DNA from: Nitrososphaeraceae archaeon
GTDB lineage: Archaea > Thermoproteota > Nitrososphaeria > Nitrososphaerales > Nitrososphaeraceae
DNA length: 64,000 nucleotides
Assembly: GCA_031316115.1 (NCBI GenBank)
Contig: JALDRC010000006.1
Span: 62,001-126,000 of the forward strand
Direction of reading: 5' to 3'
Both the position numbers and the translations under genes were made by a program. How positions within the stretch are numbered: the first letter of the stretch is position 1; each line of letters begins with the position of its first letter. Positions 1-64,000 of this stretch are shown here, piece by piece. The notes beneath the pieces are model-generated. The model worked only from the letters and a program-made list of their open reading frames with translations, was not told the origin of the DNA and did no database searches.

Positions 1-1163
1 CACGAAAAGGTCAGGAAGGATTTACATTTCTTACTTTAGGTCATGATCCCATAAGCCAGTATTATAAAAATCATCCAGAAGATTATTTTCATGACTTTGA
101 GTTAAACTATATCGACCCCTTTAATCCATTAATCCAGGAAAATCAGGTTTTGTCGATGGCTTTTGATAGACCTATTTCTCTATTTGAATCTAAAAATTTT
201 ACAGAAGTAATAGATAAATTAATTAATAAAAAATTATTAGTTCTAAAAAATGGAAAATATATACCAGATAGCCGAGCTCTTACTGTATTAAGATCCTTTA
301 ATATCAGAGGTACAGGAATAGACGTAGATATCATTTTTAATGAAAAAAAAATTGGTAGTAGAAATCTACCGTATGCTTTAGAGGAACTTCATAAGGATGC
401 AATCTATTTTATAGCTGGAAAAAGATATAAAGTTAATAAATTATCCTTAGATAAAAAATCTCAGCGAAATTTTGCAAATATAGAATTGGTACCTAATAGT
501 TACCCAAATTATACAAAGGCAATTGTGGAAGAAATACCCGTTATTCTGAAGGTGTTTGAAGAGAAATTGGTATTTGGAATTCAGTTAAAATATTGTTTAC
601 TAAAAATCTCAAAAAGAATAATTGGATATTCTAATATAGAAATAGGAAAGGAGATAAATCAAGGAAAGAAAATCTTCTTTGAAGTTCCAGAAATTTTTGA
701 ATACGTTACTAAGGGTTTTATCTTTAGAGTTCCTAAACCTGTAGATGTCCTCAGAGACCAAACGGATAGAGAAATAATAGAAATGAGTGGTTACCATGCC
801 ACAGAACATGTAATCATAGAAGGAAGTTCCATGATAACTGGAGGTGCTTCATATGATTTAGGAGGTATTTCTCTTGGAGATTCGGGAATAATAGTAATTC
901 GAGATGGAAGCATAGGAGGTAATGGTGCAAGTAAAAGTTTGTATGATAGGTTTGAAAAAGCAGTTATACGTGCTCATAGTATAGTAGAGGAATGCCCATG
1001 TGAAGGAGTAGAAGGTTGTCCTAGATGTACTTATTCTTACAGATGTGGAAATAATAATGAGTATTTGCACAAAAAAGCAGCTTTGGAAATCTTTGTCAGA
1101 CTGAAAAATAATGAAAAAGCAGAGATAACAGTTATCGAAAATGTTGGTAAGAATCTAATATGA
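1..1163 (+). CDS. DEAD/DEAH-box helicase, C-terminal part with DUF1998-type domain (5' end outside window)
   Basis: The frame is open from base 3 and the true start lies to the left. The first residues, GRKGQEGFTFLTLGHDP, match the end of a superfamily-2 helicase core (motif VI arginine region) followed by the usual DPI..YY..HPE segment. The C-terminal third (about 780-1110) holds the DUF1998-type region: a four-cysteine cluster CPC...GCPRC...RC (about 993-1047), preceded by GASYDLGGISLGDSG and GGNGASKSLYDRF. Helicases of this build (MrfA/Hrq1 group) unwind DNA, and some act in damage repair; this role is family knowledge, not shown here. The helicase ATPase motifs are not in the window, so activity cannot be judged. 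The frame ends in TGA and a small gene on the other strand follows. Confidence 0.85.
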   Translation, partial: RKGQEGFTFLTLGHDPISQYYKNHPEDYFHDFELNYIDPFNPLIQENQVLSMAFDRPISLFESKNFTEVIDKLINKKLLVLKNGKYIPDSRALTVLRSFNIRGTGIDVDIIFNEKKIGSRNLPYALEELHKDAIYFIAGKRYKVNKLSLDKKSQRNFANIELVPNSYPNYTKAIVEEIPVILKVFEEKLVFGIQLKYCLLKISKRIIGYSNIEIGKEINQGKKIFFEVPEIFEYVTKGFIFRVPKPVDVLRDQTDREIIEMSGYHATEHVIIEGSSMITGGASYDLGGISLGDSGIIVIRDGSIGGNGASKSLYDRFEKAVIRAHSIVEECPCEGVEGCPRCTYSYRCGNNNEYLHKKAALEIFVRLKNNEKAEITVIENVGKNLI

Positions 1164-1244
1164 TAACAAAGATTTCGTAAAAAAATTAAAATGTATTTGC
1201 TTGGAAGAAATAAAAATTATGTAAAGTGTTGTAAGGCTGGATAA

Positions 1245-1463
1245 CTAGGTATTAAACTTGAGAGTATTTTCTAGTGTCGTTTTAGAAGAATCTGTCAAAA
1301 CATCTCCAAGGGTTTCCTTAGTGCTGTCGGTTAGATTTTTTATGACTGGCATGATACCGATTTTATCTGCCCCTTTAATTACACCGGTAAAAAACGTTTC
1401 CCATCCTAAACCAATAATAGCTAAAAATAATACAATTGCGATTATCCATAACATTACTCCCAT
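1245..1463 (-). CDS. Small single-pass membrane protein, unknown function
   Basis: The gene encodes 72 residues. Residues 1-25 form one hydrophobic helix (MGVMLWIIAIVLFLAIIGLGW), followed by a polar, Thr/Lys/Asp-rich tail that could form an amphipathic helix. The layout of one N-terminal helix, an aromatic WETFF patch and a soluble tail recurs in small archaeal membrane proteins, but I cannot name a family with certainty. It converges with the helicase gene upstream. An overlapping frame on the plus strand is less protein-like and is treated as its shadow. The ATG is preceded by an A+T-rich region with no clear Shine-Dalgarno site. Confidence 0.55.
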   Translation of the reverse strand: MGVMLWIIAIVLFLAIIGLGWETFFTGVIKGADKIGIMPVIKNLTDSTKETLGDVLTDSSKTTLENTLKFNT

Positions 1464-1604
1464 ATTATTACATAGTACTTTGTTAAGGTATATTTACACT
1501 ATGTAAGATTTATGCTGTTTTATATTACATTAAATATCTTATATAAAAAAAACATAGTTTTTTTATCGTAATTAATTATATAGTATTTAAAAATTAATTC
1601 TCAA

Positions 1605-1997
1605 ATGAAGATCCAAAAAATTAGCGCAATAACATTAAAAGTTAAAAACATGAAGAAATCCTTCGCTTTTTACTCTCGAATTCCAGGTTTCCAATTATCC
1701 TACGGAAATCCTGAAAGTTTGTTTACTTCATTTGAATTGACGGATCGAACTAATGGATCTGTATCTTTTATAAATTTAGAATTGTCAAAAAAAGTCAATG
1801 ATAAAAATTTTGGAAGAATAATATTTTATTCAGAAAATGTTGATAATCTTTATCGTTTCTTTACACAAGATAAAATTGTATCTAAACTTATAAAAATCAA
1901 AAATGCACCAAATAATGCCAACTGGGGAGAAAGATATTTTCATATCTTAGACCCAGAAGGATATGAACTATCCTTCGCACAACCGTTAAAAAAATAG
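1605..1997 (+). CDS. VOC-superfamily protein (glyoxalase/bleomycin-resistance fold)
   Basis: This 130-residue protein is the size of a single VOC module made of two beta-alpha-beta-beta-beta units. The first unit starts ISAITLKVKNMKKSFAFYSR with the typical V.NM..S..FY..I.GF pattern. The second ends with LDPEGYELSFAQP, where the Glu of GYEL is the usual metal ligand. The first-strand position that is His in many glyoxalases is not His here, so the metal site may be incomplete and the substrate cannot be predicted. Members are small-molecule lyases, dioxygenases or binding proteins. ATG start; the gene stands alone upstream of an insertion sequence. Confidence 0.8.
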   Translation: MKIQKISAITLKVKNMKKSFAFYSRIPGFQLSYGNPESLFTSFELTDRTNGSVSFINLELSKKVNDKNFGRIIFYSENVDNLYRFFTQDKIVSKLIKIKNAPNNANWGERYFHILDPEGYELSFAQPLKK

Positions 1998-2330
1998 ATT
2001 CATTTGTGCTATTATATAGACAGTAGTATGAAAATTAAGATTCAACCTAGCACACATGTCTACTCAGTCAATCTTGTTTGGTTTGTCCCTTTTTGTTGTA
2101 GATGATTGAGAATTAGTATTTCTATTTTCAAATATAGTTTTGAAAATGTATGTTTTACATCAAAAATTTAGTGTCATACTATAAATATATTATTTGTAGG
2201 TAATACTGATCTGGTCGCATTTAGCGAAGAAAATCAATATCCTTATAGTTATCAGGATTTTAATAATATCTATAGAATTGGATTAAATTCTCAAAAATAA
2301 TATTTTATTGTTGTTGTGTATTTTTAGAAG
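1998..2330. other. Gene-free A+T-rich stretch
   Basis: No convincing reading frame. A 16-base string (CAGTCAATCTTGTTT and its preceding T, near 2065-2080) occurs again near 17042-17057. I found no flanking structure that explains this. Confidence 0.4.
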
Positions 2331-2338
2331 TAAAAAAT
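2331..2338. repeat. Target-site duplication, left copy
   Basis: TAAAAAAT directly abuts the left inverted repeat of the IS6-type element and is identical to 3059-3066. Confidence 0.8.
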
Positions 2339-3058
2339 GGCTCTGTTAAGATAAGATAATATTCACCTCCTTTAACCAAAAATTATTGTTATTATTTGTT
2401 ATTACATCGTTATACATAGAAGTAAAGAATTGTATCCAGTTATGAACATGAAATAGATTACATTCAATTTGCTTACAAGGATAGTAATCATCAAATGATT
2501 CAATTCTATCTTTAAAATACTGGTTTGCTCTTTCCATCAAACTTTTTTCTATTGAAGAATGTAGATAGTGTTTTAATTCAATTGCATGACACGCTTCCTC
2601 TCGTACTTGCATGTACACCATCTGTATAGACAGTATGTTTTTTCCATATTTTGTAACTAATGATCTAATGAATTTTTCTGCAACAAGCATGTTTCTCTCT
2701 TCAGAAATATAGATTCCAAGCACCGAAGAGTTAATTGGTTCTATACATATCCATAACCAAAAATGTTGACTACCAATCTGAATAATTGTTTCATCTATAA
2801 TAAAAGCAGTTACTCTTTTTCTTTTGTGAATCTGACAGAACCAAACATCCAATTCCAAACAGAAACATGACTCCTTTTATCATCTCTAAATACTACTAAT
2901 GCTTTAGATGTACTGCGTAGGCTCAAACCAAGAAAGTACAGATAAAGAGAATACATTACAATAAAAGAAGCTGTTCTATTTCTTTCAAATTTGATTTGAT
3001 TCATACGATAAATATAAAGTTCTTAGCTATAGCTGTTTCTGCTTAAGTTAACAGAACC
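2339..3058 (-). mobile_element. IS6-type insertion sequence (720 bp) with terminal inverted repeats
   Basis: The left end reads GGCTCTGTTAAGATAAG and the right end, reverse-complemented, reads GGTTCTGTTAACTTAAG: 14 of 17 positions agree. The GG..CTGTT start is typical of IS6-family ends. The element is bounded by identical 8-bp direct repeats TAAAAAAT (2331-2338 and 3059-3066), the target-site duplication length known for IS6 elements. Inside is one transposase gene on the minus strand that is broken by frameshifts, so the copy is probably immobile without help in trans. Confidence 0.88.
2346..3004 (-). pseudogene. IS6-like DDE transposase, frameshifted
   Basis: The N-terminal part (3004 to about 2812) contains SRS-type HTH text, SLRSTSKALVVFRDDKRSH, and stops after FTKEKE. 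The rest continues in another frame from about 2858 with HKRKRVTAFIIDETIIQIG, which carries the first catalytic Asp. The segment around 2610-2650 is shifted again: the motif HTVYTDG with the second catalytic Asp appears in a different frame from the flanking EACHAIELKHYLHSS and SLMERANQYFKD (catalytic Glu). At least two further indels are needed to restore one frame. All three catalytic acidic residues are still encoded, so the loss of frame looks recent. IS6 transposases normally have about 230 residues, which fits the summed pieces. Confidence 0.85.
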
Positions 3059-3066
3059 TAAAAAAT
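3059..3066. repeat. Target-site duplication, right copy
   Basis: TAAAAAAT directly abuts the right inverted repeat of the IS6-type element and is identical to 2331-2338. Confidence 0.8.
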
Positions 3067-3742
3067 ACAATATCTCGAGAAACCAATAAAAAATATGATC
3101 AGTGTGAGGATGAAACTAAAGAAAAAATTCATTTTGCTAATGTAATGTTATAAATAACTTTAATATAGTTACAATAAATCAGGATTTATTTTTAAGTTTA
3201 TCTAGAATAACTTGTTTTCTCTGTGTTGAGGATATTTTCATGAATTCAGTTCCAGAACAAGATCAAATATGAGAAATGTTATCTCAAAATGATTTTATCA
3301 TAACCTAAGATATTTGGAATTGCGTAAAAGATGCATAGAATAAAGAAAAAATAGAAAATTTATTTTAATTAAGATAAAATTTTTGATAATAGAAACAAGA
3401 ATACAAATTATAAGTTTCTCTACAAATCAAAGATACTTTTTTAATATCTAGATCAATTTTTGATGATAGCTTGATTGAATATCGTATAAACTAAATATGA
3501 TATTTTGTAGATCATGATCTTTTTGCAAAAATTATTTAACAGTTCGGGTTAAAATATGAAAGTTATATATTTTCATCAAGATATACAATACCATCCTTGA
3601 ATAAGTAGATATGTTAATTCAATTATAAATGAATCAGATTCGTTGTTCTCCTTTTTTTGGCTTAATTTCGATATATTTTTTCAATCAAATTCTCTATTTG
3701 TGCTAATTAAAGATCCATAGCAGAATAATGATATTTATTTTA
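3067..3742. other. Gene-free stretch next to the insertion sequence
   Basis: Very A+T-rich, with stops in all frames. I see no gene interrupted by the insertion and no RNA-like structure. Confidence 0.4.
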
Positions 3743-3756
3743 ATCCTTAAAAGGAT
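3743..3756. promoter_or_regulatory. Short perfect palindrome upstream of amrS
   Basis: ATCCTT-AA-AAGGAT lies 27 bases before the TTG start of the radical SAM gene. It overlaps the place where a leaderless archaeal promoter would sit, so it could be an operator. Chance occurrence in A+T-rich DNA is quite possible. Confidence 0.25.
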
Positions 3757-3783
3757 CTTACTCATATAGTAAGAATATACGAA

Positions 3784-4866
3784 TTGCAATTTTCTAATGT
3801 AACCCTAGGAAAGGAAGCTGAACTGTTCAAGATTGTAGGCGATAACAGAATAAAATGCACAGCATGTGCTAGATATTGTCAAATACCAAATGGCAAAATC
3901 GGTTTGTGTGGGGTACGTGGGGTGCTTGATAATAAATTATTTCTATTTTCATATGGAAAGGTTATTTCAGGTAACATTGATCCCATTGAAAAGAAACCTG
4001 TATCACATTATATGCCTGGAACTTCTATTTACTCAATTGCTACTACAGGATGTAATTGGTTATGTAAATATTGTCAGAATTATGATATCTCACAGAGAAG
4101 GAAAATTGAAGGTATTGAACTATCGCCACATGGTGTAATAGAAATGGCAAAAAAATACCGAGTTGAAGGCATTGCTTATACATATAATGAACCATCAATT
4201 TTTATGGAATTTGCAAAAGATTGCGGTGTAGAGGCGCATAAAAATAATATATTTAATATATTCGTGTCTAATGGTTATCTTACCCCTGAATCTATCGATC
4301 TGACTAAGCAATTTTTAGATTGTATAACTGTCGATTTTAAAGGAAGCGGAGAACAAAATTTTGTTAGAAAGTTTATTGGTATTCCTTCTTCTGATCCAAT
4401 TTTTCAAACTATTAAAGAAATTAAAAACTCGACTAAAATCCATATTGAAATAACCGATCTTATTGTACCGGAAGTTGGTGATGATTTATTTGCTGCTAGA
4501 AAATTATGTAAATTCATACATGATGAATTAGGTGATGATACGCCCATTCATTTTCTACGATTTCATCCAGATTATAAAATGATGCAATTTCCATCTACAC
4601 CGACTGAAACCCTTGAAAAACATTATGAGGTTGCCAAAACAGAAGGATTAAAATATGTGTATATTGGTAATGTTCCTGGACACAAACTAGAACACACTTA
4701 TTGTCCAGAGTGTGGAATGATTGTTGTTCAACGTTTAGGATTTGATATTGTTTCATGGAATCTTGATATAAAGAATAGATGTAAAAAATGTTCTTATCCC
4801 ATTGCTATAACTGGGAAACCTAAAAAAATTGGAATAAGAAATAGGTTTAAAATCTTGATGAATTAA
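3784..4866 (+). CDS. amrS: AmmeMemoRadiSam-system radical SAM enzyme (AmrS)
   Basis: The 360-residue protein has the radical SAM cluster C90-x3-C94-x2-C97 (GCNWLCKYC). It is preceded by the characteristic N-terminal cysteine region KCTACARYC...GLCGVRG (Cys25, 28, 32, 42) and followed by YTYNEPSIF and FLRFHPDYKM. A C-terminal zinc ribbon is formed by YCPECG (about 309) and RCKKC (about 341). The start is the TTG at 3784; an in-frame stop lies at 3748 and there is no ATG between. AmrS belongs to the AMMECR1/Memo/AmrS group, whose function is not settled in archaea. Neither AMMECR1 nor Memo is adjacent, so any partner is encoded elsewhere. Four radical SAM features agree, so the family call is firm. 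Confidence 0.93.
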   Translation: MQFSNVTLGKEAELFKIVGDNRIKCTACARYCQIPNGKIGLCGVRGVLDNKLFLFSYGKVISGNIDPIEKKPVSHYMPGTSIYSIATTGCNWLCKYCQNYDISQRRKIEGIELSPHGVIEMAKKYRVEGIAYTYNEPSIFMEFAKDCGVEAHKNNIFNIFVSNGYLTPESIDLTKQFLDCITVDFKGSGEQNFVRKFIGIPSSDPIFQTIKEIKNSTKIHIEITDLIVPEVGDDLFAARKLCKFIHDELGDDTPIHFLRFHPDYKMMQFPSTPTETLEKHYEVAKTEGLKYVYIGNVPGHKLEHTYCPECGMIVVQRLGFDIVSWNLDIKNRCKKCSYPIAITGKPKKIGIRNRFKILMN

Positions 4867-5051
4867 GTCAACTAAGATAATTACAAGAGAATTTGTTATT
4901 CTCCTATCATTGAAGGTGAACTATTTTTGTAGATTATAGGTGCTGAAAAAGTCTCAAAAGATATGAATTTAACACTTACCATAGTAAAATAAGATAGCAC
5001 TATTCATTATAGTATGTAATTTTTAAATAATATGTGTTATTAAATTATTAT

Positions 5052-5309
5052 ATGAGTCAATTAAATAATAATTCAGAGGGAAATCAAAGAATGGATAAGG
5101 AGAATATGTCAAAAACCACTGAATGGGTGGACTTGGTAAGTTCGATTTTCGATCGTCTGACTGGAAAGGAGGCAGTGGTAACTTATGAATTTGATAATCT
5201 TAGAATTAGTATACCTAGAGCTTCAGGTCCTGGAGGTAAAGAATTGGGTTCAGCTGAATGGACAATAAATGGAAAATTAATAATAAAAGCAGAAGCAATT
5301 AATAAGTAA
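5052..5309 (+). CDS. Small conserved-looking protein, unknown function
   Basis: From the ATG at 5052 the product has 85 residues. A GTG at 5034 or an ATG at 5091 are alternatives. The core EWVDLVSSIFDRLTGKEAVV is followed by strands with YEFDNLRISIPRASGPGGKEL and SAEWTINGKLIIKAEA, which suggests a small alpha+beta domain. There is no signal peptide or membrane helix, so it should be cytoplasmic. It is followed after 4 bases by the next gene in the same direction, so the two are probably co-transcribed. I do not recognise a named family. Confidence 0.6.
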   Translation: MSQLNNNSEGNQRMDKENMSKTTEWVDLVSSIFDRLTGKEAVVTYEFDNLRISIPRASGPGGKELGSAEWTINGKLIIKAEAINK

Positions 5310-5313
5310 ATTT

Positions 5314-5979
5314 ATGAATGGAGATTTTTCATTGATAGATTGGCATAATATTGTATCATCAAAAAAAAATGTGCGTTCCAAAAATAATGTATTTGTTGGA
5401 AAAGTAGTAGATAATTATAAAGATGACATCTTGGTTATCAATAATTTAGGGAATATTAAAAAATATAAAATTCCAAAAGCAAAAATAAAAGAATATAATG
5501 GTTCTGAAGTATTATTAAACATTAATTCTGAAGAATTAAAAAAATTTGAAATATTTGATAAAGACCTAGGAATAGTTGATTCAACTATTATGGAATTGTT
5601 TGTTAAAAGTTTGAGTTATGTAACAGGAACAGTTAAAATTGGAATTGATAAAAATTTATCATTAGTTTTTGATAGTTCAGATAATAAGATGAATTTGAAT
5701 ATAATTGATCCGTCTATTTTTGATTTTTCAATAGGCAATATAACCAAAAATAAGTTAACTAGATTTCTATATCTTTTAAAACATACTAAAGTATTCGCCC
5801 ACAATCTTACTGAAAATAATTTAACCTTATCTATTTTAAATAAAAATGAAAATGTATTTACATTAGGGAAAAATGCAAATCCATCATTATCAAAGTTAAT
5901 AACAAGAAGTGACGATATTCAAATTGATAGTCTCAAGAAGTCAATAAAACTTGCATCTGACATAAATAAGGATGAATAA
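5314..5979 (+). CDS. Hypothetical protein with a PRC-barrel-like N-terminal half
   Basis: 221 residues, cytoplasmic by composition. Residues about 25-80 (VFVGKVVDNYKDDILVINN through AKIKEYNGSEVLLNI) resemble a PRC-barrel or DUF2171-like beta domain: short strands with a KYKIPKAKI turn. The C-terminal half is Lys/Asn/Ile-rich without motifs. It starts 4 bases after the preceding small gene, so the pair may be one transcript. The barrel assignment rests on pattern only and no function can be given. Confidence 0.6.
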   Translation: MNGDFSLIDWHNIVSSKKNVRSKNNVFVGKVVDNYKDDILVINNLGNIKKYKIPKAKIKEYNGSEVLLNINSEELKKFEIFDKDLGIVDSTIMELFVKSLSYVTGTVKIGIDKNLSLVFDSSDNKMNLNIIDPSIFDFSIGNITKNKLTRFLYLLKHTKVFAHNLTENNLTLSILNKNENVFTLGKNANPSLSKLITRSDDIQIDSLKKSIKLASDINKDE

Positions 5980-6264
5980 TTAGAAAGTTAATAAATATAA
6001 CTTTTTAGCAGATTTTTGATTTAAAATTTGTTCCAAATATAAAAATCAATCACGAGACTAGATTTTTATTAATTACTATTATGTTCTTTCTTTATTTATT
6101 ATTGGATTTATTAGAATTTTTTTAATTTGTGCTAATCCTAGTTTTTAGAATAATATTAATTATAGATAAATTTGTTTATGGAATAAGAATTAAATAATAA
6201 CTAGATTAACTAGCTTAGCATATCAATTATTAAGCACATATTGGTTATATAAATTAGCATTTAT

Positions 6265-7878
6265 TTAATTAATCCTACTTATATACCAATTAATTTTCTT
6301 TTCTAAGAAATCTAATTGTGATTCATTAAACTTACCTTTTCTATGTAACATATTTATATCTCTCTGAATTTTCTCTAGTTGTTTTATACATTCTTCTCTA
6401 TTGTTTTTGGATAAAACTTCATAGGTATAATCAATATTTGATAAATGTCTTTTAAAAAATCTTTTTGATTTTTCTTTGTATAACCACCCTCCGATGGTGG
6501 AAATTAACCCTATTGCCACAGAAGTTAAGATTATTATCATTTCCGTAAAAATGGCTCCTTTAAAATTTGCAGTTAGAGTGCCATAACCTGTTATATTAAA
6601 TTTTAGAGGATTTTCATATGTATTATTATTCATAGACCAAAAATCGAATTCATATCCTCTTTCAGGATCTGCTTTACATTCAATTTGCGAGTATACAGGT
6701 ACCGTTATAAATTCTCCAGTTTTTAAAACTGTATCATTACATAAGACGATTCCGGAATCGGCTGGACTAATATCTATAAATAATTTTGTAATTAATTCAT
6801 CTATATTACCATCTATCGCTATTATTCCATTTGAAATAGTATCAGTCATGTAAGTGATATTTGTAAGTGGATCTATTGTCATTTTGCTTGCTATTAGCGG
6901 TAATGTAACTTTTGAGGTAATATTGAAAAGAAGATCGTTTGTTATAGAAGAACTTAGGACAGGTTTTAGAGAAATATTTTTGATAACATTATTTGTTTTA
7001 CCATCAATTATGCTTATAGTTTTATTTTGGGAGTTATGGACGTAGACTTTGTTTGTTTTAGGGTTAACAATAATCCCAATTGGATTTTCTCCTACTTTTA
7101 TATTAGCTTCTACTTTATCTGTGTATCCGTTAATAACGCTAATAGAATCAGACAAGAAATTTGAAACGTATATTGTATTAGACAGAATGTTAAATCCTAA
7201 CATTGAAGGTCTGGATCCAACTGGAATTTTTGAGAGAAGTTTGTTTGTAGCACCATCTATTACAGTTATACTATTGTTTCCCAAATCTGAAATATACACT
7301 TTATTTGTCTGAGGGTTTACTACAATATCATACGGTAAAGAAGTATAGTTTAATGTCTCTGTTACTTGATTTTCAATAGCATCAACAACTGTAATAGTTC
7401 CAGAATTAAGATTTGATACATATAACCAATTTGTAGCTAGATTTATTCCTATTCCGACAGGAGATTTTCCGACATCTAATTTTGTGATTACTCGATCGGT
7501 AAATCCGTCGATTACAGAAACAGTATCTGATCCTCTATTTGTTGAATAAACTCTATTTGTGAACGGATTTATTTCCAAATCATAAGGAGAATTATCTACC
7601 TCTATATTAGATTGGACTGCTGAACTGTCAATATCTATAACTGAAATGGTATTTGAATATTCATTCGCTACATAAATTTTACCGGCTACTGGATTTATAG
7701 CAATTCCAATAGGGAAACTTCCTGCATGTATTATAGGTTCGGATTTTAATGAGATATGCTTTTGTGGTTCTTGAGAAAGGGTTTCAGGTTCTTGAGCTGA
7801 AATATTATTAGTTAAGACAAATATAAGAAAGAGAACCAATACAGAAAGAGAACAAAAAAGTGAGGACCTACTAGTCAA
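6265..7878 (-). CDS. Seven-bladed YVTN-type beta-propeller surface protein with membrane anchor
   Basis: 537 residues. Residues about 6-28 form a signal peptide (SLFCSLSVLVLFLIFVLTNN). The ectodomain has seven YVTN-like repeats of about 42 residues, each ending like IYVANEYSNTISVID, LYVSNLNSGTITVVD or VYISDLGNNSITVID, enough for one closed propeller. After it comes a short Ig/InlB-like segment (YEFDFWSMNNNTYENPL) and a transmembrane helix (MIIILTSVAIGLISTIGGWLY, about 450-470). A basic cytoplasmic tail of about 60 residues (KEKSKRFFKRHL...) follows. Such proteins sit on the archaeal cell surface; ligands are unknown. The internal tail makes a purely structural role less certain, but this is inference. 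Confidence 0.88.
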   Translation of the reverse strand: MTSRSSLFCSLSVLVLFLIFVLTNNISAQEPETLSQEPQKHISLKSEPIIHAGSFPIGIAINPVAGKIYVANEYSNTISVIDIDSSAVQSNIEVDNSPYDLEINPFTNRVYSTNRGSDTVSVIDGFTDRVITKLDVGKSPVGIGINLATNWLYVSNLNSGTITVVDAIENQVTETLNYTSLPYDIVVNPQTNKVYISDLGNNSITVIDGATNKLLSKIPVGSRPSMLGFNILSNTIYVSNFLSDSISVINGYTDKVEANIKVGENPIGIIVNPKTNKVYVHNSQNKTISIIDGKTNNVIKNISLKPVLSSSITNDLLFNITSKVTLPLIASKMTIDPLTNITYMTDTISNGIIAIDGNIDELITKLFIDISPADSGIVLCNDTVLKTGEFITVPVYSQIECKADPERGYEFDFWSMNNNTYENPLKFNITGYGTLTANFKGAIFTEMIIILTSVAIGLISTIGGWLYKEKSKRFFKRHLSNIDYTYEVLSKNNREECIKQLEKIQRDINMLHRKGKFNESQLDFLEKKINWYISRIN

Positions 7879-8203
7879 ATATGGAATTTATGATGATGCG
7901 ATATAAAAATTTACATTTATTCTCTAAATTTAAAATACCGCTTAAATAAAATTTTAATTCAAGTAACAAATAACTATATCATATATAAATTCTAGCATTT
8001 TTTGATTTATTTTTTAATATAAATAAAAATGGAGTTACTATCCACTTGAAGAAAAAAGATATATCATTAAGATAACATAGTTATATCCTATCTATGGTTT
8101 GTTGTTGACAACTAAATTATTTATTATAATAATGTTTTCCTATCATTAGAGCATCTTTCAGAGGTTGATTTATATCCTTTGTTGACCATATTAGTTATAG
8201 ATC
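7879..8203. other. Divergent intergenic region
   Basis: This region lies between two divergently transcribed genes for secreted proteins, so both promoters must be here. It is A+T-rich throughout and I cannot pick single TATA boxes with confidence. Confidence 0.4.
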
Positions 8204-8593
8204 TTGAAGCATTTCCAAGGTTTTCTTATTATTACATTGATATTATCATTCATTCTTCCAAGCTTTTCTCTTATCCCATTGAATGCTTCAAAGGATTCAG
8301 AAGATATTTTTCCAACACCCGATAATGACAATTCCTTTGGTTCTCTAAGCAGAATGTTGGCAATAGAAGATGAAATTGGTGATGATGAAAAAGGAACAAC
8401 AGATGAGGAAATGAGCGATACAAGTGATGATGAAAAAGGAACAACAGATGAGGAAATGAGCGATACAAGTGATGATGAAAAAGGAACAACAGATGAGGAA
8501 ATGAGCGATACAAGTGATGATGAAAAAGGAACAACAGATGAGGAAATGAGCGATACAAGTGATGATGAAAAAGGAACAACAGATGAGGATTAA
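8204..8593 (+). CDS. Secreted acidic protein made of a 15-residue tandem repeat
   Basis: 129 residues from a TTG start. Residues 5-24 form a signal peptide (QGFLIITLILSFILPSFSLI). A short linker is followed by four exact copies and one partial copy of DDEKGTTDEEMSDTS (residues about 60-129). The repeat region is highly acidic, with no Cys and no aromatic residues, and is surely disordered. Such acid tails can bind cations or act as a surface spacer; no enzymatic role is likely. The exact identity of the repeats at DNA level means the copy number can change by slippage. Confidence 0.7.
   Translation: MKHFQGFLIITLILSFILPSFSLIPLNASKDSEDIFPTPDNDNSFGSLSRMLAIEDEIGDDEKGTTDEEMSDTSDDEKGTTDEEMSDTSDDEKGTTDEEMSDTSDDEKGTTDEEMSDTSDDEKGTTDED
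8381..8590 (+). repeat. 45-bp tandem repeat, four perfect copies plus 30 bp
   Basis: The unit begins GATGATGAAAAAGGAACAAC and repeats at 8381, 8426, 8471, 8516 and 8561, the last cut off by the stop codon. No substitutions are seen between the full copies. The unit length is a multiple of three, so changes in copy number keep the frame. Confidence 0.95.
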
Positions 8594-8660
8594 TAGTGCT
8601 AAACCTCGAAGTACATTAATTTCGGTTAATACAATTATAGAAATTCTGAAAGATCTATAA

Positions 8661-9944
8661 TCATATATGCTTGTCCCTAAAGTATTGAAGATATTGTTCC
8701 CCTTTTGCTTCTCCCTGTTTTATTAGATCTTGAATTGTTTTCCTGGAAAAGTCTGCATTTTTCATTACATGTGGTGATTCCATCCTATTTCTACTTATGT
8801 TTGTAACACAATGTATTTCTGCACCATAATTATTTATTAGTTCATTATATTCTTCTTTTATAAATTTAAGTTCAGTGGCGGTATAAGAATTTGTATTATT
8901 GGTGTTATTAGTTTCTATTTGACGGTAAAGTTTTTCTATTAATTGAATTTGCCTAGTTACTAGTCTACTTGTACGAATATCATGTAAAGTTTTATCACTA
9001 AAGATTATATCCTTCGCTCGATCTTGAACCTCGATCAAGTTTGAAGGGAGGCAAATAATTTCTCTAGGGTAATTTTCAACTATGAATATATGTTTATCAT
9101 TTCTAGGAGATGATTCCATTACTTCTCGTAAAGGAGTATTACTTAACAAACTTCCATCCCAAACATACGCATCTTTTTCCACTTCTACCCATGGAAATCC
9201 GTATATAGGGTATCCGGAACTTGCTAGAATATGTTTGCTTTCAATTTGCATTTTGGCACTATCGAATATTACTGGTTCGGCATTTAGCACATTAACCCCA
9301 GTTATGACCAACCGGATGAAATTCTGATTATTTTTTGATTTTGGTGATAGTTTATCATAATCTATGTATTTTTCCAGAGTTTTTTCTAATGGAGAATGGT
9401 CGTATAAATATGTCCAATTAAAAACAGAATAATTTCCAAAAACATTCGAAATATCTTGTCCTAAATATGGAAATGGTTGTAATATGTTCCACCTCGGTAA
9501 AAACATTTTTGGCACTCCGAAAAGAGAGGCAGTCATAGGAGCTGAAGATGTTCTGATTAGTTCTGAAAAGTCATAAAAGGGGAAATTATTTTTAATGTTC
9601 AAAAGATTTGAATCTTTAACTTCATTAATACCAAAGAATAAGTTATTTGGAATACTGTTAAAAATACTTTCGGAAAGTTCCATCCAAAAATCTTCCAAGT
9701 CTTTAGCAGGATTATTATTCTTGCTTCCGGCTATTATTGCACCATTGATTGCTCCTATAGATGTACCACCGATTAAATCAATTTTCAAGTTATGTTTAGC
9801 AAATACTTTGAATACACCACAAAAGAAAGCTCCCAATGAACCGCCACCTTGAAGAACTATAACATTTTCATGATCCCTTGACGAATCATGTCTTGGCTCA
9901 CTTGTTGATACTACATATTCTGAAATATCGGTTACTTCTTCCAT
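8661..9944 (-). CDS. Patatin-like phospholipase (RssA-type)
   Basis: 427 residues. The oxyanion motif GGGSLGAFFCGV (residues 33-44) is followed by the nucleophile elbow GGTSIG (Ser62) and the second dyad residue Asp263 in VWDGSLLSNTP, the DGG/A-type motif. This is the complete Ser-Asp dyad of patatin lipases, which release fatty acids from phospholipids or other acyl esters. No signal peptide or membrane helix is seen, so the enzyme should be cytoplasmic or membrane-peripheral. The C-terminal 120 residues are helical and match the extended DUF3734-like tails found on some bacterial patatins, though that match is uncertain. In an archaeon with ether lipids the natural substrate is not obvious. 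Confidence 0.9.
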   Translation of the reverse strand: MEEVTDISEYVVSTSEPRHDSSRDHENVIVLQGGGSLGAFFCGVFKVFAKHNLKIDLIGGTSIGAINGAIIAGSKNNNPAKDLEDFWMELSESIFNSIPNNLFFGINEVKDSNLLNIKNNFPFYDFSELIRTSSAPMTASLFGVPKMFLPRWNILQPFPYLGQDISNVFGNYSVFNWTYLYDHSPLEKTLEKYIDYDKLSPKSKNNQNFIRLVITGVNVLNAEPVIFDSAKMQIESKHILASSGYPIYGFPWVEVEKDAYVWDGSLLSNTPLREVMESSPRNDKHIFIVENYPREIICLPSNLIEVQDRAKDIIFSDKTLHDIRTSRLVTRQIQLIEKLYRQIETNNTNNTNSYTATELKFIKEEYNELINNYGAEIHCVTNISRNRMESPHVMKNADFSRKTIQDLIKQGEAKGEQYLQYFRDKHI

Positions 9945-10821
9945 TATCTACGACAAAAACTAAGCAAACTACCAACCATATATGTCTTTGAAAATTTCTT
10001 AGGGATGCTTCAAATGATTATCACTAAAAAAATCATTTTTTTAATAACAGATAAATTTTTAAAATTTTTCTGAATTAAATTTAAATTTTAAAATCTATTT
10101 CCAAAACTTTGACCTTAGATTAAAATAAAGATTAGTTAGGAATTAGCTCTATAAAATGAACTTTAAAAATAGCAGACCTTTAATTTTTATTATGACATTT
10201 CTTCATTTTTTACTACTTGTTTCAATGTAACCCATCATAAATATTATTTTCTACTAATTCAGAAATTGAATCTTGAATTATTAAGATTAAATATTAATAT
10301 ATTTTAAAACATATCAGATATTATTTAATATAGTAGAAATGAGTTAATGGCACCAGGAAGATAAGAAACTCTTAGGTATTAAATTAAATAAATCTTTCAA
10401 AATTGAGCTAAGAAAATAATAGATCAGAATAAAATATTTATGCTTTATTACTTAGCAGTGTGTGCAAAAGTTAGAAATCACCTTTTTTTGGAATATATGA
10501 GGTTGAAGTATATAATCTCAACAGGAGAGATGATACAAATGAAAAAAAGTAGCTAATTAATTTTTTACGTCCTAATATGTAAAATAGAACTAAACACACC
10601 GACTAGGTTTTATCAAAGCAAAATCTGTGGGTATTTTGGTAACTAGGTAAAGTAAAATTTTAAATTAATATTTTATGTATCAAATGATTCTTGTTATAAA
10701 AAATGCAAAAGATAAGAAACGTAAAAAAAATATAGCTTTTTAAAAACAAAGTGAAAAATCTGTGATTTATCGATATTTATACCTAATCATATTTAGATGG
10801 TAGTTATAATATTTACTGTCA
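9945..10821. other. Long gene-free stretch
   Basis: About 880 bases without a plausible gene in any frame. Short frames opposite the start of the following SDR gene are its shadow. No repeat or RNA structure stands out. Confidence 0.45.
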
Positions 10822-11595
10822 ATGATGTTAAAAGACAAAGTGACTTTAATTACTGGTTCTACTCGTGGATTGGGTCTAGAAATGGCTAAATATTTTTCAG
10901 AAAATTGTAACGCTTTAGTAGTAGTATGTTCTAGAAACTTAGAAAGTCTTGAAAAAGTTAAGAAAATAATTAAAGGAAAGATAATGACTGCAAAACTTGA
11001 TGTAACTAAAAGAGATGAAATAGAAATGACTATTAAAACTATAGAAGACAAATATGGAAGAATAGATATTTTAATAAATAATGCCGGATTTGAATTTGAC
11101 AAAAAAATATGGTACAAGAAATTTCATGAAGTTGAGTTAAATATTTTTGATAATATTATAAAAGTTGACCTGATGGGCTCTATTATGTTATCTCAACATG
11201 TAATAAAGAATATGTTAAAAAATTACAAGAAAAACAAATCATTTAATGGAGTGATAATAAATATTTCCTCTACTCCTGCAATTAATGGTCATGTAGAAGG
11301 TTCACCATATACAATCGCAAAAGCTGGGATTATGGGTTTAACTAAACACATAGCACGAGAATATGGAACATATAACATCCGGGCATATACACTCGCGTTA
11401 GGAAATATTTCGACCTATTCTACATACAATTCCATGGATAAAGAACATCGTTTATTAGCAAAAAAAGAAACTTCACTTAAAAGATGGGGTAGACCAAGAG
11501 AGGTTGCGAAAATAGCAGCAAGTTTAGCAAGTAACAATTTTACTTATGCTACTGGAAATACCTTTGTTATAGATGGAGGAAATATTATGATTTGA
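10822..11595 (+). CDS. Short-chain dehydrogenase/reductase (classical SDR)
   Basis: 257 residues, the standard size of a single-domain SDR. The nucleotide-binding motif TGSTRGLG is at 11-18, NNAG at 86-89, and the catalytic Ser (INISS, about 149), Tyr163 and Lys167 (PYTIAKAG) are all present. The C-terminus GNTFVIDGGNIMI is the usual FabG-like ending. It should be an NAD(P)-dependent oxidoreductase; FabG-like 3-oxoacyl reduction is one option, but SDR substrates cannot be read from sequence. The ATG at 10822 (or the second Met codon, 10825) starts directly ahead of the first strand. It is isolated from other genes. Confidence 0.88.
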   Translation: MMLKDKVTLITGSTRGLGLEMAKYFSENCNALVVVCSRNLESLEKVKKIIKGKIMTAKLDVTKRDEIEMTIKTIEDKYGRIDILINNAGFEFDKKIWYKKFHEVELNIFDNIIKVDLMGSIMLSQHVIKNMLKNYKKNKSFNGVIINISSTPAINGHVEGSPYTIAKAGIMGLTKHIAREYGTYNIRAYTLALGNISTYSTYNSMDKEHRLLAKKETSLKRWGRPREVAKIAASLASNNFTYATGNTFVIDGGNIMI

Positions 11596-11893
11596 TATTA
11601 AAAAAATTTATTTAAATTATGTTCTAAATTAAAGAATTAATTAAAAAAGATATTGGTAAAATTATTGTAGTAGTGTTAAGTTTGTTATTACATTATAATA
11701 ATTATTGTCATCATTATCTAACATAGGAAAAGATCATCTATTGATATCCAATTTCATGTACTGGATCTTAGTAAATGATACCTGTTTCGTATAATAATTT
11801 TTTCAAATCTTCCTCTGATACTAGGGTGATTATTTCATTGTTTGAACAAATCACAAGCATATGAAAATCTCGATTATAAAGAATGTTATGGTA

Positions 11894-12451
11894 TTAAGAG
11901 ATAAATATTGTTGTAGAAAATAAAACATATAATATTAAACCATAAATTAGATGTCCTATCAAACTAACTATAGCTGGACCATATCCTAATGGGTGTTTCA
12001 ATGGATGAAGTCCAGTAATTGGTTTATGAATTGGAATAAGAGTAATAATCCATAGAAAAAAACCGTATAATAATCCAAGTAACACTATAGGAATCGAATT
12101 CAAAATAGGAATGAATATCAAAACTATCAGGAAACCAATCCCTCCTACGCCACCATTTAGAAAATGTAAGAGAAGTATACCCCAAAAGTGAGGAGTATGA
12201 TCAGGAAGTTTAAAAATTCGACTTGTCAATATCTGGTTTTCATGCCATTCGAGAATACCGGTTAAAAGCCATTTTCTATAAAATGGCAATTCCAACAAGG
12301 TCATAACTAAAGTAGAAATAATTCCAATTAAGAAACTTGTTAAAATAAAATGAGTTTCAAATTGCAAATTATAATTTGACAAGCTTAATTTGTATTTAAA
12401 TTTTTTAGTTGGAAAACTACTAATATTCAGAGTGAAATAGTATAAAATCAT
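11894..12451 (-). CDS. Polytopic membrane protein, unknown function
   Basis: 185 residues with about four transmembrane helices: THFILTSFLIGIISTLVMTL, GGIGFLIVLIFIPILNSIPI, VLLGLLYGFFLWIITLI and AIVSLIGHLIYGLILYVLFS. Between helices lie polar stretches rich in His and Pro (EWHENQ, LPDHTPHFWG, IHKPITGLHPLKHPLGYG). The conserved-looking HPLKHPLGYGPA loop next to a helix and the repeated His residues could indicate metal or haem contact, but I know no family with this pattern. The first 30 residues are weakly supported and translation may begin at a later codon. Confidence 0.6.
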   Translation of the reverse strand: MILYYFTLNISSFPTKKFKYKLSLSNYNLQFETHFILTSFLIGIISTLVMTLLELPFYRKWLLTGILEWHENQILTSRIFKLPDHTPHFWGILLLHFLNGGVGGIGFLIVLIFIPILNSIPIVLLGLLYGFFLWIITLIPIHKPITGLHPLKHPLGYGPAIVSLIGHLIYGLILYVLFSTTIFIS

Positions 12452-13540
12452 TCAAAACAATTTGTAAAAGTAGGCTGAGATGTTAATAATATTTTGATTG
12501 TAGATTGTTAATACTTATGTTACTAAATAGAATTAGAAATAAATTTAACTATTTACACAATTGTTAATTAAATTCATGGTCTATAATAAAGGAAAATATT
12601 AAAATTCAATATTGCGCTATTTCACTATTTGTTTGGAAACTAAAAATAAATAAAGAATTTCTGTATTGCATACTGAAGAAGATATTGGATAAGTTGTAGA
12701 AGTTACCAATCTGAGAGTCAAAAAAGATAGGATAAAATATATTGTGTAATTTATATTATAATAAAAATAGGTTTCTTTTATAAACTCGTTTTTGACTTTA
12801 CAGCATTGATGAAGTAGTGAATTATATCGTTTAATTAGTTACATTACCTAGATTCTAATATTTCAATTTGCAATATCGATACGAATAATAAAATATTACT
12901 TCTATTTTCAAGCAATTTAGACTACTAATAATAGTCTTTTCCAGAAGTAACCATCACTCGATGTATTTACAATTCAAAAATTAATATCTATTGCCTTACA
13001 ATCAATGGAAAAATATATTAGAGTGATCTATCATGCCTAAACCAAATGTAGATTAATAAATTAATTTTCATGAAAATTGTTTATTTTTAATATTTAGAAA
13101 AACTGAAATAAATTGAATAGATTATGTTTTTTCATTTCGTTAATCAGAGTAAGATGAGAAGTGATAATACCATTCAAAGTTTTATAAACCGTGGAGACGT
13201 TATCTCCTAATAAGACTTTAAGTAGTGATTCATAAGCAGTTTTCTAGATCATAATGTAAATTTGAAATCCAGCTCATAAAAATACCAACTTAAATCTTGA
13301 TATACAAGTAACTTATTAATTGAAGATCTTGAAACCGTATGAATTCACCTAGAAGCATATATTTGAAATAAAAGGTAAATAGAAAGCTCTTTTGTATGAG
13401 AGTTGGAAGATATTATAAATTATAAAGTTGCTTCAAAGTATTGAAAGTTATATGAATGATAAGAATGATAATTTCATTTTAAAATATATATTTTGTAGAA
13501 CATTATTAGTTAAATTTAATGAATAAGTCACTGGATAAGT
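12452..13540. other. Gene-free stretch with a possible gene remnant
   Basis: About 1.1 kb without a complete gene. On the minus strand, 13094-13242 is open and encodes a sensible helical segment (AYESLLKVLLGDNVSTVYKT and onwards) without a start codon, which may be a leftover of a decayed gene. Together with the RTX pseudogene to its right this looks like a region of gene loss. Confidence 0.35.
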
Positions 13541-14206
13541 ATGTTGGACCTTTCTAAATTCATAGCAGTTATTGTGATTTTAATATCACCTTTCTTATTA
13601 CATGGGTTTTCACAATGATATACAAGGTCAGGTTAGCAACCTATCTCCGTTTGAACCGGAAAACCTACAATTAAAGTCGATATTGAAGATAATATCGAAT
13701 ATGATAAAATAGAGGGAACAGATGGTGATGACGAGATTACCGACAGAAAGGGCGATGATGAATTGTATGGAGGCAGGAGTGATTATGGATTAGATGGTGA
13801 TGAAGGAGATGACATTATAAATGGTCAGTATGGAGATGATGAGTTTAAAGGGGGATAAATGAGATGACAAGATTTTTGGAAAAACGGCAACGATCTTTTG
13901 ATTCGTGAGGAAGGAGATGATGAAGTGAATGGAGGAAATGGTGATGATAAGGCTATCAGTGGTGAAGTGGATGACGAAGTAAATGGCCGAGTAGGTGATT
14001 ATATATTGATTGGAGGAATGGGAAGAGATACGTTCATTTGTCACAGATTTGATCAATTAACGCACTTTTTAGAAGAGGATAACGTTGGAAGGCAGTGTGA
14101 GATGAGGAACAGTTTAGACTTAGGAGTATCAAACTATTCAAAATCATCAATAAACAATAGATTAGATAATTTTATTAGAAATATCTGTTACAATGATCTA
14201 ATATAA
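13541..14206 (+). pseudogene. Secreted RTX (haemolysin-type Ca-binding repeat) protein, decayed
   Basis: The ATG at 13541 opens a good signal peptide (MLDLSKFIAVIVILISPFLL) that stops after GFSQ. A shifted frame then carries VDIEDNIEYDKIEGTDGDDE, ELYGGRSDYGLDGDEGDD and INGQYGDDEFKGG before another stop at about 13857. A third piece, again shifted, runs NGNDLLIREEGDDEVNGGNG and VGDYILIGGMGRDTFIC. These are RTX nonapeptides of the form GGxGxDxLx, several degraded by substitutions, and the GRDTFIC ending matches the last repeat before the usual capping segment FDQLTHFLEED. Intact homologues would be secreted, calcium-folded proteins. At least three breaks argue for real decay. Confidence 0.8.
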
Positions 14207-14347
14207 AATATCACAAAATGCAAGATCGAGTTCAAGGAAAATCATTTAAAGTTTAATAAATAATTTAAAAATATGTCGACCTAGATAATATTATTCCCAG
14301 AATTATAATCCTAAAATTATTATAACCAATTAACAAGAGTACTGAAT

Positions 14348-14701
14348 ATGAATTTTGATAATTTGTGTAAAACAGTAATGAATATGGATACAACAATTAG
14401 ATTTGTAGGTATATGTGATGAATCTGGTGAGATAAAATATGGAGGTCAGAGAGAAGGAGTAGAAAATGTTTTAAAGAATGAAGAAACAAGGAGATCAAAT
14501 CTTCAAGCACTCGCTAGATGGGGGCTCCGAAATTCATTATCTCCGAAAATAGGAAGGGGAAAGTATGCTATGGCTGAATATGAGAAGATAAAAAGAATAA
14601 CAATTCCCCTAGAAAACGAACATCTTTTACTAGTAACTACTGAAGTAGAAGCAGATCATGCAAAAATAATTAAAAATATCTTAAAGTTATTAAACACATA
14701 A
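14348..14701 (+). CDS. Small conserved archaeal protein, DUF6659-like
   Basis: 117 residues, soluble. The core IRFVGICDESGEIKYGGQREG is followed by a basic turn (EETRRSNLQALARWGLRNSL) and a beta segment (YEKIKRITIPLENEHLLLVT) and ends in a helix. The strand-helix-strand pattern with a conserved ESG turn recalls a roadblock/profilin-like sensor fold, and I believe this is the thaumarchaeal group labelled DUF6659; this label is from memory. The next gene follows 6 bases later in the same direction, so the two may form an operon. Function unknown. Confidence 0.7.
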   Translation: MNFDNLCKTVMNMDTTIRFVGICDESGEIKYGGQREGVENVLKNEETRRSNLQALARWGLRNSLSPKIGRGKYAMAEYEKIKRITIPLENEHLLLVTTEVEADHAKIIKNILKLLNT

Positions 14702-14707
14702 TACTGT

Positions 14708-14941
14708 ATGGTAGAGGTATTCGTATTAATTACTTGTGATTATGGTGAAGAGGAAAGAATAATTAACGAACTAAGCAAAATAAAAGAAATAAAAACTTTG
14801 AGTAAGATAGAAGGTCCATATAATATTCTTATCAAAATTGATGGTGAGAACATAGATAATATTAAAGAGATTGTAACTGGCGAGATAAAAACAATTGATA
14901 AGATAAGACATACTTTAACATTAAAGACAAAGACCGTATGA
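14708..14941 (+). CDS. Stand-alone Lrp/AsnC ligand-binding (RAM) domain protein
   Basis: 77 residues corresponding to just the C-terminal effector domain of Lrp/AsnC regulators: VEVFVLITCDYGEEERIINE forms the first beta-alpha unit, KTLSKIEGPYNILIKIDGEN the central part with the G-PYNIL motif, and IDKIRHTLTLKT the last strand. No DNA-binding helix-turn-helix is present. Such stand-alone RAM proteins form oligomers that bind amino acids or modulate full-length Lrp regulators. It begins 6 bases after the preceding gene. Confidence 0.85.
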   Translation: MVEVFVLITCDYGEEERIINELSKIKEIKTLSKIEGPYNILIKIDGENIDNIKEIVTGEIKTIDKIRHTLTLKTKTV

Positions 14942-14994
14942 TATGCTTCCGAGTAATCTCAAGTAAATTTGGTATAATTATGGTTGCTCCATTA

Positions 14995-15381
14995 TCATGT
15001 AAAATGTTCTGCTTTTACTATCCATTTTCCTGATTTTTTCCCAAGGATCAGATTGCCAACAAGATTTCCTTTATTGTATACTTTAGCTATTTCTTTATTA
15101 GCTCCTATTAAAGAGAGGAAGAATGAATCCTTTTTATGATATCCAGATTCGATCACCTTCATATTAAGTTTATTACTAGTTTTTTTAATAAGATTTCGTG
15201 CCACAGGCCATTCTCCTTTCCAAGAAATAATTTGAAAATTACCAAACTTTATAGTGTTTAAGAGATATCCTTCCAATTTAGCTTCGAATTTTTTATCATG
15301 TTGTAATGCATAAGAATTCATCCATTGAATTGCCTCTTCTGCTTTTCTTTCTTCAAGCGCAAAATTATCTGTAGTAGCCAA
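14995..15381 (-). CDS. Conserved-looking cytoplasmic protein, unknown function
   Basis: 128 residues. An N-terminal helical part (ERKAEEAIQWMNSYALQHDK) leads into a beta-rich part with NFQIISWKGEWPVARNLIKK and a final strand pair, NLVGNLILGKKSGKWIVKAE. No signal peptide, membrane helix or catalytic motif is seen. It is transcribed away from the DUF99 gene, with which it shares a short promoter region (15382-15450). I do not recognise the family. Confidence 0.65.
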   Translation of the reverse strand: MATTDNFALEERKAEEAIQWMNSYALQHDKKFEAKLEGYLLNTIKFGNFQIISWKGEWPVARNLIKKTSNKLNMKVIESGYHKKDSFFLSLIGANKEIAKVYNKGNLVGNLILGKKSGKWIVKAEHFT

Positions 15382-15450
15382 ATTATTCGAAAAAACAACA
15401 TGGTATATTAAATACTTTGATATTATTTTAGTACCTTATTAAATAGACAT

Positions 15451-16035
15451 ATGAAAATTGGAAAAAAAGTACATCTCTACAAAAAAGGCATTAGAATATT
15501 AGCAATAGCTGAGAGTTTTAGAAAGGAAAATTCTTTTTCCGTCATTTCTGGCATAGTAATGAGAAAAGATCTCATAATTGATGGTATAAAATTTGGCACA
15601 GTTACCATTGGAGGAGATGATGCCACCAGTAATATAATAAAGATGATTAAAGATTTAAAACGAAATGATATTAATCTTATTTTACTAGATGGATTGATAA
15701 TAAGCATGTACAATATAATAGATGGAGAAAAGATCTTGAAAGAAACTGGGATTCCTGTGATAGCTCTCTCATTTAATGATTCTATTGGAATTTCTGATTC
15801 AATCAAAAACTTTTTTCCGGACAACTATAAAAGAAAAATAGATATGTATAAGAGATTAGGAGAGCGCAAGAAGATAATTTTAAAATCAGGAAAACATCTA
15901 TTCATTAGAAACTGGGGAATAAGCTTTTCTGATGCTATTTTTTCCATAAATTCGTTTCTCATTCAAGGAGCAATTCCAGAGCCAATACGAATAGCAAAAA
16001 TGGTTTCAAGAGCATATATGAGATTTGTTAAATAA
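15451..16035 (+). CDS. DUF99 (UPF0215) family protein, endonuclease V-like
   Basis: 194 residues, the usual length. Matching features are the start GIRILAIAESF, the hydrophobic strand SGIVMRKDLIIDGIKFGTVT, ILLDGLIISMYNIIDGEKI and the C-terminal GAIPEPIRIAKMVSRAYMRF. DUF99 is an archaeal relative of endonuclease V with an RNase H-like fold. The acidic residues expected at the first strand (AES instead of a clear Asp) and at LLDG are partly kept. Its biological role is not known; a nucleic-acid function is inferred from the fold. ATG start after a run of A+T. Confidence 0.88.
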   Translation: MKIGKKVHLYKKGIRILAIAESFRKENSFSVISGIVMRKDLIIDGIKFGTVTIGGDDATSNIIKMIKDLKRNDINLILLDGLIISMYNIIDGEKILKETGIPVIALSFNDSIGISDSIKNFFPDNYKRKIDMYKRLGERKKIILKSGKHLFIRNWGISFSDAIFSINSFLIQGAIPEPIRIAKMVSRAYMRFVK

Positions 16036-16470
16036 AATTAATTATATCTGATGTTTAGTCAATAGAAAAATATAAACATCATATTTAATATCGAATTTAC
16101 AGTCATTTAAGATAAGAAAACTTTTTAGATTATGTTTTATAGGATATTCAAAATTGAGTACAGAATAAAACAAATCATTGAAAAAGATTTTTTGATTATT
16201 CTGTCTCTTAACAGAGCCAATGAAACAATTAAAGGATTTTGCAAGAAAAAAAATCAAATAGTATAGGGGATTGTTATACAACTGTGGTAATTCATTATCT
16301 TTAGCATAGAAAATTCCAAAGTAGTCAGTTTTTCTAGTAAACCAATATATAAATATGCTAAATACTCAAGTAATTGATAAACAAATATCATTTGAAGTAT
16401 AATTTATCGTCACTATAATAAAACAAACTAGCGATTTCCGTATTCAATTGACAGAATTATAACTCACACT
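16036..16470. other. Gene-poor stretch before the small-RNA locus
   Basis: A 79-codon frame on the minus strand (16042-16281) is Phe/Asn/Lys-rich and low-complexity and is probably not a gene. Nothing else is visible. Confidence 0.35.
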
Positions 16471-16484
16471 CGAAGGCTATAAAA
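16471..16484 (+). promoter_or_regulatory. Archaeal promoter (BRE + TATA box) of the putative small RNA
   Basis: CGAAGGCTATAAAA combines a purine-rich BRE-like element with a textbook TATA box (16478-16484). A start point about 25 bases downstream falls near 16505, just ahead of a stable stem-loop, and no coding frame follows. Confidence 0.55.
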
Positions 16485-16504
16485 CCATAAACACAAACGT
16501 AGAG

Positions 16505-16585
16505 ACAGCAAGCATATGGAGAGAGTAGGGACAAAAAGAGCAGTCAGACTGTTGGTTCATCTCCTACTCTCTTCATTTTTTACTA
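16505..16585 (+). ncRNA. Putative structured small RNA
   Basis: A 14-bp stem pairs 16516-16529 (ATGGAGAGAGTAGG) with 16563-16576 (CCTACTCTCTTCAT), with one G-T pair. Inside the 33-base loop is a second hairpin, AGCAGT-CAG-ACTGTT (16539-16553). A run of six T (16576-16581) follows the stem, as expected for an archaeal terminator. The block is clearly richer in G+C than its surroundings and has a promoter at the correct distance. No C/D-box or tRNA signature is seen, so the class is unknown. Transcription is inferred, not shown. An alternative reading is an isolated terminator hairpin, but no gene ends just upstream. Confidence 0.55.
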
Positions 16586-17437
16586 TACGGTTCTGAATCT
16601 AGATTACTTTTATGAAAAGTAATTAATTCTGCTCGATGTTTTAGGTGTATTCTCAAACAGCCTACTCCTTTTGGTTCATGTTTAACTTTCCTGATGTTTA
16701 TGTTACTTTTTTTTGAAATGTGTGTTCAATAAAATGTTCAACAATTAATCGTCTAGTATAATGGATCGATTATGGAATCTCCTTAATTCCAACTAGATAA
16801 TTGTCTGGTATATCATGAAAGAATCAGACGATTGTGTCAGTGATAAAAAGATTGTTTGATAAACATATTACATCTAAACTAATACGAAAGCAATATAGAG
16901 AATGGATATTCAAATGTATAAGATGCGATGTTCAACGGATGTTCATTTTAACTATTATTAGATGGTTTCTCCAAAGCCTTTATTTACTACTTTACTTAAT
17001 TCATTTTATTTATCATTCTTAGTTGAACTGATTCGAAAATTCAGTCAATCTTGTTTATAGAATTTAAGGTTTCCTTTAATTTTATTAATTAATTATCTTA
17101 TTTTATTATTCTATATTCATTTTAATTTTTAGAATGTTAATAGATACTAAGTTAATAAGGGTCTAATTCTATTGCATTTTCGTCTCATACCATTTTTTAG
17201 TCAAGAGTAAGAGTAAGAGTTTGAAATTCAATATATCTCTGTTATGATAATTTTTATAATATAAAAAGAAATTAACTAATTAATCTATACACCAGTAAAA
17301 TATAAATTCCTAAAGAGAGTACACATATCTTATCTTATTATTTTATAAAACAATATTCCTAATTATATAACAATTGTTAATTCCTAATGAAATTATACTA
17401 GTAGATTATATTCAAACAATCTCTATTGTTTATTCGT
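16586..17437. other. Gene-poor stretch with weak coding traces
   Basis: A 62-codon plus-strand frame at 16834-17022 (VIKRLFDKHITSKLIRKQYR...) has no recognisable relatives to me and may be a remnant. The minus strand at 16600-16760 contains short broken protein-like runs in several frames. No complete gene is present. Confidence 0.35.
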
Positions 17438-17440
17438 ACG

Positions 17441-17450
17441 TTAAATATAC
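17441..17450 (+). promoter_or_regulatory. TATA box of the following secreted-protein gene
   Basis: TTAAATATAC is centred about 28 bases before the ATG at 17473, the spacing expected for a leaderless archaeal mRNA. No Shine-Dalgarno site precedes the ATG. Confidence 0.45.
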
Positions 17451-17472
17451 TATATTTGAATGTAATAGAACA

Positions 17473-17997
17473 ATGAACACTAAAACAAAAACAGGTTCAA
17501 TGTTCTTGCTAGCAGCTGTACTGGTTGCTGGAACTATATCAATGATTGTTCCGAATGCATCAGCAGAACCAGATTACTATGGTTATGAAGAGAAATATGC
17601 AAAAGATCCATATGAAAAAGAATACAATATGTATGATGATCTATATGCAGAGAAAGATCCCTACTTTATGAATGATGGTTTTGGAAAGAAAGATCCATTT
17701 TCAAAAGACCATGACAAGGATTTTAAAAGCGTAAACATTCAGAAAATTAAATGTATCAATGCTAATATCAATATCAACGGTGTAGATTTTAAGAAATTCC
17801 CAGGCAAAATGACGGCAGACGCAGATACATCAGAAGTAATGCAGGAAGATAATGGTGCAACAAATGGCGACAGGAATACTAATGAATTCATGGGTGGAGC
17901 GTTTGATCATGGTATCGACATAGATAAAAATCTAGTAAATGTCTGTCTTGACTTCAACTTTGATCACCACTCAAAAAGCTTCAGTAGAACAGAATAA
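17473..17997 (+). CDS. Secreted Tyr/Asp-rich protein, unknown function
   Basis: I start the gene at the ATG 17473, because it opens a proper signal peptide (TGSMFLLAAVLVAGTISMIV, cleavage after ASA) and has a TATA box at leaderless spacing; the frame is open further upstream but the extension is not signal-like. The mature part of about 145 residues begins with charged Tyr-rich repeats (YGYEEKYAKDPYEKEYN). It then has a conserved-looking core VNIQKIKCINANININGVDF with one Cys and a second Cys in NVCLDFNFD, possibly a disulfide. This kind of protein is abundant in the Nitrososphaera group by my recollection; its function is not known. Confidence 0.75.
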   Translation: MNTKTKTGSMFLLAAVLVAGTISMIVPNASAEPDYYGYEEKYAKDPYEKEYNMYDDLYAEKDPYFMNDGFGKKDPFSKDHDKDFKSVNIQKIKCINANININGVDFKKFPGKMTADADTSEVMQEDNGATNGDRNTNEFMGGAFDHGIDIDKNLVNVCLDFNFDHHSKSFSRTE

Positions 17998-18404
17998 CTA
18001 AAAGTTTTTATTCTCAACTTTTTTATTTCGTTTTATGTTTTAATGGTAATATATATAGTTAAATATTTTCATGCTAGTCCCTGATAATTTAAGCAGTAAA
18101 ATCCATAGTTCATAATGATCTAAATATGATGTGAAAAAAGTCAAATTGGAAATAATTTATACACTAGAATAATGATATATTATGTTCTAATAACAGGTAA
18201 ATTATATTCCTATTTGAGATATTTGTTAAATCCCTCAGAATATAGTATTTGTTAATAGTGAAATACAAATCTAACTTATCATTTTTAGAAAAGTCTTTCT
18301 ATTCTAATAGTATATAACTCTAGGTAGAATAATCAAGAAATAATAGTCAATAATGGAAACATCATTTATGGGTTGTTTATATTTTGTCGATACAGTCATT
18401 ATTT
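17998..18404. other. Convergent intergenic region
   Basis: A+T-rich DNA between two convergent genes. A T-rich run (18002-18035) follows the secreted-protein gene and could act as its terminator. Nothing else is seen. Confidence 0.35.
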
Positions 18405-18986
18405 CTATTTGTTAGTTTTAATAAATTCAAAGTATAGTATTCTAATTCGTTCCAAATCACCACTGAATGTTCGTAGGAAAGATGTTGTATACTCCTCTGG
18501 ATATCCCTCATGACATTCTAATGTCACATATCCTAAAGATTCGAAAAAATTCGTAATCCAACTAATTTCATCATTTAACACTTTGTTTTCGACAGGCTGA
18601 AATAATTCGTTGGTAATTTCAGTTATTAGAATAAACGTCCCATGTTTCTTTATCTTATTATATAACAATTTATAAAACCTTTCCAAATCAGGTTTGTGAT
18701 TTTTATCTATGTATTTTGGATCAGGTAAAATATAAAATACTTGACTTATGGAATTATCTTTGAATAATGGGAGAATTTTTTCAAAATTATCATTTATCAA
18801 GTGTACGTTCTGATTTTTTATAGATGAAGATGCTTGAATAAAACGATCAGGATTAATTTCTATGCCTATATGAAATGAATCTTTTTCTTTATTAGATAAA
18901 TTTGCAACTAATTGACCATCCCCCATTCCTAAATCGAGAACTAAGCGTCTGGAAGTAGGAATTTTTGAGATAAGATCTTCGCTCAT
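18405..18986 (-). CDS. SAM-dependent methyltransferase, TrmB-like (tRNA m7G type)
   Basis: 193 residues with a Rossmann methyltransferase start: motif I LVLDLGMGDGQLV (about 15-27), motif II FHIGIEINPDRF, and the motif IV region VFYILPDPKYIDKNHKPDLE. This resembles the PDPW..K.H.KRR signature of bacterial TrmB, with the C-terminal YPEEYTTSFLRTFSGD also TrmB-like. TrmB methylates guanosine 46 of tRNA; m7G46 is uncommon in archaea, so the substrate may differ. The PDP and His are kept but the KRR arginines are changed to KPD. It diverges from the cbtA remnant with only 4 bases between start codons, so the promoters overlap the genes. Confidence 0.65.
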   Translation of the reverse strand: MSEDLISKIPTSRRLVLDLGMGDGQLVANLSNKEKDSFHIGIEINPDRFIQASSSIKNQNVHLINDNFEKILPLFKDNSISQVFYILPDPKYIDKNHKPDLERFYKLLYNKIKKHGTFILITEITNELFQPVENKVLNDEISWITNFFESLGYVTLECHEGYPEEYTTSFLRTFSGDLERIRILYFEFIKTNK

Positions 18987-18990
18987 AGTT

Positions 18991-19744
18991 GTGAATCAAA
19001 GTTTCAAAATATTATTTTTTGTATTTCAAGTAAATATTATATTGCTTCTATGTATTATTTCTGGAGCTATTTCCGTTACTATTTTAGGAATAATGAATTT
19101 AGACATCATGGAACCTGTACTTGATAAAGCAATTGGAATAGAGATACGAAATCGAGTGAAGAAACACAATCGACAAACAAGAAATACAAGGTTATTTAAT
19201 TTGGCAGAAACGTGGTCAGATAATTGCTGGGATTGTTTTAGGAGTATCGTTTGGAGCTTTACTTGGTATTTCTTTTATTTTTGGAAAAAAGATACTTCCT
19301 GGTTCAACCAATCAAAAGAAGGCCATGGCTTTAGTTGGGATCATATGGTTAGTAATTTTCTTGATTCCCATATTGAAGTATCCCGCAAATCCACCCACAG
19401 TGGGAGATCCTGAAACTATATATCAAAGACAAAACCTTTACGTAACTTTCACTATGATTTCTGGTTTTATTGCCTCAAGATTAGCTTTTATGTACCAAAG
19501 GATCGATGGAAGACCTTTAAGAAAATTTGTAATAATTTCCGTAATAGACTCTGGAATGATTGGAGGAGTATTCATAACCATGCCAAATAATCCTAATCAA
19601 ATTTTTGGCCCTATTGAGCTAGTTGAAGAATTTAGACTAGCCAGTGGATTTACTATGGGGATTTTCTGGTTAGTTCTGGGAATAACTTTTGGAAATGTGT
19701 GGGAAAAATTAAACACAGAAGGCGCTCAGATCACTACTATCTAG
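18991..19744 (+). pseudogene. cbtA: CbtA-family cobalt transporter subunit, frameshifted
   Basis: From the GTG at 18991 the frame encodes a first membrane helix and IMEPVLDKAIGIE, the early CbtA motif. The continuation DTKSSEETQSTNKK lies in another frame. From about 19190 a third frame carries the rest, WQKRGQIIAGIVLGVSFGAL, PILKYPANPPTVGDPETIYQ (the CbtA signature) and further helices up to MGIFWLVLGITFGNVWE. Two indels, near 19140 and 19185, are needed to join them. CbtA works with a small CbtB protein, and none is visible nearby. The protein would have about six helices and about 245 residues. Because the remaining codons look undamaged, sequencing error is a serious alternative. Confidence 0.8.
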
Positions 19745-19830
19745 GATCTTGCATCAATCAACTGTAAAGCTATTTTAGAAATAATAAATCATATGAAAAT
19801 ATAATTCTAAGCTACCGGAGATATCAACCA

Positions 19831-20238
19831 TCAAGATTTAAGAGGTAAAGTTTTTTGCTTACCGTATTTTTCAAATATCGATTCGAATTTTATTACTTTA
19901 TTGTTAATCAAATTCCCTTCTACATCATACAGTCTAGAAAAATTTGCTCTCATTGCAAGATTTCCACTATCATCATAAAAGCGAATGCTATAAGTTTGAC
20001 GGTTATGAGATTCATTAAATTCCTTCACGAATCTTGCTTCAGAAACTTGAGAAACATTCAGGTGGATATGCCACGGTGTAAACTCATCTCCTATGGTTAG
20101 CCACTGATCTCTTATTTTAAACTTCATATCCTTCTGCAATCTAGCTTCACATATACTAGATGTATTCTTTACAGAAAAAATAATATCTTCTTGATTCAGA
20201 ATGTCTTGAATTAAACTTGAAAATATTTCATTTATCAA
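19831..20238 (-). CDS. Cytoplasmic protein, possibly haem-related (HutX/ChuX-like pattern)
   Basis: 135 residues, no signal or membrane helix. The middle reads EFTPWHIHLNVSQVSEARFV and YSIRFYDDSGNLAMRANFSR, ending in LINNKVIKFESIFEKYG. The layout of a beta sheet with a conserved His pair, RFV, and RFYD..GN recalls haem-utilisation proteins of the HutX/ChuX type, but the similarity is only in pattern and I would not rely on it. The gene converges with the cbtA remnant. A haem A synthase homologue lies 480 bases beyond its start, in the other direction. Confidence 0.6.
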   Translation of the reverse strand: MINEIFSSLIQDILNQEDIIFSVKNTSSICEARLQKDMKFKIRDQWLTIGDEFTPWHIHLNVSQVSEARFVKEFNESHNRQTYSIRFYDDSGNLAMRANFSRLYDVEGNLINNKVIKFESIFEKYGKQKTLPLKS

Positions 20239-20716
20239 TTATTTCATAAATATTTTCTTGAACTAATAAATCATGGTATGAGTCAAAGATAAAGAGTTTA
20301 TATAAATCCTATTTAAGATATATGCAATGATATCTATGTATGAGGTATATACACAATCTAAATTTAAGTAATTTAAAACATTAAATTAGTCTTTTGAAAA
20401 GAAAACAAAAATTAAATTGAGATATGACATTCTAACCTACATATTTTGAAGATTTAATATTCTAGGCCAGTTAAAAATAAGTTAAATATTTATTTTCAAG
20501 AAAAAGCGAAGAAATAGACAGTTAAATAATTACTAATTACTAACACATCAGAATTTTTCTAATTTAATCTTTTTTTATACTGTAATAATTTCTTATAGAT
20601 AATAAATACTATATGTAATAGGATAACAATACTGTAGTAATAGGCGTAAATATGTAACAATAAATTATTTTACCTCATTAAAAAAATTATTATTATCAAT
20701 GAAATAAAGCTTTGTA
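20239..20716. other. Divergent intergenic region
   Basis: A+T-rich with many TAAT/TTAT strings, serving as promoter space for two divergent genes. No structured element was recognised. Confidence 0.35.
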
Positions 20717-21175
20717 ATGATGCAAGAAAAAGGAAAGCTCCCAACCAAAATGGTATGTTTATCTTTTGCTTCTTTATCGTTAACTTATTCCATTATGTTA
20801 ATAGGAGTGTATATTACATCATCACATCAGGGACTATCCTGTCCTGATTGGCCTTTATGTCCAAATGGTTTTGATTTACCTTCATCCAAATACTTTTTTG
20901 AACATTTTCACAGATTATTAGTATTGATAACAAGTTCTTTTATCTTTGCAACGGCCATATATTCAATTAGGAAACCGAGACAAATAAAAAATCCTGCGGT
21001 TATCGCAGGAATTATTGTCGTAGTACAAATTTTATTAGGAATGTTTGTCGTAAATTCTAAATTACAAGCGGTAATCGTTGCTGGACATCTTGGAACTGGG
21101 ATGATATTATTTGCCATGTTATTGCTGACGTTTATTTATTCCTATAAGCAATGGAAAAATAATATTAAAGTATAA
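20717..21175 (+). CDS. ctaA: Half-size haem A synthase (CtaA/COX15 family), copy 1
   Basis: 152 residues (149 from the second ATG codon) with four transmembrane helices. The extracytoplasmic loop GLSCPDWPLCPNGFDLPS carries the Cys pair 42/48 known from CtaA. The haem-ligand candidates are His65 in EHFHRLL and His124 in AGHLGTG. Bacterial CtaA has eight helices in two halves; archaeal versions with four, as in Aeropyrum, are known and probably dimerise. CtaA oxidises haem O to haem A for the terminal oxidase. This copy lies about 16 kb from the oxidase cluster, where a second half-size paralogue is found. Start codons at 20717 and 20720 are both possible. Confidence 0.9.
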   Translation: MMQEKGKLPTKMVCLSFASLSLTYSIMLIGVYITSSHQGLSCPDWPLCPNGFDLPSSKYFFEHFHRLLVLITSSFIFATAIYSIRKPRQIKNPAVIAGIIVVVQILLGMFVVNSKLQAVIVAGHLGTGMILFAMLLLTFIYSYKQWKNNIKV

Positions 21176-21333
21176 CATTGTGTAGTGTCTATTCTACATA
21201 CATATAATATTATCATCAGTAATTTAGAATTAATAATAACCATTATATGCACTAGTGAGATTTTTAATGAGTTACCTATAACATAACTAGTATGGATTTA
21301 TTTTACCATCTTGTAATACATTTTCGAGTAAAT

Positions 21334-21492
21334 ATGGTAAATGAAGTATCATTATTAAATAATAACTCTATTATAAGGACTTACATAGAAGTGTCAAAAA
21401 CAAGATTTGAAAAATATATCTCTAATGTACCAGTAGATACGATAGATGTGATAAAGTACCATCTAGCAAATGATCAAAATTCAGTAGAATAG
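21334..21492 (+). CDS. Small protein, unknown function
   Basis: 52 residues from the ATG at 21334; the frame is open to 21292. The sequence contains SIIRTYIEVSKTRFEKYISN and VDTIDVIKYHLAND, two probable amphipathic helices. Codon use is like the neighbours and the frame ends cleanly. No family recognised; a chance frame cannot be excluded. Confidence 0.35.
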   Translation: MVNEVSLLNNNSIIRTYIEVSKTRFEKYISNVPVDTIDVIKYHLANDQNSVE

Positions 21493-21993
21493 AATAAAGA
21501 TCAAAAATATCTTTGATTTATTTTTATTAGTTCACTCATAATGATATTTTTATTTAATATAAAAAAGTCTTTAGCAATGAAAGTATTGCAAATGAGTAAT
21601 TTAGTGTAAACTATTTAACCTCTAGATAAAACTTTTAAAATTAATAAAAATAAAATTTCAGTTTGGAAAAAAGGTAATTTAGGAAAAAATTGGATTCTAA
21701 AAATATTAAATGATAAAATAATTAAAGTTATAATGATATTTCTCTTCTCATTTGAATGCAGAAATATAAAGAATTTCATTAAATATTTATCACAAAAAAA
21801 AGGATTTTTCACACTGCTTTGATGTGAGTTGATCATGTATAAGCTTTTTTTTATAACTTTTCTATTTTTTTACTCTTGTCACAAAAAATAATAAATAATT
21901 ATGAACTTTTGGGAATAATAAAAGATATCAGTAAAAGTAATGAAATATTTTGGGACATAGAATCAAGACAAGTTAAGTAATTTTGAGCGAATT
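21493..21993. other. Gene-free A+T-rich stretch
   Basis: A 73-codon minus-strand frame (21615-21836) is Phe/Ile/Leu-rich noise in my view. No structured element seen. Confidence 0.4.
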
Positions 21994-22779
21994 TCATTTA
22001 TTATTTTTCAAGTGTTCCTGATGTATTCGGATTATTTCTTCGTAACCCTCAGAAAAATCTTTATTTATACTTTTAATTAGATCTATAAACTTTGCATCGG
22101 TAGATAATATCCCTTTCATTTTTGATTCCAGTTCATAGATTGTTACTTTAACATCTTCTTTAAGTTCTGGATTAAGGGCTAAGAGATTAGTATCATTATA
22201 CATTATTATCAATTTGAAACCTAGTCTTCTAATTAGCCATTCTAAATCAAATTTTAATCGATTAGTAATTTTTACTTTATCTTCTTCTTTGGATGATGAA
22301 TTAATATCTTGTATCGCATTCATTGTGATATTGCAACATTCTTGTATGTAATTAGTAAGCTGAGAATAAAATCGCCCTGTTGAAGTCTTGATAGTTTTTT
22401 CTTCAAAAAATTGATAAACAATAGTTTGTAAGATAATATCTTCTTTATATTTAATTAAAAATTGTGGAGGATAAATAGTAATATTTAAAAAAATATGAAA
22501 TAAACCAAAAGTTGTAATTCTGAAACTTTTTGAACTGCTAAGAAACTTTCCTTTAGTTATTTCGAGAAGTCCGATGTCCTCTAATGAACCGGATATAAGC
22601 GATGTAGGATCCCTTCCATCATGAGCCGAATTTCTTAGCTTTAGATAAGATTTAATTTTGAATGCCTGATCATGACCACTTAAAAGTTTAAATAAAAAAG
22701 TTCGTTGTTCTGTAGTCAGATTCTGTTTCTTGTAGGACAATAACGATCGAATATAATCTGAATAGACCATGACTTGCAT
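21994..22779 (-). CDS. Hypothetical protein with winged-helix-like N-terminus
   Basis: 261 residues, soluble. The region about 20-105 (TTEQRTFLFKLLSGHDQAFK, then LEDIGLLEITKGKFLSSSKS and FRITTFGLFHIFLNI) has the alternating helix and strand pattern of a winged helix with a T.FGLFHIF segment, as seen in many thaumarchaeal regulators of unknown target. The C-terminal 140 residues are helical and could form a dimerisation coil. No enzymatic motif. DNA binding is an inference from the pattern. Confidence 0.6.
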   Translation of the reverse strand: MQVMVYSDYIRSLLSYKKQNLTTEQRTFLFKLLSGHDQAFKIKSYLKLRNSAHDGRDPTSLISGSLEDIGLLEITKGKFLSSSKSFRITTFGLFHIFLNITIYPPQFLIKYKEDIILQTIVYQFFEEKTIKTSTGRFYSQLTNYIQECCNITMNAIQDINSSSKEEDKVKITNRLKFDLEWLIRRLGFKLIIMYNDTNLLALNPELKEDVKVTIYELESKMKGILSTDAKFIDLIKSINKDFSEGYEEIIRIHQEHLKNNK

Positions 22780-22986
22780 AAGGTATGATAGAAACGGATT
22801 TATAAAATTAATTATAATACTTAGAATTATTACTTTAGCTTAATCTATGTCTTATCTTCATTATTGATTTCGATGTTTTTTCTTAAAAAACAATATTTGT
22901 CTATGCGTGGCATTTATTTCTCAGGTCAAATCTATTATAATCGATATGTTCATTAGGAATTTGAATTTAAAATAGAATATACATCC

Positions 22987-23328
22987 CTAAGAGGGAAATT
23001 CAATTGATAATTTCTCTAGCTCTAAGATTGGGATATAAATCGAATGTGATTCTGTTCCGAGTTGATTAATAAATTCATATTTACCATTTATCTTGTTAAG
23101 CTGAATGAATTTTTTTTGAGGTTTTTCATTTAAAATAATATAATGAATTAAACTACTTCCTATGGAACTATTGTATATGAACAAAATATCATTATTATTA
23201 TCTTTGATATGGTAAAGTAGAGAGTTGATGCCTAAGGCTGATTGCGAAGATGAAAGTATTATTTTTAACATATCTTCAAGATTATTATATTTTAAAAATT
23301 TGAAGTCGGAAGCTAATTTTTTTTGCAC
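22987..23328 (-). CDS. Small cytoplasmic protein, unknown function
   Basis: 113 residues; helix-rich N-terminus (SDFKFLKYNNLEDMLKIILS) and a beta-rich rest with DILFIYNSSIGSSLIHYIIL and HSIYIPILELEKLSIEF. No motifs. It is transcribed away from the DNA methyltransferase gene 145 bases beyond its start; it is too short to be a typical restriction endonuclease and has no PD-(D/E)xK pattern. Confidence 0.5.
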   Translation of the reverse strand: MQKKLASDFKFLKYNNLEDMLKIILSSSQSALGINSLLYHIKDNNNDILFIYNSSIGSSLIHYIILNEKPQKKFIQLNKINGKYEFINQLGTESHSIYIPILELEKLSIEFPS

Positions 23329-23472
23329 CTATATTTAAAATATCTACCCATTATTAGACCTTGCTAATTGATATGGAATGATATTAGTTGACTTACTTAT
23401 TTTTTCCAAGGATCGTGTATTTTTTAAACCTAATTTAAAAAAAAATATTAAACAAAAAAGTCAATAATTTTT

Positions 23473-24303
23473 GTGATAAAATTAAACAAAATATATAACA
23501 TGGATTGTTTAGCTTTTTTAGAGCAATTACAAGAAGAAAAAAATATAAAGTTAGATGTAATTGTAACTTCACCTCCTTATAATATAAATAAATCTTACAC
23601 AAAATACAATGATAAAAGGGATATAAATGATTATCTTAATTGGTTACAAAATATAGCAGTTAAAAGTTTGAAGGTATTAAAAGATGACGGATCTTTTTTC
23701 CTAAATATTGGAAACACCTTAAAAGATCCTCTCGTACCTTTTTACATAGCAAATAGATTCACAGAAGTTGGATATAAAATACAGAATACAATTCATTGGA
23801 TAAAATCAATCTCGTTTGAGGGTCAAGATATCGGAAAAACTAATAGATTAAAAGAAAATACTTCTATTGGACATTTCAAACCTATAATGAGTAAGAGGTT
23901 TTTAAGCGATCTACATGAATATATTTTTCATTTTACAAAAAATGGTGATCTGGTCCTGGACAAAATGGCAATTGGTGTTACATATCAAGATAAAACGAAT
24001 ATTGGAAGATGGAAATCTGCTACAAGGGATAAAAGAGATAGAGGAAACAATTGGTTTATTCCTTATGAAACGATTCAAGAAAAAAGACCACATCCAGCAA
24101 TTTTTCCGAAAAAAATTCCATATATGTGTATTAAGTTGCATGGCATAAAAGAAAATATGATCGTATACGATCCTTTTATGGGTATAGGTTCTACAGCACT
24201 CGCATGTATAGATTTGGGAGTTAAATACTGTGGTACTGAGATTGATAGTAATTACATCAAGATCGCAAACGAAAATATAAAAAATGTAATAGATGATATT
24301 TAA
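23473..24303 (+). CDS. DNA methyltransferase (N4-cytosine or N6-adenine, beta class), apparently orphan
   Basis: 276 residues. The catalytic motif IV TSPPYN is at 32-37 and the SAM-binding motif I DPFMGIGST at 233-241 near the C-terminus, the order of the beta class. SPPY is more common in N4-cytosine enzymes, but N6-adenine enzymes of this class also carry it. The stretch between (130-215) serves as target-recognition region. No restriction endonuclease is seen on either side, so the enzyme may be a solitary methylase used for regulation or defence against a foreign nuclease. GTG start at 23473. Lower G+C and Lys/Asn-rich composition are like the neighbours, so no sign of very recent transfer. 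Confidence 0.9.
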   Translation: MIKLNKIYNMDCLAFLEQLQEEKNIKLDVIVTSPPYNINKSYTKYNDKRDINDYLNWLQNIAVKSLKVLKDDGSFFLNIGNTLKDPLVPFYIANRFTEVGYKIQNTIHWIKSISFEGQDIGKTNRLKENTSIGHFKPIMSKRFLSDLHEYIFHFTKNGDLVLDKMAIGVTYQDKTNIGRWKSATRDKRDRGNNWFIPYETIQEKRPHPAIFPKKIPYMCIKLHGIKENMIVYDPFMGIGSTALACIDLGVKYCGTEIDSNYIKIANENIKNVIDDI

Positions 24304-24380
24304 GTTATTATTTTCATAAACTTAATAGCAAAAAAATAAATATTCAAAATTATTTGATTACTCGTCAATAAATCTATGGA

Positions 24381-27300
24381 TTAAAATACTGAAATACTTA
24401 ATTCTTTTCCGTCGATATCGATTTTTTTATATTCTACATCATCTAATTCTTGCTCAGACATAACCAACGATCGAACTCTTACAAGATAAATCAATTCATC
24501 CTTAAATTGTGATAATGATGAAATTTCATTTGTATCCAATTTTGCTACATGGGCTGTAGAGAGTATTTCAGTAGGATTATAGGATTTTTCCTTCCTTAAC
24601 TGTTGTAGATTTCTAGCTAAATCTCTCAAAAGACCTTTGATAATCAACACAGGATCACGTAATGAAGAGATGAATATCATAAAATTTTCTCTCTCTGCGC
24701 TTACAAATCCATCTATTGTATTGAATGATATATCTATATCATCTCTGGAGATATCAATAGAAGAAGACATATCATGATTATATTTCATGTTAAAAGTATC
24801 TGAATTTTGTAAGGATCTTAAAACAGTAACCTTATCAATTTTTTCAAAGGAACTGGTTACCTTTCCAATGTCAGATTTTACCTTTGGAGCTATATTCTTT
24901 TTTACCAAAGAAACGTTTGGTATGATAGGATTACCGGTTTGTAATAGTCCAAGAACTTTTTCAATTTTATCATTTGCAGATATTTGTTTTATTTGAATTG
25001 TTTCAACATTTAACTGATTTTTTAATATTTCTGAAATTTCAGGGTTTAAAAGTTCTTGTTCAAGTGAAATATCTTTAAGATTATTTTTGTCATAAAAGTT
25101 ACAGATTATGATCGTTGAAATTGGCCAACGGCGTTTTAGTTTTGCCTTCATCCTGGCAGAATTGGATATTGAAATGATACTCTTTATTTTTTCAAAAGTA
25201 TTTTCTAGATCATCATTTAAAAAATATTTTAGCGTGTCAGGCCATTTACTAAGAAGTATACTTGTCTTTTCTATATCTTCTTTATTATTTAAAAAACAAT
25301 TGAGATAGAGATAATCTGTAAGGAATGGAGAAATAGGATGGAGAACTATGTCTATTTTTTCAAGAACATAATCTAAAATTGTAAATATGGTTAACCTCCT
25401 GTTAATTTGTTCTATGCTGTCATTCCAGATATCGTTCCTAGTTAGTGGAATATAAGTTTGACTAATATTATTGATAATAAAATCTTCAATGGCTTTTGCA
25501 GCTTCGTGAAACTTACAAGTTTCATAATAAGTATTTACGTTATAAATAAGCTTTTGTAAAACAGACAATAACCACCTTTCAGGAAGTTCTAACAGATTAT
25601 TATCTTTGATCCATTGAAGGTTATGAGTTGTTCTATTAAAATTGTCCAAAACACTATTTTGTTTTAAATAAACATGAAGATAATACAATGTACTTAATAT
25701 CTGATAAGGTCTAGAACTCATTTCTTTAATACTAAAATTTAATGCTTCAATTGGAGATGATTTCCATATAAAATAGAATCGAATCAAGTCAACGGGGTGT
25801 TGATCTAGTAGCAATGCGGCATCAACGACATTCCCTGCACTTTTGCTCATTTTGTTTCCCTTTTCATCCAAGACATGTCCTTGAAACAGAAAAGATTTGA
25901 ATGGTGCTATCGAATCATCATTTAATATGACATTTTCCATCAATAGAGAATAAGACCATCCTCTTGTTTGATCTATACCCTCTGTCAAAAATATTGCAGG
26001 GATTAGTTTGTTGTACTCATCGTTACTAAATGAAGCATATGGAGCTGATCCGCTGTTATGCCATGTATCCAGTACAAAAGGTTCCCTTTCCATTCTTGTG
26101 TTACATTTAAGACAATACAATTCTACCCTGTCTATCCATGGTCTATGCAATTCAAAGTGACAATGGTTAGATGTGGATTTAATATCAGAATCAGTTTTGT
26201 CTGGATCAGATTTTAAGATAATTTCAGAATCGATTTTGTATAAAAGATTCCTGGATCTTTCTACAAGAATTTTTCGATCTGATATTAATTCTTTTTCTCC
26301 ACAATTTTGGCAAGTCCATATTGGAAGGGGAGTTCCCCAAATTCGTTCCCTTGAAATACACCAAGGAACCTTTTCTTTAATGATTTCAATGAACCTATTT
26401 TTAGGGGCTTCATAAAAATACTCTACAGAACTGGCTGCTTGAAGTGGTTTATCTCCTAATTGGTCGATCATATAGAAATACTCCCTCCTTGCCAACCATA
26501 CCAGTTTATGATGAGATCGCCAACAAGTAGGATATTGATGCTTTATCTTGCTAATTTTTACTGTATGTGCTAACTGGTTCATTATCTCTACAACTCTATG
26601 ATCTGCATCACGGACAAAAAGATCTTTAAACTCACCTGCGTTTTCAGTGAATGTTGCTTTATCATCAATTGGTACAAAAATCGGAACTTTTCTTTTTTTA
26701 GCAATGTTAAAATCATCTTCTCCATTTGCTGGTGAGAGATGAACTATTCCACTACCAGTAGTTATATCTACCATATCCTCAGCCACTACGAAGTGGATCG
26801 ATTTCGAATCTGCTAGTTCCTTTAATCCCGGAATAAGATCTAATAAAGGATGAATATAATATGATCCTTCAAGTGTATTTCCTTTTACACTCTTAATTGC
26901 TGCATAATTATCGATATGAAGCTCCTTCATTAATTCATGTAATCTTTCCTCACCTATTATCCAGATTTCATTTTGTACTTTTACATACACATAGTTTGCT
27001 TCAGGGTTTACTCCAGTTAGTTCATCTGTTATTAATGTAAAAGGCATAGTAGTCCAGACTATTAGATACACATCTTCTTCCACAAGTTTAACTTTGTAGT
27101 AAAAGGAAGGATCTTCGACAGTAGCATATCCTTGATTGACTTCAGCATTACTCAAAGATGTTTGACAAGAGGGACAGAATGGTACAACTCTAAATCCTTC
27201 TTGCAAAATTTTGCTATCCCACGCTTTTTTTAAATATGACCACTCTCTCTCTATATAATCATCAGAGAAAGTCCAATAGGCATTTTCATAATCAAAGGAC

Positions 27301-27734
27301 ATGCCTAGGAGTTTATCAACGTGTAGCCATTTTCCATTATATTTTTTGACTAGAGCCTTACATGCTTCGACTATACTTTCTATTCCAACCCTTTTGATAT
27401 TATCAGTCTTATTTCCAGTTAGGCCAAGTTCCTTTTCGACCTGAAGTTCTACCGGTAAACCTTGTGTGTCCCACCCAGGTCTAAAAATAACCTGATTTTG
27501 TTTTAAAGTAGTATACCTATACCAAAGATCTTTGATAATTCGTCCTCTTAAATGTCCTACATGAGGTTCTCCATTCATTGTAGGAGGGCCATCTACATAT
27601 CCTATTAATTTATGATTGTTCCTATTAGCTATTTGATTTTTTATAAAGTCATTGAATTGCAGTTGTTCATAGTTTTCCCTAATTTGTTTTTCAATTTTTT
27701 TTGCATTGAATTGTGAATCAAAGATCATAAACAT
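24381..27734 (-). CDS. ileS: Isoleucyl-tRNA synthetase
   Basis: 1117 residues, the usual length for an archaeal/eukaryotic-type IleRS. The class I signature HIGH appears as PHVGH (57-61) in PTMNGEPHVGHLRGR, and KMSKS is found as GNKMSKSAGNVVD (about 630). The editing domain contains the WTTMPFTL and DFNIAKKR regions, and WDTQGLPVE is also typical. A zinc-site CPSCQTS lies in the N-terminal part and a CQNCGEKE...LKCNTR ribbon in the middle. The enzyme charges tRNA-Ile in the cytoplasm. The start ATG at 27734 has a second in-frame ATG two codons later; either gives the same core. It converges with the methyltransferase gene. Confidence 0.97.
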   Translation of the reverse strand: MFMIFDSQFNAKKIEKQIRENYEQLQFNDFIKNQIANRNNHKLIGYVDGPPTMNGEPHVGHLRGRIIKDLWYRYTTLKQNQVIFRPGWDTQGLPVELQVEKELGLTGNKTDNIKRVGIESIVEACKALVKKYNGKWLHVDKLLGMSFDYENAYWTFSDDYIEREWSYLKKAWDSKILQEGFRVVPFCPSCQTSLSNAEVNQGYATVEDPSFYYKVKLVEEDVYLIVWTTMPFTLITDELTGVNPEANYVYVKVQNEIWIIGEERLHELMKELHIDNYAAIKSVKGNTLEGSYYIHPLLDLIPGLKELADSKSIHFVVAEDMVDITTGSGIVHLSPANGEDDFNIAKKRKVPIFVPIDDKATFTENAGEFKDLFVRDADHRVVEIMNQLAHTVKISKIKHQYPTCWRSHHKLVWLARREYFYMIDQLGDKPLQAASSVEYFYEAPKNRFIEIIKEKVPWCISRERIWGTPLPIWTCQNCGEKELISDRKILVERSRNLLYKIDSEIILKSDPDKTDSDIKSTSNHCHFELHRPWIDRVELYCLKCNTRMEREPFVLDTWHNSGSAPYASFSNDEYNKLIPAIFLTEGIDQTRGWSYSLLMENVILNDDSIAPFKSFLFQGHVLDEKGNKMSKSAGNVVDAALLLDQHPVDLIRFYFIWKSSPIEALNFSIKEMSSRPYQILSTLYYLHVYLKQNSVLDNFNRTTHNLQWIKDNNLLELPERWLLSVLQKLIYNVNTYYETCKFHEAAKAIEDFIINNISQTYIPLTRNDIWNDSIEQINRRLTIFTILDYVLEKIDIVLHPISPFLTDYLYLNCFLNNKEDIEKTSILLSKWPDTLKYFLNDDLENTFEKIKSIISISNSARMKAKLKRRWPISTIIICNFYDKNNLKDISLEQELLNPEISEILKNQLNVETIQIKQISANDKIEKVLGLLQTGNPIIPNVSLVKKNIAPKVKSDIGKVTSSFEKIDKVTVLRSLQNSDTFNMKYNHDMSSSIDISRDDIDISFNTIDGFVSAERENFMIFISSLRDPVLIIKGLLRDLARNLQQLRKEKSYNPTEILSTAHVAKLDTNEISSLSQFKDELIYLVRVRSLVMSEQELDDVEYKKIDIDGKELSISVF

Positions 27735-27885
27735 AAGAAGATTCTTACATCCATTCTTTATGTTTTTTGATGGTTTTTAATTAGTGATTTGAAGATTGGA
27801 ATTACAAAAAATATATGAATACCAGGTTATGATTTACGATGTATCTTTCGTATTAGAAAAAACAAATTATAGATAAATAATGTGA

Positions 27886-28506
27886 TTACTTTGTAATTTT
27901 AATTGAATTTATTATTTTATTTATAACTGGAAGATCAGTATCAAAATTCTCTATTGTAGAGCGATAATCCAGAGTAAATAAATTATTATTGATAATGGCA
28001 TAAATTTCCAGCAATTTGCCATCTATTCCATTTTCTACTAACTGGTATTGAACTATATGGCTTGCAGAGGGGTTACCATCTATACTATACTTTGTTAAAT
28101 TCTTTTCTAATATTTCATAGGCACTATAGATAGAATTAGGTGAATTTTTTCCAAAATCTTCTGCTTGTTGAAGAACAAAATCATTGTTGAGTTTTTCAGA
28201 ATTTGGCAGGAAAGAAAAGGATATACCTAGGAAGGAAAATGGGTTATCCTTGATTAATTTAGCATCTAAAACATGAAATTTTGATATTTTTTTCTCTAAT
28301 GTCCAGTTTTCAGGATACATAAACGAAAACTTGGAGTTACTAAAAGTTTGCCATCCGTCAGAATTTTCTTTAGATATTTCTGCTGATTCCTGACCATAAA
28401 TTTTATGCATAATATTTTCATCAATAAAAAATGTTAAAGGTAAAAAAATTAATAATATAAAGATAAAAGGTATAAAGAAAGTTCTCCTGGATTCAATATT
28501 AAACAT
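27886..28506 (-). CDS. Exported PsbP/DUF1795-like protein
   Basis: 206 residues. An N-terminal hydrophobic segment (FFIPFIFILLIFLPLTFFID, about 10-29) acts as signal or anchor. The outer domain starts DGWQTFSNSKFSFMYPENWT, where the F.f.YP.NW pattern is characteristic of PsbP-like/DUF1795 domains, and ends with strands such as GKLLEIYAIINNNLFTLDYR. Archaeal members are secreted proteins of unknown role. It follows the ileS start region in the same direction but with about 150 bases between, so probably its own transcript. Confidence 0.75.
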   Translation of the reverse strand: MFNIESRRTFFIPFIFILLIFLPLTFFIDENIMHKIYGQESAEISKENSDGWQTFSNSKFSFMYPENWTLEKKISKFHVLDAKLIKDNPFSFLGISFSFLPNSEKLNNDFVLQQAEDFGKNSPNSIYSAYEILEKNLTKYSIDGNPSASHIVQYQLVENGIDGKLLEIYAIINNNLFTLDYRSTIENFDTDLPVINKIINSIKITK

Positions 28507-28642
28507 ATTTTAAATAGATACAAGAAACTATTATTAATAAACTATTACAAAACAAGTCAATTTATTTATTAAAATAAATTTAATGTAAATTATCAGATAG
28601 AACTAAAATGAATTATGAAAGTTAGCGACTGTGACCGTTTAG

Positions 28643-29605
28643 TTAGCTTATATACCCCATGTTAGATTTTCTGTCTTGTGGAAAAATTTGTTGTACTTCA
28701 TCTTGCCCGCCTTCTGTAAGCATACCAGACGAGTTTTGATTTGCTTTTGTCATCATTTGTTGTTCGAGATTTTTGATCAATAGTTCAGTATCTTTAGCTC
28801 GTTTGTTTATTTCATCCATATTTACAGTTATGCTCAACATATGCGTAATAGTCTCAAGTATTTTCTTGGAAGCATTTGCATCAATAACATATCCAGATGT
28901 TTCACCTAATAAACATAGTCCATCCATTCCATGCATCTTTCCTAGTCCTATAATAATTCCATTCATTCCAGTAATATTCCCAGTGTCTAAGGAAGACACA
29001 TTATGATTCCTAAAGGTTTTTACTAAACTAGTATTAGTTGCGGTTCCAAAGACTCTTGGACTTTTGGTGAAAGTACCTGTTACATATGCTGCTAGGGAAT
29101 AAATATTTGAAATATTAAATTTTGTAACAACATCAAGAATTTTTTCTGTAAGAACATATTCTGAGCCTGGAACGATAGGTTGAGAATCCCCAGTAAGAAG
29201 AATCAGATCCATTTGTGATAAATAACTGTCGTTATCATTGGCAATATTTTTGTTGACAGGAGGAACATCACCATTATCAACTTTTTGCTCTGTATTTTTC
29301 ATGGTTTCATAGTTTCTTGAAATATTCTTTCTAGATTTCGGTTTTTTACTTTCTCTTTTTACATAATAAATACTATTTTTTACTATTTCAGATGTTCCAT
29401 CTTGGTTTATGGTTATTTGGGGAGAGTAGAAACAAGAAAAAATATCAGCTAAATGAACAGCAGAAAGCTGTTTTATCAAGTAATCTATAGCTACTTTTCC
29501 AACAAAGCCAGTACCTGGAAAACCACAAATTAGAGAAGGATTATTTAAGGATGGAGATTTTTCTTTAGAATAGACTATTTTGACAGGATTGGAGTAAGAA
29601 AACAT
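28643..29605 (-). CDS. PAC2-family protein (proteasome assembly chaperone homologue)
   Basis: 320 residues. The hallmark is SLICGFPGTGFVGKVAIDYL near the N-terminus, followed by ADIFSCFYSPQ and DLILLTGDSQPIVPGSEYVL. The C-terminal half contains MNGIIIGLGKMHGMDGLCLL and GETSGYVIDANASKK, all typical of the archaeal PAC2 (PF09754) group. A long acidic/basic insertion (about 85-135) replaces the short loop of smaller members. Eukaryotic PAC2 assists 20S proteasome assembly; the archaeal role is assumed but not proven. Divergent from the nnrD gene with 115 bases between. Confidence 0.88.
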   Translation of the reverse strand: MFSYSNPVKIVYSKEKSPSLNNPSLICGFPGTGFVGKVAIDYLIKQLSAVHLADIFSCFYSPQITINQDGTSEIVKNSIYYVKRESKKPKSRKNISRNYETMKNTEQKVDNGDVPPVNKNIANDNDSYLSQMDLILLTGDSQPIVPGSEYVLTEKILDVVTKFNISNIYSLAAYVTGTFTKSPRVFGTATNTSLVKTFRNHNVSSLDTGNITGMNGIIIGLGKMHGMDGLCLLGETSGYVIDANASKKILETITHMLSITVNMDEINKRAKDTELLIKNLEQQMMTKANQNSSGMLTEGGQDEVQQIFPQDRKSNMGYIS

Positions 29606-29720
29606 ATCAAACTATATATGTTATTCTTTCTTTCTTTAAATGTTCCGGGCAATTTGATTTCTTCACTTAAAAGTAGAATATAGGAAAGTTTATTGAATCT
29701 AACCATTTTTCTTTCTATTA

Positions 29721-30596
29721 TTGGAATTTACTGGAACAATTACCATTAATGATCAAGTTATAAAAAAAAATACAATTGCCAGGAAAATCGCATCAAGAAA
29801 AGGAGACAATGGAATAGTGTTAGTGGTTGGAGGTAGTAGAATATATCACGGAGCACCAATTCTAGCATCGATAGCAGCTCTAAGAGTAGGTACTGATTTA
29901 GTATATACTTTCGTGCCAAAAAGTAATGTAAATGTAACCAGAACTGCTTCTCCAAATTTGATTGTTTTACCTTTATCGGATGAAAGATTAACAGTAGGTT
30001 CTGCATCAAAGTTGATAAAATCTATGCCAAAGAAGAGTAACTCTGCAGCTATCGGTATGGGATTGAATATTGCCAAGAAAGAAGCCTTAATAACCTTGAT
30101 TAGAAAATTACTTGAGAACCGTACTAGATTAGTATTAGATGCATCTGCTCTGATACCTGAAATATTACCTATTATCACAAATACAGAGAGCATAATTACA
30201 CCCCATGGTGGCGAGTATATGAGAATTTTTGGTACGGAATTGAAGGAATTGTTGGAAGACCAAATTAATGATGTGGTTAAAAAGGCTAGAGAACATGGAA
30301 TTACTATTGTCCTAAAAGGATGGAGAAATATAATATCGGATGGAAAACAGACCACGGTAATAAAAAGAAGTACACCTGCTATGACAGTAGGAGGTACCGG
30401 AGATGTCCTTGCTGGGCTTGTAGCAGGATTGTATTGCAAAATGGGTTCATTTAATGCGGGTTGCTTTGGTGTATATTTTAATGGCAAAGCTGCTGAACTA
30501 GCCTATAACAAGGTAGGATTGCATATGATGGCTACTGATTTGTTGGAGAATTTACCAGAAATAATGAAAAAATATGATTTAATATCAGAAAACTGA
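29721..30596 (+). CDS. nnrD: ADP-dependent NAD(P)H-hydrate dehydratase
   Basis: 291 residues of the ribokinase-like YjeF C-terminal domain. Matching motifs are VLVVGGSRIYHGAPILASIA (31-50), the PHGGEYMRIFG motif (about 160), LKGWRNIISDG and the phosphate-binding STPAMTVGGTGDVLAG (about 217-232) with the catalytic Asp of GTGD. The enzyme repairs hydrated, damaged NADH and NADPH using ADP or ATP. In bacteria it is often fused to the epimerase NnrE; here only the dehydratase half is present and no epimerase lies beside it. Translation starts at a TTG at 29721; no ATG lies between it and the first motif. Confidence 0.93.
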   Translation: MEFTGTITINDQVIKKNTIARKIASRKGDNGIVLVVGGSRIYHGAPILASIAALRVGTDLVYTFVPKSNVNVTRTASPNLIVLPLSDERLTVGSASKLIKSMPKKSNSAAIGMGLNIAKKEALITLIRKLLENRTRLVLDASALIPEILPIITNTESIITPHGGEYMRIFGTELKELLEDQINDVVKKAREHGITIVLKGWRNIISDGKQTTVIKRSTPAMTVGGTGDVLAGLVAGLYCKMGSFNAGCFGVYFNGKAAELAYNKVGLHMMATDLLENLPEIMKKYDLISEN

Positions 30597-30761
30597 TCAT
30601 AGGAAATCATAAAGTTATAACATTGTTTTATATGAAACGATCAATATTTGGTTTTAACAGTTGCTAGATTCAAATTGAAAAAATAAAAAATAAAAAAATA
30701 GATAGATTTCATATTATTCTTTTATCTTAATTAATGTAGTATTTTTAATATCCAAACCTAA

Positions 30762-32210
30762 TTATGTAGATTTTGAAATTTTGAGGATAAGTTTATCTGT
30801 TGTATCCATATCAGACTTGTTAATCGTTGGAATTGTGACTAATCTGTAATTCAAAATTCTGAAATAACAAGTAATCAAATATGACCATATACAAAGATAT
30901 TTATTTTTAGCTTGATTGTTTGAATAAATTGTAATAATACCATTATCTTCATCAAACTTTATTCCTCCTGAACAGAAGATCCTTAGAGCTCTATCTATAA
31001 TTTTTAGCAGGTCTTCTTTATCCATATTTTTGAAATCGATTCCATACTTTTCCAATATGTCATTCATAACTAGAGAAAAAGCATTATTGGCATCATCAAA
31101 TCCAGAATCATGATTAAAATTCAGAGTCTTATTTGTCTTATTTTTTTCAGGACTAAATGAAATTAAATTTTTATTTTGTAATTCATTGCTGTTTTCTGAA
31201 GCAGATTTGAAATAAGATAAATACAAGTTCGAGTTTGAATTGTTTGCTATCTCTTCAACAAATTTCATAAATTGAATAATCTTTAGTTGAATATCATTAT
31301 CAATATTGATGAGTGGTCTTAATTCAATAGCTCTATTCCATTCTTCTTCAAAGGTTTTCATATAAGAAAATCCCAATACATCTATTGAGGTGAATAAAGC
31401 TGCTTTACCATTTCCACCGTCAATATTTATTATGTTACTAGAATCAATTAAAACAATATTAGAAAAAATATTTCCCACCTTAATAGTAATATCATGTGGA
31501 AGTGTAAGTAAACTATCATGTCCCAGACACTGATTTGATATTAAGAATTGAATTTTGATATTTTTCTTAAGTGCTTTAATTAATGATTCCCTACATTGAG
31601 ATATTAATCTCAACCCCCAAATATCCAGAATAGCCGTTACAGATATTCTAGAATTTTCAATTAATGTGATAAGCCTTTGATATGTAGATTTAGCATCCAA
31701 TATGAAGTACCTTTTTTCTTCTAAGCCTTTTTGGTAATTATTTTGATCATTCATCTTTTCTAATTTTTCTATGACTTTTTTCATATTCTTCAATCGTTGC
31801 TCCTGTACAGATATAATTTCTTCAAAAGCTTCTTTTGGGGTAATGGCACTACATATTAGTGGTTTTTGCTGGGAAATGACAGATAATCCTTTTTTTTCCA
31901 ATTTTTTTAAAGTTAGATATATTTTTGTTCTCGGTAAACTAGAATAATATGCTATTTCACTAGCAGAAAGCGACCCTCTTCCAATGAGGGTTAGATATGC
32001 TTTAGCTTCATAATATGATAGACCAAATTCTTCTAGATTCCCTATATGATGGATGTGATTATCGTGAGGAAATGTTTTTGGATTATTAAATCTAATAGAT
32101 TCATGTATGTATTGGTTTGGTATTAAATTTCTATTTTCTTTATTTTCCCCTGTAATTATCATATTAGGAGGACGAGTGGAATCTTCTTCATGATTTGAGC
32201 TAGGCTTCAT
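30762..32210 (-). CDS. TrmB-family transcriptional regulator
   Basis: 482 residues. After a disordered N-terminus of about 60 residues comes the TrmB winged helix: LEEFGLSYYEAKAYLTLIGR, ASEIAYYSSLPRTKIYLTLK, then KGLSVISQQKPLICSAI and the following coiled coil ISVQEQRLKNMKKVIEKLEK. The central part (about 165-320) is a phospholipase-D-like domain in the manner of TrmB C-terminal domains, which bind sugars. Asn/Ser-rich insertions follow. These regulators control sugar or central metabolism genes in archaea; the target here is unknown. It diverges from the CdvB-like gene, so it could control that promoter, though this is speculation. Confidence 0.85.
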   Translation of the reverse strand: MKPSSNHEEDSTRPPNMIITGENKENRNLIPNQYIHESIRFNNPKTFPHDNHIHHIGNLEEFGLSYYEAKAYLTLIGRGSLSASEIAYYSSLPRTKIYLTLKKLEKKGLSVISQQKPLICSAITPKEAFEEIISVQEQRLKNMKKVIEKLEKMNDQNNYQKGLEEKRYFILDAKSTYQRLITLIENSRISVTAILDIWGLRLISQCRESLIKALKKNIKIQFLISNQCLGHDSLLTLPHDITIKVGNIFSNIVLIDSSNIINIDGGNGKAALFTSIDVLGFSYMKTFEEEWNRAIELRPLINIDNDIQLKIIQFMKFVEEIANNSNSNLYLSYFKSASENSNELQNKNLISFSPEKNKTNKTLNFNHDSGFDDANNAFSLVMNDILEKYGIDFKNMDKEDLLKIIDRALRIFCSGGIKFDEDNGIITIYSNNQAKNKYLCIWSYLITCYFRILNYRLVTIPTINKSDMDTTDKLILKISKST

Positions 32211-32405
32211 TATGATTATTTCAATAATCGATATTAAGAATAAAATCCCTTTGTCAATTAGATTATGTCAAATCTAAAAAAAATACTAAGCTAAACCAGA
32301 CAGAACCTTGTCACCATTGATAGATGTTACCATGGTTAAAAGTAATGATTGAACATAGGGGTATTAAGTGTTATTTTATACTACAAAGAAGAGGGTAAAA
32401 AATAG

Positions 32406-33137
32406 ATGGATAATGATGGAAATTTTAACTATGTGAAAACTAATTCAATATATCAAGGATACGATTCGTACGATAATAAAAGTAAAAGGTACAACAATAA
32501 TAACTTAAATCTTACACAATCAGCATATCGAACCTCAATTTCAGCAACGAACAATAACCCTATGATGGATTTAAATGAATTTTACTCTGTAAAACATAAC
32601 GTGCCTTTAAGACCAAAGATAGATCAAATCAAATATAGGATTAATTCAGAGATTTTGAAATTTCATAAAATTTTCAATGAATTGAAAAATCAAGATGAAG
32701 AAGGAGTTAGAAAACTAATCTTATCATTAAAAGAAAATAATATTCAATATACTTCTCTAGTCTGTTCAGAATTGAACAAGATCAGAAAAACTAGTAAGAT
32801 CATTTGGATCTCTAAAGTAGTTTTAGATTTATTAGAAAAAGATATCAAAGGGATATCGAATTTTAAGGATTTGGTAGAAATATTTCCTGCATCATTATCT
32901 GTAATAAAGAGCATTAGAACAATGCTTTTCTCACACTTGAACGAATCTGAACATGATCTAAGAAACATAACTGACCTGTTGATTGATGTCTTAATTAATG
33001 CTAGTCAAGTAGGAGGATATTTAATTAATTTCAAACTAGCTAATAACAAAGCATTACTGATTTTGGATGATGCTAAATTTGAGGCAGAAGATAAAATAAA
33101 AAGTGAGTTTTTGCCTATTCCTGATCCAAAATTGTAA
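32406..33137 (+). CDS. CdvB-like (ESCRT-III/Snf7 family) protein
   Basis: 243 residues. Residues 1-75 are Asn/Tyr/Ser-rich and disordered. From about 76 on, the text follows the CdvB core: LRPKIDQIKYRINSEILKFH (helix 1), QYTSLVCSELNKIRKTSKII (NELAEIRK region), VVLDLLEKDIKGISNFKDLV, then PASLSVIKSIRTMLFSHLNE and SEHDLRNITDLLIDVLINAS. The last two correspond to the ...VVKSVRSGL..VMP.AE.EL.EI..LL pattern of archaeal ESCRT-III. No C-terminal wing for CdvC binding is seen. CdvB proteins form filaments in cell division and membrane remodelling; this looks like a divergent paralogue. Confidence 0.7.
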   Translation: MDNDGNFNYVKTNSIYQGYDSYDNKSKRYNNNNLNLTQSAYRTSISATNNNPMMDLNEFYSVKHNVPLRPKIDQIKYRINSEILKFHKIFNELKNQDEEGVRKLILSLKENNIQYTSLVCSELNKIRKTSKIIWISKVVLDLLEKDIKGISNFKDLVEIFPASLSVIKSIRTMLFSHLNESEHDLRNITDLLIDVLINASQVGGYLINFKLANNKALLILDDAKFEAEDKIKSEFLPIPDPKL

Positions 33138-33274
33138 TGTACTATTGCATGGTTCTTTTTGTTTGTTTTTTTTTAAATTATTTTTCCTTTAATTAGTGAC
33201 CTTGAATTCAAAAAATGAATTTAATAAAGAAAGGTTATGAGTTATTAATTTCTGAATTTAGATTTGATTGATGG

Positions 33275-35116
33275 TCACTTTTTTGCTTCATCGATACAGA
33301 AAATTGATTCATTTCGATGCAATGCAGACCCTGAGACGAGATTTAGGATAGAATTAGTAACATTATCTAGTCTGGATTCTACTCCCTCAATATTTCCAGG
33401 TAGTACAAGATAAAGCCTGATATTTGATCCTAAAACATCAGAAAGCTCTTGATTAACAGTAGCTGTATATGGTCTGAGTGCACCTCTAAAAACCTCTGAT
33501 CTTGCTCTCAAAAGACCAGATATTTTCTTTCCTGTTGGAGAGTCTGGACCCAATAAAACGATTATTCCCGTTGAATTTTTGTACTTTGATGGTTCATGTG
33601 TAGCGCCTTCTGGAGCTAATGCCCTTACGGCTTCTTTAGTGAGAAGGCCAGGAATATGGATATAATTATTTACCAAGTCTTCCCATTCGCTCCTTGTTAA
33701 TGAATTCAAATCTTTAGTGTAATCATAGTCGCCTGTTACATGTATTACTGCATCTATGTTTCCAAATTTTGTTTTAGCAGTATTAAAAATCATTCTTACC
33801 TTATCTTCGTCTGAAAGATTTATTGAATGACTATGAAATGAGTTGTAATGCTGTAAATCTGTAGGATTGTTTGTAAGAATTATTACCTGTTTGACACCTA
33901 TCGTGTTGAGCTCATTAGCAATATTTGTTACACGGTCTACATCTCTTTTATTTGAAGATGTTGTGGTAATCACTACTACTTTATTCTTTAAATTTTCAAA
34001 TGAGCCTTTATCTATGGAAGTTCCGATAATTGGTTTTACTGGATAAAAAACCCTATCATTTGGAATAACTCTTCCGTTTATCAATTTACTTATCTTATCA
34101 TCTGATAAAGTTATGACCATATCAGCCACTTCTTCTTGGCTTAGGAATTCGTTATCTACGATCATTTTGCTAGTATTGTTCTGTATTTTTTCAGCGATCT
34201 CTTGAATTTTGGTTATCATCCCATTGATTATCTTTGTTAATTCTGTATTTGTGATATCTGCATTGCCAGAGTTTTCAGATCCAGTATTCTGAGATCTATC
34301 AGAAGATATTGTTGCAGCTATTTTTTTAATCCCTTCTGAAAATACATCTGTAGGTTCACCGAGCAATTCCAAACCCTGTACCGCACATTTTTCAATCTCC
34401 ACAGAATTTAATCCAGGGTAACCTCCTATCCTAAGAAACTCTGCTGCCGCTTTGGGGTATACCGTTTTATAAATCCTATCTGAATGTACAGGACCTGGAT
34501 TTGTAGCAACTGATTTTATCCCTTTCTCCGCTAACTCCCACGCGAGAGCCTCAGATAATCTATTTTTTGCTCCTTGTGAAGCGGTATATGGAGTTCTGAA
34601 TCTATATGGCCTTTGTTCATATTTGTTTTCCTCTGTAAAGAAGGTAGCGATTGTGATTATTTTGGAGCCTTTTTCCATTACTTTTAAGCTTTGAACCGAA
34701 GTCCAAAAGGTACCTGTTAAATGGATGGCAACACAATCCTTGAAATCTTGAAATGAGGCATTAGTAAAAGTTTTGACAGGTCCTGAAACTCCAGCATTAT
34801 TTACTAAAATATCGACCTTTCCAAAATCTTGTCTAATATTTTCGAACATTTGATTAATTCCTGTTTCATCTGAAACATCTACTCCTGGATAGGCCTTTAC
34901 AATCCCGTCTGAACCTACTCTTTGAATAATCTCATTTAATATTTCTGTGGTTTGATCCAAAGGTTCTTTCCTTCGTCCCATTATAACGATGTTTGCACCA
35001 TTTTCTGCAAATTTCTTTGCTATCGCTTGTCCAATACCTGTTCCACTTCCAGTGATGACAACTAATTTATTAGAAAATTTTAAATTTGGAGACTTTTTTT
35101 CAGGGGTACTTGTCAT
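33275..35116 (-). CDS. Tandem short-chain dehydrogenase (two SDR domains), malonyl-CoA reductase N-half-like
   Basis: 613 residues. The first SDR domain has TGSGTGIG (about 21-28), NNAG (about 108), YTASQGAKN as active-site Tyr...Lys-like motif and PGPVHSDRIYKTVYPKAAAE, which resembles the PGPIESDRI..VF segment of Chloroflexus malonyl-CoA reductase. The second domain begins NKVVVITTTSSNKRDVDRV, has VIHVTGDYDY in place of NNAG, lacks a clear YxxxK, and may be structural. An Asn/Ser-rich linker joins them. It could act as malonate-semialdehyde reductase in the hydroxypropionate/hydroxybutyrate CO2-fixation cycle; this is inference from domain layout. In the first domain Lys of YxxxK is replaced (YTASQ), so the site should be checked. 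Confidence 0.75.
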   Translation of the reverse strand: MTSTPEKKSPNLKFSNKLVVITGSGTGIGQAIAKKFAENGANIVIMGRRKEPLDQTTEILNEIIQRVGSDGIVKAYPGVDVSDETGINQMFENIRQDFGKVDILVNNAGVSGPVKTFTNASFQDFKDCVAIHLTGTFWTSVQSLKVMEKGSKIITIATFFTEENKYEQRPYRFRTPYTASQGAKNRLSEALAWELAEKGIKSVATNPGPVHSDRIYKTVYPKAAAEFLRIGGYPGLNSVEIEKCAVQGLELLGEPTDVFSEGIKKIAATISSDRSQNTGSENSGNADITNTELTKIINGMITKIQEIAEKIQNNTSKMIVDNEFLSQEEVADMVITLSDDKISKLINGRVIPNDRVFYPVKPIIGTSIDKGSFENLKNKVVVITTTSSNKRDVDRVTNIANELNTIGVKQVIILTNNPTDLQHYNSFHSHSINLSDEDKVRMIFNTAKTKFGNIDAVIHVTGDYDYTKDLNSLTRSEWEDLVNNYIHIPGLLTKEAVRALAPEGATHEPSKYKNSTGIIVLLGPDSPTGKKISGLLRARSEVFRGALRPYTATVNQELSDVLGSNIRLYLVLPGNIEGVESRLDNVTNSILNLVSGSALHRNESIFCIDEAKK

Positions 35117-35210
35117 ATATTTTTTGCAACCTCTTTAAGGCTTTTAATCTTTTTGATATTATAGTTAACTTTAAGAATGGAATAGTAGCGATCTAACATA
35201 GTAATCAAAA

Positions 35211-35792
35211 ATGAGACCATCCAAAAGAGTTTCTTTCATAGCATTAGTTTGTATTTTTGGTTGTTACATATTATCTACTTCTGGAATCTTGATCAAAGAT
35301 TCATATGCACATTCTCTTTTTAACTCTGCAGGTCAAACAATTGGAAAATATTATGTTCAGATAGCAACAGAGCCGGAAATTCCAACTACTGGTCAAGATG
35401 CTAAAATACTTTTGAGGGTATCAACTGAGGAAAAAGATATGGAAGTTAACGATATTCCAATTACTGTTTCCATTACAAAAAATGGAGTTGAATTTCATAG
35501 AACTCCCCAAATAATAGTAACAAATGGGCATTATGAGTTTGATTATAAATTTCCCGAACCAGGAAATTATATTTTCTATATCGATTTACAAGACCTTTAT
35601 TTTACTGGTAAAACAATTACATATACATTCAATATTGGCACTCTCAACCCATTTGGCTATATTTTCTTTTCATTGATAAGTTTTGCAGTAGCAACTCCTT
35701 TAGTAATAATAGCAGTAATCTTTATTAAAAATAAAAAACGTGCTGCAAGAATTGCTAAAAGCCAGAATCAAAATTCTACTGATCCTACATAA
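35211..35792 (+). CDS. Membrane-anchored extracellular protein with YtkA-like beta domain
   Basis: 193 residues. Residues about 8-33 form a signal peptide ending at DSYAHS. The ectodomain (about 40-145) is an Ig-like beta sandwich: YYVQIATEPEIPTTGQDAKI, NDIPITVSITKNGVEFHRTP and YEFDYKFPEPGNYIFYIDLQ, which resemble YtkA/FixG-like modules. A transmembrane helix (GYIFFSLISFAVATPLVIIA) and a short basic tail (KNKKRAARIAK) anchor it. Related domains assist copper or redox proteins, but no metal motif is visible here. A His just after the signal cleavage site (AHSLFNSAGQ) is a possible ligand, as in copper proteins processed at this place. Confidence 0.75.
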   Translation: MRPSKRVSFIALVCIFGCYILSTSGILIKDSYAHSLFNSAGQTIGKYYVQIATEPEIPTTGQDAKILLRVSTEEKDMEVNDIPITVSITKNGVEFHRTPQIIVTNGHYEFDYKFPEPGNYIFYIDLQDLYFTGKTITYTFNIGTLNPFGYIFFSLISFAVATPLVIIAVIFIKNKKRAARIAKSQNQNSTDPT

Positions 35793-35894
35793 CAACCTCT
35801 AACATGAATACATCGCAGAATATTGTAAAAATTAAAGTTATTTTCATATCTGATTTATTTAAATATGAAGGGGTTATAGTAGAAGAAAGGTGTA

Positions 35895-36770
35895 ATGATA
35901 TTTTTGGATAGAAAGCTTCGTGATTTAAGTTTGGAAGAATCATATCCTCAAACATTATATGAAACGCCGTGTATATCAGTAGATAGAAATCGAGATCTTT
36001 GGGTTGCTATAGAAATATGTGCTCAATATTTAGAATCAGCTGTAGATGCTATTTTAGTAAAAAGCGCAGAGGAAATTGTGGGTACAATTGGTGGACGTGA
36101 GATATTAGCCCATTTGAGAAAAAGTCCCATTCCTGATTCATATTTTCGAACAAAGATCGATGATGTCTTTTTTAACCATATTCAGGAAGTAAATAAAGAT
36201 AGTAAACTTGTTGATTTAATAGATGGATGGAAGAGTATTGGAAGAGCATTTTCTGTTATCTCCAATAATGAAGGAGAATATTTTTCTATTTCTGCAAGAA
36301 AAATGCTTGAAATAGGTAAACGATATAAATCCGGAATACATGTGTCCTCATTTCCTAAAAAGGAAATTATCACTTTTAAAGGAGATGAATCATTACGTGA
36401 GATTCTTGATTTAATGTTCAAGCATCATATCAGAAGAGTGTTGTTGGAAAATTCTAATAAATTTATAAGTGATCGAATAATTTTAGGAGAGATTTCCATG
36501 ATCTTGAAATATCAAGACATAGAAAATCTACTTGATATCCCAATTAACCAATTCAAATTTGAGTATACCAAAGACATTACTACTGACTTATCTCTTGGCC
36601 AAATCTGTTTAATAATGGATAAAATGGATCATCCTTGTATAATATATCAAGATTCAATAATTACACCTTGGGATATATCTCTTATGCTGTTATCAGAAAA
36701 TTTGACTGAATTTTCTGGCCAAACATATACACAAAAGAAAGTTTGTCCACATTGTGGAAAAGAAATATAA
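35895..36770 (+). CDS. CBS-domain protein with C-terminal CxxC ending
   Basis: 291 residues. Two CBS-like regions are visible: one around DAILVKSAEEIVGTIGGREI (about 55-75) and one around DESLREILDLMFKHHIRRVL (about 162-181) with ISDRIILGEISMILK. A third pair follows in DLSLGQICLIMDKMDHPCII. CBS modules bind adenosyl ligands and regulate attached functions; no other domain is fused here. The C-terminus ends KVCPHCGKEI, half of a zinc ribbon, which could complete a site in a dimer. Such stand-alone CBS proteins are common in Thaumarchaeota. ATG start. Confidence 0.75.
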   Translation: MIFLDRKLRDLSLEESYPQTLYETPCISVDRNRDLWVAIEICAQYLESAVDAILVKSAEEIVGTIGGREILAHLRKSPIPDSYFRTKIDDVFFNHIQEVNKDSKLVDLIDGWKSIGRAFSVISNNEGEYFSISARKMLEIGKRYKSGIHVSSFPKKEIITFKGDESLREILDLMFKHHIRRVLLENSNKFISDRIILGEISMILKYQDIENLLDIPINQFKFEYTKDITTDLSLGQICLIMDKMDHPCIIYQDSIITPWDISLMLLSENLTEFSGQTYTQKKVCPHCGKEI

Positions 36771-36884
36771 CAAGAAAAAAGGGAATTTGAGACAAGCAAA
36801 GCAAAGTTTTCTAAACTTCTTTTATTATATTTGAATCTATAGATATGTAGAACAAACTATCCAGAGATAGCAAAAAATCTTATA

Positions 36885-37346
36885 TCATGTAGATTTATTT
36901 TGCATTCTAGGTATTGATTTTTGTTTTTCAGGTATTTTCCATGCATATAATGTGACTATAATTGACATTGAAAATAATATGATCCCTATTCCTAGATGCA
37001 AAGTTACAAGATGTGCATGAAGTCGTTCAATGATAACAAAAGCTCCTAATGTTATTTGTGAAATGACTGCAGAACCAGCTATTAAAGAAGCGATTTTCAT
37101 TCCTTTTGGAGTCTGTTTAGATTTTAATATAAACATCATGGTAACAATTACCATTAAACCTGTAATTGCAGCAATAGTTCTATGAAAATATTCTATGATA
37201 AAATCCTCAAGTGGAACCAATCCCGCTGGGCATAATGGCCAATCCGGACATGATAATCCTACTCCAGATGCACTAACATAACCACCTATACAAATCAGTG
37301 TAAAAAGGATAGATAATGTAGAAAAAGTAAGGGTTTTTAAAAGCAT
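36885..37346 (-). CDS. ctaA: Half-size haem A synthase (CtaA/COX15 family), copy 2, in the oxidase cluster
   Basis: 153 residues, four helices. The loop GLSCPDWPLCPAGLVPLE has Cys33 and Cys39; the haem-ligand candidates are His55 (EYFHRTI) and His117 (LHLGIG), with His110/112 close by. It is the last gene of the minus-strand oxidase cluster, 62 bases after the plastocyanin gene, which supports a role in making haem A for this oxidase. It shares the SCPDWPLCP loop with copy 1 at 20.7 kb but otherwise differs, so the two are old paralogues. They might act as a homo- or heterodimer to give the eight-helix unit. Confidence 0.92.
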   Translation of the reverse strand: MLLKTLTFSTLSILFTLICIGGYVSASGVGLSCPDWPLCPAGLVPLEDFIIEYFHRTIAAITGLMVIVTMMFILKSKQTPKGMKIASLIAGSAVISQITLGAFVIIERLHAHLVTLHLGIGIILFSMSIIVTLYAWKIPEKQKSIPRMQNKST

Positions 37347-37408
37347 TCTATTGCCTTTTCATTTTGCACTTCATAGATACATCTATGCTTTCAAGGTTTT
37401 CAGAGATA

Positions 37409-37969
37409 TTATTTTTCTATCGTTAAAGTCCCTGTCATGTATGGATGTACTGTACAGTAATAATTGTATGTACCGGGTTCAATATCTGCAGTTTCGATAA
37501 CTGCTGATTCACCACTATTTATTATGCTTGTATCAAAGATTTTACCAGAGTTTGTATCGCTAGGACCTTCGCCATTTGTGACAGTATGAGGCATTGCATC
37601 TTTATTATCTACCAGTATTGATTCTCCTTGTTTGACGGTTAGTTCTTTGGGTTCATAATCAGGATTTCCCTGAGTTGCAGCTCCTTCTAATATTGTAAGT
37701 GTTACATCTGCAGTTGGTTTCTGTTGTTCAGCGGCGGATCCTGTTGAAGCTGCAGATGGAGCGGCAGCAGTTCTTTCAAATGTTGCCAAAGCCTTCAGAT
37801 CAACTTGTGGTTTTAGCTTTGATGACGGTGGAGGAATACTATAGTTGTGTTCAAAATTCATAATTCCGTATACTGCTCCTATGATCATTATTCCTACAAT
37901 TATAGCTATACCTTTGCCCAACCTTCTAGGAGTAGTTCTAACTATGTGGCTATCGTCATCTGTACTCAT
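37409..37969 (-). CDS. Membrane-anchored plastocyanin-like blue copper protein
   Basis: 186 residues from the ATG at 37969 (an in-frame ATG at 37984 overlaps the duplicated segment and is less likely). A cytoplasmic N-terminus with RTTPRRLGKG leads into one helix (IAIIVGIMIIGAVYGIM), a Pro/Ala-rich linker (to about 85) and a cupredoxin domain. Type 1 copper ligands are His128 (DAMPHTVT), Cys172 and His175 (YYCTVHPYM) and Met178. The domain would face outside and pass electrons to the oxidase. It is nearly identical to the domain fused to the C-terminus of subunit II. It lies between coxA and ctaA in the same direction. Confidence 0.9.
   Translation of the reverse strand: MSTDDDSHIVRTTPRRLGKGIAIIVGIMIIGAVYGIMNFEHNYSIPPPSSKLKPQVDLKALATFERTAAAPSAASTGSAAEQQKPTADVTLTILEGAATQGNPDYEPKELTVKQGESILVDNKDAMPHTVTNGEGPSDTNSGKIFDTSIINSGESAVIETADIEPGTYNYYCTVHPYMTGTLTIEK
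37426..37725 (-). repeat. Plastocyanin-domain duplication, copy in the anchored blue copper gene
   Basis: Matches 39661-39960 without net insertion or deletion (constant offset of 2235), including about 45 consecutive identical bases around 37529-37573. The strong DNA identity points to recent duplication or gene conversion. Confidence 0.9.
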
Positions 37970-38094
37970 AATATATCTCTCCAATGATGAATTATTCCTA
38001 CAACCATAGCTAGACCTTGGCCCAGCATTTTAGGTGTAGTCCTAATGAATTGGCTCTCGTCGTCTGTAGTCATAATATATCTCTCCAATGTTGA
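37866..38094 (-). repeat. Tandem duplication of about 104 bp at the coxA/plastocyanin junction
   Basis: Two divergent copies with period 104 share CATTGGAGAGATATATTATGA followed by TACAGAyGACGA and GTAGGAATAAT; the first copy starts in the 3' end of coxA (about 38083), the second at the plastocyanin start (about 37979). In the first copy an ATG at 38073 opens a ghost frame beginning MTTDDESQFIRTTPKMLGQG that mirrors MSTDDDSHIVRTTPRRLGKG of the plastocyanin and then runs into a stop at about 37969. Confidence 0.85.
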
Positions 38095-39565
38095 ATGGGT
38101 CTCTCATATTAGCAAAGACACCTTTGGCTGAACTCCTCAACAAGTTGTATATCATTAGCAGGTACGAAGCTCCTACTACCCATGCACCAGTAGATGCTAT
38201 TTGATTCATCATAATCCATTCTTCTAGTGGAACATAGTCAAAATACCGTCTTGGCATTCCATATAATCCTAAGAGGTGTTGAGTCATAAATACTACTATT
38301 ATACCAGTGAATGCAGCTACGAAATGAATCTTTGCCAGTTTTTCATTGTACATCCTTCCAGTGATAAGAGGGAACATATAGTATAGAAATCCCGTAAAGG
38401 TTAGGGATACAGTTCCCATTAGAATCAGATGGAAGTGTCCAACCACCCAGTAACTATCGTGAGTGATAAAGTCCAACGGCAGTGCAGTATTTACTACACC
38501 TCCTGCTCCCGAGGCAAAGAATAACAGTATAGCTCCAATACCAAATAACATTGGTGCGGCGAATTTGATTCTTCCTCCCCACATTGTGGCTATCCAGTTA
38601 AAAACATGCATAGCAGAAGCTGGTACGGCTGCAAGTGTTCCTACCATGAATACCGTTTTCTCTGTAAAACTCATACCTACTGCTAACATATGGTGTGCCC
38701 ATGATGCAAATCCTATCGTTGAAAGTAACATAAACGCTATTACTCCAGACTGATAGCTGTAGATAGGCTTCCTAGAGAATTTGGGAATCATTTCGTACAG
38801 CATACCCACACCAGGTAACAGGAATATATACACCTCTGGATGGAACGTAAACCAAAATAGATGTTGATATGCAATTGGATCTCCTCCTAATGCAGGATTA
38901 AAGAAACCAGAAATACCTAATCTGTCAGTGTATGTCATTATTAATGCAGCTGCAAATGTTGGAATAGCAACAAGCTGCATGAACGAAATAGCTAAAATAG
39001 ACCATGCGAATAACGACATTTTCATTATAGGTAGGTCTGGATGCTTACATCGCAATATAGTTACTACAAAGTTTATAGATCCCAGAATAGATGAAAGTCC
39101 TAATATTTTTAGCCCAAATATCCATAATTCTGCAGCTGGGCCTGGTGCTCTTATAATAGAATATGGTGGATAAGCAGTCCAACCTAGGTCTGCAAAACCT
39201 AACCAAACCATACCTGCACCAACAGGTAACATCCAGAACGCAACAGCATTCAGCTTAGGCCATGCCATATCTTTGTATCTGACTAAAATTGGAATAAGAT
39301 AATTACCTATACCAGCAGCAAAAGGTATAGCCCATAGGAAGAGCATGGTAGTTCCATGTACAGTGAAGAATCTATGAAAAGTGGCTGGATCTGGAATAAT
39401 TTGTTGCCCTGGTAAAAATAATTCTGCTCTTATTGCCAAAGCTAGAGCTCCTCCCATCATTAGAAAAGTTACCGAGAAAATAATATACAGTAAACCGATA
39501 TCAGTATGGTGAGTTGAAAATATTATTTCCCAAAGTGGACGGGGTTTTTTAACTTCTAAAACCAT
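38042..39565 (-). CDS. coxA: Haem-copper terminal oxidase subunit I
   Basis: 507 residues, about twelve helices. The low-spin haem His lies in FFTVHGTTMLFLWA (about 70); the CuB site includes FWFTFHPEVYIFLLP (His-Tyr pair) and ASWAHHMLAVGM; the high- and low-spin haem ligands are in VVGHFHLILMG. These are all intact. The HPEVY sequence indicates an A-type oxidase. The protein reduces O2 to water and pumps protons in the cytoplasmic membrane. It lies between split subunit II and the plastocyanin gene. The 3' end (NIGEIYYDYRRREPIH) is encoded within the duplicated 104-bp segment. Confidence 0.97.
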   Translation of the reverse strand: MVLEVKKPRPLWEIIFSTHHTDIGLLYIIFSVTFLMMGGALALAIRAELFLPGQQIIPDPATFHRFFTVHGTTMLFLWAIPFAAGIGNYLIPILVRYKDMAWPKLNAVAFWMLPVGAGMVWLGFADLGWTAYPPYSIIRAPGPAAELWIFGLKILGLSSILGSINFVVTILRCKHPDLPIMKMSLFAWSILAISFMQLVAIPTFAAALIMTYTDRLGISGFFNPALGGDPIAYQHLFWFTFHPEVYIFLLPGVGMLYEMIPKFSRKPIYSYQSGVIAFMLLSTIGFASWAHHMLAVGMSFTEKTVFMVGTLAAVPASAMHVFNWIATMWGGRIKFAAPMLFGIGAILLFFASGAGGVVNTALPLDFITHDSYWVVGHFHLILMGTVSLTFTGFLYYMFPLITGRMYNEKLAKIHFVAAFTGIIVVFMTQHLLGLYGMPRRYFDYVPLEEWIMMNQIASTGAWVVGASYLLMIYNLLRSSAKGVFANMRDPFNIGEIYYDYRRREPIH

Positions 39566-39646
39566 TTAGTTCTCTCCCTCGACATTAAATTACATTGTTT
39601 ACTATTATGCTTGTAAATAAAAGTATTTTCTTTATACATATTCAAA

Positions 39647-40435
39647 TCACTCTACCTTCAAAGTTCCTGTCATGTACGGATGTACTGAACAGTAATAATT
39701 GTAAGTGCCAGGTTCAATATCTGCAGTGTCAATAATTGCGGATTCTCCGCCATTTATGATGCTTGTATCAAAGATTTTACCAGAGTTTGTATCGCTAGGA
39801 CCTTCACCACTTGTAACAGTATGAGGCATTGCATCGACGTTATCCACAAGGATTGTTTGTCCCTGCTTTACGCTTAGTTCTTTTGGATCATAATCAGGAT
39901 TTCCCTGTGTTGCAGCTCCTTCTAGTATTGTAAGTGTTACATCGCCAGTTGGTTTTTGTTCTTCTGCAGCTGGTGCTACTGCCGGAGCTGCCGCTGTCTC
40001 TGCTGCTGCCGTTTCTAATTTGGGTTCAACAAATAACTGTGCCTTCATATTATAATGACTATAACCACAATACTCCCTACACTGAATCAAATATACACCC
40101 TCTTGATCGAATTGGCTCCACAAAGTATTTATCCTTCCTGGAACAGCATCCATTAAAATTGTAAAATCTGGAACATTAAAGTTGTGATTTACATCAAGTG
40201 ATGTAATCTCAAATCTATAAGGAGTGTCTTTTTGTACATGAAGTTCATTAATTTCTTTTGTTCCATCTGAATGTTCAAAACTCCAGAACCATTGTTGTCC
40301 TATCACTTTTATTGTTTGTGCGTCAGCAGGTACATGCTCTAACACTCTTTCTACATCCCAAGCTGCTGCACCAACCCATATCAGTAATGCAGAAACAGCT
40401 CCTACATATACCCATTCAATGGTTGCATGTCCCAT
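39647..40435 (-). CDS. coxB: Terminal oxidase subunit II, CuA domain, fused to a plastocyanin domain (lacks first helix)
   Basis: 262 residues. One helix (IEWVYVGAVSALLIWVGAAA) corresponds to helix 2 of ordinary subunit II. The CuA domain has QQWFWSFEH and ligands His84, Cys119, Glu121, Cys123, His127 and Met130 (CREYCGYSHYNM). An Ala/Pro-rich linker (about 137-163) leads to an added blue copper domain with His205, Cys249, His252 and Met255. So one polypeptide can carry both CuA and type 1 copper, the latter probably taking electrons from a carrier. The ATG overlaps the stop of the preceding small gene (TAATG), so translation is coupled. The extra domain is almost the same as in the gene at 37.4-38.0 kb. 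Confidence 0.93.
   Translation of the reverse strand: MGHATIEWVYVGAVSALLIWVGAAAWDVERVLEHVPADAQTIKVIGQQWFWSFEHSDGTKEINELHVQKDTPYRFEITSLDVNHNFNVPDFTILMDAVPGRINTLWSQFDQEGVYLIQCREYCGYSHYNMKAQLFVEPKLETAAAETAAAPAVAPAAEEQKPTGDVTLTILEGAATQGNPDYDPKELSVKQGQTILVDNVDAMPHTVTSGEGPSDTNSGKIFDTSIINGGESAIIDTADIEPGTYNYYCSVHPYMTGTLKVE
39661..39960 (-). repeat. Plastocyanin-domain duplication, copy fused to coxB
   Basis: Partner of 37426-37725, same orientation, offset 2235. Differences are mostly at third codon positions. Confidence 0.9.
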
Positions 40436-40707
40436 TAGGCGCCTGTTCCCTCCGCAGGTGGTTCTACTATCCTATTCCTCTTGTGTGATTCCCTATATCT
40501 CCATATAACATAAATAACTATACCATTGACGACTGCGCCAACAATAAAAGCTGCTACCATCATTTCATAAAAAAGACCCCAAACTAGTTCTTGTCTTATA
40601 ACATAACCTTCTGGAGTTGTTTCCGCAAAAGCTTGTATTAGAAAATTAAGAGAAAAAATACTCATAAGAGCTAATACTCCTAGTAATATCACATTTTTAG
40701 GTTGCAA
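40435..40707 (-). CDS. Split-off N-terminal part of oxidase subunit II (signal peptide and first helix)
   Basis: 90 residues from a TTG at 40707. Residues 5-28 are a signal-like helix ending in FAE, and residues 43-72 (LVWGLFYEMMVAAFIVGAVV...) form a helix followed by IYVIWRYRESHKRN, the typical end of subunit II helix 1. The next gene begins with helix 2 and the CuA domain, so together they make up a complete subunit II. The stop codon overlaps the next start (TAATG). AGGAG at about 40720 could be a ribosome site, but an ATG close by opens only a six-codon frame. It is the first gene of the oxidase cluster. Confidence 0.8.
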   Translation of the reverse strand: MQPKNVILLGVLALMSIFSLNFLIQAFAETTPEGYVIRQELVWGLFYEMMVAAFIVGAVVNGIVIYVIWRYRESHKRNRIVEPPAEGTGA

Positions 40708-40806
40708 TCTTACTCATTATCTCCTATTGTCTGGAGAATACTCATTACCATGTAATTTAAGGTTTTTGTATTTAATTTCAACTAATCAAATAACATTTCA
40801 ATGGTA

Positions 40807-41439
40807 TTAATCGTACAGATATCTTTCTACACCCATAAGATTAACCGTAGAAACAGACCACAGATCATATTCTTTTTTTAATATTGTCAATGCCGCATTT
40901 CGCATATGCCAACGGTATAAAACTTCTGGTTTCAAATCTAAAACATAAGAAATTGCTGCTTTTATAGGATCCAAGTGGGTTACCATCAATACATTTTGAT
41001 TGTCATGTTTTGTAGAAATATCGTCTAGCAAATTTTTTATTCTAGATCTTACCGAAGAAAATGGTTCTACTCCATGATCATTTAATACCTGGTCTTCACC
41101 AGTGTAAAAACTTAAAAAAAGATTCCCGAATTTATTCAATACATCATCATAATCACTACCTGCGAGTTTTCCTAAATCGATCTCGTATAAACGTTCATCA
41201 ATTTCATAATTCATTCCCAAGACTTTGGAAACAATTTGAGCAGTTTCTATAGCTCTTGTAACAGGACTTGTATATATCTTTGAGATGGATAATTTTTTCA
41301 AGTATTTGCCAGTATCTGCTGCTTGAAAACGGCCTTCTTCTGTTAGGTGAGATTCTATATGACGTCCTACCAGTATTCTATTTACGTTGTTTTCTGCTTG
41401 GCCATGTCTCATAAAAATAGCTAGATTCAATATTGACAA
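40807..41439 (-). CDS. Histidine phosphatase superfamily protein (phosphoglycerate mutase-like)
   Basis: 210 residues. The catalytic motif is FMRHGQAENN with phospho-acceptor His12. The other features are GRHIESHLTEEGRFQAADTG, IYTSPVTRAIETAQIVSKVL with a second Arg, the acid ELY/DERLYEIDLGKLAGSD region, and the second His in VLMVTHLDPIK (about 156). Length and order match cofactor-dependent PGM/phosphatase-like proteins; the substrate (sugar phosphate, cobalamin precursor or protein) cannot be decided. It lies upstream of the oxidase cluster in the same direction with 100 bases between, where the oxidase promoter should sit. Confidence 0.88.
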   Translation of the reverse strand: MSILNLAIFMRHGQAENNVNRILVGRHIESHLTEEGRFQAADTGKYLKKLSISKIYTSPVTRAIETAQIVSKVLGMNYEIDERLYEIDLGKLAGSDYDDVLNKFGNLFLSFYTGEDQVLNDHGVEPFSSVRSRIKNLLDDISTKHDNQNVLMVTHLDPIKAAISYVLDLKPEVLYRWHMRNAALTILKKEYDLWSVSTVNLMGVERYLYD

Positions 41440-41700
41440 GTAGAATTGGATGTTCCAATAATTTATAATTATAGACTCAGATAATTCTAATTTTTAAAAT
41501 CATGTCAAAATTTACACCTCGAAAACAAAACTATCTATCTGAAAGTTAGTTTTCTTTTCTCACTCTATTTTAGTTATTTTTATTAAAAACAAATTTTGTT
41601 CTGGATACTACAGATGAGTTTTTAGGTATTATATATATAGATAAAATTGTTTCAAACCAACATATTTAATACTATTCCTAAACAAAATACCGATAATAAA

Positions 41701-42375
41701 ATGAAAATAGGGATTATTGGTGGAACTGGAGGCATGGGAGAAGGTTTTGCCTTAAGGTGGTGTAAAAAACATGACATAGTGATTGGTTCTAGGGATAAAA
41801 ATAGGGCATCAGATGTTGCTAATAACTATACCAAAACTGCTAGAGACTACTATGGTGAGTCAATGAAAGGATCAATAACTGGAGATAATAATTTTGATCT
41901 AGCACAAGATTGCGATGTACTTTTTCTATCTATTCCTTATGAGTCGATAAATGAAACCTGTAATAGATTAGCAGGACAGATAAAAGAAAATTGTATTATA
42001 GTCTGTCCAATTGTTCCGATGACTAGAGAAGAGAAAGGTTTTACGTATATCTGCTTTGAGCACGGGAAAGAATCTGCAGGAGAATTGGTTGCAAAGAACT
42101 TTAAAAACAGATCAAATATAGTCTCTGCGTTTCATACAATATCAGAAGTTAAACTAAAAAAGATTGATCATGGTCTTGATGCAGACACCTTTGTTTGTGG
42201 AGATGACGAAAATACTATCAAAGTTATAAACGAACTAATTGCAGAAATAACAGGACTCCGATCTATTTACCTAGGGCCACTGACGTTATCTTATCAAGCT
42301 GAAGTACTCACTCCGATGCTATTGAACTCAGCAAAACGTAATAAAATGAAACATCCCGCTATAAAGTTAGTATAA
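41701..42375 (+). CDS. npdG: F420-dependent NADP reductase (NpdG/Fno)
   Basis: 224 residues from the ATG at 41701, which starts the Rossmann motif at once (MKIGIIGGTGGMGEGFALRW). The upstream TTG at 41647 would add 18 residues and would start ahead of the transcription point predicted from a TATA box near 41628-41640. Further features are IVIGSRDKNRASDVANNY with the NADP 2'-phosphate site (SRDK), DVLFLSIPYESINETC, and HTISEVKLKKIDHG followed by TFVCGDDENT. The enzyme passes hydride between F420 and NADP. Thaumarchaeota make F420, so the role is plausible. Confidence 0.9.
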   Translation: MKIGIIGGTGGMGEGFALRWCKKHDIVIGSRDKNRASDVANNYTKTARDYYGESMKGSITGDNNFDLAQDCDVLFLSIPYESINETCNRLAGQIKENCIIVCPIVPMTREEKGFTYICFEHGKESAGELVAKNFKNRSNIVSAFHTISEVKLKKIDHGLDADTFVCGDDENTIKVINELIAEITGLRSIYLGPLTLSYQAEVLTPMLLNSAKRNKMKHPAIKLV

Positions 42376-42421
42376 TAATCCGGAATTAATAAATAGAAAA
42401 ATATTGAAAAAATACAAAACA

Positions 42422-42721
42422 ATGAGTTACAAATTTAAAGGCGACAACTATCTAAGGCGTGGAAAGAATTGGATGACCGCAATGGGTGTCCTTTTCATAG
42501 TCATGGCTATAGTTATTGCTCTACGAAATCTATATTTTGTGTCAACTCAATTGTCTTTTGAATTTTATTTAGACAATTATACCAACTCTGATATTACTAA
42601 TGAGAAATTTGTTATCGCTATGATAATTATAGGTGGGGTATTGTTATATTGGGGATACTTTAGAAAAAAAGAAGAATACGGACCTCCTGACGAACATGAA
42701 AGAAGAAGATTTGAGAGATAA
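42422..42721 (+). CDS. Small two-helix membrane protein
   Basis: 99 residues from the ATG at 42422 (a TTG at 42404 would add six). Helices are WMTAMGVLFIVMAIVIALRN and VIAMIIIGGVLLYWGYF, separated by an outer loop; the tail GPPDEHERRRFER is charged. It follows npdG by 46 bases and may be co-transcribed. No family recognised. Confidence 0.6.
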   Translation: MSYKFKGDNYLRRGKNWMTAMGVLFIVMAIVIALRNLYFVSTQLSFEFYLDNYTNSDITNEKFVIAMIIIGGVLLYWGYFRKKEEYGPPDEHERRRFER

Positions 42722-42962
42722 ATTTATAATTATCATCTGGAAGACAAATCTTTGTCTTATAAAACACTCCTTAAATTTTACTACATGATCCTTTTTACTT
42801 TATTATTGGTCACAATTTAATGACAAGATTTTTATTTGTTGAGAAAATGAAATAAGGTAAATTACAGTATTCGCATTACAATTACGTTTAAGTAATTGAG
42901 GAAATTTTTAATGTATATAATTTTTATGTCATTAGTTTATAATTTTGATTTCTTAATTATAT
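42722..42962. other. Convergent intergenic region
   Basis: A+T-rich DNA between convergent genes; T-runs on both strands would serve as terminators. Nothing else seen. Confidence 0.3.
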
Positions 42963-43883
42963 TTACCTCAAATTGGTATCATAATAATAAGATTCCATTT
43001 CCTTTAGTTTCGCAATTCTCTGTTCTAGTGGTGGATGTGTAGCAAATAGTTTTGCAATAGAACTTCCTGAAATAGCTGGAATGATAAAAAATGCATTAAG
43101 ACTTTGAAATTTTTGAGCTTGTCGATTTGAGACAGTTTTCATAGTCCCACTTATCTTCGTTAAGGCACTTGCAAGGTTCATAGGATGTCCTGTCATTTGT
43201 GCTGAACCTCTATCTGCTGCAAATTCCCTATAGCGAGATATTGCTCTGGTGATAATAAAACTAATTATCCAAGTTACAATGGAAACTAGTAATATGATAA
43301 GAATTGCAAGTCCGTTATTGTCTCTGGAACGATAGCCTCCGAACATTGCTCCAAAAAAGCCATATTGCATAAGATACCAAGCTACTGTTGAGAAAAGACT
43401 TGCCATTGTTAGTACCAAAACATCACGATTTTTTATATGGGTCAACTCATGTGCTATAACACTTTCCAGTTCTTTTTCATCTAGAATGTTTAATAGCCCT
43501 GTTGTCACGGCTACGAGGGAGGTTTTATGTCCTTTTCCTGTAGCAAATGCATTTGGGATATTAGTGTTTACTATTGCGATTTTTGGCTTTGGGAGGTTTA
43601 CTCTTTGAACCAGATTTTCTACTATTCTATGAAGTTGTGGATATTGTTCTCTTGAAACTAACTTGGCTCCAGAGGTCCATAAAACTATCTTGTCGGAAAA
43701 ATACCACTGAGCCAGAATCATTAAAGATATGATCCCTATCATTGGGATAAAACCTACTCCAAGATAAGCTAAGACAGTTAAGAATACAAGATACAGGATG
43801 GACAGAGCAGCAAAACTAACAATAATTCTGAAAGTTAGTCCTGTGTCTCTTTTGTAATTAAAAATTCTATTATTTGAACTCAA
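42963..43883 (-). CDS. htpX: HtpX-type membrane zinc metalloprotease
   Basis: 306 residues. Two N-terminal helices (20-62) are followed by the M48 domain: NAFATGKGHKTSLVAVTTGL, the zinc motif HELTH (145-149) and the third ligand Glu220 in YREFAADRGSAQMTG. Two helices lie between the zinc motif and Glu220. HtpX degrades damaged membrane proteins. The C-terminus FATHPPLEQRIAKLKEM is the usual HPP..ERI ending. The gene is in the same direction as the aminotransferase upstream, with 40 bases between. Confidence 0.95.
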   Translation of the reverse strand: MSSNNRIFNYKRDTGLTFRIIVSFAALSILYLVFLTVLAYLGVGFIPMIGIISLMILAQWYFSDKIVLWTSGAKLVSREQYPQLHRIVENLVQRVNLPKPKIAIVNTNIPNAFATGKGHKTSLVAVTTGLLNILDEKELESVIAHELTHIKNRDVLVLTMASLFSTVAWYLMQYGFFGAMFGGYRSRDNNGLAILIILLVSIVTWIISFIITRAISRYREFAADRGSAQMTGHPMNLASALTKISGTMKTVSNRQAQKFQSLNAFFIIPAISGSSIAKLFATHPPLEQRIAKLKEMESYYYDTNLR

Positions 43884-43923
43884 TAATCTACAATTTATTA
43901 TAGTTATACGGGCTATTATTGCT

Positions 43924-45111
43924 TTACTTTAGTTTTCTAACCAAGAATGTTTCTAGTCTGTCCATCGCATCTTCTAATATATCTTCTTGTGCAAGGTATA
44001 CGATTCTAAAGTGGTCAGATCCGAAGCTGGAACCAAAACCAGACCCATGCACCGTCAACACGCCTGTATTATTGAGGAGATCAAGAACAAAATCTAGATC
44101 ACTTTTCCAACGGTTATTCAAGTCAATTTGTGGAAAAACATAAAATGCACCTCTTGGAAGATTGCATGAAATTCCTGGGATAGAATTTAGCCGTTTAACT
44201 ATGAAATTTCTCCTGTTTTTTAGTTTGTGAACCATCTCTTTAATATGATCTTGTGGTCCATTCAATGCTTGTACTGCTGCTCTTTGGACTGGTAAATTTG
44301 AAGCAATTCTAACACGTGCAAGCTTTGGAACATTTTTTCGAAAATTGTCAAGTTTTGGAGAATTACTGTTCATGCACATATAACCGCATCTCCACCCTGT
44401 CATTAGATATACTTTAGAAAATCCATTTAGAAGAATAACTGGCAGATCTCTTGATACTTTTCCTATCCCAGAAAAAATGTCATCAAAAACGATTTTGTCG
44501 TAAATTTCATCACAAATAATATACAGGTCATGTTGAGCTGCAATATCCACAATTTCTTTTAAACTATTAAGAGAAAATACTTCACCTGTAGGATTATTTG
44601 GACTTATTAGACATATAGCTCGAGTTTTATCAGTTATTTTGGACTTTAGATCGTCCAAGTCAGCTCTCCCATCAGAAAATACTCTGAATTCTACTGGATG
44701 AGCTCCATAAAATTTTGCATAAGAAGCGTATGGAGGATAATAAGGACCTGGCATCAACACCTGGTCATTTGGATTTACCACAGAAGCCATTGTCATATCC
44801 AATGCTTCAGAAACACCGTTAGTAACAAGTACATCATCTTCATTTACGCTAAATCCTTTACCATTCTCTTTTTCTGCTATAGCTTGTCTAAGTTCAGGCA
44901 GCCCTTCTGATTCAGTATAATAGTTTTCATCTTCCATTACTGCCTTTATCAGAGCTTCCTTGATGTGCTGTGGAGTTTTGAAATCGTAGTTTACAGGATC
45001 GCCTATGTTAAGATATATGATATCTTTCCCAGTTTTTTGATACTCTCTTGCGTGAGAAATGATATCACGAATAGCATATTCTACGCCTTCAGTTCTGTCT
45101 AAAACTTTCAA
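43924..45111 (-). CDS. Class I/II aminotransferase (alanine/aspartate type)
   Basis: 395 residues, a fold-type I PLP enzyme. The Schiff-base lysine is Lys233 (NGFSKVYLMTGWR); other conserved residues are Asn173 in SPNNPTGEV, Asp201 and Tyr204 (CDEIYDKIVF), Tyr124 region PGPYYPPY and Arg241. The start GVEYAIRDIISHAREYQKTG and the GDPVNYDFKTP region match archaeal alanine-type aminotransferases of the AlaT group. It transfers amino groups between amino acids and 2-oxo acids. ATG start, preceded by a long gene-poor stretch. Confidence 0.92.
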   Translation of the reverse strand: MKVLDRTEGVEYAIRDIISHAREYQKTGKDIIYLNIGDPVNYDFKTPQHIKEALIKAVMEDENYYTESEGLPELRQAIAEKENGKGFSVNEDDVLVTNGVSEALDMTMASVVNPNDQVLMPGPYYPPYASYAKFYGAHPVEFRVFSDGRADLDDLKSKITDKTRAICLISPNNPTGEVFSLNSLKEIVDIAAQHDLYIICDEIYDKIVFDDIFSGIGKVSRDLPVILLNGFSKVYLMTGWRCGYMCMNSNSPKLDNFRKNVPKLARVRIASNLPVQRAAVQALNGPQDHIKEMVHKLKNRRNFIVKRLNSIPGISCNLPRGAFYVFPQIDLNNRWKSDLDFVLDLLNNTGVLTVHGSGFGSSFGSDHFRIVYLAQEDILEDAMDRLETFLVRKLK

Positions 45112-46310
45112 TTAATTATACAGGATTATTTAAAAATAGCCATACATAAATTATTCTGTTCGTATTTTTTAGTATTCTAAATAATGATTCTTTTATTTAC
45201 AGATTTTTTGTTGATTGTTGATCTTGATATATAAACAGATATTAATCAGAAAATTTTCAATAAATTGAATAAAAATTTAGAGATATTAAAATAAATCACT
45301 ATAATAATTCTTCTACTATTAGTTAGGTCTTTTAATATAATAGTCATTTACTGAAAAAAAACCAACAAAACTTCTGTTTATTTGGCTAATCGAAAATTTA
45401 TTCACTTCTTTTGGAAATATAGTTAATTGGATGTTACTTTTGTTATGGTAACGTATATGTAAATGACAGGAAATTCTTGACATACTCAAAATGCAAGTAA
45501 TTGCAACCCTGATTTAACTAGATAAGACAATATGTATGACCTATTTGGTTATAGATGTCATATTATATACTGGAGAAAATATAAAATACAAGGAAACAAA
45601 TCACTTCTGTTATAAAACATAGTAAATTATAGAGTTATCATTAGTATGTTTTTCTATCTTTATTTTTTATGTAGTTGTAGTTACTTTTTTGTGACTTTTT
45701 TGTAGAATGTTTAGTGCAACTATTAATTTTGATACAAGATATATCAAAATTAGTTGTAGATAAAAATATTTCGAATTGTATTCTTGTGAGTTATAATAAG
45801 ATAAGGAAATCAGAAGAAATTTTGATGTAGATTTTGCTAATGGTGTCATGATAAAAATCGTCGATTGTTTTATTCTGTATATAGTATGTATTTTTTACTA
45901 AAATCATAAATAAAAAGCCTGAAACTTGAAGAAAATATAATCTTGTTTCGATTTCAAATCTTCTTTTATATTTCCATTTTTGAATATTTGATAATAATAA
46001 GAGAAGATTCGATAGTGATTAGGGTTAGATCTAAATACTTCAAGAAAAGCAATGATAATTAATGTTATTTTTAGCGCATCTTCTGAAATTATTTTTAGTA
46101 AAAATTTCATAAAGGATCTTTGCTCGTAAATTTTATAATTGTATTCATTTTTAAACTATTGATTGATTGGTTTAGAGATGATAATTCATTACTTTTGATT
46201 AACTATATTATTCTCTAGTTTCAATAAATTTGATCGTGTATTTTCCAAATTTGTCATAGCGTTTTGAATATTGTATTTCTTGCATCTTGTTCAGATTTTT
46301 TAACTCTTTT
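45112..46310. other. Gene-poor stretch, part of a probable integration scar
   Basis: Two short minus-strand frames (45667-45849 and 45904-46110) have no recognisable domain and no ribosome sites. The second (LKIISEDALKITLIIIAFLE...) may be a remnant. No intact gene in 1.2 kb. Confidence 0.4.
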
Positions 46311-46976
46311 TCAGACCTTTTTTGAAGCATCTTGTTCCTTCTGAACCAATTTATCGCAATTGGTAGTTAATTGTGAGATGTCTTTACCTTTGTCCATTAT
46401 ATACTCTATAGTATTTTTATCAATCAATTTCTCTTTGCAAAATTCATAAAACTCTAAAATTTCCAAAAAATCGCCCTGTTTTTCTATAATTTTGGCGATT
46501 TTTGATAAACTATTCAGTCTCACAAAACTAGAATAGGTTTTCTCTGTTTCTTGTGGATCTATATCTCCAATTCAATACATACTTCTAATGGCGACTTTTT
46601 TAGAGAAAAAGAACTAAAGAAACTGTGTCTTTTTGGTTAAATTTTTAATTTGAATCATCCCATTTAACTAACTACTCGAAGATATTTCTCCTAATCCTAG
46701 CAATATCGGAAAATGACATTTTTAATTTTTTTGCTATGTTCTGGTTGAACCCCTTGAATGAGAAGGAGTGCATTCTGATTCTTTTTGCATTTTTATTTAG
46801 CAAATCATAAATTTTATTGACCTGAAGTAGATTTAAAATTTGTTTCTTGTCTGTTCAAGGTTTTATTTGCTTTTTTCTAATAAATATTTGATATCTTCTC
46901 GTTACTACTGCTATCAATTGCTACAATTTATTTTAGTTCATACGTGTTTATTATCTATACTAAAAATATTATCCAT
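46311..46976 (-). pseudogene. Decayed gene for a helix-turn-helix/coiled-coil protein
   Basis: Reading from 46976 the pieces are MDNIFSIDNKH, then EDIKYLLEKSK, then, after a shift, KIYDLLNKNAKRIRMHSFSF and FNQNIAKKLKMSFSDIARIR, which looks like a helix-turn-helix (I.KKL..S.SDI..I). After stops and a further shift, from about 46575, the text continues GDIDPQETEKTYSSFVRLNS and IAKIIEKQGDFLEILEFYEF up to the stop at 46311. All pieces are on one strand and in a sensible order, with several stops and shifts between. I take it as one broken regulator-like gene, of a kind often carried by mobile DNA in this lineage (from memory). Confidence 0.6.
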
Positions 46977-47193
46977 TTAATTGCTGAGTCCCCCGTCAAT
47001 TCATAGACGATAGAACTTAAAGTAACATTTAATTGTCAATATTGATGATTTGAATGATCTAATAATTTTTAAATTTTATCTTCAGTAACGTCTTGTTTCA
47101 GACAATTCCCAATTTTTTCAGGTATTTTCGGACAATAAAGATCAATAATGTTCGTTTATTATGAGACTATTTTAAAAAAAAAAAATTGTGATA

Positions 47194-47265
47194 GGGCATG
47201 TGTAATAGTCAGGACATCGCAGTCTTCGGAACCGCAAACCGGGGGATCGAAGCCCTCCGAGTCCG
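47194..47265 (+). tRNA. tRNA-Arg(UCG)-like sequence with defective 5' half
   Basis: The anticodon arm GCAGT-CTTCGGA-ACCGC (47219-47235, one mismatch) gives anticodon TCG with T33. The T arm GGGGG-ATCGAAG-CCCTC is at 47241-47257, and the 3' acceptor strand CGAGTCC plus discriminator G end at 47265. The 5' side is poor: GGGCATG pairs with CGAGTCC only with G-U pairs and a mismatch, bases 8-9 are missing, and the D stem has just three pairs (TGT/ACA). This is what a 3' tRNA fragment left by integration, or a decayed tRNA, would look like. No CCA is encoded. A working gene is possible but less likely. Confidence 0.45.
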
Positions 47266-47698
47266 TATTAAATCTGGTTTCACATACAAGTGTTTGCAAG
47301 TCCCTCACCTAACGATATTGAACTGAAACTTTCTACTTTACATTCATTAATATGATCTCCTTATGATAACGTGACTGGACAGGCTAATGTATGGACTTAT
47401 ATCTACTTAATATTTCTTTCAATAGGATCTATAATGAAAAAAATTTGGATTCAATTCTTTATCTATCAACTAATATTGAAAAATGTTCGAAATTATCTAA
47501 ATAATTACAAATTTTAGTATAATACTAATAATAAATATGAAATATAGTTTCCTTCTAATTGTATATTCTTCAATTTTTCTATGAGTTTCTTTTCTAGATT
47601 TAGGAAACACTATGTACCATTTTGACTAGGAACTGAGATTGAGTAGAATATTTAAATGGCTGATATTATAGGACAATTATAATTTAAACAAATTCTGC
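47266..47698. other. Gene-free stretch after the tRNA-like sequence
   Basis: A+T-rich with no frame of note. Confidence 0.35.
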
Positions 47699-48349
47699 TT
47701 AGCCAAAAGTTGTTGTTCTACTTATTTCAAGAGCATCATCAATATTTTTATTAAATTCTAATGAAGTTTCTGTTGTGATACTATTGTATCTACCTGAATT
47801 TCTAACATAGTCTAAATAATCTTTCATCTCATTTTCATATAACAAAACATTATCTGCAACTATTGTTACTTTCTTGTCCAGCAAATTATTTTCCTCTAAA
47901 AGTTTAAGATATAAAAAATATTGATTTTTCTCAGCATCTAAGAATACAAAGTCAAATTTTTGAGTTTTATCAAGCATTGGAATGATTTTTAGAGCATCAC
48001 CAGTAATTACTTTTATTCTATCTGATAGTCCAGCTTTCTCAATATTCTTTCTTGTAATATTTGCTAGTTGTTTATCTATTTCCAAACATGTAACTATTAC
48101 TTTTTTAGTATCACTTCCCTTTTCATCAGCATCACCAGAATAGAAATAGTCATGATTTATCTTCAAGACATAATTTGCCATTAAAATAGCTGAATATCCA
48201 TGTAAACTTCCAATCTCAAGTAACCTTTTAGGTTTATACTGCTTGATGACCTTTTCTATAATTTTTCCTTTTATTGGACCTATTGTTGGAAGAGAATTCT
48301 TTTTTGCTACCTCTTCTATTTCTGATAAAACATCCAAGAACACCTTCAT
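47699..48349 (-). CDS. O-methyltransferase (COMT-like, SAM-dependent)
   Basis: 216 residues. Motif I is KRLLEIGSLHGYSAILMANY, motif II VTCLEIDKQLANITRKNIEK, then RIKVITGDALKIIPML and FDFVFLDAEKNQYFLYLKLL, where the Asp of LDAEK is the metal ligand of cation-dependent catechol O-methyltransferases. The later VADNVLLYENEM matches the ..DN....G motif (DN metal ligands). The enzyme should methylate a hydroxylated small molecule in the cytoplasm. An insertion with charged residues (about 70-80, SGDADEKGSDTKK) separates strands 1 and 2, unusual for the family. ATG start; the gene stands alone. Confidence 0.88.
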   Translation of the reverse strand: MKVFLDVLSEIEEVAKKNSLPTIGPIKGKIIEKVIKQYKPKRLLEIGSLHGYSAILMANYVLKINHDYFYSGDADEKGSDTKKVIVTCLEIDKQLANITRKNIEKAGLSDRIKVITGDALKIIPMLDKTQKFDFVFLDAEKNQYFLYLKLLEENNLLDKKVTIVADNVLLYENEMKDYLDYVRNSGRYNSITTETSLEFNKNIDDALEISRTTTFG

Positions 48350-48664
48350 CTCTCTAAGTTATCTATTATTATTGCTATCATTGTTTGTAATAATGTTTAT
48401 CTATATTTATAATAATAAAATATCAATAATTTGTTTTCATATTGAATAAAAAGTTGTATAATATAAAGTTTAATTGAAGTTAATTGTTTAATCATTCTAA
48501 AAGTAAAGAAATTTTTTCTGTATCATATCATTCTACTGCTCGATATCTGTTTCGGTGCTAGCATTCATGTTTAGTCAAGGGAATTTAAGCCAACAATTAG
48601 TTTTCAATAAAATAAAATAGTTTACAAAAATTACAAAAAACTTCATTACGCAACCAATTCTATT
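48350..48664. other. Gene-free stretch
   Basis: No coding potential or structure recognised. Confidence 0.3.
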
Positions 48665-48835
48665 ATGACAGAAATTAAGTCCTCCAAACCCATATTAGTA
48701 ACGATGTCTAAATTTATTGCAGACACAGATATTACTAAAAATTTTCATGGTTTACCAACAACACAACTGTTTTCTAGCAAATTAATTAAGGATTATCATT
48801 ATGAAGGAAAGTTGTATGCCTTAAAATTGTCATAA
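48665..48835 (+). CDS. Possible 56-residue protein
   Basis: ATG-started frame encoding MTEIKSSKPILVTMSKFIAD and ending in HYEGKLYALKLS. The amino-acid mix is balanced and not low-complexity, unlike random frames in this A+T-rich DNA, but no family is recognised and there is no ribosome site. It may be a small gene or the remnant of one. Confidence 0.3.
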   Translation: MTEIKSSKPILVTMSKFIADTDITKNFHGLPTTQLFSSKLIKDYHYEGKLYALKLS

Positions 48836-49238
48836 AACAAAAGACAATATCCAATAAGTTTGCAAGTAGTTATTGAAATATTTTAATGATGATTCTAATA
48901 ATTAGAAAGAAATTGTTTGAACTACAATTTTGTGCCAAAAACAATCCAAGCACCTAAGTTTTCATGATCATAAGTCTCTATCTTTCTGATAATAGCCAAA
49001 GTTTTTAATAGAGATTACTAGTATTAACTACTTTTTTGAACTTTTAATCTGATGCTAACATCATTATCTAATATCTGAAATATAAATTGCATTTATATTA
49101 TACGTTACCTTTTATTGGCCTAATATTGAGTTCTAAATTAAATCAAAAAAAGAAGAGTGATAAATCCATATTAACAGAGTATTCCAAAAATTTATTGTTA
49201 TAGAAAAATAAAAAAGTCTGATATAACCTACTATTGAC
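48836..49238. other. Gene-free stretch
   Basis: Promoter region for the thioredoxin gene must be here. A+T-rich with no other feature. Confidence 0.3.
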
Positions 49239-49616
49239 ATGGTAGTAGAAACCATAACAGCAAAACTATGGCAAGAAAAAGTTGCAGATGCTGTACTTCC
49301 TATATTAGTAAATTTTAGTGCAGTTCGTTGTGGTTTTTGTCAAGCTTTAGAGCCATTATATAATCGATTATCTGAACAATATAAGGATAAGTTAGTTTTT
49401 CTAAAAATTATGGTAGATGATAAAAATAACCATGAATTAATGGAACGAATATCTATCGAAGGTACACCTACATTAAAGTTTTATTGTAAAAATAGAGAGA
49501 TAGGCGAACATATAGGATATGCAATAGAACCAATATTAAAACAAAAAATAGATATGTTTTTATCAGAAATGGAATTCTGTATAAAGAACAGTACTCCATT
49601 GACTAAAGATATTTAA
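49239..49616 (+). CDS. Thioredoxin-family protein
   Basis: 125 residues, a single thioredoxin fold. The active site is CGFC (Cys31, Cys34) in NFSAVRCGFCQALEPLYNRL; the cis-proline is Pro77 (EGTPTLKFYCKNREIG), followed by GYAIEPILKQKI. The Trp before the first Cys and the Pro inside the usual CGPC are replaced by Arg and Phe, which should change the redox potential. Two further Cys (CKNRE and EFC) lie near the C-terminus. Cytoplasmic, as no signal peptide is seen. The next gene starts 45 bases after it. Confidence 0.9.
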   Translation: MVVETITAKLWQEKVADAVLPILVNFSAVRCGFCQALEPLYNRLSEQYKDKLVFLKIMVDDKNNHELMERISIEGTPTLKFYCKNREIGEHIGYAIEPILKQKIDMFLSEMEFCIKNSTPLTKDI

Positions 49617-49661
49617 AATAATATAAGAGGAGATACCAAAAGTAGTGGATTTTGTATTTCA

Positions 49662-50681
49662 ATGACTACGCTCATAGCTGCAATGCAAAATTCGGTCCTT
49701 GTACTTGAATCTTCAAAGACTGGATGGAAGGCTCGTGAGAATTTGAAAGGAACTAATCCCAAGAGTATAGCATTTGATCATAGAATTTCAAACATAGCAT
49801 ATTGTAGTACATTTGGTGAGGGTTTGTGGAAAACTGAAAATAGTGGACAAACTTGGAATAGTATTGGAAAGAATGAAATCTCTAATCCTAATTTAATCTC
49901 GGTTGCAGTTGGCAATAATAAAGAACATAATAGATTCAGTAATGTGTACGTAGGAACCGAACCTAGTGCATTATATGTGTCAAGTGATGGAGGCCAATCA
50001 TGGAAAATAATGAGCGAGTTCAAGAATTTAGAATCTTCTAAATCATGGAGTTTTCCACCAAGACCATGGACCCATCATGTTCGTTGGATTGAACCAGATG
50101 TAAATAATGCAAATTATATTTTTGTTGCCATAGAAGCAGGAGCACTAGTTAAGAGTCATGATGGTGGTATAACCTGGATAGATAGGACGTATCAAGGTCC
50201 TTATGATACTCATACTTTAGTAACTCATAAAAAGGCACCTAAACGGCTTTATTCTGCTGCAGGTGACGGCTACTTTGAAAGTTATGACTATGGAGAATCT
50301 TGGAACAGTCCAACTGAAGGACTTGGACATTATTATCTTTATGGACTTGCTGTAGATTCAACTTATACACAAAACGTGATTGTATCAGCTTCATTAACAG
50401 CATTACAAGCTCACTATATTAAAAATGCAGAATCATTTGTATATAGAAGGTCAGCAGATGGGGAAAAATGGAATGTTGTTTCAAAAGGACTTCCCAAACC
50501 CAAAGGAACGATAATTACAATCCTTGCTTCTAATTCTTTTAACAGTGGAGAATTTTTTGCTATCAACAATCGTGGGATATTCATCTCTGTTGATTTTGGT
50601 GTTTCTTGGGAAGCACTTGATATTCCTTGGCCTAAAGAATATCTTGTACAACATCCTTGGGCACTAGATATAGGAAAATAA
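49662..50681 (+). CDS. BNR/YCF48-type beta-propeller protein
   Basis: 339 residues with six Asp-box repeats: GLWKTENSGQTWNSI, LYVSSDGGQSWKIM, LVKSHDGGITWIDR, YFESYDYGESWNSP, YRRSADGEKWNVV and IFISVDFGVSWEAL. The pattern S.D.G..W marks sortilin/sialidase-like (BNR) blades. No signal peptide is seen, so it should be cytoplasmic, unlike many relatives. Catalytic residues of sialidases are absent. Homologues in archaea and bacteria have unknown roles; the ORF is 45 bases downstream of the thioredoxin gene and may be read with it. Confidence 0.85.
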   Translation: MTTLIAAMQNSVLVLESSKTGWKARENLKGTNPKSIAFDHRISNIAYCSTFGEGLWKTENSGQTWNSIGKNEISNPNLISVAVGNNKEHNRFSNVYVGTEPSALYVSSDGGQSWKIMSEFKNLESSKSWSFPPRPWTHHVRWIEPDVNNANYIFVAIEAGALVKSHDGGITWIDRTYQGPYDTHTLVTHKKAPKRLYSAAGDGYFESYDYGESWNSPTEGLGHYYLYGLAVDSTYTQNVIVSASLTALQAHYIKNAESFVYRRSADGEKWNVVSKGLPKPKGTIITILASNSFNSGEFFAINNRGIFISVDFGVSWEALDIPWPKEYLVQHPWALDIGK

Positions 50682-50906
50682 CATTTCCAAACAATATACA
50701 AGTATACCCCGGATATAATCGAGTATAAAGTAATATTGAATTATAGAAAACCGGCCCTAACTTGATGTCATGCTCGAAGAATTTGTTTTAGCTCTTACAA
50801 ATTTGTGTATTGATATGCTATTAATGCAAGATATTGTTTAGGGTATAGGTAATTCGTGTTGTTTTTATTTTATGATTATTTATATTTTGTAAGAAAATTA
50901 ATTGCC

Positions 50907-52262
50907 TTAACTATCAGTTTCAGTATTAGTAGACTCTTTCATTTCTGTCATTATATTCTCAATATACTGTTTGGTATCTTTAATTTCAGATACTGATTTG
51001 AACATATTTTCGTCCCTTAAATTATGAAGTTGTAAACGTATTTTTTGCTCAATAATATCTGCGGCTTTTGTATAACCCAAAGCTTGGAATAGTTCGAACT
51101 TATCTCTGTGCCTATATAGATATCGACGTATCAAAGTATCACTTGCAATATAGTATACTGCAGAATCAAGTCCAATTAAAAGTAGAAATGATGTTGGTAA
51201 GACAAATGAGAGAGAAACAATGCCCCATGATGGAAAAGGAGCTAAGGTTAAGATTGTTGAAACACCACTACTAAATATAATCATGACTCCCGTGCCACAT
51301 ATTATTAGGTAATATTTCAAATCATGATAGACCAATGATCGAGCTAATATGTAAAAGGAGATTCCAAACATTATTCCTGTTCCTACATTTACAGTATTTA
51401 AAATAAAATTGTAAAAATATAAGAATAACGAACCTTCTGTCATAAGAAGAGAACTTAATGTCCCTATCTGTTGTAACAATAATGGAGAATATTGAAGTAA
51501 AAAGTACAGCATTGGCAAGCTCAATGTTATAGAATATTTTATCTTACCCATCTTTTTGGCCTGCTGCTTAGTAAGTAATATCAAGGCTATCCAAATGATA
51601 ATGAATGATATGGCCTCAATAACTTGATAAGTAAATGATATTATCCCTTGTAGATTTGTATAGAAATATGATGCCCATGGATTCCGATCAGGAGTTATTA
51701 TTTCAGGTTTACTATAAAGATTGATCTCTATATAACAAAAGGCAAGGAATAGTTGTAATGCAATTGCCATTATAGCCATTGCATTAACAATAACGATTTT
51801 TTTTCTAGTAGACAAAAATGATTTGAGAGTTGTAATTACTAATGAAATTATAATGAAAACAGCGGGTATCAAACTTAATCCTACTATTAATTCGAGTAAT
51901 AGTAAATGATAACTAGCTGTTACCACTTGTTCGGTCATTAAATATAAAATAGAAATTATTACTGCAAGATGTGAGCCTACATAAAGATATCGAGTTATTA
52001 TAGAAAGACGTGATGTTGCTTTCTTGATTTTAAATGATATTCTTATAGAGACACCCATAAGAAAAGTTTGGATAACAAGTGAAACTACTATTATAATACA
52101 ATATATTATTATATATTGAAAAGAATTACTATCGTTGGTGTTCAGAGCCCAAGTATCACCTGCACTCATGTCTATGACATGAATCAGAACAACTACAAAC
52201 CCTGTAAAAATAATAATACTTGTTGAACCTAAAAGATAAGTTAGATGTTTTGGTAATTGCAA
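50907..52262 (-). CDS. Large polytopic membrane protein with cytoplasmic coiled-coil tail
   Basis: 451 residues with about ten or eleven transmembrane helices, the first near residues 8-30 (LGSTSIIIFTGFVVVLIHVI) and the last at SFVLPTSFLLLIGLDSAVYY (about 350). The C-terminal 80 residues are soluble and helical: RYLYRHRDKFELFQALGYTK and KIRLQLHNLRDENMFKSVSE. I see no transporter or histidine-kinase motif; a sensor-like layout (7TM-type plus tail) is possible. Related proteins occur in Nitrososphaera in my recollection. Function unknown. Confidence 0.7.
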   Translation of the reverse strand: MQLPKHLTYLLGSTSIIIFTGFVVVLIHVIDMSAGDTWALNTNDSNSFQYIIIYCIIIVVSLVIQTFLMGVSIRISFKIKKATSRLSIITRYLYVGSHLAVIISILYLMTEQVVTASYHLLLLELIVGLSLIPAVFIIISLVITTLKSFLSTRKKIVIVNAMAIMAIALQLFLAFCYIEINLYSKPEIITPDRNPWASYFYTNLQGIISFTYQVIEAISFIIIWIALILLTKQQAKKMGKIKYSITLSLPMLYFLLQYSPLLLQQIGTLSSLLMTEGSLFLYFYNFILNTVNVGTGIMFGISFYILARSLVYHDLKYYLIICGTGVMIIFSSGVSTILTLAPFPSWGIVSLSFVLPTSFLLLIGLDSAVYYIASDTLIRRYLYRHRDKFELFQALGYTKAADIIEQKIRLQLHNLRDENMFKSVSEIKDTKQYIENIMTEMKESTNTETDS

Positions 52263-52425
52263 TATCCAGCGATTATTAATTATAGATAATTCGATCTAAA
52301 AACTTTTATTATTAACCGAAAAAAGTCTAGACTTAATTTTTCTTGGAGAAACATTTCAATACTTTTTATAAATTAAAATCAATTAACTAGTAAAAGAATT
52401 AATTGATGAGTAACATAGGTTAGAT

Positions 52426-53154
52426 ATGAAATTATTTATTCATCTCTTGTTTCCCGTTCTTGCTATCGTGATTCTTGGCTGGAACGGAAAAAATATCATG
52501 GCAGAAGATACTGTTATAACCAACCCAAATTTTGATATATTTACAATAGATTCTTCACCATACGGAGATCCTTATTCAGAATGGGTAGCAAAATGGTTGG
52601 CCTGGTGGACTGCTATCCCCAACGAAAAACATCCAGTAAAAGATTATTCAGATTCTAAAAGATGTTCGATTATGCAAGATGGTCCGGTATGGTTCTTGCC
52701 TGATATTATTCCAGGAGAGGGCAAAATTAACTATAATTGCAATATTCCTCTGGGTAAAGCAGTTCTACTTCCAATAACAACAACTTTTTGCGATAGCGGT
52801 ACAGAAGGTCCAATGACAGATACAGAAATAATAGAATGTGCCGATAACATCCTTACACCTCTTAACAACATGAAGGTTACTGTAGATGGTACAAATCTGG
52901 ATCTTGACGGTTCATTAGTAAAGACTGACTTTTTTAATATTACAATTCCTGAGAATCCAATAGATATTTGGGGAGCAATCAATCCAGGCATATATAAGGC
53001 CCTAGCTACTGGGTATTTTGTATTTTTACATGATTTATCTCCTGGACAACACATTATCGAAATGCGAGTGGTTGATCTACTCAAGGGAAATGAAGGTCCA
53101 CCTCCGAAATTTGATCCAATGAGAGAAGCTAATTTTAAAATCTATGTAAAGTAA
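52426..53154 (+). CDS. Secreted protein, unknown function
   Basis: 242 residues with a signal peptide (FIHLLFPVLAIVILGW, cleavage near GKNIMAE). The mature part has a Trp-rich start, EWVAKWLAWWTAIPNEKHPV, then four Cys (KRCSIMQDGPVWFLP, YNCNIPLGKAVLLP, TFCDSGTEG, IIECADNILT) that could form two disulfides. The ending is a beta domain with LSPGQHIIEMRVVDL. I recall similar secreted proteins in bacteria and Thaumarchaeota with the WW...HP....C...Q.GPVWFL pattern, without known function. ATG start, TATA-like TTTATAAATT at about 52367. Confidence 0.75.
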   Translation: MKLFIHLLFPVLAIVILGWNGKNIMAEDTVITNPNFDIFTIDSSPYGDPYSEWVAKWLAWWTAIPNEKHPVKDYSDSKRCSIMQDGPVWFLPDIIPGEGKINYNCNIPLGKAVLLPITTTFCDSGTEGPMTDTEIIECADNILTPLNNMKVTVDGTNLDLDGSLVKTDFFNITIPENPIDIWGAINPGIYKALATGYFVFLHDLSPGQHIIEMRVVDLLKGNEGPPPKFDPMREANFKIYVK

Positions 53155-53488
53155 AAAAATTTTTTAAAACAAGTTCGTTTATTTTACAAAAAAGTTGTAT
53201 AATACTAATCCCAATAGTATCCCAAACTCAATTCCCAGGGTCAGTCAGCCAATTGGACTCTAAACTAGTGCGTTGGATATGATGTTGTAGGTTTTATAAC
53301 AACAATGCATATAAAACTCAAAGATAGTGTAAGAAAAGTTTTATGATAAAATAACTATAGGATAGTAACAATTTTTGAATCTCAAATATTTTTCGCATAA
53401 ATAACAAAATATAATTCCATAAACCCCTTTTTGATTACACTAAATATGGTTGCAATTTGAAAGTATCTGAAAATATAAAAAAAGCTAG
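53155..53488. other. Convergent intergenic region
   Basis: Contains a patch slightly richer in G+C at about 53210-53280 and an inverted repeat TGTTGT/ACAACA (53283-53304). No gene. Confidence 0.3.
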
Positions 53489-54379
53489 TTAATTAATTGT
53501 TTTATTTGATTGTAATTCTAGTTTATATTTTTTGTAAATTTCTGATTTAGCAATATCATCAGGATTTGTAATTTTTATCGTTTTTACAGACCCTTCAAAT
53601 AAAGGCAAATATTTGTTAAATTCAGTAATAGAGTCACTATAGAATGAAATTAAAATAATCGAGTCATCGGAAGTTGCAAATGCATATTCCTTTGCCTTTG
53701 TTTTTTCTCCATTTTCGTCAATACAGTTAGCTATTATTTGTTCTGCACTAATACCATTAACAGTAACAGGTTCTGTTTGAAAGTCGGTGCATGAGTCCAT
53801 AATATTATCAGAGGTAGGATTACTTGAATCAGTATCTTGGAAAACCCCTTCATCATCTTCCAATCCTGTCAATTGCTCATTTGAACCACCTTCGAAGCTT
53901 TGTAAGTTTGTTAAACCTGTTAACATATCAAAATAATCCTTATCGATTCCAGAAATAGTCATGATAGTTCCTTGCTCTTCAATCTGGTCAAGATTGATTT
54001 CATTAGGAGTAGCAAATACCATATCCATCATAAATTTAAATTCTTTTCCTTTCCAACCTTGTGGGAGTTCGATCTCATAACCGATATCAGAATTAATATA
54101 TGTACCATTTACATCAGGAAAAGAAAATTGAGGTATGACAAAATCAGACGAGTCAAAATTAGAAAAATTTGTTGAATTTTGATCAGACATGAATTCAGAT
54201 GAGGGTGAATCTGATTCAGAAACAATTTTGAAATTGTCTAATAGTTCTGAAACAACAGAAGTATCATTGTTTGACAGAGATTGTCCATATCCATAATCTG
54301 ACCAGGATATTATTCCTATAGATGATATTAATATAATAATTCCATACTCGCGCTTAAAATTTAATTTTGTTGAGTTCAA
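53489..54379 (-). CDS. Exported protein, PsbP-like segment, Ser/Asp-rich linker
   Basis: 296 residues. Residues about 12-32 form a signal peptide (YGIIILISSIGIISWSDYGY). A Ser/Asp/Asn-rich linker reaches to about 85. The folded part starts SDIGYEIELPQGWKGKEFKF, the I...LP.GW pattern of PsbP/DUF1795-like or lipoprotein domains, and has TVNGISAEQIIANCIDENGE with one of two Cys. The end SITEFNKYLPLFEGSVKTIK resembles the final helix of the same domain. Function unknown; probably outside the membrane. Confidence 0.65.
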   Translation of the reverse strand: MNSTKLNFKREYGIIILISSIGIISWSDYGYGQSLSNNDTSVVSELLDNFKIVSESDSPSSEFMSDQNSTNFSNFDSSDFVIPQFSFPDVNGTYINSDIGYEIELPQGWKGKEFKFMMDMVFATPNEINLDQIEEQGTIMTISGIDKDYFDMLTGLTNLQSFEGGSNEQLTGLEDDEGVFQDTDSSNPTSDNIMDSCTDFQTEPVTVNGISAEQIIANCIDENGEKTKAKEYAFATSDDSIILISFYSDSITEFNKYLPLFEGSVKTIKITNPDDIAKSEIYKKYKLELQSNKTIN

Positions 54380-54743
54380 TTTATAGCATGTTTTACTATA
54401 TATCTAGTAGTTATTCTTTTTGTTTAATTACAATATTTTTTGTAATACTAATTATGTATTTAATTAGCTATCAATTTATCCATTCTCTATGAATCTTTGC
54501 AGAGAATTATTGTAAGTTCTTTATTCAAAACAAATAGATCAATAATTCTTACTTTAACTATATTATATTGAGAATTAGGATTTAAAGTAAGTAAAGTATT
54601 CAATTCTAATTTCTATTTTCCGATATATCATTGTGATTTTAAATTGTAAAAAACATCTTTTTCATAATTTTTTTTATATTTAAAATAGAAAAGCCATTTA
54701 AAATATTAGAATTTAAAATACTAGAAATTTCAATAGAGTCTAG
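54380..54743. other. Divergent intergenic region
   Basis: A+T-rich promoter space for two divergent genes. A short minus-strand frame at 54639-54851 overlaps the next gene and is its shadow. Confidence 0.3.
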
Positions 54744-55199
54744 ATGAAATGGATAACTCGAGAACATGCTAAGGTGGACAGAATTGCATGTCCTTGGCTC
54801 ATAAAGAATTTTGTAGATAATGAAGCTAAATTTTTGTTTGTACCTGCTCATAAAGTCCTCGAAATAATGAGAAATGAAAATGCAACTCCATTTGATATAC
54901 CAAATGTTGAATTAGGTCATCATGGTGAAGAATGCTCGTTTGATGCTATTATAAAAAAATATGAACTTGACAAAAAAAATCCAGAATTGCGAATTTTAGC
55001 AGACATTGTAAGAGGTGCAGATACAGAGAAAAGGCAATTAACCCCTCAATCAGAAGGACTTGCAGCAATTGCTGCTGGGTTTAATGCTATATCAAAAGAC
55101 GACTATGACAATATGGAAAAACAATTTCCTGTGTATGATGCATTATATGCCTTTGCTAAAGCAGATAACAAAGAAAAGTTTTTGACTTCACGACATTAA
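54744..55199 (+). CDS. ChrB C-terminal domain protein (chromate-resistance regulator type)
   Basis: 151 residues. The sequence opens KWITREHAKVDRIACPWLIK, the hallmark of the ChrB C-terminal (chromate resistance exported protein) domain. It is followed by GHHGEECSFDAIIKKY, IVRGADTEKRQLTPQSEGLA and GFNAISKDDYDNM. These are His, Cys and Glu clusters suitable for metal binding. Full ChrB proteins sense chromate and control chrA; only the C-terminal domain is present and no chrA is nearby. In other taxa the same domain occurs alone near rhodanese or transport genes. ATG start. Confidence 0.85.
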   Translation: MKWITREHAKVDRIACPWLIKNFVDNEAKFLFVPAHKVLEIMRNENATPFDIPNVELGHHGEECSFDAIIKKYELDKKNPELRILADIVRGADTEKRQLTPQSEGLAAIAAGFNAISKDDYDNMEKQFPVYDALYAFAKADNKEKFLTSRH

Positions 55200-55673
55200 C
55201 CAAGAAAGTTTTGAAAGTAAATTCTAAATAAAATCAAGTAAAAAAAATTGGAGTGAAAACCGTCCAATGAATCTTCAGGTTATTTCCTAAGTGTTGAAGA
55301 TCTGGAAGTGTGAATCATATTATCGAATCATAAATTAATTAATTTTTCATATAGTATTTCTCAACTACAAAATTGAGAAAAAATAAGTAGATACTCCGAC
55401 TAGCATATAATACTCAGGAGTTTACATCTATTTTTATCTAAGAATGCTAAAAAATGGAAAATGAGATCTAAAGGTGTAGTAAAACCTTGATATAATTATC
55501 AAACAGTGGGTTGTTATTGGCAAATAGATAATTATGAAATTGATTCATGATTTCTATAAATACTAGATTTTAAAGGATATAATAACGATTTCTCAGAAAA
55601 ACAATTTTCTAATAATATTGTATATTGATTTTATGCTAAAAAAGGATAAATGAAACTATATCGATAACATAAT
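55200..55673. other. Gene-free stretch
   Basis: A+T-rich with no gene or RNA structure that I can recognise. Confidence 0.3.
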
Positions 55674-55976
55674 GTGATTAAACAAAAACTAGCTATTGGT
55701 GTTATATTTTTATTTTCTCTTGGAATTATTATGACCCCATCTATTTATCCAGCAATAGAAAAAGTAGAAAAATATGCTGAAGAAATATGCATAAGTACGT
55801 ATCAAGGTGATTGGGATGGCAAAGATTGCGACATTCAGGAAGCCGTAGATGAACAAAAGTATTATAATGATATAGCAAGTTTAGAAGATACAATATGTCA
55901 CGATACAGAGTTGAAGGATATAAGCCATGAGGATTGGGTAGACCTATGTGAAAATCTCGATGTATTTGAAAAGTAA
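55674..55976 (+). CDS. Small exported protein with four cysteines
   Basis: 100 residues from a GTG. Signal-like helix KLAIGVIFLFSLGIIMTPSI (5-24) is followed by an acidic mature part with Cys at EEICISTYQGDWDGKDCDIQ, DTICHDTELKD and WVDLCENL; two disulfides are possible. No family recognised. Confidence 0.6.
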   Translation: MIKQKLAIGVIFLFSLGIIMTPSIYPAIEKVEKYAEEICISTYQGDWDGKDCDIQEAVDEQKYYNDIASLEDTICHDTELKDISHEDWVDLCENLDVFEK

Positions 55977-56340
55977 AAATCTTCTCTATTTGATTAAAAT
56001 GTAAATTGTTAATTTAAATAATATTATTTATTCATTTACAAAATTTAAGTTCTCTTATATCAACTAACAAGTCGATGGAAATTGTGTGTAATAAATCTAA
56101 GAACCAAATCTCTATTTTCAATTTTTATAAATATCTCTGTACTATGTCCATTCAATATTATATAACAGGATTAGATCATGGCCCTGGATTGGGCCAACAG
56201 AATTTAAAGTTTTTAATTTTGCACAAAAAAAGCAAGGTATAGAAATTTTAATAATTTAAGTATAATTGATAGAGATCTATTAAACAGTTTTTAGCTTGAT
56301 TTTTCAATATATTTAATAACCTTTATGATACAGAGGATTT
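55977..56340. other. Intergenic region with a G+C-rich hairpin
   Basis: Otherwise A+T-rich. TGGCCC-TGGATT-GGGCCA (56179-56196) forms a six-pair hairpin, unusual in its composition for this genome; it is about 145 bases before the next ATG. Confidence 0.35.
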
Positions 56341-56898
56341 ATGAAAGTTATATATTGTTTTTTAGTAGTATTAGTTGGAACAATGTCTGTATATTCGTTG
56401 ATAGTTTTCGCTACAAATAATGAATTATTATATGCACAAGTACAAGAACAAAATCAAACAGATTTAATTCAAAAACAAATCGATCAAGAAATACATCTAT
56501 CTTTGGGAAATCCAATATATACAGAAATATTTACGGTACCGAAATCTCAAAATAATACTGAAGATAATTTAACAGATTCGATATATTCATTTTCCGGTAA
56601 TGGGACTTTAAATGGTTTGCAAGTAACAGCAACTGGAAATGGTCTTATGGTACCAAGAGAAGATGGTTCTCGTTCCATTAGCGACGGCCGAGCACTTTTC
56701 ACTTCTGAAGACGGTGGAGTTGCAAGTTATTCTTTTCAAGCGATAATAAACACTGAAGATAATGTAACAAAGCATCTGGGTGCAGCATTCTTCGATGCCA
56801 ATGCAACCGGAAATCTGGAATATCTCAAGAGTATTGTAGGAGTTTATGAGGCGTTAATAGGCAAACAAGGTAGCTTCGCGATGTGGGAGTTAAAATAA
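56341..56898 (+). CDS. Exported beta-rich protein, unknown function
   Basis: 185 residues. Signal peptide MKVIYCFLVVLVGTMSVYSL, cleavage near YAQ. The mature part is a beta barrel-like repeat of short strands: DSIYSFSGNGTLNGLQVTAT, GDGRALFTSEDGGVASYSFQ-like and HLGAAFFDANATGNLEYLKS. This resembles the DUF3224/allene-oxide-cyclase-like barrel pattern, but weakly. AGAGG (56330-56336) lies 5 bases before the ATG and is a plausible ribosome site. Related secreted proteins occur in soil Thaumarchaeota by my recollection. Confidence 0.65.
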   Translation: MKVIYCFLVVLVGTMSVYSLIVFATNNELLYAQVQEQNQTDLIQKQIDQEIHLSLGNPIYTEIFTVPKSQNNTEDNLTDSIYSFSGNGTLNGLQVTATGNGLMVPREDGSRSISDGRALFTSEDGGVASYSFQAIINTEDNVTKHLGAAFFDANATGNLEYLKSIVGVYEALIGKQGSFAMWELK

Positions 56899-57431
56899 TA
56901 AAGTATTTTAGAAATTTTGAAACAAAAACTTGTCTCGTTTGTAGGTACAAGGATTAATAATGATCTGCATGCATAAAAATTAAGTGATGGTACCTATTCT
57001 AGAACTTGCTTTATGTTTACGATATAACGAAGGAAAATCGTAGGCATTTCAAATGTATCAAAATTCGGTTTTTATCATATATCATTACTATCTGTAACAA
57101 AGGATTGTGATTACTCTAATTAATACTAGAACTAATAAATCTATTAGATAGTATAAACATAGTAAAATGAACTAGTCAGTAAATATTTTGATAGAATTAT
57201 GAGATAAATAAATAATGGGTTTGAAAAAATTTTTTTTCAACTTTGTTTAATTGTATATAAGAGAATTTTTTATAATGGTTATTTTTTTAAAGAAATGAAA
57301 TTGAATAATGTTTATTATGATGCTTACAAATCTTTAAACTAGATATATAGCTATTCAGATTAGCAAAATATTCATTTTAGTATTACAAAAATAGAAAGAA
57401 AGAAAGCAGAAAACAGAATAAAAATACGTTA
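56899..57431. other. Convergent gene-free stretch
   Basis: About 530 bases of A+T-rich DNA with no frame of note. Confidence 0.3.
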
Positions 57432-58328
57432 TCAATTTATGAAGCTTTTTTTATGAAAAATACTTTCTGTTATCCAATTTTCGAATTCTTCATCTGATAA
57501 TTTTTGTCGCATATTAAAAATTGAAAATGCATCTTTTCCTACAGGATATCGTACCTGTCTAGTTGGAGATTCGATCGCTTGATAAATCACCTTTGCAACA
57601 TCTGAGGGCAAAGAGGCAGAATTACTTTTAATCATAGGTTCAAAACTTTCAAGTAGTTTTTGAGATAATTCTGAATATACTGGAGTTTTCTTGTTAGTAT
57701 TTGTAGTATTGTTAGTATTTAGTACAACTTTTACATTTTCAAAAAAACTAGTTTTTACTACACCGGGTTCAATTAATATTACATCTACTCCAAATTGCTT
57801 TAATTCATATCTCATTGATTCAGATAATCCTTCCAAAGCAAATTTACTACTAATATACGTAGAATTAAGAGGTATACCTATTTTCCCACCCACAGAACTT
57901 ACATTTATTATGCTACCATAACCTTGATTTCTCATTAGCGGTATTACTTCTTTTGTTACTCTAATAACTCCAAAGAAATTTGTCTCAAACTGTGACTTAA
58001 ATTCTTCTAGTGACAAATCCTCTACTGCTCCTACTATTCCGTATCCAGCATTATTAACTAAAACATCAATTCTTGAGCTTTCCTCTTTAATTTGTCTAAA
58101 GGCATTTTTAACTGAATTATCATCTGTTACATCTAATTTTAAGACTTTTAAAGAGAGATTTTCCTTTTCCGCAACATCGTTTATTTTTTGTGATTTGTTT
58201 AAATTTCTCATGGTTGCATACGTATAAAATCCCATTCTTGATAATAATAATGAAGTTTCAAAACCTATACCTGAAGAGCTACCTGTAATAACAGCAACCT
58301 TTCCCTTTGAATATCTATTATTAGTCAC
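57432..58328 (-). CDS. Short-chain dehydrogenase/reductase (SDR, 17beta-HSD-like)
   Basis: 298 residues. TGSSSGIG at 15-22, NNAG at 92-95, catalytic Ser144 (INVSS), Tyr158 and Lys162 (TYISSKFALEGLSE). The AtoR-like start FYTYATMRNL and the long C-terminal extension with IYQAIESPTRQVRYPVGKD are typical of the SDR group near retinol/17beta-hydroxysteroid dehydrogenases and YusZ-like proteins. It reduces or oxidises a hydroxyl or keto group with NAD(P). Substrate unknown. Transcribed away from the small secreted-protein gene beside it. Confidence 0.88.
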   Translation of the reverse strand: MTNNRYSKGKVAVITGSSSGIGFETSLLLSRMGFYTYATMRNLNKSQKINDVAEKENLSLKVLKLDVTDDNSVKNAFRQIKEESSRIDVLVNNAGYGIVGAVEDLSLEEFKSQFETNFFGVIRVTKEVIPLMRNQGYGSIINVSSVGGKIGIPLNSTYISSKFALEGLSESMRYELKQFGVDVILIEPGVVKTSFFENVKVVLNTNNTTNTNKKTPVYSELSQKLLESFEPMIKSNSASLPSDVAKVIYQAIESPTRQVRYPVGKDAFSIFNMRQKLSDEEFENWITESIFHKKSFIN

Positions 58329-58536
58329 AATATAAACAACATTCCAAATTATAAATAATTAACTTTTTACAACTGAATAATTTTATTACAGCTTCTGAAT
58401 AATATTTGTAAATTATTAAAAAGATCATCAACGAACAAGAGAACTAAAAAGTGTTGTTAATAACACCTTCTTCTTTTCTTTAAATGACCGACTGAAAAGA
58501 GATCATCCTAAATATTACTAAAGTATTATATTATCA

Positions 58537-58848
58537 ATGAATACAAACAGACAAGCATTTAAATCAGTTTTTGTAGTTGCAGTGATAGTTCTATTTCCTG
58601 TGATTACTGCGCTTCCAGTTTATGGCCAAGAAACAACAACAAGTGGTATAACAGATTTAATAAAAACTACTGCAGAAAAAATAAAAAATATGGCAACAGA
58701 AGTTGCAGATAATACCACTGGTATAATAAGCCCTAGTGAAGCAAAAAATATTCTTAATCAGCTAGGAGAAGCAGCTAGGAAAACAGCCTTGGGAGGAGCA
58801 GATGTACTATCCAATTTTAGTGGGGAAATTAAAGAAGGTTTAAAGTAA
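58537..58848 (+). CDS. Small exported protein, unknown function
   Basis: 103 residues. Signal peptide (FKSVFVVAVIVLFPVITALP) with cleavage near VYGQ. The mature part is helical, Ala/Lys/Thr-rich: SGITDLIKTTAEKIKNMATE and SPSEAKNILNQLGEAARKTA, like an amphipathic helix bundle. ATG start after the TATTATATTATCA region. Confidence 0.65.
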   Translation: MNTNRQAFKSVFVVAVIVLFPVITALPVYGQETTTSGITDLIKTTAEKIKNMATEVADNTTGIISPSEAKNILNQLGEAARKTALGGADVLSNFSGEIKEGLK

Positions 58849-59644
58849 AAAAAAGTAATGTAAAAAAATATGGTTAACCTATCAATAACCTACATTTTGG
58901 TAATGACTTTAGGATTCTATTAAATAGATAGAAAATTAATGCTCAATAAAAATTACTTATAAAGTATAACATAAACTTAATTTATTTTTTAAAATGTCAA
59001 ATTATATTTATGTTCAATAGAGATTTATTGATGAACAAACATAGTCAAAGAATCAAAAAAAAATAGATAACAAGGAAGACTTATGTGACTATTAATATAA
59101 TTCAAAAATATAGAACAAGGTTAGAAAAAAGACAATTCATTATTAATGAATGATAGCGTCATTGCATAATCAGGCCTCTAGGATAATTTTGATGGAGATA
59201 CACGACAAGGAATTTAATATTATGGGTACAATTTGAAAGAAAGTATAGAAAATTGCCAGATATGTATATGAATGTGTAATGTAATAATACTAGCAAAGAT
59301 TTTTTAGATTAGGGTTCCATATGCTATATTATGTTCTAATAATATAGATAAGAATAGCAATACATGTCTTCTGTTATAGGGATATTACTTGTTAGCATAA
59401 CCGTAAAACATATATATTAAAATACAATATTTTAGATAAAATAGAACTTCTAGCTAATTTCCTTTTGTTTGAGAACATTGTACTAAAAAAAAGTACTAAG
59501 GTGGATACCAATAATGGTATTCAAGTGGAAATAAATGAAACATCAATATTTAATAATAAAATTATAAATACTTATCGAGTGATTCATCCTAACTCACTTA
59601 AATATATCCCTCGATAGGAGACCATGGAACACTGTACGGTATCC
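58849..59644. other. Long intergenic region before the multicopper oxidase
   Basis: About 800 bases without a gene. A palindrome TTCATTATTAATGAA occurs near 59136-59150. The promoter of the multicopper oxidase gene lies near the right end. Confidence 0.35.
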
Positions 59645-59663
59645 AGTATAAAACGGGAGGAGA
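59645..59663 (+). promoter_or_regulatory. TATA-like box and Shine-Dalgarno site ahead of the multicopper oxidase
   Basis: TATAAAA is at 59647-59653 and GGGAGGAGA at 59655-59663. The purine run is six bases before a CTG codon (59670) that begins a complete signal peptide. The TATA box is too close for the Shine-Dalgarno site to be in the message if both are used, so one of them is probably not functional. Confidence 0.4.
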
Positions 59664-59669
59664 CTCCGT

Positions 59670-62600
59670 CTGGATAGAACTTACAAACTATTCTTATCCG
59701 CTGTATTCGGTTTCATATTGCTGTCATCTGCCTTGCCACTAGTATCCATAGCAAACGCCTATTCTAATGAAATAACTGACAGATACTACAGTGAGGATTA
59801 TGATGAAAATGATTATCCAAAAGACGATTATGCGGGTTATAAAAACGAGCTAATTGAGAAATTTGAATTACCTAAATATTGGGACAGACCTACGGAAAAT
59901 CAACCTTGGACTCAACAATTCGTGCCAAAGGATTTTCCATTACGTGATTTGTGTTTAGATGGGAAAAAAATTCCACAAAATTATATAACTAAATTTAATA
60001 TTGAAGCAATAGAAGTAGACATTGTATATAACAATGCAGGATTTCATGATCCCGACGGTAGAATCTATGTTTTATCTGAAGATAAAGACAAGATCTTAGA
60101 AAAAGTTGCAGCAAATCCTGGGAAGCCTGTTACTGAAGTTCAACCCCTTACCATTCGTACCAATGTAGGAAAATGCGTAGAAATAAAATTCAAAAATGAT
60201 CTGAAAGAAGAGTATTCTTCTATACATCCAACAGGAATTGGATTAGATCCAAACACATCAGATGGTACCTTTGTCGGTTTTAATGATGATACTACAGTAC
60301 CATCTGGTGAAACAGTCACTTACAGATGGTTTCCAGATGTACAAGGAGCTCACTTTTTCACAGATGCATCCAGACAAATAGTACAAGTTGATCCAGTAAT
60401 TTTAGGAGACTGGGCAAGTGATCTTCAAACCTCTTTACGTCAGCATGGTCTTTTTGGTACACTGGTAGTTGAACCACGAGGTGCTACATGGACTGATCCG
60501 TTTACTGGAGAGTTTTTAAGAAGTGGTATGCAAGCTGATATCCATTATCCTGCAGGTGACTGGAAACAAGACACCAGAGAAAGGGTTGTGTACTATCATG
60601 ATGAAGCAGGGATAGTAGATCCAAATGGAAATGAACCAAGAGGACCTAATGGAGAATCAACTGGCATGTATACGATGAATTATAGAGGAGAGACTATTGA
60701 CTCTAGGACGAATCCAGAGTTTTATCCAAATAACTGTCAACCAGGAGTTGACCCGGAAGTATGCGCCGATTCTGATTTCTTTTACAATTCCTGGGTTCAT
60801 GGCGATCCAGGTAATGGTGACCTAGTATTTCCTGTATATTCAGGAGATCCAGTTAGATTCATAGTAGTAGGTGCACAAACAGAAGAAAACCACGTTCATC
60901 ATCTTCATCAACATAGATGGCATGCTGATCCAACATTTCCTGGTGGAGAGTCACCTACAATTGATGTTCAAGCAGTTGCTCCAGGAAATGAGTATCTTCA
61001 ACCAATCAATTTAGGAGCTGGAGATGGTACAGTTCGTCCTGATACAACATTTGCTTTTGCAACAATAGCAGGATCTGCAGGATATCAGACAGGTGCTGCT
61101 GATGATGAACATTTTACAGGTGATGTGATATTTCATTGTCATTTGTTCCCTCATTATGGTCTTGGAATGTGGTCGATTATGCGTGTGATGGATAAGGTAA
61201 CTAGTCCATATCCAGAACTCGTTAAAGACGCGGCAAGAGACGGCAGTGGCGGTAATGCAATACAACCAACAGAAAAAGTACTTTTACCATTACCAGATTC
61301 TAATGATTATACTTTAGAAGCCACTTACGATAACCCGGGATTTCCATACTTTATAGAATCAAATGATGATGGAAGTCCAAAGAGACCGCCAAATCAACAG
61401 CATGCAAATGATCCCTCATGGGGAAGAGAATATACAGACCTTGAATGGAAATCGACAAACTACTACCAACGAGCAATCGCTAACGGAGATAACAATCCGA
61501 CTCCTATAGACTATGCAAAACCTGGAGCACCATACGATGATCCATGTCCTCCAGATGCTCCGCCACGTAAATATAATGTAGCCGGAATCTCAAAAGATAT
61601 AACTTACAACAAATTTGGACATCATGATCCGGATGGAAGAATGTATGTTCTAAAGGAACAAGTAGATGCTATAAAGAATGGAGACATGGAACCTGAACCT
61701 CTTGTATTAAGGGCTGAACTAGGGGACTGTATAGAGATAACAATGACAAATATGTTAGATCCTCCAGAAGGTTTTGACGAAAAAACTACACTATCTATGC
61801 ATCCTCATTTTGTAGGCTTTGACGTACTAGGCTCAGACGGTGTAAATGTTGGATATGACTATCATCAGGCTAACAAAATTGGCCAAACTATTAGCTACAG
61901 ACATTATGCTGATGAACAAGGAAACATATTCTGGCATGATCACATAAGTGGAATTGAAGCAGGAATGCATGGTACAGGAGGTATTACGATTATAGAACCA
62001 GCAAATTCAAAATGGCTAGATCCCAAAACTGGTCTAGAAATGAAATGTCCAGCACCTTATGAAGATAAGAATTGTCCAACAGCCACTGAAATGATGATTG
62101 TTCCAAAAGAAGAGGGAGCATTTGAACCCTTCAGAGAATTTATGATATTCTATGCAGACTTTCAAGAACTATTTGACAGGAATGGAAATCCTATAATGAT
62201 GCAGGCTCCTAATTTGGAAGATATTAATGCAGCTAACCTATTCAGGGATCCCAATGCACAAAATTTGCTGAATCTCAATGCACATTCACCTGCTAGTCTT
62301 CATGATCATGGAGTGATGTCCATAAATTATAGAAATGAACCTTTGTGGGAAAGAATCAATGCTACATTATTACCCGATACAGATCCTAATCATAATCCCA
62401 TAGACTTTGCAAAAGATCCAGCGTATCTTTTAAGCTCTACTGCCCATGGTGATCCATCAACCCACATCTTTAAAGCATATTCAAATGAGCCTATAAAGAT
62501 AAGATTACTTGCCCAATCACATGAAGAAATGCATAGTTTTGTACTAAATGGTCTGCATTCTGCAGGAATGGACGAAAAGTTTGTTCCACCATGGTTAGGA

Positions 62601-62843
62601 TTACAGGCACAGACGATAACTGCAGCTGAACAGTTCAATTTTGACTTTATTGCGCCTACTGCAGTAATGGAAAGAAATGACTATATGTACGGATCCAGTC
62701 CAACAAATGACATTTTCAATGGAATGTGGGGTCTGATAAGAATATGGTGTAATCCAAATAGTTTGGAAGCAGATCCGCAGTTTGGTGATGGTAAAGTGGA
62801 ACTTGCACCCCTCCCAGGCATAGAGCAAATTGGGATGTGCTAG
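59670..62843 (+). CDS. Giant secreted multicopper oxidase with four cupredoxin domains
   Basis: From CTG 59670 the product has 1057 residues and a signal peptide (DRTYKLFLSAVFGFILLSSA, cleavage near NAYS). The nearest TTG, 59718, would cut this peptide. Two modules of two cupredoxin domains follow. In module A (about 75-490) motifs 1 and 2 are degraded (SIHPTG, AHFFTDA), but motif 3 ENHVHHLHQHRWH (about 405-417 from CTG) and motif 4 FHCHLFPHYGLGMW (about 482-495) are intact, with type 1 ligands Cys and Met. In module B motif 1 SMHPHFVGF and motif 2 IFWHDHISG are intact, while motifs 3 and 4 are lost. One trinuclear copper site could thus form between A2 and B1. The protein is outside the cell; substrate unknown. 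Confidence 0.85.
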   Translation: MDRTYKLFLSAVFGFILLSSALPLVSIANAYSNEITDRYYSEDYDENDYPKDDYAGYKNELIEKFELPKYWDRPTENQPWTQQFVPKDFPLRDLCLDGKKIPQNYITKFNIEAIEVDIVYNNAGFHDPDGRIYVLSEDKDKILEKVAANPGKPVTEVQPLTIRTNVGKCVEIKFKNDLKEEYSSIHPTGIGLDPNTSDGTFVGFNDDTTVPSGETVTYRWFPDVQGAHFFTDASRQIVQVDPVILGDWASDLQTSLRQHGLFGTLVVEPRGATWTDPFTGEFLRSGMQADIHYPAGDWKQDTRERVVYYHDEAGIVDPNGNEPRGPNGESTGMYTMNYRGETIDSRTNPEFYPNNCQPGVDPEVCADSDFFYNSWVHGDPGNGDLVFPVYSGDPVRFIVVGAQTEENHVHHLHQHRWHADPTFPGGESPTIDVQAVAPGNEYLQPINLGAGDGTVRPDTTFAFATIAGSAGYQTGAADDEHFTGDVIFHCHLFPHYGLGMWSIMRVMDKVTSPYPELVKDAARDGSGGNAIQPTEKVLLPLPDSNDYTLEATYDNPGFPYFIESNDDGSPKRPPNQQHANDPSWGREYTDLEWKSTNYYQRAIANGDNNPTPIDYAKPGAPYDDPCPPDAPPRKYNVAGISKDITYNKFGHHDPDGRMYVLKEQVDAIKNGDMEPEPLVLRAELGDCIEITMTNMLDPPEGFDEKTTLSMHPHFVGFDVLGSDGVNVGYDYHQANKIGQTISYRHYADEQGNIFWHDHISGIEAGMHGTGGITIIEPANSKWLDPKTGLEMKCPAPYEDKNCPTATEMMIVPKEEGAFEPFREFMIFYADFQELFDRNGNPIMMQAPNLEDINAANLFRDPNAQNLLNLNAHSPASLHDHGVMSINYRNEPLWERINATLLPDTDPNHNPIDFAKDPAYLLSSTAHGDPSTHIFKAYSNEPIKIRLLAQSHEEMHSFVLNGLHSAGMDEKFVPPWLGLQAQTITAAEQFNFDFIAPTAVMERNDYMYGSSPTNDIFNGMWGLIRIWCNPNSLEADPQFGDGKVELAPLPGIEQIGMC

Positions 62844-63252
62844 TGATCCTGTCAATGCTTTAGGTGATGAGGGAAATAATGATAACGGCAATATCAATGT
62901 CGATATGATTGGAAATGATGGGAAATATACAACATTGCTAACCAAGGGAATAATCTGCAGATAGGAAGCAATGCTATTGACTTTGTAAGTAGTACCATTA
63001 ATAGTGATGTAGATTCAGCAACAATAGGAACAGCCCCAGTACCTTTGTTATCGATGAAGATGCTAAGGTACATGGATGAAGATCAACTTTAAAAACAAGA
63101 TAAACAAAAAGATCAAAATAAGCAAAAAAGAACAAACAGCATCACAATAGCCAACTACAACAAGAACAAAATAATAGCAAAGGTAATTCAATAGTGCAAT
63201 ACCAGATACTCGGTGAACCTCTAACTGATGAGAATCTGCGGATAGAGAAGTC
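62844..63252 (+). pseudogene. Frameshifted coding linker between multicopper oxidase modules
   Basis: Past the stop, other frames carry protein-like text: CASDPVNALGDEGNNDNGNI, then IANQGNNLQIGSNAIDFVSS and TIGTAPVPLLS, then SQLQQEQNNSKGNSIVQYQI and LGEPLTDENLRIEKS. They are Asn/Gln/Asp-rich, like a secreted linker, and appear in order in shifting frames with stops between. At least four indels are needed to connect the upstream oxidase gene with the next module. Either a longer gene has been broken, or the assembly has errors here. Confidence 0.6.
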
Positions 63253-63261
63253 TTGATCCCT

Positions 63262-64000
63262 ATGGATAAGTTACAAGAGTTACTACGAGCTAATCCACAA
63301 TTTCAACCTGAAGTACCACAACGGGAACTACAACAACTAGACCAACAATTTGGACGAATAACCACACTGGAACAACCAGAACCACCAAATGGCATACGAC
63401 CCGTATCAATACAAGAGCTTGTAGACTTGAATATATTACCTGAAATACCTACCTCATGTGAACCAGGTGCAAAACAGAGAGTTTTCGATGTGGTTGCTAT
63501 TCAAAAGGATATAATACTAAATGATGATCAAGATAAGATACCACATGGAATTATCTTTGTATTGAAAGAAGACAAGAGTGCAATCATGTCAGGTGAAAAA
63601 CCGTTAGAACCATTTGTGATACGTGCTAACGTAGGGGATTGTGTTGTTATCAATCTTGAAAATAATTTGCATTCAGAGTCCATGCCTTCTCATGATCATC
63701 CCTTACAACCAGGAGAATGTAACGAACATGTTGTAGTAGCATGTCTAGATCCAAATGCTTGGCCAACTTCCAAAAGAGTATCGCTCCATCCTGACAACCT
63801 AATCTACGATGTTGGTGCATTTGATGGATCAAATCTTGGATTCAATATTGTTGAACAAACTATAGCACCTGGAGACAAGATAACATATACATGGCAAGCA
63901 GCGAGAACGGGTACTAATGTTCTCACAGATTTTGGAGATATTAGAGGTCATAGACATCATGGCGCCTATGGAATGGTAATAATAGAACCAGAAGGGGCAA
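63262..64000 (+). CDS. Multicopper oxidase module, N-terminal cupredoxin domain (3' end outside window)
   Basis: The frame is open from 63232 to the window end. ATG 63262 is the first good start; TTG 63253 is another. No signal peptide is encoded, which supports an origin as an internal part of a larger secreted protein. After a Gln-rich stretch (FQPEVPQRELQQLDQQFG) comes a cupredoxin domain: RVFDVVAIQKDIILNDDQDK, IRANVGDCVVINLENNLHSE, VSLHPDNLIYDVGAFDGSNL, TIAPGDKITYTWQAARTGTN and HRHHGAYGMVIIEPEGA. Its first motifs (HPDN, VLTDFGD) are degraded just as in module A upstream, so module 3 is of the A kind. Motifs 3 and 4 would lie beyond the window. Confidence 0.75.
   Translation, partial: MDKLQELLRANPQFQPEVPQRELQQLDQQFGRITTLEQPEPPNGIRPVSIQELVDLNILPEIPTSCEPGAKQRVFDVVAIQKDIILNDDQDKIPHGIIFVLKEDKSAIMSGEKPLEPFVIRANVGDCVVINLENNLHSESMPSHDHPLQPGECNEHVVVACLDPNAWPTSKRVSLHPDNLIYDVGAFDGSNLGFNIVEQTIAPGDKITYTWQAARTGTNVLTDFGDIRGHRHHGAYGMVIIEPEGA

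Follow-up and report, generated by a model that had tools for sequence, protein, structure and literature searches.

The 64,000-nt stretch of DNA analysed here (the window) corresponds to C17:62001-126000 of G000, a 3.16-Mb Nitrososphaeraceae assembly. It contains a hairpin (16516-16576) that is the top-scoring stem anywhere in its 64 kb and that the initial annotation had read as a candidate new small RNA with its own promoter and terminator. Is this hairpin a gene in its own right, and does it act as RNA or as DNA? The stem comprises 15 bp (16516-16530/16562-16576), including one G.T pair, and encloses a loop of 31 nt. Its MFE of -30.5 kcal/mol compares with -20.2 ± 3.2 kcal/mol for shuffled sequences (z -3.22), 1 of 200 of which folded as well. 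The long stem, the inner hairpin and the T-run all lie where they had been placed, with the inner helix weak and not kept in relatives, and the G+C content of 44% is higher than that of the surroundings (26% over 16100-17400; 30% in the whole window), as had been observed. Against 4227 Rfam models, the window gave no match at gathering thresholds and only chance-level matches in a permissive scan, and ARAGORN detected no tRNA. The hairpin falls into no known RNA class, in agreement with the initial annotation. Another strong palindrome of the window (60256-60309) lies inside a coding gene of 1041 aa and is unrelated to this hairpin.

The window hairpin as a mobile-element relic

A BLAST search within G000 revealed a sister of the window hairpin on contig C20, located 11 nt downstream of the stop codon of a gene for a Cys-rich 153-aa protein (p153), which in turn lies directly behind a terminase large-subunit gene (TerL). 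On the p153 side, the C20 element carries TerL, a putative TerS (an HTH protein, assigned by position and HTH alone) and a primase-type gene (D5-type primase/helicase). A ribbon-helix-helix (RHH) gene, a 233-aa gene (p233) and a tyrosine integrase are found on the other side of the hairpin. Matches to PHROG were obtained for the terminase large subunit (E 1e-22) and the integrase (E 2e-10); the integrase also matches Phage_integrase and XerA_Arch below cut-off. Searches of Pfam, NCBIfam and PDB returned no relatives of p153 or p233 worth trusting, and no capsid or portal genes were recognised among selected ORFs scanned in 19 kb around the C20 hairpin. A viral collection gave no p153 or TerL relative by a pattern method, IMG/VR gave no exact loop motif, and a genome-contig scan with p153 as query yielded nothing.

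With TerL, a TerS-like gene and a tyrosine integrase, C20 is a candidate terminase-only integrated element. It is reminiscent of NitKor-E1, the integrated element of Nitrosopumilus koreensis, which encodes TerS and TerL and no other recognised head-tail genes (PMC6563490). Both are thaumarchaeal and share TerS, TerL and a tyrosine integrase, and no capsid genes were recognised in the part of C20 examined. However, the description of NitKor-E1 includes neither hairpin arrays nor p153 (PMC6563490). The C20 element (L009, G000:C20:10000-29000, at 2217-12248) appears to be a satellite-like or degraded tailed-virus element, and at least eight decayed relatives of it are present in G000. A second element (L010, G000:C1:46000-65000, at 9940-14501) encodes the same p153 and a 540-aa TerL with a different N-terminal part, alike in the C-terminal half only (52%); an unrelated 667-aa gene replaces the primase, which we read as module exchange.

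In blastn, the window and C20 are 70% identical over 16339-16530 and 75% over 16559-16626. Global alignment shows identical arms (29/29), a divergent loop (10/22) and flanks of 75% identity (P 2e-4). A decayed fragment of p153 lies beyond the hairpin (E 3e-4 to 9e-6, varying with the database) and is convergent with it, as in intact copies (Table 1). The initial annotation had described the region as free of genes, and the ORF list indeed holds none of at least 60 aa across the hairpin; because of the C20 homology and the p153 fragment, however, the region is to be seen as the remains of an element. The window hairpin is a mobile-element relic and not a stand-alone new gene. The initial annotation had also staked its proposal on conservation of the stem in relatives that keep the locus. 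G058 and G062, the two genomes compared here, as the G059 locus ends too soon, retain the Endo_dU gene that lies to the left of the window hairpin, with neither hairpin nor p153 downstream. Thus, the locus is not conserved, and the hairpin arrived with the mobile element.

Elsewhere in the window (17314-17500), ~170 bp in front of a gene for a small secreted protein are 75-83% identical to several places near the integrated elements (L009, L011 and three in L012); we read this as a gene family that is repeated in the genome and whose leader region is conserved. L012 also encodes, at 12697-15843, a 1048-aa protein that consists almost entirely of GNEGND-type repeats (RTX-like).

Table 1. Features of the window hairpin and its surroundings, and hairpin arrays of G000 (contig coordinates where a contig is named)
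Feature	Position	Strand	Basis or remark
Stretch homologous to the C20 element between its RHH gene and p153	16339..16626	+	blastn and global alignment
ACTCACACTCG motif, best-kept upstream element among sister copies (consensus TTATnACACTCGCAA)	16462..16473	+	comparison of copies
BRE/TATA of the initial annotation, CGAAGGCTATAAAA	16471..16484	+	not conserved in sister copies; missing in C20 alignment
5' arm of stem, ATGGAGAGAGTAGGG	16516..16530	+	fold; 15/15 identical to C20
Weak inner hairpin AGCAGU CAG ACUGUU, 6 bp (16539-16544/16548-16553)	16539..16553	+	fold; absent in sister copies
GGTTCAT, counterpart of loop motif GATTCAT	16554..16560	+	alignment A3
3' arm of stem, TCCTACTCTCTTCAT	16562..16576	+	fold; 14/14 aligned positions as in C20
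T-run TTTTTT after 3' arm, possible oligo-U transcript end	16576..16581	+	sequence
Decayed p153 fragment, residues 78-108	16725..16817	-	tblastn, 42% over 31 aa
Eight-hairpin array	C17:187.6-188.5 kb
Eight-hairpin array	C3
Four-hairpin array	C1
Further hairpin arrays	C14 and C5

Hairpin arrays and strand bias in G000

A covariance model built from nine hairpin copies (CM R1) gave nine strong matches in G000, most of which adjoin an intact or decayed p153. The hairpin has been lost from some relics (C12:392, C1:181). In the better-kept elements, hairpins stand in tandem arrays between the RHH gene and p153, up to 8 in a row at a spacing of ~120 nt, and the one matched by the model is that closest to p153. 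The array hairpins have the outer stem GGAGAG/CTCTCC in common and differ in their inner stems and loops. In most of the other copies, the motif GATTCAT sits in the loop before the 3' arm.

On the strand antisense to p153, strand-neutral stem detection counted 46 G.T against 19 A.C pairs in array stems (binomial P 0.001), and a T-run follows the 3' arm in 22 of 34 array hairpins versus an A-run before the 5' arm in 4 of 34 (Fisher 1e-5), both P values being optimistic for related, non-independent copies. These biases indicate that one strand folds as a single strand, for which U-tailed RNA is the simplest reading. Covariation, the kind of compensatory change that the initial annotation had looked to, is weak within the nine close copies, with 3 pairs changed on both sides and 62 of 500 shuffles as good; support for the stem comes from whole-stem replacement between lineages.

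Lineage-specific stems and a common loop motif

The search for the stem in other genomes, also proposed initially, gave nothing convincing, with CM R1 matches beyond G000 marginal (E 0.002 or worse). The link between genera therefore rests on the loop motif CTACGATTCATT, which is common to different stems. In genus g10 (TA_15/TH-type MAGs), exact CTGRTGGG...CCCAYCAG hairpins are present in 12/12 genomes, with a total of 112 and none for the reversed-pattern control. They sort into loop types, one of which has ACCAATCTACGATTCATT before the 3' arm, matching CAAGTCTGYCKACGATTCATT of the G000 copies, on an entirely different stem. Alignment of both genera with MAFFT (A5) left the 5' arms unaligned. 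Several g10 hairpins lie just downstream of p153 (G047:C81, G050:C258, G050:C194, G052:C215, G052:C132, G046:C61), and those beside p153 in L084, L088, L089 and L091 carry their G.U on the strand antisense to p153. A T-run accompanies 5 of 30 g10 alpha hairpins. These alpha-type hairpins (e.g. G047:C81:5957-6011) have a fixed A.C/G.U fourth pair, which is oriented alike with respect to the loop (TGAACAAGAMACAACC) in 20 of ~24. One TerL-p153 element (G047:C132, L083) is without hairpins, and a genome-contig scan with a g10 TerL as query led to Nitrososphaerales MAGs of TA_15/TH type but to no further array.

Another set, 62 CATAGCC...GGCTATG hairpins (control 0), occurs in five sister species within the genus of G000, which itself has none. 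Examples among G058-G062 are L177 9990-10035 and L183 2358-2403. Four of the five species lack TerL and have their hairpins scattered over ordinary intergenic regions, several between convergent genes. Two species (G058:C239, G062:C63) share one such hairpin, with a conserved loop, at one and the same position between convergent genes. When the sister-species hairpins are oriented by their loop, T-runs lie to one side in a ratio of 11:1, as judged with a motif picked once the data had been seen.

Within each lineage, a single stem is common to all loop types: GGAGAG in G000, CATAGCC in the sister species, and CTGGTGGG. A lineage-wide stem suggests a stem-reading factor, or concerted evolution.

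RNA and DNA readings of the family

The window hairpin belongs to a strand-specific, U-tailed intergenic hairpin family of several Nitrososphaeraceae lineages. With the relic, the family, its lineage-specific stems, the common loop motif and the strand bias established, we infer from the sequences an RNA-level function, in which U-tailed hairpins would define 3' ends and give rise to small RNAs. In the explanation that we prefer, and to which we give an even chance, the window hairpin is the end unit that has survived from the hairpin array of a terminase-bearing integrated element, otherwise decayed here, and hairpins of this family act as U-tailed RNA. An element transcript would extend from the small RHH gene across the array in the direction of p153, and each stem-loop with its oligo-U would create a defined, nuclease-resistant 3' end. 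Discrete small hairpin RNAs may be the product of the array, and the last hairpin would block read-through into the convergent p153-terminase operon.

This explanation is supported by the homology to the C20 element and the p153 fragment, by the identity of the arms in the window and C20 at 75% flank identity, by the CM matches mostly beside p153 and by the position of the arrays between the RHH gene and p153. The RNA reading in particular draws on the G.T/A.C and T-run biases on the strand antisense to p153, on the same G.U placement in p153-side hairpins of g10, on the one-sided T-runs of the sister species, and on the replacement of the stem between genera while the loop ACCAATCTACGATTCATT was kept. 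Counting against it are the close-copy covariation, which does not exceed that of shuffles, the mostly T-run-less alpha hairpins of g10 and the relics without a hairpin. Since the sister species have dispersed hairpins without terminase elements, the family is not solely an element's array. In intrinsic or bidirectional terminators, a stem likewise leads into a T-run; in the element, this arrangement lies where the RHH/array strand meets the convergent p153. Unlike such terminators, the hairpins form tandem series of up to 8 and have conserved loops and lineage-wide stems, which termination alone does not need.

We tentatively entertain a wider possibility, namely a Nitrososphaeraceae-wide class of structured RNA hairpins in which a lineage rewrites all stems as one 'barcode' and the loop types persist. 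This would imply an undescribed trans-acting, co-evolving factor that mobile elements exploit. Structured RNAs and palindromic repeats are almost uncharted in soil ammonia-oxidiser-type archaea; a limited literature search on thaumarchaeal small RNAs found nothing relevant, an absence that is not proof of novelty. If the hairpins act as RNA, they constitute an RNA-like family that can be recognised and that brings its own test, as the whole stem is exchanged between lineages and the loop stays constant; the family would also be tied to integrated elements with a terminase, of which little is known. If they act as DNA, a palindromic repeat family spreads without the usual transposase.

The latter would apply if the hairpins were self-spreading palindromic repeats like REPs/REPINs, with a protein that recognises the stem in single-stranded or cruciform form and copies it around the genome, and with arrays and element association as by-products. 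We regard this as rather unlikely. REPs/REPINs are short intergenic hairpins of lineage-specific sequence, alone or in clusters, whose arms are shared and whose middles vary (PMC3116915, PMC2817692, PMC12306157). The present hairpins are repeated intergenic palindromes with a common sequence, have one stem per lineage across loop types that differs between lineages, number 112 exact copies in g10 and 62 in the sister species against empty controls, and are often solitary in intergenic space. However, no RAYT (Y1_Tnp) gene was found in G000 or the g10 genomes searched, copy numbers are low (tens per genome or fewer), and the hairpin shared at one site by two species argues against high mobility. 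Moreover, the present loops contain conserved, oriented motifs, the common arms measure only ~8-14 bp, the arrays adjoin a terminase operon, and the T-run and G.U strand bias favour RNA. A REP survey of bacteria and archaea mentions no Nitroso- or Thaumarchaeota names (PMC12306157).

Two other kinds of DNA repeat were considered, and the first, the integron attC site, was rejected. Integron attC sites (species-specific, VCR-type) also combine lineage-specific inverted repeats, several loop types, arrays and an element with a tyrosine recombinase, but the RYYYAAC/GTTRRRY core is absent from the present stems, no ORF or cassette gene lies between array hairpins (20-120 nt apart), and solitary copies are dispersed. 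The few copies argue against DNA uptake-type single repeats.

It is improbable that the hairpin is a protein-bound DNA site of the element, serving packaging, replication or partition and read by the RHH protein or TerS. Such a role would suit the array, which in every better-kept G000 element has the RHH gene on one side and p153-TerL-TerS on the other. Nevertheless, sister genomes have hairpins without TerL or p153, the g10 element L083 has TerL and p153 without hairpins, and a double-stranded site would give no G.U or T-run strand bias.

Very improbable is the proposal of the initial annotation, an independent small RNA gene with its own promoter, since the window box is absent from C20 and the other copies, the locus is unconserved in relatives, and hairpins can lie too close together. 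The TATA-like sequence CTATAAAA is present at 16477-16484, at a workable distance from a stable fold with a T-run. With 154 occurrences of TATAAA over 128 kb of strand, a box of this kind near the hairpin is weak evidence. The 8-nt segment AAGGCTAT that carries it is deleted in C20, the closest copy, and other sister copies have no TATA at this position; in g10, two array hairpins are only 20 nt apart, which leaves no room for one promoter each. Of the hallmarks of an autonomous archaeal sRNA gene, the oligo-T end is found, in the window and in 22 of the 34 array units, and a conserved BRE/TATA is not. What endures of the proposed small RNA is a discrete, structured, strand-specific and T-run-ended hairpin outside genes, its stem present in nine G000 copies; a promoter of its own and a conserved locus are not supported. 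In favour of separate promoters, TTTATACC is found ~25 nt upstream of some array units in G000.
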